Shown in pieces: positions 1-36,835 of a stretch of DNA of 36,835 nt. Below the pieces are notes generated by a model that ran no database searches, was not told the DNA's origin, and saw nothing but the letters and a program-made list of their open reading frames with translations. Positions within the stretch are counted from its first letter, which is position 1, and each line of letters begins with the position of its first letter. The translations under genes were made by a program, and so were the position numbers. Where the stretch lies: positions 1-36,835 of the forward strand of contig NZ_JAIPUS010000028.1 of NCBI RefSeq assembly GCF_020055675.1, read 5' to 3'. The stretch comes from Marivita sp. (GTDB lineage: Bacteria > Pseudomonadota > Alphaproteobacteria > Rhodobacterales > Rhodobacteraceae).

Positions 1-7
1 GACCCCC

Positions 8-60
8 GCAAGGCTTTTCAGCCCTTCGATATCTGGGGTCTACGGGCTCAAAAGCCTTGC
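8..60. repeat. Imperfect inverted repeat at window start
   Basis: Arms at 8-24 and 44-60 are 17 bp long with one mismatch (19 against 49) around a 19-nt loop. The arms contain AAGGCTTTT and its complement. The same core recurs at 161-189 and 2797-2852, so this looks like a member of a small palindromic repeat family that sits at gene ends. It could form a strong hairpin and act as a terminator for a gene to the left of the window, but there is no clear T tract. Confidence 0.6.
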
Positions 61-77
61 TCCCGTCGCACCCGGCG

Positions 78-114
78 GTGACATTCCTGCTTAGCAAACC
101 CAGTGACATTTCTG
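78..114. repeat. Short direct repeat pair, possible IS-end remnant
   Basis: GTGACATTCCTG (78-89) and GTGACATTTCTG (103-114) are near-identical 12-mers 25 bp apart, in DNA less GC-rich than its surroundings. Spaced direct repeats of this kind occur in the ends of some insertion sequences, for example the IS21 family, but no transposase is present. Bases 61-160 otherwise hold no gene that I can support. Confidence 0.25.
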
Positions 115-160
115 AATGGTGTTTACAAAAGATTTGCACGCGGATGGACGCATTTCTGGA

Positions 161-189
161 GAGCCTTGTGAGGCTTTCGCAAAAGGCTC
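161..189 (-). terminator. Hairpin overlapping the kdsA stop
   Basis: GAGCCTT (161-167) and AAGGCTC (183-189) form a perfect 7-bp stem that includes the last bases of kdsA. The loop itself contains another AGGCTTT unit. It is at the right place to end or protect the kdsDBA transcript, but no U tract follows, so it is either a weak terminator or an RNA-stabilising hairpin. Confidence 0.4.
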
Positions 190-1006
190 AGCCCTTCACC
201 ACCCCGTCGATCCGGCGCATCATCGACAGCAGGCTTTCGAGCTGATCCACCGGCACCATGTTGGGGCCGTCGCTGGGGGCGTTGTCCGGATCGTCATGGG
301 TTTCGATGAAGACGGCCGCACAGCCCACGGCGACAGCGGCGCGCGCCAGGGGGGGCACGAATTCGCGCTGCCCGCCCGAGGATGCGCCCTGCCCGCCGGG
401 CAATTGCACCGAATGGGTGGCGTCGAAGACCACCGGGTATCCTGTGGCCCCCATGATCGGCAGGGACCGCATGTCCGAGACCAGCATGTTGTAGCCGAAA
501 CTCGCGCCGCGTTCGCAGAGCAGGATGCGGGTGTTGCCGGTGGAGGCGATCTTGGCGGCGACGTTCTCCATGTCCCACGGCGCGAGGAACTGCCCCTTCT
601 TGACGTTGAGCGCGGCCCCGGTTTCGCCGGCGGCCAGCAAGAGGTCGGTCTGGCGCGAGAGAAACGCGGGGATTTGCAGCACGTCGACGGCTTGGGCCAC
701 CGGCGCGCATTGCTCGGCCGTGTGGATGTCGGTCAGCACGGGCACGCCGAATTCGGCCCTGATCTTGGACAGGATCGTCAGGCCCTCGTCCATGCCAAGG
801 CCGCGCTTGCCGGTGAGCGAGGAGCGGTTGGCCTTGTCGTAGCTGGCCTTGAAGATCCACCGCGTGTCTGTGGCATCAGCCGCGGCGGCGATCCGCTCCG
901 CCAGCATGCGCGCATGGTCGAGACTTTCGAGCTGGCAAGGCCCCGCGATGAGCGCGAAAGGTGCCGTGTTAGAGACAGGTATGTCGCCGATCTGGACAGG
1001 TGTCAT
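188..1006 (-). CDS. kdsA: 3-deoxy-8-phosphooctulonate synthase (Kdo8P synthase)
   Basis: KdsA condenses phosphoenolpyruvate with arabinose 5-phosphate to Kdo 8-phosphate in the cytoplasm. The 272 residues cover the whole TIM-barrel family (E. coli KdsA has 284). Visible signatures are AGPCQLES near residue 22, KASYDKANRSS, RGLGMDEGL, FLSRQTDLL, KKGQF, FDATHSVQLPGG and FIETH. The Cys in AGPCQ, where E. coli has Asn, marks the metal-dependent class. The His of ATHSV and Glu of FIETH fit the other metal ligands of that class. The ATG overlaps the kdsB stop (ATGA, 1003-1006), so the two are translationally coupled. It is the last gene of a minus-strand run that begins with two glycosyltransferases. 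kdsC (the phosphatase) is not in the window. Confidence 0.96.
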   Translation of the reverse strand: MTPVQIGDIPVSNTAPFALIAGPCQLESLDHARMLAERIAAAADATDTRWIFKASYDKANRSSLTGKRGLGMDEGLTILSKIRAEFGVPVLTDIHTAEQCAPVAQAVDVLQIPAFLSRQTDLLLAAGETGAALNVKKGQFLAPWDMENVAAKIASTGNTRILLCERGASFGYNMLVSDMRSLPIMGATGYPVVFDATHSVQLPGGQGASSGGQREFVPPLARAAVAVGCAAVFIETHDDPDNAPSDGPNMVPVDQLESLLSMMRRIDGVVKG

Positions 1007-1788
1007 GCGATTCCCTCGCGCAGCAATACGGATTCAACCCGCGCCACATCCACCGGGTTGTTGAGTTCCCAGAACACCCGGCCGCGCCCTTCGACGGGCA
1101 CGCAGGTGATGGGCATGCCGTTTTCGAGAAAGCGCAGCTGTTCCAGCCCCTCGGCGCGTTCCAGCGGGCCTTCCTCCCAGCCCGCATAGGCGCGCAGGGC
1201 GCGGGGTGTGTAGGCATAGACACCGACATGGTGCCAGACCTGCGGCGGATTGGACAGATCCCCGACGTAGGGCAGCACCTCCTTGGAGAAGTAGAGCGCG
1301 CTGCGGTCGGGACGCATCACCGCCGTGGTGCCGCCCACCCGGCCCTGTTGACGGTCGGTGACGAAATTGGTCAGCGTTTCCGCGTCGCATGCGACGACCG
1401 GGGTGGCCATCTCGACCCCCGGTTGCATCGCGGCAATGAGCGCCTCGACGAACCATGCGGGCGTCAGGGGCGCATCGCCCTGCAGGTTGATGATGACCTC
1501 GGGGTCATGATCCAGTTGCGCCAGCCCTTCGGCGCAGCGCTCGGACCCGTTTCGGGCGCTGCTGGAGGTCATCAGCACATCGGCGCCAAAGCTGTGCGCG
1601 GCGTCCGCGATGCGGCGATCATCGGTCAGCACATAGACCCTGTCCACGCCGGATACGGCCTGTGCCGCCTCCCAGGCGCGCTGGACCAGGGTCTTTTTCT
1701 CACCGGCCGCGCCGGTCAGTTCCACCAGCGGTTTGCCGGGATAGCGCGCCGAGGCATAGCGGGCGGGGATGAAGACGACCGCGCTCAT
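1003..1788 (-). CDS. kdsB: 3-deoxy-manno-octulosonate cytidylyltransferase (CMP-Kdo synthetase)
   Basis: KdsB activates Kdo with CTP to CMP-Kdo, the donor for LPS core and for the Kdo linkers of group 2-type capsules. The 261 residues match the family length (E. coli 248). The N terminus carries the nucleotide-binding IPARYASARYPGKPL, followed by VLTDDRRI, INLQGDAPL near residue 100 and a histidine-rich HHVGVYAYT segment. The start overlaps the kdsD stop and the stop overlaps the kdsA start, both as ATGA. A second kdsB besides the chromosomal LPS copy would make sense as a dedicated supply for this polysaccharide; that is inference. Confidence 0.96.
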   Translation of the reverse strand: MSAVVFIPARYASARYPGKPLVELTGAAGEKKTLVQRAWEAAQAVSGVDRVYVLTDDRRIADAAHSFGADVLMTSSSARNGSERCAEGLAQLDHDPEVIINLQGDAPLTPAWFVEALIAAMQPGVEMATPVVACDAETLTNFVTDRQQGRVGGTTAVMRPDRSALYFSKEVLPYVGDLSNPPQVWHHVGVYAYTPRALRAYAGWEEGPLERAEGLEQLRFLENGMPITCVPVEGRGRVFWELNNPVDVARVESVLLREGIA

Positions 1789-2735
1789 GCCACACCCGCG
1801 CGCAGAAGATCGTGGATATGGATCAGCCCAAGAAGCCTGCCCTCTTCGGTCACCATCAGCGCGCCGATCTTGTGGGCGTTCATCTCGGCCAGCGCCTCGG
1901 TCAGAAGCGCATCGGGGGCGATGGAGCGGGGGTGCGGCGTGGCCACCTCTCCGGCGCTGCGCCCGGTGAGTCCGTCGAGATTGCGGCGCAGATCGCCATC
2001 GGTGATGACGCCTGTCAGCGTGCCGTCTTCGACCACGGCGGCGACGCCAAATCCCTTGGCGCTCATCACCACCAGGGTTTCACCCATGGCCGTGTCGGGG
2101 GCCACCACCGGCAGCGCGTCGCCGCGATGCATGATCGCCGAAACGCGCAGGAGCTGCGCGCCTAAGGTGCCGCCGGGATGGAAGGCATGATAGCTTTCGC
2201 GGTCGAAGCCGCGATGCTGCATCAGCGCCACCGCCAGCGCATCCCCCAGCGCCATGGTGAGCGTGGTCGAGGTGGTGGGCGCCATGCGCAACGGGCAGGC
2301 TTCGGGTGCATCGGGCAATTGCAGCACATGGTCCGCCGCCTGTGCCAGCGTGCTGTCCATCCGCTTGGTCACAGCGATGAGCGGGATCTCGAACCGGGTG
2401 CAATAGGCGATCATGTCGGCCAGTTCGCGGGTCTCGCCCGAGTTCGAGATCAGGATCACCGCATCGTTTCGGGTGATCATGCCGAGATCGCCGTGGCTCG
2501 CCTCGCCGGGATGCACGCCATGCGCAGGCGTGCCGGTCGAAGCCAGCGTGGCCGCGATCTTGTTCGCCACATGGCCGGATTTGCCCATGCCCGAGACGAT
2601 CACCCGGCCGGGCAGCGCCAGGAGCCGCGTCACCACGGCGTCGAAATCGGTTGGCAGATCCGCGGCCAGCCGAGACAGCGCGGTGGCCTCGGTGGCCAGC
2701 ACGTTGCGGGCGATGGCAGAGGGGGTGTCGGTCAT
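1785..2735 (-). CDS. kdsD: Arabinose-5-phosphate isomerase (KdsD/KpsF family)
   Basis: This enzyme converts ribulose 5-phosphate to arabinose 5-phosphate, the first step of Kdo synthesis. The 316-residue product begins at MTDTPSAIARN. The reading frame continues upstream to 2804, but the extra residues are not family-like and would start inside a large palindrome. A SIS sugar-isomerase domain fills the first ~200 residues (GMGKSGHVANKIAATLASTGTPA, SNSGET, a late HPGG), and two CBS domains follow (TAMGETLVVMSAKGFGVAAVVE and LLTEALAEMNAHKIGALMVT). Capsule loci usually call this gene kpsF. Its ATG follows a 120-bp gap after the upstream glycosyltransferase, and the gap is largely the 2797-2852 palindrome. 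Confidence 0.95.
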   Translation of the reverse strand: MTDTPSAIARNVLATEATALSRLAADLPTDFDAVVTRLLALPGRVIVSGMGKSGHVANKIAATLASTGTPAHGVHPGEASHGDLGMITRNDAVILISNSGETRELADMIAYCTRFEIPLIAVTKRMDSTLAQAADHVLQLPDAPEACPLRMAPTTSTTLTMALGDALAVALMQHRGFDRESYHAFHPGGTLGAQLLRVSAIMHRGDALPVVAPDTAMGETLVVMSAKGFGVAAVVEDGTLTGVITDGDLRRNLDGLTGRSAGEVATPHPRSIAPDALLTEALAEMNAHKIGALMVTEEGRLLGLIHIHDLLRAGVA

Positions 2736-2796
2736 GGGGGCCTGCGCGGATTGTTCCGGAGCGGTGATAGCGGCTGGGCCGGCGCATGTCCAACGC

Positions 2797-2852
2797 GGGG
2801 CCAAGGCTTTTCGAAAAGCCTTGGGGAAGGGCTTTCAAAAGCCCTTGGCCCC
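2797..2852. repeat. Large nested palindrome between a glycosyltransferase gene and kdsD
   Basis: A perfect 24-bp palindrome lies at 2801-2824, centred on CTTTTCGAAAAG. A second hairpin (AAGGGCTTT 2827-2835 with AAAGCCCTT 2838-2846) is next to it. The outer bases GGGGCCAAGG (2797-2806) pair with CCTTGGCCCC (2843-2852), so the whole 56 bp can fold as one cruciform or as two hairpins. It begins 4 nt after the glycosyltransferase stop. Its core is shared with 8-60 and 161-189. It may terminate, process or partly uncouple the kds genes from the glycosyltransferases. Confidence 0.75.
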
Positions 2853-2855
2853 GGC

Positions 2856-3722
2856 TCAGACCTGCCGCACGCCGCCTTCGGGGATCGCGACATCCGCCCC
2901 GCCCCAGAGACCCCAGCGTGCGCGCATCAGCGTGATCGCCTCGGCATCCAGTTCCGCCCGGCCCTTTTCCGCCTCGCGGTGGCGATAGAGGGCTGCGGCC
3001 CGGTCGGCCTGCGTTGTCTTGGGTTCGGGCAGATCGGCAGCCAGCCAGATGCCGATGCCCTTGCGGGCCAGCGCACCCGACAGCCAGACATCATCGACAT
3101 GGAACGCCTGGTCCGGGATGTCGAACGCGGCGTCGTCAAAGAAATCGGGCCGCACCACGACGCCGCCATAGCCTTCGAGCATATCGGCAAAGCCCGCCTG
3201 CGCGATGATCCGGCGCGGCGGTTTCTGCGCCAGCCTGGCCTTGACCTGTCCCGACATCACCTGGCGCAGCCGCGCCACCCGGTACGCCATGTCCCAGCTG
3301 CGCGACCTGCGCCGGTAACGCGGGGCGGCGAAAATGCTGCGCGTGGTCAGCCCGGCAATGTCCCAGCCCGCCAGCGCAACGGCGCGGTCCGGGTAGCGAT
3401 CGGCCACTGTCAGCAGATCTCGCGCCCAGCCGGGGCGGTAATCGCGGTCATCGTCGCAGAACAGCAACCGCAGGTTGTCGGCCTGGTGGCGCTTCACGGC
3501 GCAGAGCACCTTGGTGGCCGGGCCGTAATCGGTGTCGGTCCGGTGGATCGTCACACCCTGTGGCACCCTGGGCAGCGTGCCGTCCCAGTCGGGAAAGCGC
3601 CGGTACCGGCGCGGCAGGTACAGTTCGACCCCGTCGATTCCCTTTTGCGCCACCAGCGCCTCGAGCGTCGGGCCAATGAGCCCAAAGCGTGGCGGAATGG
3701 ACGAGAGGGTGATCAGGGTCAT
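2856..3722 (-). CDS. Glycosyltransferase, GT-A / family 2-like
   Basis: The 288-residue product starts at MTLITLSSIPPRF. The frame extends to 3764, but the upstream residues are not conserved-looking. It has a putative DXD metal/nucleotide-sugar site in LLFCDDDRDYRP (about residue 85), preceded by the variable GVELYLPRRYRRFPDWDG and followed by WDIAG, FHVDDVWLSGALARKG and a C-terminal acidic tail. This layout is typical of GT-A enzymes annotated as family 2 or 'glycosyl transferase' in roseobacter polysaccharide clusters. No signal peptide or membrane segment is seen, so it should act at the cytoplasmic face. Donor and acceptor cannot be read from the sequence. It is separated from the upstream transferase gene by 87 bp. 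Confidence 0.75.
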   Translation of the reverse strand: MTLITLSSIPPRFGLIGPTLEALVAQKGIDGVELYLPRRYRRFPDWDGTLPRVPQGVTIHRTDTDYGPATKVLCAVKRHQADNLRLLFCDDDRDYRPGWARDLLTVADRYPDRAVALAGWDIAGLTTRSIFAAPRYRRRSRSWDMAYRVARLRQVMSGQVKARLAQKPPRRIIAQAGFADMLEGYGGVVVRPDFFDDAAFDIPDQAFHVDDVWLSGALARKGIGIWLAADLPEPKTTQADRAAALYRHREAEKGRAELDAEAITLMRARWGLWGGADVAIPEGGVRQV

Positions 3723-3809
3723 GAAAAAGGCGCTTTGAAACGGGCGTTGCCTCCATAGGGGCAACCCCCGCCGGGAGCAAGCCGCCGGGACCCTTCGAGC
3801 CGGGCCGGG

Positions 3810-4727
3810 TCAGACCGCCTTGAGCCAGGATGCCGGCGCCGGCACTGCCCGGGCCAGGGTCCTGGCGGTCTCGATATGGCTGACAAGCTGCTGCGTGCGG
3901 TTGCTGTCGCCCAGAAAGCCGAACCATTTCGACAGGACGGTTTCGGCCTGCTCCGCCGACACGGGCCTATGGGTGCGCTGGAACCCCGGTTCCGTCCTGC
4001 ACAGGGGGCGCGAATCATGTCCGTCGATCTTGACCGACAGAAACCCCATGCCGGCATTGTCGACCATCGCCGGGAACCGTTTGAGCAGGGCACCATGGTC
4101 GAAGGAAAAGATCGTCTTGTCCACCGGCGCGCGGATCGCGGTGCCCATCGAATTGAACGGCAGGGTGGCGCGGTAGAGATGCGTCTCGCCATCCTCGGCG
4201 TAGGACGTCACCACCAGCCCGTTCGAGCGCGAATAGCCGATCGGCATCACGTCGCCGAGCCGCTGCATGTAGCGGCGCAATTCGCGAACGTAGTCATATG
4301 ACAGGCAATCATCGTCATCGATTCGGAACTGCACCAGCGGCCGGCTGAGGCCACTGTTGAGCGCGCGCAGCTCGGGCAGGAGCGCGGCATGTACGGTGGT
4401 TTCGTCCGAGACGACCAGGCGCAGCCGCGCATCGCTGTCGCACAGCGCCTTGAGGCGGCGCTGATGCTTGGCCGGCAGGATGTCCGAGGTCAGGACGATC
4501 AGGATGAAATTGGGATCTTTCTGCGCCTTGAGCGATGGCAGGAGCAGGTTTTCGAACAGGTGGAACCTGAGCGCCATGCGCGCATCGTCATAAAGTTTCT
4601 CGGCCTGTTCGAAATGCAGCAGGTCCAGATCGGTGTCGGAGTTGATATTGGCATAAGCCCCCCAGTCGCCATTGCCACAAAAGGAGAACCGGCAGATGCC
4701 GATCACGGGTTCCAGAAAGTAATTCAC
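3810..4727 (-). CDS. Putative rhamnosyltransferase (Rhamno_transf-like family)
   Basis: The product has 305 residues if translation starts at the GTG at 4727 (VNYFLEPVIGICRFSFCGNGDW). That GTG is preceded by GAGAGG about 7 nt away; the frame opens at 4865 but the extra residues look non-coding. FENLLLPSLKAQKDPNFILIVLTSD, RFRIDDDDCLSYDYV (the DXD-type site near residue 128) and LPFNSMGTAIR resemble the bacterial 'putative rhamnosyl transferase' family (PF11316 type). That would fit the dTDP-rhamnose genes in the same window, though the family's enzymatic activity is mostly predicted. It is the first gene of the minus-strand run ending in kdsA. A small inverted repeat lies just upstream (4744-4762). 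Confidence 0.75.
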   Translation of the reverse strand: MNYFLEPVIGICRFSFCGNGDWGAYANINSDTDLDLLHFEQAEKLYDDARMALRFHLFENLLLPSLKAQKDPNFILIVLTSDILPAKHQRRLKALCDSDARLRLVVSDETTVHAALLPELRALNSGLSRPLVQFRIDDDDCLSYDYVRELRRYMQRLGDVMPIGYSRSNGLVVTSYAEDGETHLYRATLPFNSMGTAIRAPVDKTIFSFDHGALLKRFPAMVDNAGMGFLSVKIDGHDSRPLCRTEPGFQRTHRPVSAEQAETVLSKWFGFLGDSNRTQQLVSHIETARTLARAVPAPASWLKAV

Positions 4728-6073
<1,346 letters not shown>

Positions 6074-6322
6074 GCGGATGCGGGGGGAGGTCCTTTTCCC
6101 GGATCGCGTGCGATCCGGTGCGCGCCCGGTCGTCATGTTCGTGCCATTGGTGCAAGCAACAATGGCGGCGCCCCCCAGGGCAGGCGCGACACCGCTCGAC
6201 CGTTTCACGGGGCGGACCGATCCGCAGATATCGCCGGGCAGCCCAAGCATGACCGCGCCCCTGCCCGGGGGCGGGCGCGCCCCTTCGGACGGCGCTTCAC
6301 AGCCGCACGACTCGCCACATTC
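6074..6322. other. GC-rich spacer between gmd and the next gene
   Basis: These 249 bp hold no supported gene. CCATTG (6144-6149) and CAATGG (6160-6165) form a 6-bp inverted repeat with a 10-nt spacer, which might be an operator. Further on, runs of CCCCTGCCCGGGGGCGGGCG can fold locally. No clean T-tract terminator or -35/-10 pair is visible, so it is unclear whether gmd is cotranscribed with the genes after it. Confidence 0.4.
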
Positions 6323-8770
6323 ATGACATTCGTTCGATATGCTCTTCGCCGCCTGAGCCGCCGGCGCGATTACCTCGACGGGATCCGCGACGGGGCGCTG
6401 CATGGCTGGGCCCTGGCCAGGCCGGGGAATGGCCCGGTGCCGGTGGCGCTTTACAGCGGACCCGACCGACTGGCCGAGACGCTGGCGAGCCAGTTCAGGG
6501 ACGACCTGCGCGCTGCGGGGCTGGCGGGAGGCACCTGCGGGTTTTCCTTTGGAATAGAGACTGAAACAGGGCTTCTGCGGGTCTGCCGCCTCGATGGGCC
6601 GCGCCCGGTGGAGATCGGACGGATCCGTGTCGATGGCGCGCGCCGAGCTGGCGCCCGGCCTGCGAAAGGGGCTCGGCCGGGATTGCGCGAAACGCCGCTC
6701 CGCGATGCCCTGGGGCCGGGCCTGGCCGCCCTGCGCGCCGCGCCCCTGCCCGAGCCCGACAGGCTTGCCCGGCTCAGCCCCCGGCAGGCCAGGCTCTTCG
6801 AGCCAACCGACCCCCTGACGGGCGGCCCCCTGCCCGAGCCGCTCTGTGCCTACATGGCCTATCTGCGCCCGCGCCACCGGCTGGAGCGGGTGTTCGACTG
6901 GGACAGCGCCCCGGACGACGCCGCGCATCTGCTCAACTGGATGCTCACCGGCTATGCCCCGATGCGGCGGCCGCTGCGCGCCCCCTTGTCCAGGTGCGCG
7001 ATCCAGTGGCTGAACGCGCCAGTGGTCATCCCCGGTCAGCGCCCCGCCCTGAGCCGCGCCACATGGGCCGCCCTGCAGGGCGTGCCGCATCTGCTTCAGG
7101 GCATGGATTTCGGCAACCCCGACTGGGTCGAGTCCGTGATCTACTGGTGGGCCGTGCATCAGGCCCGCGCGATCGGCGCCGAGGATTGCCTCGTGCCGCA
7201 GGCCTATGTCAGCCGCCTTGCCGATCGGCCCGGGGATGGTGCTTTTGCGCTCTCGCGGTACTTGCGGCGCTGGGTGGCGGAGATGCCCGGATTGGCGCGG
7301 CTGACGACCGGGAGCAAGCAGGATCGGCGGCAGATCACGCTGGCCGCGATGATCCGCGCCGCCGAGCGGCCCGACACGCTGCGCTACTTGCCAAGGGCAG
7401 ATATAGAGACGCTTTTGACCCGGAACGCCCGGGGCCAGACGCCGCTCGGGAGCTATGCCCAATCGCTCGACGGGCAGGCCCGCCGGGTCATGTCCGCCGA
7501 TTATGCCACCTGCCTGCGCGGGCGGGGCTATGACATGCACGCGCGGCGGTTCACGACCCGCACGCCAGAGGGCCACCGCTTGCATGCCGCCGCCCTGCCC
7601 GCCCCTGCGCTGCACGGGGCGCCACGCGTCGATGTGCAGGTGATCGGTCCGGTGACCAAGGCCAGCGGGCTGGGCCAGGCGATGCGCGCCTCGATCGCGG
7701 CTTTGGAAACGACAGGGATGGAGCTTCAGGTGGTCAACTTCGCCCTCGACAACCCCGCCCCCGAGATCGATGTGCCATACACCCGCTTTCGCGACGCCCG
7801 CCCGGCCCGGTTTACCCTGCTGCATTTGAACGCCGAAAGCATCCCGCTGCTGCCCGCCTATGCGCCGGACATCACCGACGGTTCCCATACCGCCGCCTAT
7901 ATGTTCTGGGAGCTGACGCGGCCCGCGGCCTGCCATGCGCTGGCGCTGCGGATGATCGACGAGATCTGGGCCGCCTCGGAGCACGGCAAGGCGATCTACG
8001 CGGACGCCTTTCAAGGTCCGATCCGGGTGATGACGCTCGCCAACGAGGTTGTGCCGCCGGAAGACCCGCTTGGCGCGCGGGCGGCCTTTGTGGCGCGCAC
8101 GGGGTTTGCCGCAGACAGTTTCCTTTGCATGACGAGTTTCGACAGCTTTTCCTTCGTGCAGCGCAAGAACCCCCTGGCGCTGATCCACGCCTTCCGCGAT
8201 GCGTTTCCAGAGGGCAGCGCGCAGCTTTTGCTGAAGACGCAGAACCGCGCCCGTGTGCATGATCCGGCGCAACAGGCGATCTGGGCCGGGATCGAGGCGC
8301 TGACCAGGGGGGACAGGCGGTTTTGCATCCTCGATGAAACCTTGCCCCGCGACGACCTGCTCACCCTCACCGCCGGGGCCGATGCCTACCTGTCGCTGCA
8401 CCGCGCCGAAGGCTGGGGGTTCGGCATGATCGAGGCGATGGCGCTTGGCGTGCCGGTGCTGGCGACAGGCTATTCCGGCCCGCTTGCCTACGCGGACGCG
8501 GCAACCGCCTGGCTGGTGCCCGCAACCGAAGTGGCCCCGGCCCGCGGCGATTACATGTTCACCCCCGAGGGCGGGCTTTGGGGCGACCCGGATCACCGTG
8601 CCGCCGTCGCGCTGCTGCGCGAGATGCAGGCCAACGCGGCGCTGCGCGCCCGCAAGGCCACTGCGGCACAGGCGCGGGTGTTGCGGGTGTTCTCGCCAGA
8701 GGCCATCGGCAAACGTTATGCCACCCGGATCGAGACGGTCCTGCGCCGGCACAAGATGCGCGCGGCATGA
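6323..8770 (+). CDS. Large glycosyltransferase with GT4 C-terminal domain
   Basis: The 815 residues divide into three parts. Residues ~15-80 (DYLDGIRDGALHGWALARPG ... GTCGFSF) are the short GWA module that often precedes glyco- and sulfotransferases in alphaproteobacteria. Residues ~140-430 are a middle region I do not recognise. From ~445 (VQVIGPVTKASGLGQAMRASI) there is a GT-B, GT4-like transferase. Its nucleotide-sugar site is YLSLHRAEGWGFGMIEAMALGVPVLATG (~690-720), including the E-x7-E motif. AYMFWELTRP and DEIWAASEHG are typical of this subgroup. No membrane segment is seen. The sulfotransferase gene that follows starts inside its stop codon (ATGA, 8767-8770), so the two are coupled. 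Confidence 0.85.
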   Translation: MTFVRYALRRLSRRRDYLDGIRDGALHGWALARPGNGPVPVALYSGPDRLAETLASQFRDDLRAAGLAGGTCGFSFGIETETGLLRVCRLDGPRPVEIGRIRVDGARRAGARPAKGARPGLRETPLRDALGPGLAALRAAPLPEPDRLARLSPRQARLFEPTDPLTGGPLPEPLCAYMAYLRPRHRLERVFDWDSAPDDAAHLLNWMLTGYAPMRRPLRAPLSRCAIQWLNAPVVIPGQRPALSRATWAALQGVPHLLQGMDFGNPDWVESVIYWWAVHQARAIGAEDCLVPQAYVSRLADRPGDGAFALSRYLRRWVAEMPGLARLTTGSKQDRRQITLAAMIRAAERPDTLRYLPRADIETLLTRNARGQTPLGSYAQSLDGQARRVMSADYATCLRGRGYDMHARRFTTRTPEGHRLHAAALPAPALHGAPRVDVQVIGPVTKASGLGQAMRASIAALETTGMELQVVNFALDNPAPEIDVPYTRFRDARPARFTLLHLNAESIPLLPAYAPDITDGSHTAAYMFWELTRPAACHALALRMIDEIWAASEHGKAIYADAFQGPIRVMTLANEVVPPEDPLGARAAFVARTGFAADSFLCMTSFDSFSFVQRKNPLALIHAFRDAFPEGSAQLLLKTQNRARVHDPAQQAIWAGIEALTRGDRRFCILDETLPRDDLLTLTAGADAYLSLHRAEGWGFGMIEAMALGVPVLATGYSGPLAYADAATAWLVPATEVAPARGDYMFTPEGGLWGDPDHRAAVALLREMQANAALRARKATAAQARVLRVFSPEAIGKRYATRIETVLRRHKMRAA

Positions 8771-9597
8771 GGCGGCTTCTGCCAATCCGCAAGCGACCGC
8801 CCTACGTCATGGGGGTAAGCTGGCCACGCTCCGGCCATCACCTCCTGGCACGGCTTCTCAGGCTCTATTACGGAACGGAATTCATCTATTGCGGGTTCTA
8901 CGGACAGGCGGGCTGCTGTGGCCATGCGCCCTGCTTGCGGGCAGGACAGGTCCGCTATTCCAAGAACCACGATTTCGACGGCACGCTGCCGCAGGACACG
9001 GGCTGTCCGACCCTGATCCAGACACGGGCCTTTGCGCCGTCGGTGGTGTCAAACTTCGAGCTGTACCTGCGCGAGGGCGGCCGCGACGACGCCGGCAGTT
9101 TCGCCCGCTTTGCCAGCGCGCAGTTCACCGCCTACCGCGCGTTTCAGGACAAGTGGGTCACATCCGGTTTTGCCCAGACGCAGACCGTGATCTCCTATGA
9201 AGACCTGATCCGCGATCCGGCCACCGCGCTGACCGTTGCGCTGAGCGCGTTCGGTGACAGGCCGCCGGATCCGGCCCGTATCGGTGCTGCCATAGACCGG
9301 GTCGATGGCGAAGAAGTCGCGCATCGCCGCATCACGCCCCGCCCGCGCACCGGGGTGCACCGCCCCCGGGATGTGACGCAATTTCGCCATTATGACGCCC
9401 GGTTGTTCGGCTATCTGGACAAACTGACCCTGACCCGGCAGGAGGTGAACGCGCCGTTCCACCGTCTTCTGGGTCGGGACGCGTCTGAGGCGAACATGCT
9501 TGCGCTGCAAACCACCCCGTCGGTGGCCGCGGTGGAACGGATGATCCTCAGGTCCTGTGAATATACCGCCCGGGGGCGCGCCCGTCGGGCGCTCTGA
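8767..9597 (+). CDS. Sulfotransferase family protein
   Basis: The predicted enzyme transfers sulfate from PAPS to an acceptor, here plausibly the polysaccharide or a precursor. The 276-residue product starts at MRRLLPIRKRPPY, whose ATG overlaps the stop of the preceding glycosyltransferase gene; the open frame back to 8578 lies inside that gene. The 5'-phosphosulfate loop is VSWPRSGHHLLARLL (about residues 18-32). A later VISYEDLIRDP (about 138-148) fits the family's conserved 'YEDL' region. Cys-rich GFYGQAGCCGHAPC is unusual, and whether it binds metal or forms disulfides is unknown. It lies 17 bp from manC in what looks like one operon. Confidence 0.8.
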   Translation: MRRLLPIRKRPPYVMGVSWPRSGHHLLARLLRLYYGTEFIYCGFYGQAGCCGHAPCLRAGQVRYSKNHDFDGTLPQDTGCPTLIQTRAFAPSVVSNFELYLREGGRDDAGSFARFASAQFTAYRAFQDKWVTSGFAQTQTVISYEDLIRDPATALTVALSAFGDRPPDPARIGAAIDRVDGEEVAHRRITPRPRTGVHRPRDVTQFRHYDARLFGYLDKLTLTRQEVNAPFHRLLGRDASEANMLALQTTPSVAAVERMILRSCEYTARGRARRAL

Positions 9598-9614
9598 CCC
9601 GTGAGAGTGCGTTT

Positions 9615-11042
9615 ATGGCGGATCTTCCGTTGATCACCCCTGTTCTTTTGTGCGGCGGCTCCGGCACCCGGCTCTGGCCGCTGTCGCGCAAGAGCTATCC
9701 CAAGCAGTTTGCCCAGTTCCTTGGCGATGAGAGCCTGTTTCAGGAAGCCGCCAAACGGGTCTCCGGCGAGGGCTATGCCGCGCCCCTGGCCGTCACCGGC
9801 GAGGGCTTCCGCTTTATCGTGGCCGAACAGCTGGATCATTGCGGCATCCGGCCTGCAGGAATCCTGATCGAGCCCGAAGGGCGCAACACCGCGCCCGCCG
9901 CCGCCGCCGCCGCGCTGCACCTGGCGCAGACCGATCCCGGTGCCTTGATGCTTCTGGTGCCTGCCGATCACGCCATTCCCGATCCGCACGCCTTCCGCGA
10001 CGCGGTGATGACCGGCGCGCCGGCTGCCGCGCAAGGCCAGATCGTGACCTTTGGCATTCAGCCGACGCGGGCCGAGACAGGATATGGCTGGCTCGAGGCC
10101 GGACAAGAGACACATCGGGGTGTGAACGCGCTGGAGCGCTTCATCGAAAAGCCCGACGCGGCAAAGGCCGAGACGCTGTTTGCCGATGATCGCTACCTCT
10201 GGAACGCGGGGCTGTTCCTGGCGCGCGCCGACACGCTGTTGGCCGCATTCGACGCGCACGCGCCCGACATCCTGAAAGACACTCGTGCCGCGATGGCGGC
10301 GGCGGAACCCGACCTCGGCTTCCTGCGCATCGACGCAGATCTCTGGGGGCAGGTGCGTGCAGAATCGCTCGATTACGCGGTGATGGAGCAGGCGCAGAAT
10401 GTCAGCGTCGTGCGATTCTGCGGCGGTTGGTCCGATCTGGGATCGTGGGAAGCGGTCTGGCAGGAAAGCCCGCAGGATGGCAGGGGCAACGCGCTGGCGG
10501 GCCTGTCCACGGCGATCGAGTGCGAGAACACGCTCTTGCGCTCGGAAAGTGACGAGATCGAACTGGTGGGCATCGGGCTCAAGAACGTGGTCGCCGTGGC
10601 GATGCGCGACGCGGTGCTGGTGGCCGATATGACCGACAGCCAGAGCGTCCGCCGCGCGGTTGACATGCTGAAACAGCGAGACGCCAAACAGGCGGTGCAA
10701 TTGCCGGTCGATTACCGCCCCTGGGGCTGGTTCGAGACGCTGATCCTCAAGGACCGGTTCCAGGTCAAACGCATCCATGTGCATCCCGGCGCATCGCTGT
10801 CCTTGCAAAGCCATGTGCATCGGTCCGAACACTGGATCGTGGTCGCGGGGACCGCCAGAATCACGGTGGATAACGAGGTGCGCCTGCTGTCAGAGAACCA
10901 GTCGGTCTATATCCCGCTGGGCGCGGTGCACCGGATGGAAAACCCCGGCAAGGTGCCGATGGTGCTGATCGAGGTGCAGACCGGACCCTATCTGGGCGAG
11001 GATGACATCATCCGCTACGAGGATGTCTATTCGCGCAGTTGA
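9615..11042 (+). CDS. manC: Mannose-1-phosphate guanylyltransferase / mannose-6-phosphate isomerase
   Basis: This bifunctional enzyme isomerises fructose 6-phosphate to mannose 6-phosphate and makes GDP-mannose from mannose 1-phosphate. The 475 residues are full length. The N-terminal nucleotidyltransferase has LCGGSGTRLWPLSRKSYPKQF (residues 12-32), VPADHAI and FIEKPD. The C-terminal cupin isomerase has RPWGWFETL, FQVKRIHVHPGASLSLQSH and HRSEHWIVVAGTA. It is the last gene of the plus-strand run after gmd. It converges on the phosphomannomutase gene, with a 20-bp perfect palindrome between them. Confidence 0.97.
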   Translation: MADLPLITPVLLCGGSGTRLWPLSRKSYPKQFAQFLGDESLFQEAAKRVSGEGYAAPLAVTGEGFRFIVAEQLDHCGIRPAGILIEPEGRNTAPAAAAAALHLAQTDPGALMLLVPADHAIPDPHAFRDAVMTGAPAAAQGQIVTFGIQPTRAETGYGWLEAGQETHRGVNALERFIEKPDAAKAETLFADDRYLWNAGLFLARADTLLAAFDAHAPDILKDTRAAMAAAEPDLGFLRIDADLWGQVRAESLDYAVMEQAQNVSVVRFCGGWSDLGSWEAVWQESPQDGRGNALAGLSTAIECENTLLRSESDEIELVGIGLKNVVAVAMRDAVLVADMTDSQSVRRAVDMLKQRDAKQAVQLPVDYRPWGWFETLILKDRFQVKRIHVHPGASLSLQSHVHRSEHWIVVAGTARITVDNEVRLLSENQSVYIPLGAVHRMENPGKVPMVLIEVQTGPYLGEDDIIRYEDVYSRS

Positions 11043-11088
11043 TATCCCCAAAGTTGATCAGGGGCGCGGACCCGTCAACGGAAATGGC

Positions 11089-11108
11089 CGGACGCGTCGA
11101 CGCGTCCG
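11089..11108. terminator. Perfect 20-bp palindrome between convergent manC and pmm genes
   Basis: CGGACGCGTCGACGCGTCCG is its own reverse complement and ends one base before the phosphomannomutase stop codon. Its place between two converging genes suggests a bidirectional terminator or transcript-end hairpin. There is no T tract on either side. It contains MluI- and SalI-like cores, so a chance or restriction-related palindrome cannot be excluded. Confidence 0.45.
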
Positions 11109-12485
11109 TCACCCCAATCGCTGTGCCACGGCATGAAGCGTCTCGCGCATCAGCGTTTCCGCCCGCGCGACAGTCTCGGCCTCTGCGTAACAGCGAAACT
11201 CCGGCGCGTTGCCGGACGGGCGCAGGTGGATCACCGTGTTGTCGGCGAAGGACACGCGCAGACCGTCGGTCCGGTCCACACCCGTTTCTGCCGCACGCCC
11301 GTCGAATAACGCGGCCCGTGCCGCGGCGTCTTCGGTGAGTTCGGCAATGAACGCTTTCGACGTCTCGGTCGGAATCCCCGCAATCCGGTCTGCCGCCGTA
11401 AACCGCGACGGCAGATCAGAGACCAACGCGGCCAGGCTCACCCCTTGTGCCTTGGCCATGGCCAAGGGCGCCACGATGGGCAACAGGCAATCGCGGGTCA
11501 TCAGCGGGGCAAGCGGACCGCTCGGGCCTTGCGCCTCGACCCCCAACAGAAACCCGCCATTGGCCTCGTAGCCCACCACGCGCCCGCCCGTCTCTTCCAT
11601 CGCGGCGATGACGTAAGGCGAGCCGATTTTCGTGCGAATCACGCCGGCAAAGCCCATCTGGTCCACCATCGTGTTGGATGACACCGGTGTGCAGACCTGC
11701 TCGGCCCCGAGGCTTTGCGCCACCAGCGGTCCCAGCACATCGCCGGGCACAAGCGTTCCATTGGCATCTACCACCATCGGGCGATCCGCATCGCCATCGG
11801 TGGACACGAGCGCATCGAGCGCATGTTCGGAACACCAGCGCTTGAGCATGGCGCGGGTCTCAGCGTCCACCGCTTCGGTATCGACAGGGATAAACGTCTC
11901 GGCGCGGGCCAGCCGCACCACCTCGGCCCCCAGGCCCGACAGCGCGTCGGCCAGTGCATCGCGGGCGACCGAGGAATGCTCGTAGACACCGATGCGCCAG
12001 CCGTGCAGCGCCTCTGGTCCAAAGGCGGTCACGTAGCGCGCGACATAGGCCGCCAGCGCACCGGACTCCTGCCGCAATACGCCCCGTTCGGCCGTGTCAG
12101 AGCCTGATCCAAGCGCCGCGCCAACCGCCTGTTCATCGGATTTCGCGATCTCTCCGGTGGGCAGGTAGAACTTCAACCCATTGCGATCCGCCGGGATGTG
12201 GCTGCCCGTCACCATCACGGCCGCCTGCCCGGCGTTCATGGAGGCCAGCGCCAGCGCCGGGGTCGGCAGCGCGCCATGGTCGATCGCGGTCAGCCCCATG
12301 CCCCGGACCGCACGGATGACCGCCGCCGCGATGTCTGGAGACGAGGCGCGCAAATCCTGTCCCACATGCACCACGCCGCCATGCGGGCAGGCGGTCAGAA
12401 AGGCACGCGTGTAATCCGCCACCAGATCGTCTGTCAGGTCCGTCACAAGGCCGCGCAGGCCGCTGGTGCCGAATTTGGGAGGCAT
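11109..12485 (-). CDS. manB: Phosphomannomutase (phosphohexomutase family)
   Basis: This enzyme interconverts mannose 6-phosphate and mannose 1-phosphate, the substrate of ManC. The 458-residue product starts at MPPKFGTSGLRG, with AAAGGA a few bases upstream; the open frame back to 12557 adds non-family residues. It shows the four signatures of alpha-D-phosphohexomutases: the phosphoserine loop VTGSHIPADRNGLKFY (near residue 95), the metal-binding DGDADRP (near 240), the sugar-selecting YEANGG (near 310) and the phosphate-binding RPSGNAPEFRCY near the C terminus. YEANGG differs from the GEMSGH of many phosphomannomutases, so glucose or glucosamine specificity is possible. Pathway context favours mannose. 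Confidence 0.88.
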   Translation of the reverse strand: MPPKFGTSGLRGLVTDLTDDLVADYTRAFLTACPHGGVVHVGQDLRASSPDIAAAVIRAVRGMGLTAIDHGALPTPALALASMNAGQAAVMVTGSHIPADRNGLKFYLPTGEIAKSDEQAVGAALGSGSDTAERGVLRQESGALAAYVARYVTAFGPEALHGWRIGVYEHSSVARDALADALSGLGAEVVRLARAETFIPVDTEAVDAETRAMLKRWCSEHALDALVSTDGDADRPMVVDANGTLVPGDVLGPLVAQSLGAEQVCTPVSSNTMVDQMGFAGVIRTKIGSPYVIAAMEETGGRVVGYEANGGFLLGVEAQGPSGPLAPLMTRDCLLPIVAPLAMAKAQGVSLAALVSDLPSRFTAADRIAGIPTETSKAFIAELTEDAAARAALFDGRAAETGVDRTDGLRVSFADNTVIHLRPSGNAPEFRCYAEAETVARAETLMRETLHAVAQRLG

Positions 12486-12568
12486 GGGATGTCCTTTCCG
12501 GGTGTCTCTGCCCACAGATATGCCCCCGGGATGTCGGCAGGTGCAAGGATTGCGCAACGCCCGCAGGG

Positions 12569-12598
12569 TTGACTGCCCGTTTACCAGGGCGCCCCTAG
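12569..12598 (+). promoter_or_regulatory. Possible promoter of the DUF2793 gene
   Basis: TTGACT at 12569-12574 is a good -35 hexamer. With an 18-bp spacer it is followed by CCTAGC (12593-12598), a poor -10. A strong -35 with a weak -10 is common for GC-rich alphaproteobacterial promoters. It would place the transcript start about 35 nt upstream of the ATG at 12637. Confidence 0.3.
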
Positions 12599-12636
12599 CG
12601 TCCGGCCCCAGGATTGATCACCGAAAGGACCCTGCC

Positions 12637-13710
12637 ATGTCCGAGACCTCCACGCTTTTGTCGCTGCCCTATATCCAGCCGGCCCAGGCGCAGAAACACG
12701 TCACCCATAACGAGGCGCTGCGGATGCTGGATGCGCTTGTGCAGCTGGCGGTGGAAAGCCGCGCATTGAGCGCCCCGCCCACCAGCCCCGCGGATGGCGC
12801 GCGGTACATCGTGGCCAGCGGGGCGACAGGAGACTGGGCCGGGCAGGATCACGCGGTGGCGCTGAATGCCGGCGGCGGCTGGCTTTTCCTGACGCCGAAT
12901 GCGGGCTGGCGGGCCTGGGTCGCGGAGGACGGGGCCGAGGTGATCTGGCGGAACGGTCAGTGGCAGGCGCAGCCCGGGGCGCTGCCGGACCGCCTCGGGC
13001 TTGGCACCGCCGCCGATCCGGTGAACCGGCTCAGCGTGGCCGCACCCGCGACATTGCTGACCCATGAAGGGGCGGGCCATCAGCTCAAGGTGAACAAGGC
13101 GGCGGAGGCGGACACGGCGAGCCTGCTGTTCCAGTCGAACTGGACCGGCCATGCCGAGATGGGGCTGGCCGGGGAGACCACCTTTTCGATCAAGGTGAGC
13201 GACGGGACCAGCTGGACCACCGCGCTGTCCTTCGATCCCGCAACGGGTGCGGCCAGTGGCGCCGCCGTCAGTTCCGGGCCGGACGAGAGCAACCCCGATA
13301 CCCTGATCCGCGCAGGCGATGGCTATCTCAAGGGCACGATCCTGGACACGGTGGCACAGGACGGGACGGGCGTGCCGACAGGCGGCGTGATCGAGCGCGG
13401 CGCGAACGCCAATGGCGATTATGTGCGCTTTGCCGACGGCACGCAGATCTGCACCAGCGCCGGTATTCCCACGGGGGCGATCGACAACCCGGCGGGGGCG
13501 CTGTGGCAGTCGGGTCACCTCGCCTGGACTTTTCCCGCGGCCTTTGCGCCGGGTATGCCGCCGATCCTGACGGGCGAGTCGGGCAATACCGGGGCCTGGC
13601 CCACCTTCGCACCGCACGGGGTGCTGTCGACCGGGCTCAAGGCGACGGCGCTCATCCAGATCACCACGGGGTTGACCCTGCGGCTTTGTGCCATTGGGCG
13701 GTGGGTGTGA
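12637..13710 (+). CDS. DUF2793 domain-containing protein
   Basis: The 357-residue product starts at MSETSTLLSLPYIQPAQAQKH, with GAAAGGA 9-15 nt upstream. The first ~100 residues (QPAQAQKHVTHNEALRMLDALVQLAV ... DGARYIVASGATGDWAGQDHAVA ... GGWLFLTPNAGWRAWV) are the DUF2793 pattern. That pattern occurs widely in Rhodobacterales and is related to phage tail or gene-transfer-agent proteins. The C-terminal ~200 residues are Gly/Thr-rich and look like a beta-structured, tail-fibre-like region (ERGANANGDYVRFADGTQIC, GLKATALIQITTGLTLRLCAIGRW). No signal peptide is seen. Its role in a polysaccharide locus is unknown; binding the polysaccharide would be a guess from fibre-like architecture. Confidence 0.75.
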   Translation: MSETSTLLSLPYIQPAQAQKHVTHNEALRMLDALVQLAVESRALSAPPTSPADGARYIVASGATGDWAGQDHAVALNAGGGWLFLTPNAGWRAWVAEDGAEVIWRNGQWQAQPGALPDRLGLGTAADPVNRLSVAAPATLLTHEGAGHQLKVNKAAEADTASLLFQSNWTGHAEMGLAGETTFSIKVSDGTSWTTALSFDPATGAASGAAVSSGPDESNPDTLIRAGDGYLKGTILDTVAQDGTGVPTGGVIERGANANGDYVRFADGTQICTSAGIPTGAIDNPAGALWQSGHLAWTFPAAFAPGMPPILTGESGNTGAWPTFAPHGVLSTGLKATALIQITTGLTLRLCAIGRWV

Positions 13711-14157
13711 GCAGTATTCGCCCTGCCCTTGCTGTAAAGCTTCCATTTTAATCTCGCGGGAAGTATCGCTCTCAGCGATTTTTAAGTTTGACCGCGATGC
13801 CCGCCACATGTCACCATTTTAATATATACGGTGAGGGAAGCTGGCCGAGTCCAATCAATCAGCTTCTTTCATGCGACGGGGGTACTCGCCTCCAGTTTCG
13901 GCGAAGGCAATCAACAAGAAGTGGTTGTCTTCGCCTACACCCGGTCATTACGGGGGATACCCCCCGGAGTCGTCAACACGTTTTTTACCAAATTTGTCAT
14001 AGATTCTGGGTTGACCATAAATGATGGCACAAGCAGTGGTGACTCAATTGAAAATTAAATTTAGCCTTAATGTCCTTTTAGGCGCTGTCTCCTACCTCCC
14101 CCAACCTTTCCTTATCCGAATCGCCTCAGCGTGACGAGTGGTAGGGAGAGGGACGGC
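13711..14157. other. Lower-GC intergenic region without a supported gene
   Basis: These 447 bp are clearly more AT-rich than the flanks, especially 13740-13830 and 13975-14085. Short open frames (for example 13831-14058) lack good ribosome-binding sites, and I do not recognise their products. The region separates the DUF2793 gene from the 3' end of rmlA. It may be a decayed gene or mobile-element remnant, but no inverted repeats or transposase fragments prove this. No tRNA is apparent. Confidence 0.5.
13765..13784 (+). terminator. Short T-tailed hairpin after the DUF2793 gene
   Basis: ATCGCT (13765-13770) and AGCGAT (13774-13779) form a 6-bp stem with a 3-nt loop, directly followed by a run of five T (the last stem base aside). 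It lies 55 nt after the stop codon. The stem is short, but the order stem then T tract fits a rho-independent terminator on the plus strand. Confidence 0.45.
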
Positions 14158-15060
14158 TCAGCCCTCGTTCAGCAGGCTGAGCAGATACGCGCCGTAGCCG
14201 TTCTTGCCGAACATCCCGGCACGCTGGCGCAGCGCCAGGGCGTCGATCCACCCCTGGGCAAAGGCGATCTCGTCGGGGCTGCCGATCTGCTGGCCCTGGC
14301 GATCACTCAGCGTGCGTACGAAGTTTCCGGCATCGAGCAGGGATCCATGTGTGCCGGTATCGAGCCAGGCATAGCCCCGCCCCATCAGTTCCACGCTCAA
14401 TTGCCCGTCGGCGAGGTAGCTTTCCAGAAGCGCCGTGATCTCCAGCTCGCCGCGCTCTGACGGCTGCACCTGCGCCGCGCGGGCAGGCGCCGTGCCGTCG
14501 AGGAAATAGAGCCCTGTGACCGCGTAGGGCGACGGTGCCTTGGCGGGTTTCTCGATGATCTGGCGCACTGTGCCGCCTTCGCCGAAATCCACCACGCCAT
14601 AGCGTTCGGGATCGGCGACGCGGTAGCCAAAGACGGTGCCGCCGGTATGCGCTGCATCGGCGCTGGCCAGAACCTCTGGCAAGCCGTGGCCGAAGAAGAT
14701 GTTGTCGCCCAGCACCATGGCGGAGGGGCTGCCATCAAGGAAATCCTCGGCCAGCAGGTAGGCCTGCGCCAGACCGTCGGGTGAGGGCTGTTCGAGGAAG
14801 GTGAACGTCAACCCCCATTGCGCCCCGTCGCCCAGAAGGTGCCGGAACTGGTCCTGGTCCTGGGGCGTGGTGATGATCGCGATCTCGCGGATGCCGGCCA
14901 GCATCAGCACCGACAGCGGATAGTAGATCATCGGCTTGTCGTAGAGCGGCAAGAGCTGTTTGCTCAGCCCCATGGTGATCGGGTACAGCCGGGTGCCCGA
15001 CCCGCCTGCGAGGATGATGCCCTTGCGCGCGGATCGTGCCGCATGTTCATGTCTGGTCAC
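14158..15060 (-). CDS. rmlA: Glucose-1-phosphate thymidylyltransferase
   Basis: RmlA makes dTDP-glucose from dTTP and glucose 1-phosphate, the first step to dTDP-L-rhamnose. The best start is the GTG at 15060, which overlaps the rmlD stop as GTGA (15057-15060) and gives 300 residues. Signatures are KGIILAGGSGTRLYPITMG (residues 13-31), SKQLLPLYDKPMIYYPLS, GDNIFFGHGL, VFGYRVADPERYGVV, IIEKPAKAPS and GRGYAWLDTGTHGSLLDA, all near identical to RmlA/RfbA. It is the last gene of the repA-rmlCBDA run. Confidence 0.97.
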   Translation of the reverse strand: MTRHEHAARSARKGIILAGGSGTRLYPITMGLSKQLLPLYDKPMIYYPLSVLMLAGIREIAIITTPQDQDQFRHLLGDGAQWGLTFTFLEQPSPDGLAQAYLLAEDFLDGSPSAMVLGDNIFFGHGLPEVLASADAAHTGGTVFGYRVADPERYGVVDFGEGGTVRQIIEKPAKAPSPYAVTGLYFLDGTAPARAAQVQPSERGELEITALLESYLADGQLSVELMGRGYAWLDTGTHGSLLDAGNFVRTLSDRQGQQIGSPDEIAFAQGWIDALALRQRAGMFGKNGYGAYLLSLLNEG

Positions 15061-15923
15061 AGGGCCAACTCCTTCAATATGGCGCGCAGGCCGTCCTGCC
15101 AGTCGGCAGGCATAATTCCGAAATCCGACTGGAGTTTGGCGCAATCAAGCCGGGAATTGAGCGGGCGTGTTGCCGGGGTCGGGTAGTCCGACGACGGGAT
15201 GCCCGTGACCGTCACGTCCCGACCAGCCTGCGCGAAGATCTCGCGGGCGAACCCGGCCCAGCTGGTCTGCGGCGCGCCGGCGTAGTGATAGGTGCCGCCG
15301 GTCGCGGCCGAAGGCGCGCCACCAAACATGCCGCCGGCGCGCATCATTTGCGCCAATGTCAGCAATGTCGCGGCGATATCGGCGGCTGGGGTCGGCCCAC
15401 CGATCTGGTCGTCCACGATGTTCAGCACGTCGCGGGTTTCAGACAGCCGCAGCATGGTCTTGACGAAATTCGTCCCATGGGCCGAGACCACCCAAGAGCA
15501 GCGCAGGATGATGTGCCGCGCCCCCGACGCGCGCACCGCCAGTTCGCCCGCCAGCTTGGTGCGGCCATAGGCGTTTTGCGGTGCAACAGGGTCTGTTTCG
15601 CACCACGGACGCTGCCCGCTGCCCTCGAAGACGTAATCGGTCGAGACATGCAGGAACGGGATGTCCAGATGCGCACAGGCCGCCGCCATCGCACCGGGGG
15701 CGGCGGCGTTGATCGTCTGGGCCAGCGCCTCTTCTTCTTCCGCCCTGTCGACGGCCGTATGGGCGGCGGCGTTGATGACGACGCGGGGGGTCAGGTCGGC
15801 GATGGTGGCGGCGCAGCCCTGCGGGTCCGACAGATCCGCCTGATCACGGCCAAGGGCGATGACATCCGCCTGCCGCTGGAGTTCCGTGGCCACCTGCCCG
15901 GTCTTGCCGAAGACGAGGATCAT
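15057..15923 (-). CDS. rmlD: dTDP-4-dehydrorhamnose reductase
   Basis: RmlD reduces dTDP-4-dehydro-L-rhamnose to dTDP-L-rhamnose with NAD(P)H. The 288-residue product starts at MILVFGKTGQVATEL, whose FGKTGQVA is the nucleotide-binding loop. The open frame to 15980 runs back through an intergenic hairpin and is not family-like. Other signatures are VINAAAHTAVDRAE (near residue 62), STDYVFEG (near 103), YGRTKLAGE with the catalytic Tyr/Lys (near 127) and RCSWVVSAHGTNFVKTML. A REP-like hairpin element lies between rmlB and this gene. Confidence 0.96.
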   Translation of the reverse strand: MILVFGKTGQVATELQRQADVIALGRDQADLSDPQGCAATIADLTPRVVINAAAHTAVDRAEEEEALAQTINAAAPGAMAAACAHLDIPFLHVSTDYVFEGSGQRPWCETDPVAPQNAYGRTKLAGELAVRASGARHIILRCSWVVSAHGTNFVKTMLRLSETRDVLNIVDDQIGGPTPAADIAATLLTLAQMMRAGGMFGGAPSAATGGTYHYAGAPQTSWAGFAREIFAQAGRDVTVTGIPSSDYPTPATRPLNSRLDCAKLQSDFGIMPADWQDGLRAILKELAL

Positions 15924-15933
15924 GGCTGCTGCC

Positions 15934-15987
15934 GGGAGCGAGGGGCCAGCCCCTCGCGCTCCCCGGAGTTTGCTTGGCAAGATGAAG
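15934..15987. repeat. REP-like hairpin element between rmlB and rmlD
   Basis: GCGAGGGGC (15938-15946) and GCCCCTCGC (15949-15957) form a strong stem, extended by outer GGGA and TCCC. CCCCGGAGTTTGCTTGGCAAGATGAAG follows in two parts (15961-15987). The tail pattern 'GGCAAGATGAAG' next to a GC hairpin is a widespread intergenic repeat of Rhodobacterales as I know it. A second, inverted copy lies at 20543-20588 between parA and parB. Within the operon it may adjust the relative amounts of mRNA. Confidence 0.65.
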
Positions 15988-15993
15988 GAGCGG

Positions 15994-17034
15994 TCATTCC
16001 GTCGCTCCCAACCGTTCCCCTACACCGTCGCGGCCCTGCAAGACGCGCCACCAGTCCTCGTTGTCGAGATACCAGCGCACTGTGCGCCGCAGCCCTTCCT
16101 CCAGCGTCACCGAGGGCCGCCAGCCCAGCTCACCGCGCATCCGAGACGGGTCGATCGCATAGCGCAGGTCATGCCCGGGACGGTCGGTGACGAAACTGAT
16201 CAGCCGGTCATGCGGTGCGCCTGCGGGCACCATCTCGTCCATCAGGGCGCAGATCATGCGGACAAGGTCGATATTGCGCGCCTCGGCCTCGCCGCCGATA
16301 TTGTAGGACCGGCCCACCGCGCCGCGCTGAACCACGGTCAGCAGCGCATCGGCATGGTCCTCGACATAGAGCCAGTCGCGCACGTTCTCGCCCTGCCCGT
16401 AGACCGGGATCGGCTTGCCCGCCAGCGCGTTCAGGATCACAACCGGGATCAGCTTTTCCGGGAAATGATAGGGCCCGTAATTGTTCGAGCAGTTCGACAG
16501 CACCACGGGCAGCCCATAGGTATGCCACCACGCCCGCACCAGGTGGTCGCTCGCCGCTTTTGACGCCGAATAGGGCGAACGTGGATCGTAGGGCGTGTCC
16601 TCGGTGAACTGGCCAGTCGCAGCCAGAGACCCGAAGACCTCGTCGGTCGAGATGTGGTGAAAGCGGAAACCCTCGGGCCGGCCGTGCGCGTCCCAGTAGC
16701 GCCGCGCCGCCTGCAAGAGCGTGTAGGTGCCCACCACATTGGTGTCGATGAAGGCCCCGGGTCCGTCGATCGACCGGTCGACGTGGGATTCGGCCGCCAG
16801 GTGCATCACCGCTTGCGGTTCAGATTCGGCCAAGACAGTCTCCAGCAGGGCGGTATCGCGGATATCGCCCTGCACGAAGCTGTAGCCCGGATGATCCGCC
16901 ACCACGGCCACGTTGTCGAGGCAGGCCGCATAGGTCAGCGCGTCGAGGTTGACGACCTCGTGCCCCTGCCCGATCGCCCGCCGCACCACCGCCGATCCGA
17001 TGAACCCGGCCCCGCCTGTTACCAGAAGTTTCAC
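15994..17034 (-). CDS. rmlB: dTDP-glucose 4,6-dehydratase
   Basis: RmlB converts dTDP-glucose to dTDP-4-keto-6-deoxyglucose. The 346 residues are full length. They show the Rossmann [11 protein letters not shown] (residues 7-17), [12 protein letters not shown] (near 80), STDEVFGSL with the catalytic Asp-Glu (near 130), the YxxxK of [17 protein letters not shown] (near 155) and [17 protein letters not shown]. The start is a GTG at 17034 that overlaps the rmlC stop as GTGA (17031-17034). Such tight overlap indicates translational coupling with rmlC. Confidence 0.97.
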
Positions 17035-17594
17035 GTTTCACTCCACTCAAACGGGCTATCGATCTCCGCCAGCACCGGGGCCTCGGCATCCTTGTTCGAC
17101 AGGATCGGATCGCAGGTCAAATCCCAGTCGATGCCGGCACTGTCCCAGCGCAGCGCGCCTTCCGCCTCGGGCGCATAGTAGCCGGTGCATTTATAGACGA
17201 TCTCCGTCTCCGGCGCACGCGTCACGAACCCGTGGGCAAAGCCCTCGGGCACCCAGAGTTGCCGCCCGTTCTCTGCGGTCAGCTCGACACCAGCCCACTG
17301 CCCGTAGGTCGGAGACCCGCGCCGGATATCCACGGCCACGTCAAACAGGGCCCCGCGCCCGCAGCGCACCAGCTTGCCCTGGCCGTGCGGCGGCGCCTGG
17401 TAATGCAGCCCGCGCAGCGTACCGGCTGTCGCGGACAGCGAATGATTGTCCTGCACGAAGTCCGGGTCCACCCCGGTCGCCCCGGCAAACCGCGCCCGGT
17501 TCCATGTCTCCGCGAAAAACCCGCGGGCATCGCCAAAGCGCCGCGGCGTCAGGATCACAAGCCCCGCAAGGGCGGTTGTCTCTACCTCCAGCAT
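17031..17594 (-). CDS. rmlC: dTDP-4-dehydrorhamnose 3,5-epimerase
   Basis: RmlC epimerises C3 and C5 of dTDP-4-keto-6-deoxyglucose, giving the L-rhamno configuration. The 187-residue cupin starts at [17 protein letters not shown]. Signatures are [33 protein letters not shown] (with the catalytic His of RGLHYQ, near residue 63), [28 protein letters not shown] and [11 protein letters not shown]. Its ATG shares the A of the repA stop codon (TGATG reading on the minus strand, 17592-17596). The first rhamnose gene is therefore translationally linked to the replication initiator gene. Confidence 0.97.
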
Positions 17595-18598
17595 CAGCCG
17601 TCCTTTTGTGTCTTCACCCAGGCGAGGAAGGCCCGGTCGGGGCTGGTCAGCCTTTTGCGCCCGGTCTCGTCCCACCAGGCCAGCCAACGCGCCTGCAGGC
17701 CGTAGACATCCATGCCGGGCTTCAGCACCTTCGCCGCCTCCAGCGTCTCCTGCCGCAAGATCGGGGCATCCATTGGGCGCGGTTTGGCCCGCCGCGTGAC
17801 AACCAGCACATCGCCCGCGCGTTCGGACAGGGCATAATCGGGCAGATGATCGCTGGCGATCATCCTGCGGAGTGCGGCGCGGAACACCCGCACGGGCGCG
17901 GCCGAGCCTGCCTTGCGGTGCAGCACCGGAATCGAGATTTCCCATTGCGCCTGTCGCCCGCAATGCTTGCGCGCCAGCTCGTAGACCCGCCGTTCGAGCG
18001 GTTTGCGCAGCCGGAAATAGTCGCGCGACAGGGTCAGCACCGACCGGGCACAGACCGCCCTGTAAAGCCAGTCCGACAGGGTCACCGTCACGCTGATCAT
18101 CCGTCCCCCCCTGGACCGCCGCAGGATCTCCCAGCTCTCGATCAGGCCAAAACCCCGCGTTGCCTCGACCCCGCCGGTCTCGATGTTGGTGGTGATCCGC
18201 GTACCCGCCAGCCGCTCGAATCCCTCGCGCAACCGCGCATAGCTGTCACCCCCGGTGTCACGGTTGGTCGCCACAAGCAGATCATGCGCGCGCAGGGTCA
18301 GGGTCCGTCCCACCTCACGGCCCGCATTCATAGCCGCCACCAGCTGGCTGATGCAGTAGATCAGGATATCCTTGTCATGCAGTGTCGCCCGTCCCCGCAC
18401 CGATGGCGTGACCTGCACCTCGACCCCGTTATGGGCATAGGACAGAACACGGGTATCGGGCCGCGTGGACAGCGAAAAGATCGGATGTTCCATCGATGCC
18501 AGGTCATCCTTGGGACTGGCATCGAAAAAGTCGCAGACGAAAAAATCGCCTGTCGGATGTCGGTCGGGCAACAGCCCGCCTCTGCTCGTCGCGCCCAT
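17594..18598 (-). CDS. repA: Replication initiator RepA (RepA-I type, RPA family)
   Basis: RepA of this family (PF10134-type 'replication initiator protein A') binds the plasmid origin and starts replication. The 334-residue protein has the hallmarks of roseobacter RepA replicases: LPDRHPTGDFFVCD (10-23), MEHPIFSLSTRPDTRV, DKDILIYCISQLVAAMN, RAHDLLVATNRDTGGDSYARL, TTNIETGG, GFGLIESWEI, LTLSRDYFRLRKPLERRVYELARKHCG and a late ASDHLPDYAL. The ATG at 18598 sits just before the conserved N terminus and no better start exists. Upstream lie a DnaA box and three iterons; downstream its stop overlaps rmlC. Presence next to parAB and rml genes matches the compatibility group carried by roseobacter biofilm plasmids. 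Confidence 0.95.
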   Translation of the reverse strand: MGATSRGGLLPDRHPTGDFFVCDFFDASPKDDLASMEHPIFSLSTRPDTRVLSYAHNGVEVQVTPSVRGRATLHDKDILIYCISQLVAAMNAGREVGRTLTLRAHDLLVATNRDTGGDSYARLREGFERLAGTRITTNIETGGVEATRGFGLIESWEILRRSRGGRMISVTVTLSDWLYRAVCARSVLTLSRDYFRLRKPLERRVYELARKHCGRQAQWEISIPVLHRKAGSAAPVRVFRAALRRMIASDHLPDYALSERAGDVLVVTRRAKPRPMDAPILRQETLEAAKVLKPGMDVYGLQARWLAWWDETGRKRLTSPDRAFLAWVKTQKDG

Positions 18599-18699
18599 CG
18601 GGTTCGCCTGTTCTTTGCTCTGCTCGCCCCCGCGAGGACCGGTCTGTCGATCTTGCGCCGACCCGGCCTATCGGGGTTTCAGTGACACCCAGCGTAAAG

Positions 18700-18708
18700 T
18701 TATCCACA
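18700..18708 (+). promoter_or_regulatory. DnaA box
   Basis: TTATCCACA matches the strict DnaA-box consensus in 9 of 9 positions. It is about 100 nt upstream of repA and 35 nt from the first iteron. Host DnaA binding here would help load the replisome, as in other iteron plasmids. Confidence 0.8.
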
Positions 18709-18742
18709 TCCCAAGTCCATGATTCCCACCCTTTGCATCGCC

Positions 18743-18808
18743 GGATCGGAATCGCTTGCTCGGAGGATCAGAGTCGCCCTAACGGTGGATCGGAATCGCT
18801 CTGCCAGG
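18743..18808. repeat. Three tandem 22-bp iterons, each with a GANTC site
   Basis: Three direct repeats start at exactly 22-bp spacing: 18743, 18765 and 18787. The conserved 13-bp core is GGATCGGAATCGC in repeats 1 and 3; repeat 2 reads GGATCAGAGTCGC. Two helical turns per unit is the usual iteron geometry, placing RepA monomers on one DNA face. Every core contains GANTC (18749-18753, 18771-18775, 18793-18797), and another GATTC lies at 18721-18725. GANTC is the target of the alphaproteobacterial cell-cycle methylase CcrM. Confidence 0.85.
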
Positions 18809-18864
18809 CAAAAGATGCATAATCTTTTTTCAAATCAACAGTTTGGCAAGACGTCCCCAAGCGT

Positions 18865-18879
18865 TTAACGTATAATTAA
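18865..18879. promoter_or_regulatory. CtrA-type box with an embedded TATAAT
   Basis: TTAA (18865-18868), seven bases, TTAA (18876-18879) is a perfect TTAA-N7-TTAA. The spacer holds the first five bases of TATAAT (18871-18876), a consensus -10 hexamer; the best nearby -35 (TTGGCA 18843-18848) is 22 bp away, too far for a normal promoter. A third TTAA follows six bases later (18886-18889). CtrA bound here would cover the -10 and AT-rich origin DNA. Confidence 0.5.
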
Positions 18880-18891
18880 CAGAAATTAACT

Positions 18892-18909
18892 TACCGGCGC
18901 ATCCCGGTA
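18892..18909. promoter_or_regulatory. Inverted repeat upstream of parA, possible ParA operator
   Basis: TACCGG (18892-18897) and CCGGTA (18904-18909) form perfect 6-bp arms with a 6-nt spacer. They lie just downstream of the TATAAT hexamer. Large ParA proteins with an N-terminal DNA-binding part usually repress their own promoter, so this is a reasonable operator candidate. Confidence 0.4.
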
Positions 18910-19051
18910 CATCAGGAACATGCCCCTGCACTGGTATTTCAACCCCCTGAATTTGCTTGGGAAGATGCACAATGTAGCGGTTTTACTTCCATGTACGGGT
19001 TTTTCTGGTAGTATGCCGGAAAGAGCGCACATCAAGAGGCGCGATCCAGCC

Positions 19052-20452
19052 ATGGCAGAGCACCACATGACATCGGAACAGGCCCTTCCTCCCTATTTCA
19101 ACATCAATCCCAACACCGCACTTGGCGGGCTGGGAGCCCCCACCACGACGGAGGATTTCGCGCGGATCGCCCGCGCCTGCGAAGCGGGCCGCGCCGATCT
19201 GGCAAGCCGGGGTCTGGAAGACAGTGGCGGGCGCAGTTTGCGCCTCTTCTCCACCTGGGAAATCACCCGCTACCTGATCCCGGTCGCCACGGGGCATTTC
19301 CGCCGCGTGCTGAAACAGAATCCCGTCCTGCCGCAAGGCCGCAGCGAAACGACGGGCGGCGCCAAGTGGTTCACCTTCGACGAGGTGCTGCGCCTGCGCG
19401 CGCATTTCGCCGCCGAAGGCTCCAAGACCAAGGAATACCTGCCCTACCGCCCCAAGGGCCAGCCGGCCAAACTCGCCGCGGTGGCCAATTTCAAGGGCGG
19501 GGTCGGCAAGACCTCGACAGCGGCGCATCTCGCCATGTCCGCGGCGCTCGACGGCTACAAGGTGCTGGTGATCGATCTCGACAGCCAGGGCTCCATGACC
19601 TCGATCTTCGGCGGCACCGTCGCCGATGAATGGCAGACCGTCTTCCCGCTTCTGGCGCGCCATCATGCCCGCCACCTGCAGGGCGAAAACCAGCGCCGCA
19701 TGGACCGGGGCGAAGCGCCCATGCCGCTCGACGACACGCTGTCGGATGCGCTCACCGCCCGCAGCGAAACGCTGATCCAGAAAACCCACTGGCCCAATAT
19801 CGACCTGATCGGCGCGCAGCTGAACCTTTACTGGGCCGAGTTCCAGATCCCCGTCTGGCGCATGGGATCGCGCGGCTGGAAGCTCTGGGACGCGCTCACC
19901 GACTCGCTCTCCGAAGACGGCATCCTGGACCAATACGACGTGATCTTCCTCGACACCCCACCCGCCCTTGGCTACCTCACCATCAACGGGCTGGCGGCCT
20001 CGGACATCCTGTTGGTCCCATTGGGTGCGTCCTTCCTGGAATTTGACTCGACGGGGCGATTCTTCGACATGCTGCACGCCACCTTCGGTTCCATCGAGGA
20101 GGCCGAGAACATGGCCGCCCGCGCGCTTGGCCGCGACGGGCTGGCTTTCCAGTGGGACGCGGTGCGCGCCGTGGTCACCCGCTTCGATCCGGCGCAACAG
20201 GCCGAACTCGCCGCGCTGATGCAGGCCTATCTCGGCCCCACCCTGTCGCCGCACCGTCAGGGCTTTACCGCGCTGATCGGCCAGGCCGGTGAGCAGGTGC
20301 AGGGCATCTACGAGGCCGATTACCGCGATTTCAACCGTGAAACCTATGTGCGCGGCCGCGAAACGTTCGACGCCACCTACGCCGCCTTCAAGCAGCTTCT
20401 CATCGGCAGCTGGCACCGTGACGTGCAGGCGGCGCAACAGGCTGCGCAATGA
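19052..20452 (+). CDS. parA: Plasmid partition ATPase ParA
   Basis: ParA uses ATP-dependent nucleoid binding to move and separate plasmid copies. The 466-residue product starts at MAEHHMTSEQ, with AGAGG about 12 nt upstream; the frame is open to 18920, but that part lies in the regulatory region. Residues ~65-125 (FSTWEITRYLIPVATGHFRRVLKQN ... WFTFDEVLRLRAHF) look like the N-terminal DNA-binding part of large type Ia ParAs, which often autoregulate. The ATPase domain has the deviant Walker A KGGVGKTST (148-156), VIDLDSQGSMTSIFGG and VIFLDTPPALGYLTINGLAASD. parB follows after a 208-bp spacer. Confidence 0.95.
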   Translation: MAEHHMTSEQALPPYFNINPNTALGGLGAPTTTEDFARIARACEAGRADLASRGLEDSGGRSLRLFSTWEITRYLIPVATGHFRRVLKQNPVLPQGRSETTGGAKWFTFDEVLRLRAHFAAEGSKTKEYLPYRPKGQPAKLAAVANFKGGVGKTSTAAHLAMSAALDGYKVLVIDLDSQGSMTSIFGGTVADEWQTVFPLLARHHARHLQGENQRRMDRGEAPMPLDDTLSDALTARSETLIQKTHWPNIDLIGAQLNLYWAEFQIPVWRMGSRGWKLWDALTDSLSEDGILDQYDVIFLDTPPALGYLTINGLAASDILLVPLGASFLEFDSTGRFFDMLHATFGSIEEAENMAARALGRDGLAFQWDAVRAVVTRFDPAQQAELAALMQAYLGPTLSPHRQGFTALIGQAGEQVQGIYEADYRDFNRETYVRGRETFDATYAAFKQLLIGSWHRDVQAAQQAAQ

Positions 20453-20660
20453 GACCTGGGGCGCCATGCGGCAAACGCTCGGGGGGGCTGTGCGCGCACC
20501 GAACGGGTGGAGTCCCCGTGGTCCGCGCCGCGACACACCGGTCTTTCTTCTTGCCTGAAATATCCCGGGGTTTGGGGCAGAGCCCCAATCAACGCGCGCC
20601 ATATTTACCCGGCAGTCATCATGCGCCCCAACCCTCGCGACATCATGCATGGAGGCCCGC
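20453..20660. repeat. parA-parB spacer with an inverted copy of the REP-like element
   Basis: The spacer has no supported gene. At 20543-20588 it reads CTTCTTGCCTGAAATATCCC, then GGGGT, then a hairpin TTGGGGC (20572-20578) / GCCCCAA (20582-20588). Its reverse complement aligns with the element at 15934-15987 (GC hairpin, CCCCGG, TTTG, GGCAAGA-GAAG). GGAGG (20651-20655) is the parB ribosome-binding site. An insertion of such a repeat inside a partition operon may lower ParB relative to ParA. Confidence 0.6.
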
Positions 20661-21689
20661 ATGGCCAAACGCAAACGCCTGACACCGCCGAATCCCGCCT
20701 ATCTCGACAGCCCGTCCGCGCTTGAGACAAAGGCGATGTTCTCGCCCCCGAGGGCGGCGCCGATCGCCGATGTGGCGCGCGACGCCTCGGCCTCGGCGGC
20801 GCTGGACGAATTGTCCGACACGATGACGCGCGCCCGCGACGAGGGCCGCATGGTGGTGCAGCTGCCGCTCGACCAGATCGAGGTGGATCACCTTGTCCGC
20901 GACCGCATCGTGGTGGACGAGGGCGAAATGCGCACCCTGGTGGCGTCCCTGCGCAGCCGTGGCCAGCAGACACCGATCGAGGTGGTTCAGCTGGGTGATG
21001 GCCGTTATGGGCTGATCTCGGGGTGGCGGCGCTGCCGCGCGCTGGCGCAGATCGCCGAAGAGGACCGCGCGGGCGCACCCACCGTGCTGGCCCTGCTCCG
21101 TCGCCCGGAAGAGGCGTCTGACGCCTATCTCGCGATGGTCGAGGAAAACGAGATCCGTGTCGACCTGAGTTACTTCGAACGCGCCAGAATCGTCTCCAAG
21201 GCGGTGGAAGAAGGCGTGTTCGCGCTGGAGCGCACGGCCTTGCAGGAGCTTTTCCGCTCCGCCAGCCGCGCCAAGCGGTCGAAGATCGGCAGCTTCCTTC
21301 CCGTGGTGCGCGCGCTTGACGGTGCGCTGCGCTTTCCGCAAGCGCTCAGCGAGCGGTTGGGTCTGAGCCTGGCGCAGGCAATCACCCGGGACGATGGCTT
21401 CGCCGCAGCGCTGCAAGCAAGGCTGGCGGAAACGCAGCCCGACACGCCAGAGGCGGAAACAGCCCTTCTGACAAAGATGCTGACGCAGAAGGCACAGTCT
21501 CTGAACAGCGGTTCAGAGACGAAACCAGACCCGTCTGAAAAGGCGTATCGCGACGAAACGGTAGGCGCATTCACGCTGCGCCGGCACGCCGATGGCACGC
21601 TGTCGATCCTTGGCGCAGCCTGGCCGAAACGCATGGAGTCGGATCTGCTGATGCTTCTCAAGGCGGCCTCGGACAGGGTTGCAAGATAG
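20661..21689 (+). CDS. parB: Plasmid partition protein ParB
   Basis: ParB binds parS and is moved by ParA. The start at MAKRKRLTPPNPAYL (20661) is favoured over the in-frame ATG at 20649 because GGAGG lies 6 nt upstream; the product has 342 residues. The N-terminal ParB/Spo0J nuclease-like domain shows LPLDQIEVDHLVRDR, GWRRCRA (CTP-binding C-motif 1, near residue 120) and VEENEIRVDLSYFERA (C-motif 2, near 160). These suggest a CTP-dependent clamp. The helix-turn-helix region follows (FRSASRAKRSKIGSFLPVVRAL). The stop codon lies within the first bases of a parS-like repeat. Confidence 0.95.
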   Translation: MAKRKRLTPPNPAYLDSPSALETKAMFSPPRAAPIADVARDASASAALDELSDTMTRARDEGRMVVQLPLDQIEVDHLVRDRIVVDEGEMRTLVASLRSRGQQTPIEVVQLGDGRYGLISGWRRCRALAQIAEEDRAGAPTVLALLRRPEEASDAYLAMVEENEIRVDLSYFERARIVSKAVEEGVFALERTALQELFRSASRAKRSKIGSFLPVVRALDGALRFPQALSERLGLSLAQAITRDDGFAAALQARLAETQPDTPEAETALLTKMLTQKAQSLNSGSETKPDPSEKAYRDETVGAFTLRRHADGTLSILGAAWPKRMESDLLMLLKAASDRVAR

Positions 21690-21745
21690 GTCCGAAGTGG
21701 ACCTATTGTTTCGCGTGCGAAACATTGGGACCGATACGGACCTAA
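21688..21745. promoter_or_regulatory. parS-like centromere site, copy 1
   Basis: The core TGTTTCGCGTGCGAAACA (21707-21724) has perfect 8-bp arms around GT. It resembles the chromosomal parS consensus TGTTTCACGTGAAACA but is 2 bp longer. It is flanked by AGGTCC-N5-GGACCT on the left (21688-21704) and GACCG/CGGACC on the right (21729-21743). The 58-bp unit overlaps the parB stop and recurs at 24195-24252, which supports a protein-bound centromere rather than a chance palindrome. Confidence 0.8.
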
Positions 21746-21771
21746 TTTCACCCCGCTGAATTTGGCCACGG

Positions 21772-21786
21772 TTAAGCCCGCGTTAA
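21772..21786. promoter_or_regulatory. CtrA-type box before the fusion glycosyltransferase gene
   Basis: TTAAGCCCGCGTTAA followed by CC is a perfect TTAA-N7-TTAA with a GC-only spacer, so it is not a by-product of local AT richness. It is 53-67 nt upstream of the ATG at 21839, where CtrA-activated promoters usually carry the box. No strong -10 is visible downstream. Confidence 0.55.
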
Positions 21787-21838
21787 CCATCTCCGAGGCA
21801 ATCTGGCCGGTGATTGGATTGTTCCGAAAGCCGTGCCC

Positions 21839-24175
21839 ATGTTCCTCCGCCTGCGGCAGCTCTATCGCCGCTATGCCACGCATCACCTGGCGCTGTCCTT
21901 CGGTGTCGTCCAGATCGCGCAGGCGCCCCCGATCGCCGTCGACTTGCGCCAGGGGCGCGTCTGCGTGGACGCGGACAGCGTCGTGCTCGAGCATGGCGGT
22001 GCCCGCGCTGACGGCCGAGCGCCCTCCCTGCCGCATGTGCATGGGGCGGGCTTGCGGATTTCGCTGCGAACCGGGGGCGACGCGGTGACCATCCCTGCCC
22101 TGTCACGTGTTGATCTGGCGCGGGGCCATCTCGCGCTCTGGCCCGGCCTGCTGGCGCGGGGGCTCCGCATCCTGCCGCTGTTGCCGCGGTGTCGCGCGCC
22201 GCATATTCGCGCCCGCGCCGTGCGGGAACTGGGGCTTGCCGCGGATCTGCCCGCCCCGATGCTGGACCTGCCGCGTGCGGACACATCCCTGTTTCGCATC
22301 GCGACCGGCGTCACGATCATTCTGCCGGTGCATAATGCGGCTCCGCATGTGGGGCGCTGCCTGCACCGGATCGAGACGATGACCGACCTGCCCTGGCGGC
22401 TGCTCATCGTCGAGGATGGCTCCAGCGATCCCGCGATCCGCCCCATGCTGCGCGACTGGGTGGCCCGGCGGGACCGGGCGCAGTTGATTTGCCACGACAG
22501 CGCCCGTGGCTTTGCCGCGTCGGTCAATTCTGCCCTGGCGGCGCTCGGCCCTGTCACCGCGCCGGTCGTGCTGCTCAATTCCGATGTTACCCTGCCCAAG
22601 GGGTGGGCCGGGCGGCTGATCGCCCCGATCCTCGCGGATGGCACCGTGGCCAGCGTGACACCGTTGTCGAACGAGGGCGAGTTGATGGGCGCGCCCCATG
22701 CCTGCGCCGGTGTTGCGCTGCGAAAGGGCGAAGCGGATGCGGTGGATGCGGCGCTCGCGCCCTTGGCGCGTCACAGGAGCCTGCCGATACTGCCCACGGG
22801 CTCGGGCTTTTGCATGGCGCTTGGTCCGGAGTGGCTGGCCGAGGTGCCACGGTTCGATGACCGCTTTGGCCGCGGCTATGGCGAAGAAGTGGATTGGTGC
22901 CAGCGCACGCGCGCCCTGGGCGGCCGGCACCTGTGCCAGACCGGTCTTTTCGTGGGCCATGTGGGCGCGGCGAGTTTCGGAGCGCAACAGAGACAAATCC
23001 TGCGCGATCGCGCCGCTCCGGTGCTGTCACGCCGCTGGCCGCGCTTCGACGGGGACGTGGCGCAGGCGAAGGCACGGGACCCGGCAGCAGGCGAGCGGTT
23101 GCGCGCCGGTCTGCTCTGGGCCAGGGCGCGGTTGAACGGGGCGCCCCTGCCCGTCTATGTCGCCCATTCGCTCGGCGGTGGCGTGGCCCGTTGGCTGGAG
23201 CAAAAGCTGCACGGTCACGAGCTGGCCGTGGTGCTGCGGCTGGGCGGTCCGCTGCGCTGGCAGCTCGAGCTGCACAGCAAGGCTGGTGTCACGCGCGGCG
23301 CGACGGCGCGGTTCGCCGATATTCAGACCCTGTTAGGCCATGCCGGGCCGCGAACCGTGATCTATGCCTGCGCCGTGGGAGACCCCGCGCCAGAGGAGAT
23401 CCCGCGTCGCCTGCTCGACCTCTGCGCCGGCGGGCAGGGTCTGGAAATGATGTTCCACGATTATTTCCCGCTGAACCGCGATTACACGTGGCGCAGCGCC
23501 CCCGACCCCGAGTGGCAGTCGCTCTGGCGGGTGGCGCTGGACCGGGCGGACCATCTGACGGTGTTCTCCGATGCGGCCCGCCGGATCGTGGCGGAGACCC
23601 ATCCCGATCTCGCGGGGAAACTCCGCCTGCGCCCGCATGGACCCCTGGGTGCGGTGCCGCGCCTGTCGCCTGCGCCCGCGGGGCGTATGGTGATTGGCGT
23701 GCCGGGACACCTCAATGCGCCGAAGGGCGCGGCGGTGGTGGCGGATCTCGCGCGGGTCCTTGCCGACACGGGAGAGGCGCGGCTGGTGGTGCTGGGCGAG
23801 GTGGCCCCGGAGTGTCCTTTGCCGCGATCGGTGAGCGTCGTGGGCGGCTACCGGCTGAGCGACCTGCCGCAGCTGGTGGCACGACACGGCATCGGCGCGT
23901 GGCTGATCCCGTCGCTCTGGCCTGAAACCTTTTCCTATGTCACGCAGGAATCGCTGGCCACCGGGCTGCCCTGTCTTGGCTTCGACCTGGGCGGGCAGGG
24001 GGATGCGTTGCGCAAATCGGGCCACGGGCGGGTTGTTGCGCTGCGAAACGACGGGTCGGTGGACCGGGAGGCGCTTCTGTCTGCGCTGCGCAGCCTGCCG
24101 GGATGGCCCGCGCAAGACCGCGAAACAGGCTCTGTCGTGCTGCGAAACCTGTTTGCGCGCCGGGTGCAGGCATGA
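21839..24175 (+). CDS. Bifunctional glycosyltransferase, GT2-GT4 fusion
   Basis: The 778-residue product (ATG 21839; an in-frame GTG is 6 nt upstream) joins two transferases. An N-terminal ~145-residue part is not recognised. A GT2 domain follows (about 155-400): TIILPVHNAAPHVGRCL, LIVEDGSSDP, ARGFAASVNSAL, VVLLNSDVTLPKGW with the DXD-type site, and YGEEVDWCQR. A GT-B/GT4-like half follows (about 435-778): VYVAHSLGGGVARWLEQ, MMFHDYFPL, MVIGVPGHLNAPKGAAVVADLAR, VVGGYRLSDLPQLV and WPETFSYVTQESLATGLPCLGFDLGG. One polypeptide could add two sugars in sequence. The gene lies exactly between two parS-like sites, apart from other polysaccharide genes, so it may be a later insertion. Confidence 0.88.
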   Translation: MFLRLRQLYRRYATHHLALSFGVVQIAQAPPIAVDLRQGRVCVDADSVVLEHGGARADGRAPSLPHVHGAGLRISLRTGGDAVTIPALSRVDLARGHLALWPGLLARGLRILPLLPRCRAPHIRARAVRELGLAADLPAPMLDLPRADTSLFRIATGVTIILPVHNAAPHVGRCLHRIETMTDLPWRLLIVEDGSSDPAIRPMLRDWVARRDRAQLICHDSARGFAASVNSALAALGPVTAPVVLLNSDVTLPKGWAGRLIAPILADGTVASVTPLSNEGELMGAPHACAGVALRKGEADAVDAALAPLARHRSLPILPTGSGFCMALGPEWLAEVPRFDDRFGRGYGEEVDWCQRTRALGGRHLCQTGLFVGHVGAASFGAQQRQILRDRAAPVLSRRWPRFDGDVAQAKARDPAAGERLRAGLLWARARLNGAPLPVYVAHSLGGGVARWLEQKLHGHELAVVLRLGGPLRWQLELHSKAGVTRGATARFADIQTLLGHAGPRTVIYACAVGDPAPEEIPRRLLDLCAGGQGLEMMFHDYFPLNRDYTWRSAPDPEWQSLWRVALDRADHLTVFSDAARRIVAETHPDLAGKLRLRPHGPLGAVPRLSPAPAGRMVIGVPGHLNAPKGAAVVADLARVLADTGEARLVVLGEVAPECPLPRSVSVVGGYRLSDLPQLVARHGIGAWLIPSLWPETFSYVTQESLATGLPCLGFDLGGQGDALRKSGHGRVVALRNDGSVDREALLSALRSLPGWPAQDRETGSVVLRNLFARRVQA

Positions 24176-24194
24176 TCCTGGCGCGTCTCGAACC

Positions 24195-24252
24195 AGGTCC
24201 GGATCGGACCTATTGTTTCGCGCGCGAAACATTGGGGCCGCTTCGGATCTAT
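24195..24252. promoter_or_regulatory. parS-like centromere site, copy 2
   Basis: The core TGTTTCGCGCGCGAAACA (24214-24231) is a perfect 18-bp palindrome. The flanks align base for base with copy 1 over 58 bp, including AGGTCCG, GGACCTAT before the core and TTGGG-CCG after it. The right flank is somewhat diverged (CTTCGGATCTAT). It lies between the convergent ends of the fusion glycosyltransferase gene and kpsM. Confidence 0.8.
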
Positions 24253-24255
24253 CTG

Positions 24256-25035
24256 TCAGAGATCGCTGAGGATGTCGCGGTGCCAGCGCATCAATCCGAT
24301 CCCGGCCAGCAGCGCCGTGCCCAGCCCCAGGGCCAGCACGAAAACCGGGCTGATATAGCCCGCGTCATAGCCGGGATAGATCCCGTTCCGGATATGCCCC
24401 ACCACGTGCACCAGCGGGTTCCACCACAGCAGGTCCCGCCAAGGCAGGGGGACGTTTTCAAAGGTAAAGAACACCCCCGAGACCAGGAACATCGGCCGCA
24501 TGGCGATCGACCAGATCCGCTGCCAGAGCGGCACGAGCCCGATGAGCAGGCAATTCAGCGCCCCGACCCCCAGGGCAAGCACCGCCAGCAGCCCCGCTGC
24601 CTGCGCCAGGATGGCGATATCAGGCGTCGCCCGTGTTTCGCCGAGAAACAGGATTCCGCCCAGAAGCAGGCTTGCCACCGCGACCTGGGTCAGCACCGCC
24701 AGCAGGAACCGCGCCAGCAGTGCATCGAACACACCCACCGCCGGATAGGCGAAAAGCGGACGCGAGAAGTTCAGCGCCTGCGCCAGTTTGCCGGTGATTT
24801 CGGTGAACGCCAGGAAGGGCAGCAGCCCGGTGGCATAAAACAGCGGAAAACTGACCCCGAGCGCCGGCGCGTGAAAGCTGATGGCAAAGATCGCCGACAA
24901 GAGCGCGATGCCCGCCAGGGGTTCGGCCACGGCCCAGAGATAGCCACCCGGCATGCGACCCTGCGTGGTGGCCATCTCGCGCAGCATGAGCGCGCCCACC
25001 GCCCGCCAGGGGCCGGGGTGGGCGCTGTGGCTCAT
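24256..25035 (-). CDS. kpsM: Polysaccharide ABC exporter, permease (KpsM-like)
   Basis: The inner-membrane permease of an ABC-2 type exporter for capsular polysaccharide or O-antigen. The 259-residue product starts at MSHSAHPGPWRAVGALMLREM; a TTG at 25053 is a less likely alternative. It shows LMLREMATTQGRMPGGYLWAVAEPL near the N terminus, then about six hydrophobic segments (for example LAGIALLSAIFAISF, FPLFYATGLLPFLAF, ILAQAAGLLAVLALGVGAL, FVLALGLGTALLAGIGLM) and the family's PLPWRDLLWWNPLVHVVGHIRNGIYPGY. It is transcribed away from the KpsE- and KpsT-like partners, with only 47 bp between the starts. Confidence 0.88.
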   Translation of the reverse strand: MSHSAHPGPWRAVGALMLREMATTQGRMPGGYLWAVAEPLAGIALLSAIFAISFHAPALGVSFPLFYATGLLPFLAFTEITGKLAQALNFSRPLFAYPAVGVFDALLARFLLAVLTQVAVASLLLGGILFLGETRATPDIAILAQAAGLLAVLALGVGALNCLLIGLVPLWQRIWSIAMRPMFLVSGVFFTFENVPLPWRDLLWWNPLVHVVGHIRNGIYPGYDAGYISPVFVLALGLGTALLAGIGLMRWHRDILSDL

Positions 25036-25104
25036 GGATGTGTTTCGCTGCAAGAAACCCGCATAAGAGGAATTATTATACAGTGACTCGCCTTAAGGCA
25101 ATCC
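25036..25104. promoter_or_regulatory. Compact divergent promoter region of kpsM and the KpsE-like gene
   Basis: A perfect -10 hexamer, TATAAT on the minus strand (25075-25080), points toward kpsM; a TTGCCT -35 candidate (25096-25101) has a short 15-bp spacer and lies inside the KpsE-like gene. GCCTTAAGGC (25090-25099) is a perfect 10-bp palindrome overlapping it. AGAGGA (25066-25071) is the likely ribosome-binding site of the plus-strand gene. One regulator bound here could control both halves of the exporter. Confidence 0.4.
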
Positions 25105-26303
25105 CTCGCGATCCGGCCGCGCCGTTTTATGCCACTGCCCTGGCCTCGGACCCGGTGGCAGCGCTGCCGCCGGTGCCGCGGGCCGGATGGGCGCGGCGGC
25201 ATGTGGCGCTGGCGCTGTCTTTCGGGCTTTGCGTGGTGCTGCCGGTGTTGCTGAGCGCCGTGTATCTTTGGGGGCGCGCGGCGGATCAATACGCCTCGGA
25301 GGCCGGCTTTGCCGTGCGGCACGAGGTCGGCGCGGCCGCGCTCGCGGGGCCGGGCGGCCCGGCGGGGCTTTCGGGCAGCAGCACGCGCGATACCGATATT
25401 CTTTACGAATACCTGTCGTCGCGGCGTCTCGTGGCCGAACTGGAGGCGGACCTGGGCTTGTCGGATCTCTGGTCGAAACCCGGATCCAAGGCGCCGCAAG
25501 GCGTAACAGACCCTGTTTTTGCCTTTCCACGGGCCGGATCGGCCGAGGATCTGCATCGCTACTGGTCCCGCCGTGTCGCGGTATCGCATGACAGCCGGGC
25601 TGGGCTGATCGCGCTGCGGGTGACGGGGTTTGCCCCCGAAGACGCCCAGAGGATCACCGCCGCCATCGTGGCCCGGGCCACGGCGCTGATCAACGAGTTG
25701 AGCGACGTGGCGCAGGCTGATGTGCTGCGCGATGCGGCGGCCGAACTGGAGACGGCCGAGGCGCGGCTGCGGCGGGCCCGCGCCGCGATCACGGTGTTTC
25801 GCAACCAGCATCAGCTGGTCGATCCGGCGGTCGATCTCCAGGCGCGGGCCCGCCTGCTGGGCACTTTGCAGGGGCAACTGGCCGAGGCGCTGATCGGGCT
25901 GGACCTGCTGCGCGAGGCGACGCGCGCGGGCGATCCGCGCATCGCGCAGGGCGCGCGCCGGGTGGCGGTGATCGAATCGCGGATCGCCGCCGAGCGCGCC
26001 AAGCTGGGACTGAAGGGGGATGGCGATGCCTTTGCCAGCGTCGTGGGCGCCTATGAGGTGTTGATCGCGGACCGGGATTTCGCCGAGCGGGCCTATGCGG
26101 CGGCGCGCAGCACCCATGACATGGCCCAGGCCGAGGCGCGGCGGCAAAGCCGTTACCTGGCCGCCTGGCAACAGCCGACGCTGCCGCAATCCTCGCAATA
26201 TCCGCGGCGCGGGCGCTTGATCGCGTTGATCGCGGGCGGTGCGATTCTGCTCTGGGGGCTGGCCGCGCTGTCGGTCTATGCCGCGCTGGACCGGCGCGGA
26301 TGA
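25083..26303 (+). CDS. kpsE: Capsule polysaccharide export inner-membrane protein (KpsE-like, PCP family)
   Basis: KpsE-type polysaccharide co-polymerases span inner membrane and periplasm and link the ABC exporter to the outer-membrane channel. The start is taken as GTG 25083 (MTRLKAIPRDPAAPF), giving 406 residues; the frame opens at 25038 but overlaps the promoter. A transmembrane segment at about 38-60 (VALALSFGLCVVLPVLLSAVYLWG) is followed by a periplasmic part with long heptad-like helices (ELETAEARLRRARAAITVFRNQHQ, ARSTHDMAQAEARRQSRYLA), the PQSSQYPRR loop and a second transmembrane segment near the C terminus (LIALIAGGAILLWGLAALSVYAAL). This two-TM coiled-coil layout is diagnostic for the family. 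Its stop overlaps the kpsT start (ATGA). Confidence 0.88.
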   Translation: MTRLKAIPRDPAAPFYATALASDPVAALPPVPRAGWARRHVALALSFGLCVVLPVLLSAVYLWGRAADQYASEAGFAVRHEVGAAALAGPGGPAGLSGSSTRDTDILYEYLSSRRLVAELEADLGLSDLWSKPGSKAPQGVTDPVFAFPRAGSAEDLHRYWSRRVAVSHDSRAGLIALRVTGFAPEDAQRITAAIVARATALINELSDVAQADVLRDAAAELETAEARLRRARAAITVFRNQHQLVDPAVDLQARARLLGTLQGQLAEALIGLDLLREATRAGDPRIAQGARRVAVIESRIAAERAKLGLKGDGDAFASVVGAYEVLIADRDFAERAYAAARSTHDMAQAEARRQSRYLAAWQQPTLPQSSQYPRRGRLIALIAGGAILLWGLAALSVYAALDRRG

Positions 26304-26953
26304 TCGTGCTGGACGATCTTTGGAAACGCTTTCCCGGCGGGCCGCCGGTGGCGCGGGGGATCAACGCCACCTTCCCCCGGGGCCGCGCCACGGCGCTTCT
26401 GGGGTGCAATGGCGCGGGCAAGTCGTCGCTTCTGGCGCTGATCGCGGGCAGCCTGCGCCCCGATGCGGGCCGGGTGATCCGGCAGGGGCGCGTGTCGTGG
26501 CCGGTGGGCTTTGCCGGAGCCTTCCACCCCGATCTGACAGGCGCACAGAACACTCGCTTCGTCGCGCGGGTCTACGGTGTGGACAGCCGTGCACTGTCGG
26601 CTTTCGTGCGCGACGTGTCGGGGCTGGGGGACGCGATGCGCCAGCCGGTGCGGCGCTACTCCAGCGGAATGCGGGCGCGGCTGGGGTTCGCGATTTCCAT
26701 GGGGGTGCCGTTTGACATGTATCTCGTGGACGAGGTCACGGCGGTGGGCGATGCCGCGTTTCGCCGCGAAACCTCCGCGCTTCTGAAGGCGCGGCTGGGG
26801 CAGGCGGGGGCCATCGTGGTCAGCCATGCCCCGGCGCAGCTGCGCGACCTGTGCACGGCGGGGGCGGTGCTGGAGAATGGGCGTCTGCGCCTGTTCGACG
26901 ATCTGGAGGCGGCGATCGCCCGCTACCAGGCACAGATGCAGCGGCTGGCGTGA
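26300..26953 (+). CDS. kpsT: Polysaccharide ABC exporter, ATPase (KpsT-like)
   Basis: The nucleotide-binding subunit that powers export with the KpsM-like permease. The 217 residues match KpsT (about 220), without the extra C-terminal carbohydrate-binding domain of Wzt proteins. Walker A is GCNGAGKSS (35-43), the ABC signature RRYSSGMRARLGFA is near 120, Walker B and the catalytic Glu are MYLVDEVTAVGD near 140, and the switch His is in VVSHAP. The VGFAGAFHPDLTGAQNTRFVARVYG segment is typical of this subfamily. The start overlaps the KpsE-like stop (26300-26303). Confidence 0.94.
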   Translation: MIVLDDLWKRFPGGPPVARGINATFPRGRATALLGCNGAGKSSLLALIAGSLRPDAGRVIRQGRVSWPVGFAGAFHPDLTGAQNTRFVARVYGVDSRALSAFVRDVSGLGDAMRQPVRRYSSGMRARLGFAISMGVPFDMYLVDEVTAVGDAAFRRETSALLKARLGQAGAIVVSHAPAQLRDLCTAGAVLENGRLRLFDDLEAAIARYQAQMQRLA

Positions 26954-26960
26954 GGCGCCG

Positions 26961-27854
26961 TTACGCGGCGAGCCAAAGGGCAAGGCGGTCGCGCAGCCAG
27001 TGGCGATGCGTGCTGAGGTGGCGCAGGCGTTGCCTGGGATCCAGCGACAGGACCTGGCGCAGGATGGTCCGGTTCCGGGGTGTCAGATGGGCCATGTTTG
27101 TCTCTAACGCGGTGATATTCCGGCACATCCAGCCCCGGTAACTGCCATCCCGAAGCCGGTTCACGCGCCAGAGCGCGGCGCGCAACCCGGCGCGGGGACC
27201 AAGGTGATTGCCCGCATGGGCGCGGTAAAGAAGGCCGGGCCGCGCGTCTTGCAGGACCTGCACGCCGGACCCGGTGAGCAACAGATAAAGCCACCAGTCC
27301 CAGAACGGCACATCCACCGGGCCGGCCTGCCGGGCCAGCGCCGTGGCGGCGGCATCGAGCATCAGCCCGCTTCCCGGTGTCAGGCATTCCACGAGGGCGT
27401 TGCGAAACCCCGCCCTGTTGCCGCCGCGCCAGGGCATCGGGCGCGGCGGCTGTGCTGGCCGGAGCAGCATCCGGTGGGCGCAATAGACCCGCCCGGCTGC
27501 GGGTGCGGGATCATGCGCCAGCGCCCTCAGCCCCCGGCGCAGATGGGTCGGCAGCCACAGATCGTCCTGATCGGCAAAGGCGACCGGACCGGGGGGCAGA
27601 TCGGAGTGGCAAAGCAGGCCAAGGTAATTTGCCGCCATGCCGCGGGTCGGGCCGTGCAGCAAGACAACCGGGTTGGGCTGGTTTTCGGCAAAGGCGTGAA
27701 TTTGCGCCCATGTGGAATCGGTGGATCCGTCATCGCTGATCCAGAGCGACCAGTCGGGATGATCCTGCGCGGCGAGGCTGGCCAGTTGCTGGCGCAGAAA
27801 GGCGCTGCCATTGCGGGTGCCCATGAGCACGGTGATATGGGGCAGGGGGGCCAT
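26961..27854 (-). CDS. Glycosyltransferase family 2 (rhamnosyltransferase-like)
   Basis: The 297-residue GT-A enzyme begins MAPLPHITVLMGTRNGSAFLRQQLASLAAQ. It carries WISDDGSTDSTW (residues ~38-49), GMAANYLGLL and FADQDDLWLP (the DXD-type site, ~93-102), the pattern of GT2 transferases often annotated as alpha-L-rhamnosyltransferases. A role in using the dTDP-rhamnose made nearby is plausible but unproven. The last ~60 residues are rich in Arg, His and Leu. It converges on kpsT with 7 bp between stops, and diverges from the GT25 gene across a 212-bp spacer. Confidence 0.86.
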   Translation of the reverse strand: MAPLPHITVLMGTRNGSAFLRQQLASLAAQDHPDWSLWISDDGSTDSTWAQIHAFAENQPNPVVLLHGPTRGMAANYLGLLCHSDLPPGPVAFADQDDLWLPTHLRRGLRALAHDPAPAAGRVYCAHRMLLRPAQPPRPMPWRGGNRAGFRNALVECLTPGSGLMLDAAATALARQAGPVDVPFWDWWLYLLLTGSGVQVLQDARPGLLYRAHAGNHLGPRAGLRAALWRVNRLRDGSYRGWMCRNITALETNMAHLTPRNRTILRQVLSLDPRQRLRHLSTHRHWLRDRLALWLAA

Positions 27855-28066
27855 GTGCCGAGCATGGTGCCGGCCTGTCGGAGGAACAATCTAAAGTTGC
27901 ATTCTGGTGTAGGTTGACGCCAGACCGTGGCTTTCGCGCCGCTCTGCCGGACCTGTGGCGGACTCGCGCCGGGACTGCTTGAGACAGTATCGCTTCCGTT
28001 TTAGGGTCGCGCCAAGCCCTGATGCGGGCCGGTATTGCCAGCTCTGACCATGAAGGCCCCCGTCCA
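27855..28066. other. Divergent spacer between GT2 and GT25 genes
   Basis: The 212 bp contain no supported gene. The left third (27880-27920) is less GC-rich (AACAATCTAAAGTTG, TGTAGGTTGACG) and probably holds the promoters; TTGACG at 27912-27917 is a possible plus-strand -35, but no good -10 follows at 17 bp. Confidence 0.3.
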
Positions 28067-28798
28067 ATGGAGTTTCCTCCGATCTACATCCTGAGCCTCG
28101 AGGGTGCGCAGCGGTTCGGGCCGCTGGCCGAGGCGCTCACGGTGCGCGGGCTGACCTTCGAGGTGTTCTGGGGGATCGACGGGCGCAGCCGTTTGCCCCG
28201 GGCGCATGAGCCCCTGGTCGACCGGGCCGGGGCCGAGGCGCGCATGGGGCGGCCGATGTCGGACGGCGAATTTGCCTGCGCGCTGTCGCACCGGCAAATC
28301 TACGAGCGGATCGCCGCCGGGGACGCGCCCTCGGCCATCGTGCTGGAGGATGACGCCGATCCGGGCCCCGCGTTTTTCGACCTGGTGTCGGCGCTGGCCG
28401 ATCCACCCTGCGGGTTGCTCCTGTTCGATCACAAGAACACCTATGTGAAGATGCGCGACCGGCTGATCCTGCCGGGAGGTGTGCGCGCCTACCGGATGGC
28501 GCTGCCGCCCTTCCTGGCCACGGGCTACATGGTGTCGCGCGAGGTGGCGGCGCATCTGGCGTTCCGCGACGGGCCGGTGGTGCAACCCTCGGACTGGCCC
28601 GACGCGATCCTGCAATTCGACAGCTATGCCTGCGATCCGCGGGTGATCACCCAGCGCGGCCGACATGCGGGCCTGTCCAGCCTCGAGACGGGGCGGCGCA
28701 AGCATGGGCACAAGCGCCGTAAGAGCCTGCGTCGGCTGCTGTACAGGTCCTATTGGCGGCGCTGGCTGACCAAGCGGCTGGCGCGCAAACTGGCCTGA
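28067..28798 (+). CDS. Glycosyltransferase family 25 (LPS-type)
   Basis: The 243-residue product starts at MEFPPIYILSLEGAQRF; an in-frame start at 28022 would add 15 unlikely residues. Features of family 25 are IYILSLEGAQRF at the N terminus, WGIDGRSR, FACALSHRQIYERIAAGDAPSAIVLEDDA (with the EDDA site, about residues 70-100), ATGYMVSREVAAHL and WPDAILQFDSYACDPRVITQ. The C-terminal ~40 residues are very basic (RRKHGHKRRKSLRRLLYRSYWRRWLTKRLARK), suggesting contact with the inner membrane surface. Family 25 enzymes add sugars to LPS or capsule; the donor is not evident. Confidence 0.88.
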   Translation: MEFPPIYILSLEGAQRFGPLAEALTVRGLTFEVFWGIDGRSRLPRAHEPLVDRAGAEARMGRPMSDGEFACALSHRQIYERIAAGDAPSAIVLEDDADPGPAFFDLVSALADPPCGLLLFDHKNTYVKMRDRLILPGGVRAYRMALPPFLATGYMVSREVAAHLAFRDGPVVQPSDWPDAILQFDSYACDPRVITQRGRHAGLSSLETGRRKHGHKRRKSLRRLLYRSYWRRWLTKRLARKLA

Positions 28799-28823
28799 CG
28801 GCAAGCGGATGCGTGCAAGCGCG

Positions 28824-28857
28824 CAGCCCGGGGCCGGATCCAGCGAAGCCGGGGCTG
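28824..28857. terminator. Weak hairpin between convergent GT25 and GT4 genes
   Basis: CAGCCC (28824-28829) and GGGCTG (28852-28857) can pair around a GC-rich loop that itself contains GGATCC and CCGG. It lies in the 64-bp spacer between two converging genes. There is no T tract, so the call is tentative. Confidence 0.3.
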
Positions 28858-28862
28858 GTCCG

Positions 28863-31166
28863 TCATTCCGCCGCGGCGAGCTGCGGCGGAGTGGTCTGCA
28901 AACGCAATGACCGCAGCAACAGCCCCAGTGGCCGCGGATCCGCCGAGGTGCCGAGATCGCGCGGGCTGTGGCAGGCGGGCAGCGCAAGGTCGATGCGCAG
29001 CGGTCCGGTAAAGCGGGGCAGGGGTATGGCCCAGTCGATCCGGGGGTCCTCGGTCCCGCCGCGGGTGCCGGACCAGGTGGCGTGACGCCCCGTGGTCTCC
29101 TCGGTGGCGGTGACGGTCAGGGTCTGTGTGCCCTCGGCCAATGCCGCGTCGAGCAGGGCCGCCGATCCGCTGAGCGCGGTCACGGGGTGATCCGGGCCAG
29201 CCAGGGTGCGGATGCTCGCTTCTGGCCGGGCGGTCCAGATGCCGGCCTCTTCGGGGGGATGAAAGCCGACAAGGCGCAGCGGCTGGTGCGCCGCGTCCCG
29301 GGGGGCCTCCCGCGCGATGCGGATCAGGTCGGTGTCGCCGTCAAGCGGCGGCAGGACGGCCAGGGCCGCAGTGTCGGGCGCATGCAGTATCTCGCGCACG
29401 GGGGCCATGTCGGGCTGCTCCAGGACCGGATCGCCGCGACCGTCAAGATAGGCGATCAGGGTGGCCTCCACGCCGTTGCGATGGGCCAGGTCGCGCAACC
29501 GGGCCTGTGCCTCGGGGCCGCTGTGCTGTCCCAGCGCCTGAAGCCCCATCGGCAGGGCAAGCGCCGGGGGCAGGCAGAGCAGCACCGTCCAGAGCGCGGG
29601 ATCGGTGATCGGCAAGGCCAGGTCCGAGAGCTGGTGACCGGTGTCGCCGGGGATGTCGCAGGCGCGGGCCAGAAGCTGCCGCAACAGCCCCAGCCGTTCA
29701 GTGGCGGCCAGGCCACCCCCCTGCAGCAGCGCATGGCCCAGTGTCTCGGGGTCGCAAACAGCAGAGTCGAGCAGGTTCAGAGCCACATATGTCCCGATAT
29801 CGTGCGCCGGGCAGGACCACAGATCCGGCGGCAGCAGCCCGCGCCCGGCCATGATCCCCGACATCACGCCGCGCACCTGCGCATAGCTGGCGTGCCAGTC
29901 GCGATCCTGTGGCTCGGCTGTGGTGCTGCGGCCGTGGGCCAGCGCGGCGCGGCGGGCCAGCCGGGTCTGTCCGGCATAAAGGAAACTGGCCAGCGCGTCG
30001 GCATAGGCGGCTGAATTGCGCGGTCCCATGTGCCGCGCCGCCGCCGTGCCGCGCGTGGCGATCTCGCGCGGGTCGCGGGCGATCGTCCGGAGCGTGTCCG
30101 CCAGCGCCTCGGCCCCGGCCTCGGCGGGCAGATGCCAGCCGCATTTGGCGGGCATCTCGGCGAAACAGCCCGATTTCTGCACGATGACGGGCCGGCCGCT
30201 GGCAAGTTGTTCGGCCAGCGACAATGACGCGCCTTCGGTGTTGGGGCGGCGCAGGTTGAAGAACAGGTCCGCCTCCTGCAGCACGGCGGCAAAGCTGGCC
30301 TGGTCCGGGTCGGGCAGGATGCAGATGCGATCGTCGAGCCCCTGCGCCTTGACGCGCGCGGTGAGCATTTGCAGGTAGGCCGCGTCGCCCGCGTGCCCGG
30401 CGAGGGTGACATGATAGCGCTGCGCCAGATCGGGGGCGGCGGCCAGCGCGTCGATCAGCATCTCCAGCCCTTTGGTCGGGCCGAGATGGCCGGTGGCCGC
30501 CAGCCGCAGCCGCGCGCCGTAGCCCGGTGCGCGATCGGCCGGATCGACCGGTATATCGGGGCGCGGCATGAAGAGCGTGGTGCGCGATCCCGGATAGCCG
30601 TCACCGATGGCGCGGGCGGCGAACTCGGAATGGGTGACCACCCCGGTGGCCAGCCGTGCCAGCACGTCCGAGAGCGGGACCTGCGACGCCCAGGTGCTTT
30701 CCCAGGGCACGTAGGACACCGCCTTGCTGGCGCGCAGCACCCCGCCCGAGGCGAGGTAGTCGAAGCCCGGCGCCCCCGCAACCGCGTGGATCAGCGCAGC
30801 AAAGCCCGGCGCGGGGGCCGTGCCGTCATGGTGCAGCCCGGCCAGCAAGTGCTGGTAGACGTGATCATGCAGCACCACCGGGCCGGGATGCGCCATCAGC
30901 GCGCGCAGGATCAGGCCGTGATGGGTCTCGTTGTTGCCCAGGTGGTAGAGCATCAGGTCAAACAGCGCGGGCAGGTCCGACTGCACCAGCGCCTCCGACA
31001 GCGGCAGGGTGGGGCAGGGCATCTCGAGCCGGTCCTCGGGTGGACAGGGCGGGTGCAGCACCACCACTTCGAGCCCCTTGCGGCGCACCAGCGCGCGCAG
31101 CACCGATTGGGCATAGGTCCCCACGCCGGTGCGCGCCGAGATCGGACAGACCCAGGCGAGGCGCAT
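28863..31166 (-). CDS. Glycosyltransferase family 4 with large C-terminal extension
   Basis: The first ~390 of 767 residues are a GT-B transferase: MRLAWVCPISARTGVGTYAQSVL (acceptor-side GxGxY-like loop), VVLHDHVYQH, VPWESTW, RLRLAATGHLGPTKGLEMLIDAL, DRICILPDPDQASFAAVLQEADLFFNLR and EGASLSLAEQLASGRPVIV, with the E-x7-E motif near residue 320. The remaining ~370 residues are not recognised; they are Leu/Asp-rich, may be helical repeats, and end in a beta-like part. No membrane segment is seen. The ATG shares one base with the stop of the preceding gene (TGATG), so the two are coupled and probably work together. Confidence 0.82.
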   Translation of the reverse strand: MRLAWVCPISARTGVGTYAQSVLRALVRRKGLEVVVLHPPCPPEDRLEMPCPTLPLSEALVQSDLPALFDLMLYHLGNNETHHGLILRALMAHPGPVVLHDHVYQHLLAGLHHDGTAPAPGFAALIHAVAGAPGFDYLASGGVLRASKAVSYVPWESTWASQVPLSDVLARLATGVVTHSEFAARAIGDGYPGSRTTLFMPRPDIPVDPADRAPGYGARLRLAATGHLGPTKGLEMLIDALAAAPDLAQRYHVTLAGHAGDAAYLQMLTARVKAQGLDDRICILPDPDQASFAAVLQEADLFFNLRRPNTEGASLSLAEQLASGRPVIVQKSGCFAEMPAKCGWHLPAEAGAEALADTLRTIARDPREIATRGTAAARHMGPRNSAAYADALASFLYAGQTRLARRAALAHGRSTTAEPQDRDWHASYAQVRGVMSGIMAGRGLLPPDLWSCPAHDIGTYVALNLLDSAVCDPETLGHALLQGGGLAATERLGLLRQLLARACDIPGDTGHQLSDLALPITDPALWTVLLCLPPALALPMGLQALGQHSGPEAQARLRDLAHRNGVEATLIAYLDGRGDPVLEQPDMAPVREILHAPDTAALAVLPPLDGDTDLIRIAREAPRDAAHQPLRLVGFHPPEEAGIWTARPEASIRTLAGPDHPVTALSGSAALLDAALAEGTQTLTVTATEETTGRHATWSGTRGGTEDPRIDWAIPLPRFTGPLRIDLALPACHSPRDLGTSADPRPLGLLLRSLRLQTTPPQLAAAE

Positions 31167-32143
31167 CAGGCGGCCTCTTGCGCGGCGGATGCCGTCTCGA
31201 ACACCGCGTCGAAACGGGCCAGCGCCTCGGACCGGGCGGCGGCGTTCAGCGCGGCAAAGCGCGCGCGTTCGGGGTTCTGGCCGTCGCCCGTGCGGCGGAT
31301 CGCGGTGATCCGGTCCAGCATGGGTCCCGCGCGGGTTTCCAGCTCGGACAGGCCAGGGGCCAGGTCGGCGTAGGAGCGCGCGGCGCAGAAACGGCGCAGC
31401 ACCGGGCCGGGCCGCTGCCCCGGCGCGGGCAGGACCAGCGTATAGGCCCCCGAGATCAGGCTGTCGAAAGGCGACAGCCCGGCCACCGCCCGGTCGGGAC
31501 CAAAGCCCAGATGCAGGTGCAGATCGGCCGCCAGCCCCGCCCCCATCGTGGCATGATCGCTGTCATGGCTGATGAGGCGCAGCGGCAGGCCGCGTGTGTG
31601 CAGTGCGCGGCGCAGCACCTCGGCCTGGCCCGCGGGCGCGCCGTGATCGAGGATCAGCAGACGCGGCGGCGCATCGGCGTGGGCGGGCGGCAGGGGGACC
31701 GGCACCGGGAAACGGTCGGCCAACGCCAGCGGGATCCAGGGGGCAAAGCCGACCGATCCCGCCACATCGGCCCGATCGATGAGGATGGCGCGGTCATAGC
31801 CCTGCAGCACCAGCGGCAGGGTGCCCGCCGTCTGCCATGTGCAGGGACCGCCAAACGTCTGCAACTCGGCAGACAGCGACTGTATCAGCAGCAGCGTGGC
31901 CGGGCCGCGCCGCAGCGCCTCGGGCAGGCCGAGGCCGAGCGAGGCGCTGCCCGAGGCATGCGGGCGCGGCGGCAGGGCGGCGCGGGTAAGCGTATCCTGG
32001 ACCGCGCCTTGCCCGGTCTGGCGCGGCACCGGCGGGACCAGCGCGTGCCCGCGCCGGTGCAGGTGGCCGCGCAGCGCCTGGCTCAGCAGTCGTCCGCGCA
32101 GGGAAAGTCCGTGGGTGCCGGGGTCGGGAGTGTGGATGCGCAT
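31166..32143 (-). CDS. Protein of unknown function in polysaccharide operon
   Basis: The 325-residue product (MRIHTPDPGTHGLSLRGRLLSQALRG) is not recognised. It has no signal peptide or clear membrane helix. RLLILDHGAPAGQAEVLRRALHTRGLPLRLISHDSD in the middle and HLHLGFGPDRAVAGLSPFDSLISGAYTLVLPAPGQ later resemble a Rossmann-like, GT-B-type C-terminal half, so a divergent glycosyltransferase is possible. It starts the transcript that continues, through a one-base overlap, into the large GT4 gene. A CtrA-like near match and an inverted repeat lie 40-75 nt upstream. Confidence 0.6.
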   Translation of the reverse strand: MRIHTPDPGTHGLSLRGRLLSQALRGHLHRRGHALVPPVPRQTGQGAVQDTLTRAALPPRPHASGSASLGLGLPEALRRGPATLLLIQSLSAELQTFGGPCTWQTAGTLPLVLQGYDRAILIDRADVAGSVGFAPWIPLALADRFPVPVPLPPAHADAPPRLLILDHGAPAGQAEVLRRALHTRGLPLRLISHDSDHATMGAGLAADLHLHLGFGPDRAVAGLSPFDSLISGAYTLVLPAPGQRPGPVLRRFCAARSYADLAPGLSELETRAGPMLDRITAIRRTGDGQNPERARFAALNAAARSEALARFDAVFETASAAQEAA

Positions 32144-32184
32144 GGAATAATGTCCGGGGCAGAAGTGGTCGGTGTCCCGGTCAT

Positions 32185-32215
32185 CCTTGCTTTATCAAGG
32201 TTAATGAAGGGTTAC
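32185..32215 (-). promoter_or_regulatory. Operator-like cluster before the 32143-31166 gene
   Basis: CCTTG (32185-32189) and CAAGG (32196-32200) form an inverted repeat. Directly next to it is TTAA-N7-TTAC (32201-32215), a 7-of-8 match to the CtrA consensus. The cluster is in the 113-bp gap upstream of the start, in the right place for regulation. No good -10 was identified. Confidence 0.35.
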
Positions 32216-32256
32216 GGCAGACGGTGGGTGTCCATTGCCGGAAAAGCGGCCCCGGT

Positions 32257-33234
32257 TCATCCCGACGCACCTGGCCAGACCGGCAGGCGGCGGGCGTATG
32301 GCAGGAAGCTCTTGCCCGTTTCCTGCGCCACCCGGGCGATCAGGGACACGTCGTCTTGCAGGGTCTCGATGTCCGGGCAGCGATGGCCTGCCACGCGTTC
32401 CGGGATCGGTCCGAGATCGAGGCCGCGGTCGCCGAGGGCGGTGCGGTCGGCGTCGAAGATCCGCGCGACCAGGGCCGCCGTGTCGGGTCCGGTTTCGAAC
32501 CGGCCGCGAAAGCTCTCGCGCAATTCGGCATAGGCGCCGAATTCGTCCGGGATGGGATGGGCATGCGCCTCGTCATAGCTCATCACGTGGTTCAGCATCC
32601 GCTTGAAGGCCAGCAGGTTGCCCGAGATCGTCAGGTTGCTGTGGCTCCGGGGCATCGCGATGCCGTCGACGCCGCCCATCTGGGCCAGGAAATCGGTGCA
32701 GATGTCGCCGCCCGAGAAGGCGTCCCGGCGGAACGGGCGCAGGGTGATGGCCGCGGCACCATAGACCGCTTCCCAGCGCTTGAGGAACCCGGTGAAGGGC
32801 TGCGGGAACAGGCGGATGTAATCGTCGAAACACGCCGTGAGGTTCCGCTCCTGCACCGCCTGCGCGTACCAGCTGGCCAGATAGCCCAGATGTTCGCGCA
32901 GATAGAGCACGATGCGGGTCTGACCCGGCGGAAACAGCGTTGCGGCGGCCGGTGGCGGGACATTGCGGAAGAACAGTTCGGACGAGATGACATAGCGGTA
33001 TGACGGATCGGCGGTGGCCGTGGCGAAGGCCGCGCGCCAGCCCCGCGCCAGCCCGCGCTTTGGGTGTCCGGCCAGCGCATAGGCCAGCGGGTGATGCCCG
33101 CAGTGCAGCAGGTGGAAATCGGGATAGACCCATCCGGCGCGGGCCAGCGCCTGCGCGTTGTCGGCCAGCATCCGCTGGATCGAGGAGGTGCCGGTCTTGT
33201 TGGCCCCGATATGCAGCACGAAACGCGGTGTCAT
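32257..33234 (-). CDS. Sulfotransferase family protein (second copy)
   Basis: The 325-residue product starts at MTPRFVLHIGANKTGTSSIQRML; the frame extends to 33303, but the extra residues are Arg-rich and not family-like. HIGANKTGTSSIQRML (8-23) is the 5'-phosphosulfate-binding P-loop of PAPS-dependent sulfotransferases. YRYVISSELFFRN and RIVLYLREHLGYLASWYAQAVQ (about 95-150) fit the 3'-phosphate-binding region. It is not closely similar to the sulfotransferase at 8767-9597, so the two may sulfate different positions. The gene is last in its minus-strand direction, 113 bp before the 32143 gene, and has a divergent small gene upstream. Confidence 0.82.
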   Translation of the reverse strand: MTPRFVLHIGANKTGTSSIQRMLADNAQALARAGWVYPDFHLLHCGHHPLAYALAGHPKRGLARGWRAAFATATADPSYRYVISSELFFRNVPPPAAATLFPPGQTRIVLYLREHLGYLASWYAQAVQERNLTACFDDYIRLFPQPFTGFLKRWEAVYGAAAITLRPFRRDAFSGGDICTDFLAQMGGVDGIAMPRSHSNLTISGNLLAFKRMLNHVMSYDEAHAHPIPDEFGAYAELRESFRGRFETGPDTAALVARIFDADRTALGDRGLDLGPIPERVAGHRCPDIETLQDDVSLIARVAQETGKSFLPYARRLPVWPGASG

Positions 33235-33389
33235 GCCGGCACGATAGCGTGCCCGGCCCGGCGCCGCATATCGCCAGATCTGGCGATGCGGGACGCCGCG
33301 CACCGGTCGCGCGGCACGATAGGCCGGGAACCAAAGGCGCCTTGGTCCGTTCCTGTTCCAGTCAAGACGAATGAAATGGCAGGCATCGC
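33235..33389. other. Divergent spacer, sulfotransferase and PLDc_N-like genes
   Basis: The 155-bp spacer between divergent starts contains GCCGGCACG/CGTGCCCGGC-like repeats near 33236-33257. No gene is supported here, and no promoter could be placed with confidence. Confidence 0.3.
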
Positions 33390-33563
33390 ATGGAATACGG
33401 TATTTTCGGCATTCTTGTCCTGATCGCGGACATTTATGCCTTGGTTAAAACATGGGAGAGCGGGGCATCGACCGGGGCCAAGCTGCTCTGGACGGTTGTG
33501 ATCCTGCTGTTGCCGGTCCTGGGGGTTATCCTGTGGCTGCTTTTGGGACCCAAGGCGGGCTGA
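33390..33563 (+). CDS. Small membrane protein, PLDc_N-like
   Basis: A 57-residue protein, MEYGIFGILVLIADIYALVK followed by TWESGASTGAKLLWTVVILLLPVLGVILWLLLGPKAG. Two hydrophobic segments (about 4-19 and 34-52) flank a short polar loop, and the end GVILWLLLGPK matches the phospholipase_D-nuclease N-terminal (PF13396-type) module. That module occurs as a small stand-alone inner-membrane protein in many Rhodobacteraceae; its function is unknown. The ATG is preceded by a modest AGGCAT. A strong terminator follows 59 bp after the stop. Coding bias and the terminator support a real gene. Confidence 0.82.
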   Translation: MEYGIFGILVLIADIYALVKTWESGASTGAKLLWTVVILLLPVLGVILWLLLGPKAG

Positions 33564-33621
33564 TTGCAGAGCCGGATGTGACGGGCGCGTTTTCCTCTGA
33601 CGCGTCAGGCACGGCCTCTTG

Positions 33622-33658
33622 CGCACCGGGTTCCGGTTTTCCGGCCCGGTGCGTTTTT
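33622..33658 (+). terminator. Rho-independent terminator
   Basis: CGCACCGGG (33622-33630) and CCCGGTGCG (33645-33653) form a perfect 9-bp GC-rich stem with a 14-nt loop, followed at once by TTTTT (33654-33658). This is the clearest intrinsic terminator in the window. It ends the 57-residue protein's transcript and lies 24 bp before the 3' end of the convergent hydrolase gene. Confidence 0.85.
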
Positions 33659-33681
33659 GCATCTGCCGGTTCGTTGCGCGA

Positions 33682-35343
33682 TCAGTCGCCATGCACCGCG
33701 CGCCAGCGCGGGGTGTCGTCGTCCAGGTGGCGCAGCGCACCCCAACTGCCCCATTTGCCGGGAGGCGCGACATCGACAAACACGTTGAAAGACGCGCCGC
33801 CCGCTGCGTGCCATGCGCGGATCGCATCGCGGTAGAGCGCACCCATCTCGGCGGAATAATTGAACGCATTGAGGAAGCCGACCAGCCGGTCATTGTCGAC
33901 CGCGTCCCATTGCGCCGCGGCATGGGTGCCGCCCTCGTACATCAACAGCTCGTACCCGTGCCGGTCGGCCACCTGCGCGTGATGCGGCCAGAGCCTCTCC
34001 GTCATCTCGCGGAACGATCCGGCGCGCACCGTCTCGGCGGCCTTGGCAAAGGTGCCATCGAACCGGTGCGCGCGGACATGTTCCCGCAGCGCCACGCGGC
34101 TGAGCCCGTCGGCGGTGCCGGTCGCGCGGGCGCGCGCCTCGGCGGTATCGAGAAGCGCTTCGGTGGCATCCGGTGCGCCCAGCTCATGGCCGAAATACCC
34201 GGTCACGGCATAGGCATCGAAAGACTGCGCCGGGTCGCGCCCCAGCACGGCGCGGGCCTGGGCCCCCTGCAGCACGGCGCGTTCCAGCCCGGGCCATCCC
34301 GTATGCACCGCGACCACGCGTTTCAGCCGTGCCTGCGCCTGGGGGCCGAAGCTGTCGGTCCAGATATCCATCACCTGGGCGGCGCGCAGGCCATAAAGCT
34401 GCATCCAGCCGGCCTCTACCTCGCCCCAGTGGGCTTCGGCCTGCTGCTGTGCCCAGCGGGCCTGGTCGAAGATGAAATTCCAGACCTCGTTGGAATACTC
34501 CAGATGCACCACCAGCCCCGGATCCAGCGTGGTTTTGACCTGGTCCGCCATGGCGCGCACAAGCGCATCATCGGCCAGGTGGGGCAGGTTGATCCACGGG
34601 TCCGCCTGCAGCGTGTTGGCCAGATCGACAATCGTTCCGAGCGGCACGCCGCGCCATGAATAGGAGAAATCCGTCTCTTTCGGCATATCGTCCCATGTGG
34701 CGCGTGTGGCGTTATTGGTCTCCATCCAGTCCATGAACCGTATCGTGCCGAACCGGTCGAGCTTGTCGGTCCAGAGGGGGTTGAAACGCGCGCCGCCTGC
34801 ATGCAGGTCGAGATGCTCTTGTTTCACCACTGTGATCCCGCGGATCGGATCGGAGGCCTCGGTGGCCGAGATCTGCAGCCCGACCGGCCCGTCGCCGGGG
34901 GTGTAGGCGAACACGCGATGCCCCTCCGCGCGACGGATCACACGGGCGTTTCCGGTGATTTCGAACCGGCCCTGCCCGGTGAAGAACACGTGATAGCGCC
35001 CGGCCAGATGTGTGGCCTCGACCGGTTGATCGGTCAGGATCAGCGCCTCGAGAGAGCTGACCTCGGCGGGCACGCGCCGGGGCCAGCCATTTTCATCGAT
35101 CGCGCCCTGCGCCTGCAGGTCTTCGAATGACACGCCGCCCCATTGGCCCGGCAGATGCCCGATCCAGGGGCGCGCGGTTTTCATCAGGTCGAGGAAAGGA
35201 TGCTGCGTCGACCAGTCCGAGATACCGTTGAGCCCCACCGACATCGGCCGGTCCGTGACCTGTGCCGCGGCCGGCCCCGCCAGCCAGAGGGCCAAACAGA
35301 ACAGAGTGCGGCACAGAACGTGGCAGGTCCTGGAAAGTGACAT
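33682..35343 (-). CDS. Secreted glycoside-hydrolase-like protein
   Basis: The 553-residue product starts at MSLSRTCHVLCRTLFCLALW, with GGAGA upstream; the longer frame to 35490 lacks support. Residues 1-27 are a Sec signal peptide with a likely cleavage after GPAAA. The mature part shows SVGLNGISDWSTQHPFLDLMKTARPW, then FMDWMETNNATRATWDD, and HLEYSNEVWNFIFDQARW near residue 282; the Glu of NEVW is the usual acid/base of clan-A-type hydrolases. YEGGTHAAAQW near 480 may hold the second carboxylate. A periplasmic or extracellular enzyme that cuts the locus's polysaccharide is plausible; 'cellulose-binding protein' is a common label for relatives. Confidence 0.72.
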   Translation of the reverse strand: MSLSRTCHVLCRTLFCLALWLAGPAAAQVTDRPMSVGLNGISDWSTQHPFLDLMKTARPWIGHLPGQWGGVSFEDLQAQGAIDENGWPRRVPAEVSSLEALILTDQPVEATHLAGRYHVFFTGQGRFEITGNARVIRRAEGHRVFAYTPGDGPVGLQISATEASDPIRGITVVKQEHLDLHAGGARFNPLWTDKLDRFGTIRFMDWMETNNATRATWDDMPKETDFSYSWRGVPLGTIVDLANTLQADPWINLPHLADDALVRAMADQVKTTLDPGLVVHLEYSNEVWNFIFDQARWAQQQAEAHWGEVEAGWMQLYGLRAAQVMDIWTDSFGPQAQARLKRVVAVHTGWPGLERAVLQGAQARAVLGRDPAQSFDAYAVTGYFGHELGAPDATEALLDTAEARARATGTADGLSRVALREHVRAHRFDGTFAKAAETVRAGSFREMTERLWPHHAQVADRHGYELLMYEGGTHAAAQWDAVDNDRLVGFLNAFNYSAEMGALYRDAIRAWHAAGGASFNVFVDVAPPGKWGSWGALRHLDDDTPRWRAVHGD

Positions 35344-35566
35344 GGGACGTCTCCGGTTGGGACAATGGGCGGTGCGCGACACCCGACCTGTTGGCGTGGC
35401 ACAGTATAAGGCCTCTTGTCGCTCACAGAAATCCCTCATCTTCCCGGGATGCGATCGTCTGAACGGGGTGAAAATATCAATAATTAACATAACTTTGCTT
35501 ATACGAGCAAGATTTGTGGCCGCAAAGCGATAATGTCACCCATGGGCAAAGCAGTATCCGTGTTGA
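35344..35566. promoter_or_regulatory. Upstream region of the hydrolase gene
   Basis: On the minus strand TATACT (35403-35408) could be a -10 about 60 nt before the start; its -35 is weak. Farther up are an AT-rich stretch (35465-35515) and an inverted repeat TTGCT/AGCAA (35495-35499 and 35506-35510). The border of the IS110 element must lie somewhere between about 35510 and 35567, but IS110 elements lack terminal inverted repeats, so it cannot be fixed. Confidence 0.35.
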
Positions 35567-36502
35567 TCAAGCGTAATCTTCAGACCATTTCCGCCCGTCT
35601 CTGAGAAGTGCGTTTGCGACAACGACAAGCTTTCGCATGATGGCGGTCAGCGCGACTTTGGGCGGTTTTCCGGCTTTCACCAGCTGGTCGTATTTCCTCT
35701 TTGCGCTCAGGTCGTGACGGATCACGCACAGTGCGGGCATATACATAGCGCGGCGGAAGAATGCGCGCCCGCCTTGGATGCGTTCCTTGCCCTGCCATTT
35801 TCCTGATTGGCGTGAGATCGGAGCCAATCCGGCCAGACATGCAGCCTGTTTTCCGCTCATGGTGCCCAGTTCGGGCATTTCGATCAGCATCGAAAATGCG
35901 GTGACCGTTGAGATGCCGGGAATACTTGTCAGGATGTCGAACTGCGCCATCAGCTGAGCGTCTTGCGCGACGAGTTCCAGGATGGCCTTATCAATCTGAT
36001 CAAGGTGTTTTTCAACTTGGGTCAGCCGCTCTTTCAGCTGGCGCTTCAGCAGCTTTTGTGTGGTTGTTTGCATCCGTGTGCGCACCGTGACGCGATCTTT
36101 GATTAACCCACGCCTGGCCGTCATCATCTCTCTGAGAATGTTGAGATATTCAGCTTTAGGCGCTTGCGGTTCAAGCTGCAAAATGGTGCCCATCTTGGCG
36201 AGTATCGCTGCATCGACCCGATCGGTCTTCGCAAGCGTCCCCGTTGCTTCGGCAAACCTACGGGCTTGTCGTGGGTTCACCTTGGAATATGGAACAGCCC
36301 CTTCCGACAGGCTGTTTTCCAGTCGCCTGTGGTACACGCCGGATGCCTCGAACACGACCAAACCGGCGCTGCTGATCTCTATCCATCGATGCAACGCGCG
36401 CAGGCCTCTGCCATCATTGGCAAACTGCCTGTGTTCAGCTCGCGCCATGCTGTAGGCATCAAGCCAGTCTTTTGATACGTCGATTCCAATGGTATCATTC
36501 AT
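35567..36502 (-). CDS. IS110 family transposase (DEDD recombinase)
   Basis: This recombinase inserts its element with the help of an element-encoded bridge RNA in the IS110 group. The start MNDTIGIDVSKDWLDAYSM (36502) has GAGG upstream; a GTG at 36517 adds five residues. The product has 311 residues, full length for the family. The RuvC-like DEDD domain shows GIDVSKD, VVFEASGVYHR and AKTDRVDA; a coiled-coil region follows (KLLKRQLKERLTQVEKHLDQID). The C-terminal Transposase_20 domain has SIPGISTVTAFSMLIEMPEL and ACLAGLAPISRQSGKWQGKERI with the catalytic Ser. No frameshift is seen, so it may be active. Confidence 0.94.
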   Translation of the reverse strand: MNDTIGIDVSKDWLDAYSMARAEHRQFANDGRGLRALHRWIEISSAGLVVFEASGVYHRRLENSLSEGAVPYSKVNPRQARRFAEATGTLAKTDRVDAAILAKMGTILQLEPQAPKAEYLNILREMMTARRGLIKDRVTVRTRMQTTTQKLLKRQLKERLTQVEKHLDQIDKAILELVAQDAQLMAQFDILTSIPGISTVTAFSMLIEMPELGTMSGKQAACLAGLAPISRQSGKWQGKERIQGGRAFFRRAMYMPALCVIRHDLSAKRKYDQLVKAGKPPKVALTAIMRKLVVVANALLRDGRKWSEDYA

Positions 36503-36517
36503 CTGTCTTTTCCTCAC

Positions 36518-36712
36518 CTCGTCTTGTCATGCGGGCTTTGCGCCCCAGTATCCGTTCAGGTCGATAGAAAAGACGGAGGCGATCACACTGCTTTTCGGTC
36601 CTTGCATGACCTGAAATGTCCCGATCCGTCCCCCGCCGCTGTCCGGCATATATGAGGTGCCGGTCAGCGGCTCCGTTATCGCATGGGAGCCAAGGACAGC
36701 CTAAGACAAGAA
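36518..36712 (-). ncRNA. Candidate bridge RNA region of the IS110 element
   Basis: The non-coding stretch upstream of the recombinase is where IS110-group elements encode their bridge RNA. It contains a strong stem: 36635-36641 with 36665-36671 (GCCGCTG/CAGCGGC), a T-T mismatch, then CCGGCA (36643-36648) with TGCCGG (36658-36663), closed by a 9-nt loop. A second possible pairing is AGGTC (36559-36563) with GACCT (36609-36613). Ends are estimated only. Guide loops cannot be assigned without the element borders and target. Confidence 0.45.
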
Positions 36713-36752
36713 GTGTCACTCTCTTCGCATAACGATGTGAGGATGAGCGGAC

Positions 36753-36835
36753 ATGGGATGGGTGATGATGAGCGAGCGCGAGTTGAACCGCGTGGAAGTT
36801 TTGGCGCAGGTCGATGATGGTCGGCTGAGCGTGGA
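36753..36835 (+). CDS. ISNCY-like transposase, 5' part (cut by window end)
   Basis: The frame from 36753 reads MGWVMMSERELNRVEVLAQVDDGRLSV and runs off the window. MSERELNR-EVLAQV-DGRL is the characteristic N terminus of ISNCY-group transposases, the beginning of a helix-turn-helix domain. The true start is probably one of the ATGs at 36765 or 36768. GTGAGGATGAG upstream may provide the ribosome-binding site. The element's left end likely lies near TGTCACTCTC (36714-36723). With the IS110 next to it, this side of the locus is an IS-rich border. Confidence 0.7.
   Translation, partial: MGWVMMSERELNRVEVLAQVDDGRLSV

What the first reader, a model, noticed from the sequence alone, without database searches (positions are those of the whole stretch)
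21688..24252. Two 58-bp parS-like sites bracket a glycosyltransferase gene
Near-identical 58-bp units at 21688-21745 and 24195-24252 each hold an 18-bp palindrome (TGTTTCGCGTGCGAAACA and TGTTTCGCGCGCGAAACA) with conserved AGGTCC/GGACCT flanks. The first overlaps the parB stop. They look like centromere sites for this ParB, two bases longer than the chromosomal parS. A 2.3-kb GT2-GT4 fusion gene sits exactly between them. Either the gene was inserted into a centromere array, or the site was duplicated with it. ParB spreading between the sites could also silence or modulate the gene.
Basis: partly seen in the sequence, partly recalled or inferred. Interest (0 to 1): 0.85.

Follow-up and report, generated by a model that had tools for sequence, protein, structure and literature searches.

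The report
Plasmid centromere pair, also scattered chromosomally
Two near-identical DNA sites on a marine bacterial plasmid are very probably the handles its segregation machinery grips, and close copies of the same site sit at fixed places around the host chromosome, which is unexpected and unexplained.

Summary
Confirmed: two ~58-bp units (21688-21745, 24195-24252; 86% identical over 57 nt) hold an 18-bp palindrome and bracket a glycosyltransferase (GT) gene. The core GTTTCGCRYGCGAAAC sits beside this ParB family's gene across the family: of 20 parB neighbourhoods without the exact 18-mer, 16 have it and 4 a variant; 13 of 16 ParB-bearing genomes listed have at most one copy off the parB contig. 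The units are very probably this plasmid's parS. The bracket parB-site-GT-site-kpsM is conserved in 7 of 7 related plasmids; one more distant relative has parB-site-kpsM, one site and no GT, so the GT probably came with a second unit.

Six chromosomal positions are kept in all five species compared, at 69-78% surrounding identity. In several lineages plasmid and chromosomal units share a flank family or core centre. Only 6 of 17 genus genomes have the orthologous ParB, yet site numbers are no lower without it, so what reads the chromosomal copies is open. Binding and GT silencing are untested.

The parts
21688..21745 (+). unit 1: arm - 18-bp core - arm, overlapping the parB stop; inferred parS site 1
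   Evidence: core beside parB in relatives
21707..21724 (+). core palindrome TGTTTCGCGTGCGAAACA of unit 1 (centre GT)
24195..24252 (+). unit 2, between the convergent GT and kpsM-like genes; inferred parS site 2
   Evidence: a second site at this place in 7 of 7 related plasmids (and the window)
24214..24231 (+). core palindrome TGTTTCGCGCGCGAAACA of unit 2 (perfect)
20661..21689 (+). parB (start taken at MAKRKRL, which aligns with the starts chosen in 23 relatives; the longest ORF starts at 20649); motifs GWRR and EENEIR, SopB-like DNA-binding region
18920..20452 (+). parA (Walker ATPase; start of the longest ORF, not verified)
21833..24175 (+). GT2-GT4-like glycosyltransferase gene between the two sites (first ATG at 21839)
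   Evidence: at this place in 7 of 7 plasmids, and the window
24256..25053 (-). kpsM-like ABC-2 permease, convergent with the GT; unit 2 lies between them

Best explanation
The two units are two copies of the centromere, parS, of this plasmid's own ParABS system. Inferred mechanism: a ParB dimer recognises the two half-sites GTTTCGC of the core, closes as a CTP-dependent clamp, slides onto neighbouring DNA including the GT gene, and the ParB-DNA complex is moved by ParA. Two copies exist because the GT gene entered the parB-kpsM junction together with a second unit in an ancestor of this plasmid group. The same kind of unit also belongs to a set of mostly intergenic sites kept at fixed chromosomal positions in the genus. 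Shown: family-wide association of core and parB, the conserved bracket, and chromosomal copies with retained cores. Inferred: ParB binding, partition function, sliding over the GT gene, and the order of events.
Confidence: 0.85

Rival explanations
1. The chromosomal copies are read by an unknown chromosomally encoded protein, and plasmids of this lineage carry the same kind of unit because their ParB shares or took over that specificity. This concerns what the chromosomal set does; it is compatible with the plasmid copies being parS.
For: Only 6 of 17 genus genomes have the orthologous ParB (75-100% identity; a seventh, G406, has a 42% homologue), yet the number of sites other than the two bracket sites is the same with it (mean 11.3, n=6) and without it (11.9, n=11, G406 counted here; Mann-Whitney p=0.58). 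Six chromosomal groups are present in 5 of 5 species compared with the core intact, at 69-78% surrounding identity (five of the six groups). G279, of another genus, has dispersed sites and no ParB match better than E=3e-6.
Against: A Pfam ParB_N scan of 18 genomes found no chromosomal ParB paralogue shared by the five genus members in it besides the ordinary chromosomal ParB, whose DNA-binding region looks alike in genomes with and without dispersed sites. G000 does have a 35%-identical ParB homologue on contig C67, which also bears a dispersed site, but G371, G394 and G395 show no match of that strength other than the plasmid ParB of G371. Core centres shift together on plasmid and chromosome (see the next rival). 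Plasmids may be missing from draft assemblies or lost in culture.
Confidence: 0.4
2. The chromosomal copies are docking sites for the plasmid's own ParB: the plasmid's partition complex loads on or tethers to the host chromosome, so plasmid and chromosome segregation are coupled.
For: Same core. In G402 both plasmid sites have centre AT and 2 of the 3 chromosomal sites seen are AT, against 1 of 67 in other genus members (Fisher p=0.004). In G035 the plasmid site beside parB and 8 of 17 chromosomal sites are AT, and plasmid and chromosomal flanks match at 0.61 against 0.26-0.35 with other lineages. In G149 and G075 all 10 chromosomal cores and both cores on the parB contig are AC or GT. Flanks also match own-lineage chromosomal sites best in the genus of the window and, weakly, G092.
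Against: Sites are kept in genus genomes without this ParB. In G149, G331 and G015 plasmid flanks match own chromosomal sites at 0.38-0.40 only, about background, and in G293 and G075 they match another lineage as well or better. Shared centres could also come from DNA exchange between units.
Confidence: 0.3
3. The units are a REP-like or MITE-like dispersed repeat; some copies landed beside parB by chance and none is a centromere.
For: Dispersed, mostly intergenic, several flank families; positions mostly differ between genera.
Against: 13 of 16 ParB-bearing genomes listed have at most one copy off the parB contig; parB-adjacent cores in other genera have various flanks, so the core, not the repeat, is what is conserved beside parB. 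Many positions are shared within the genus. I did not search for a transposase partner or target duplications.
Confidence: 0.08
4. ParB loaded at the two bracketing sites silences or tunes the GT gene, and this regulation is why the bracket is conserved.
For: The GT gene is the one gene between the two sites, site 1 lies about 110 bp upstream of its start, and the arrangement is kept in 7 of 7 plasmids (and the window). Spreading and silencing are known for other plasmid ParBs (recalled).
Against: No expression data. Two or more sites near parB without this gene between them are common in other genera, so the spacing may simply reflect the insertion.
Confidence: 0.2

Closest known systems
Plasmid ParABS centromeres of Rhodobacterales (repABC parS; PMC9040568, passages read)
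   Same: Palindrome close to the partition genes, often in more than one copy, sometimes a few kb away.
   Different: Here the initiator is RPA-type, not RepC; the core is GTTTCGCRYGCGAAAC; in the passages read, repABC sites are almost always inside or close to the operon and no chromosomal dispersal is described.
Chromosomal parS (TGTTTCACGTGAAACA)
   Same: Same GTTTC/GAAAC outer half-sites; ParB/Noc-type protein.
   Different: 18 bp instead of 16 with other inner bases; the 16-mer of this host is a separate cluster on one contig, whereas the 18-bp-type sites are dispersed and at least 127 kb from that cluster in the three chromosomes measured.
Noc and its binding sites (PMC4331003, start of abstract only)
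   Same: A ParB-related protein with sites scattered round the chromosome; the best Foldseek match of this ParB is a Noc.
   Different: Here the only candidate reader identified is a plasmid protein absent from 11 of 17 genomes of the genus; no chromosomal paralogue shared by the genus was found.
SopB-sopC of plasmid F
   Different: sopC is a tandem array (recalled); here there are two sites 2.5 kb apart, or up to six around parB in another genus (G331).

Membership tests
ParABS plasmid partition system | Walker-type ParA gene next to parB | tested here: met
   AAA_31 98.8 bits (cut-off 27); NCBIfam partition_RepA matched but below its cut-off
ParABS plasmid partition system | ParB with CTPase-type N-domain and DNA-binding domain | tested here: met
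   GWRR and EENEIR motifs (invariant G121, R123, R124, E161-E164, R166 in 23 sequences), ParB/Noc and SopB structural matches; Pfam ParB_N is 0.9 bit below its cut-off; CTP binding not tested
ParABS plasmid partition system | Conserved palindromic parS near parB in relatives | tested here: met
   16 of 20 exact, 4 of 20 variant; 7 of 7 plasmids of the close group (and window)
ParABS plasmid partition system | ParB binds the site and the site stabilises the plasmid | not testable with these tools
   needs gel shift, ChIP, stability assay
chromosomal parS | 16-bp TGTTTCACGTGAAACA near the origin | tested here: not met
   18 bp with other inner bases; the 16-mer is elsewhere, at G000:C8
repABC replicon | RepC initiator in one operon with repAB | tested here: not met
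   the initiator beside parA is Pfam RPA and on the other strand
Noc/NBS-type chromosomal network | chromosomally encoded ParB paralogue | tested here: inconclusive
   none shared by the five genus members in one Pfam scan of 18 genomes; G000 alone has a 35% homologue on contig C67; other protein families not tested
Noc/NBS-type chromosomal network | sites scattered over the chromosome | tested here: met
   consistent with uniform distance from the origin in G035, G149, G075 (KS p 0.97, 0.68, 0.27); no gap at the terminus in G035
REP/MITE repeats | positions vary between close relatives | tested here: inconclusive
   of 17 positional groups in five genus genomes, six are in all five, three in four, three in three, two in two, three in one: mostly shared, with some turnover
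REP/MITE repeats | transposase partner or target-site duplication | not tested
   -
structured RNA element | compensatory changes in the arm stems | tested here: not met
   no pair above shuffles in 40 distinct 19-nt arms; in 13 distinct 21-nt arms the best pair is reached by 48 of 1000 shuffles; no Rfam match in the window

The most novel reading that the evidence does not exclude
Several Rhodobacterales lineages carry a second, origin-independent network of ParB-type loading sites: about 6-17 plasmid-type parS units held at fixed places round the chromosome, with flanks or core centres that the lineage's RepA-type plasmid often shares. A ParB-family protein, supplied by the plasmid or by an unidentified host gene, loads on chromosome and plasmid alike and couples their positioning or segregation.
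Probability: 0.38. Interest if true: 0.88.

Novelty: new variant of a known kind. Interest (0 to 1): 0.66.

Why it matters
It gives a testable parS motif (GTTTCGCRYGCGAAAC) for a ParB family with hits in 138 of 394 family genomes. More important, a plasmid-type centromere sequence is kept at fixed chromosomal places across species of a genus. That is unexpected, because a centromere on the wrong replicon should compete with its plasmid. If a ParB reads both, plasmid inheritance and chromosome organisation are linked in these marine bacteria; if a host protein does, a chromosome-wide DNA-binding system remains to be identified. One ChIP-seq experiment would go far to decide.

Tried and rejected
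RNA or cruciform role for the arms: 96 of 144 arms have at least 5 of 7 pairs (3.5 expected from shuffled arms), but variable stem positions do not covary above shuffles in the 40 distinct 19-nt arms and only weakly in 13 distinct 21-nt arms; Rfam has no match in the window. Rejected as the main reading. Chromosomal ParB as reader of the 18-mer: its DNA-binding region shows no difference between 10 genomes with and 8 without dispersed sites, and its own 16-mer cluster is present in 8 of 8 genomes searched; not favoured, not excluded. Chromosomal ParB paralogue shared by the genus: not found. Origin or terminus macrodomain site: positions fit uniform placement. Conservation of positions between genera: mostly absent; the lpd-pepA region has a site in both the genus of the window and G035, but a rough estimate made outside any call suggests a few such coincidences are expected. 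A first species tree joined the two ParB-less genomes G394 and G395; it contained a misaligned group and is withdrawn. The cleaned alignment puts G394 with the ParB-bearing G396, so the ParB absences there are independent and could be recent. Rows dropped: of 26 ParB frames found, 23 plus the window protein were aligned, and one with an unknown base was left out before folding. Literature: searching for the core as text gave 0 papers; 'Marivita' with plasmid and parB 0; searches listed nothing whose title or shown abstract start describes plasmid-type parS dispersed on a chromosome; only open-licence full texts are searched and only part of each list is shown. Papers seen: PMC9040568 and PMC3910702, passages only; the others only in search listings.
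Full report
Observation. The two units are real, and the 18-mers far exceed chance in the window (2 places, 4 strand-matches, against a mean of 0.11 in shuffles). Each unit reads arm (AGGTCCGnnnCGGACC, 19 nt with its spacer) - core TGTTTCGCRYGCGAAACA - arm. Neighbours: RPA-type initiator, ParA, ParB, GT2-GT4-like glycosyltransferase, and kpsM/kpsE/kpsT-like export genes.

The core is very probably the parS of this ParB family. ParB homologues at E<=1e-40 are in 138 of 394 family genomes, the exact 18-mer in 88; both in 73, 18-mer alone 15, ParB alone 65, neither 241 (the both-count includes parB-adjacent sites, and numbers were copied by hand). I fetched 20 of those 65 parB neighbourhoods: 16 have GTTTCGCRYGCGAAAC exactly and 4 a variant, two of which changed both half-sites together. 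Composition predicts about 3e-6 per window of that size. Among 20 genomes that I chose for few contigs (16 with ParB, 4 without a hit at E<=1e-40), the 4 without have no 16-mer. Of the 16 with ParB, 13 have at most one listed copy off the parB contig (G094: 4 of 5 copies listed; in G148 the parB contig is a 2.2-Mb one that also carries the chromosomal ParB), and 3 (G035, G075, G149) have 10 or more chromosomal copies. The ParB model (mean pLDDT 86, 23 sequences) matches ParB/Noc structures in its N-domain and, less strongly, SopB-DNA in its middle.

The bracket. In plasmids of six same-genus genomes (the window, G371, G396, G401, G402, G407) and of G223 the order is parB - site - GT - site - kpsM, with core spacing of 2,491-2,565 bp and GT identity of 66-74% to the window. 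G067 has kpsM and parB about 90 bp apart with one site between and no GT. The simplest reading is insertion of the GT with a second unit; the direction is inferred from this one outgroup. In the 12 stretches fetched from further genera (G250 to G149) there are one to six sites near parB, counting one variant, and no match to this GT.

The chromosomal copies. This genome has the 18-mer at nine places: two here, one on a 4.4-kb contig (C31) whose counterpart in G371 (L194) resembles the window's RPA gene nearby, and six on contigs with chromosome-type genes such as lpd, priA and ftsK, named from reading the translations. All nine have at least one recognisable arm. All 17 genus genomes have 9-18 copies of the core. 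In five of them, 59 loci outside the bracket (57, plus C31 and its counterpart) fall into 17 positional groups: groups 1-6 are present in 5 of 5 genomes, 7-9 in 4, 10-12 in 3, two groups in 2 and three in 1. Loci were fetched because they match exactly, so identity of the core among them is by construction; the informative count is that all six chromosomal sites of this genome have an exact counterpart in each of the four others. Conversely, this genome has no exact site for groups 7-12 and 14, and a search with up to 2 mismatches shows no others, so some turnover exists. Surrounding DNA is 69-78% identical (five groups), and bases 30-60 nt outside the core agree at about 50% in ungapped comparison. 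In three other genera the copies are consistent with uniform spread over the chromosome, the nearest 127-157 kb from the origin-proximal parS.

Link between plasmid and chromosome. Flanks of plasmid sites match chromosomal sites of their own lineage in Marivita (0.63 identity), G035 (0.61), G293 (0.62, but 0.64 to G075), G075 (0.54, but 0.61 to Marivita) and weakly G092 (0.50). The arm-type flanks are shared by Marivita, G293, G075 and G279, so pairs among these are also raised (0.42-0.64); pairs between flank families give 0.26-0.48. In G149, G331 and G015 the own-lineage value does not stand out (0.38-0.40). The variable core centre also moves together: in G402 AT in both plasmid sites and in 2 of 3 chromosomal sites seen, against 1 of 67 in other genus members, p=0.004 (the three sites are one locus and two from 400 kb fetched and read); in G035 AT beside parB and in 8 of 17 chromosomal sites; in G149 and G075 AC or GT in all 10 chromosomal sites and beside parB.

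Against a purely plasmid-serving role. Only 6 of 17 Marivita genomes have the orthologous ParB; G406 has a 42% homologue. Numbers of other sites do not differ (11.3 against 11.9, p=0.58). G394 and G395, named strains by their matching records, lack it and keep 14 and 13 sites. The cleaned tree makes these independent absences, so recent loss or incomplete assembly cannot be excluded. No host ParB paralogue shared by the genus was found; this genome alone among the five has a 35% ParB homologue on a contig (C67) that also bears a dispersed site.

Verdict. Plasmid sites: parS of this ParB, confidence 0.85. GT silencing: possible, untested. Chromosomal set: real, dispersed, largely conserved within the genus and of unknown reader; a host reader (0.40) and the plasmid ParB (0.30) are both live.

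Noticed in passing
window 188-2804, 9615-11042, 14158-17963, 24256-26953: By reading the translations, the plasmid carries KDO synthesis-like genes (kdsA/kdsB/kpsF), a manC-like gene, a dTDP-rhamnose-like set and capsule export genes: a capsule or exopolysaccharide plasmid. Of these only the export genes were checked by profile search.
   Followed up: partly
window 35567-36517: IS110-family transposase near the right end of the window.
   Followed up: no
G000:C67:4933-5541: A ParB homologue 35% identical to the window's ParB lies on a 150-kb contig of this genome that also carries a dispersed 18-mer; a possible second reader in this strain.
   Followed up: no
L267 (G149:C4), 2376 and 4993: Another ParB_N protein (396-residue open frame at C4:86044) lies between two GTTTCGCATGCGAAAC sites with other flanks, so a further ParB may use the same half-sites.
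   Followed up: no
L227 (G130) and L225 (G097): parB neighbourhoods with TGTTCCGCGCGCGGAACA (two copies) and CTTTCGCGCGCGAAAG: both half-sites changed together, a natural test of ParB specificity.
   Followed up: no
L156, around 3283: In a contig of a bryozoan-associated Rhodobacteraceae genome the 18-mer is the centre of a perfect palindrome of at least 86 bp; may be an assembly effect.
   Followed up: no
L186 and L187 (G371:C10): Two near-identical units about 40 kb apart, both matching the surroundings of the same G000 site, suggesting a duplicated stretch that kept both copies.
   Followed up: no
L097, L098, L147, L041: Sites in Mameliella, Aestuariivita and two other genomes share yet another left flank (TTAACGnAAn...TTGAt...GAAgag) by eye: perhaps another lineage family of the dispersed 18-mer.
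   Followed up: no
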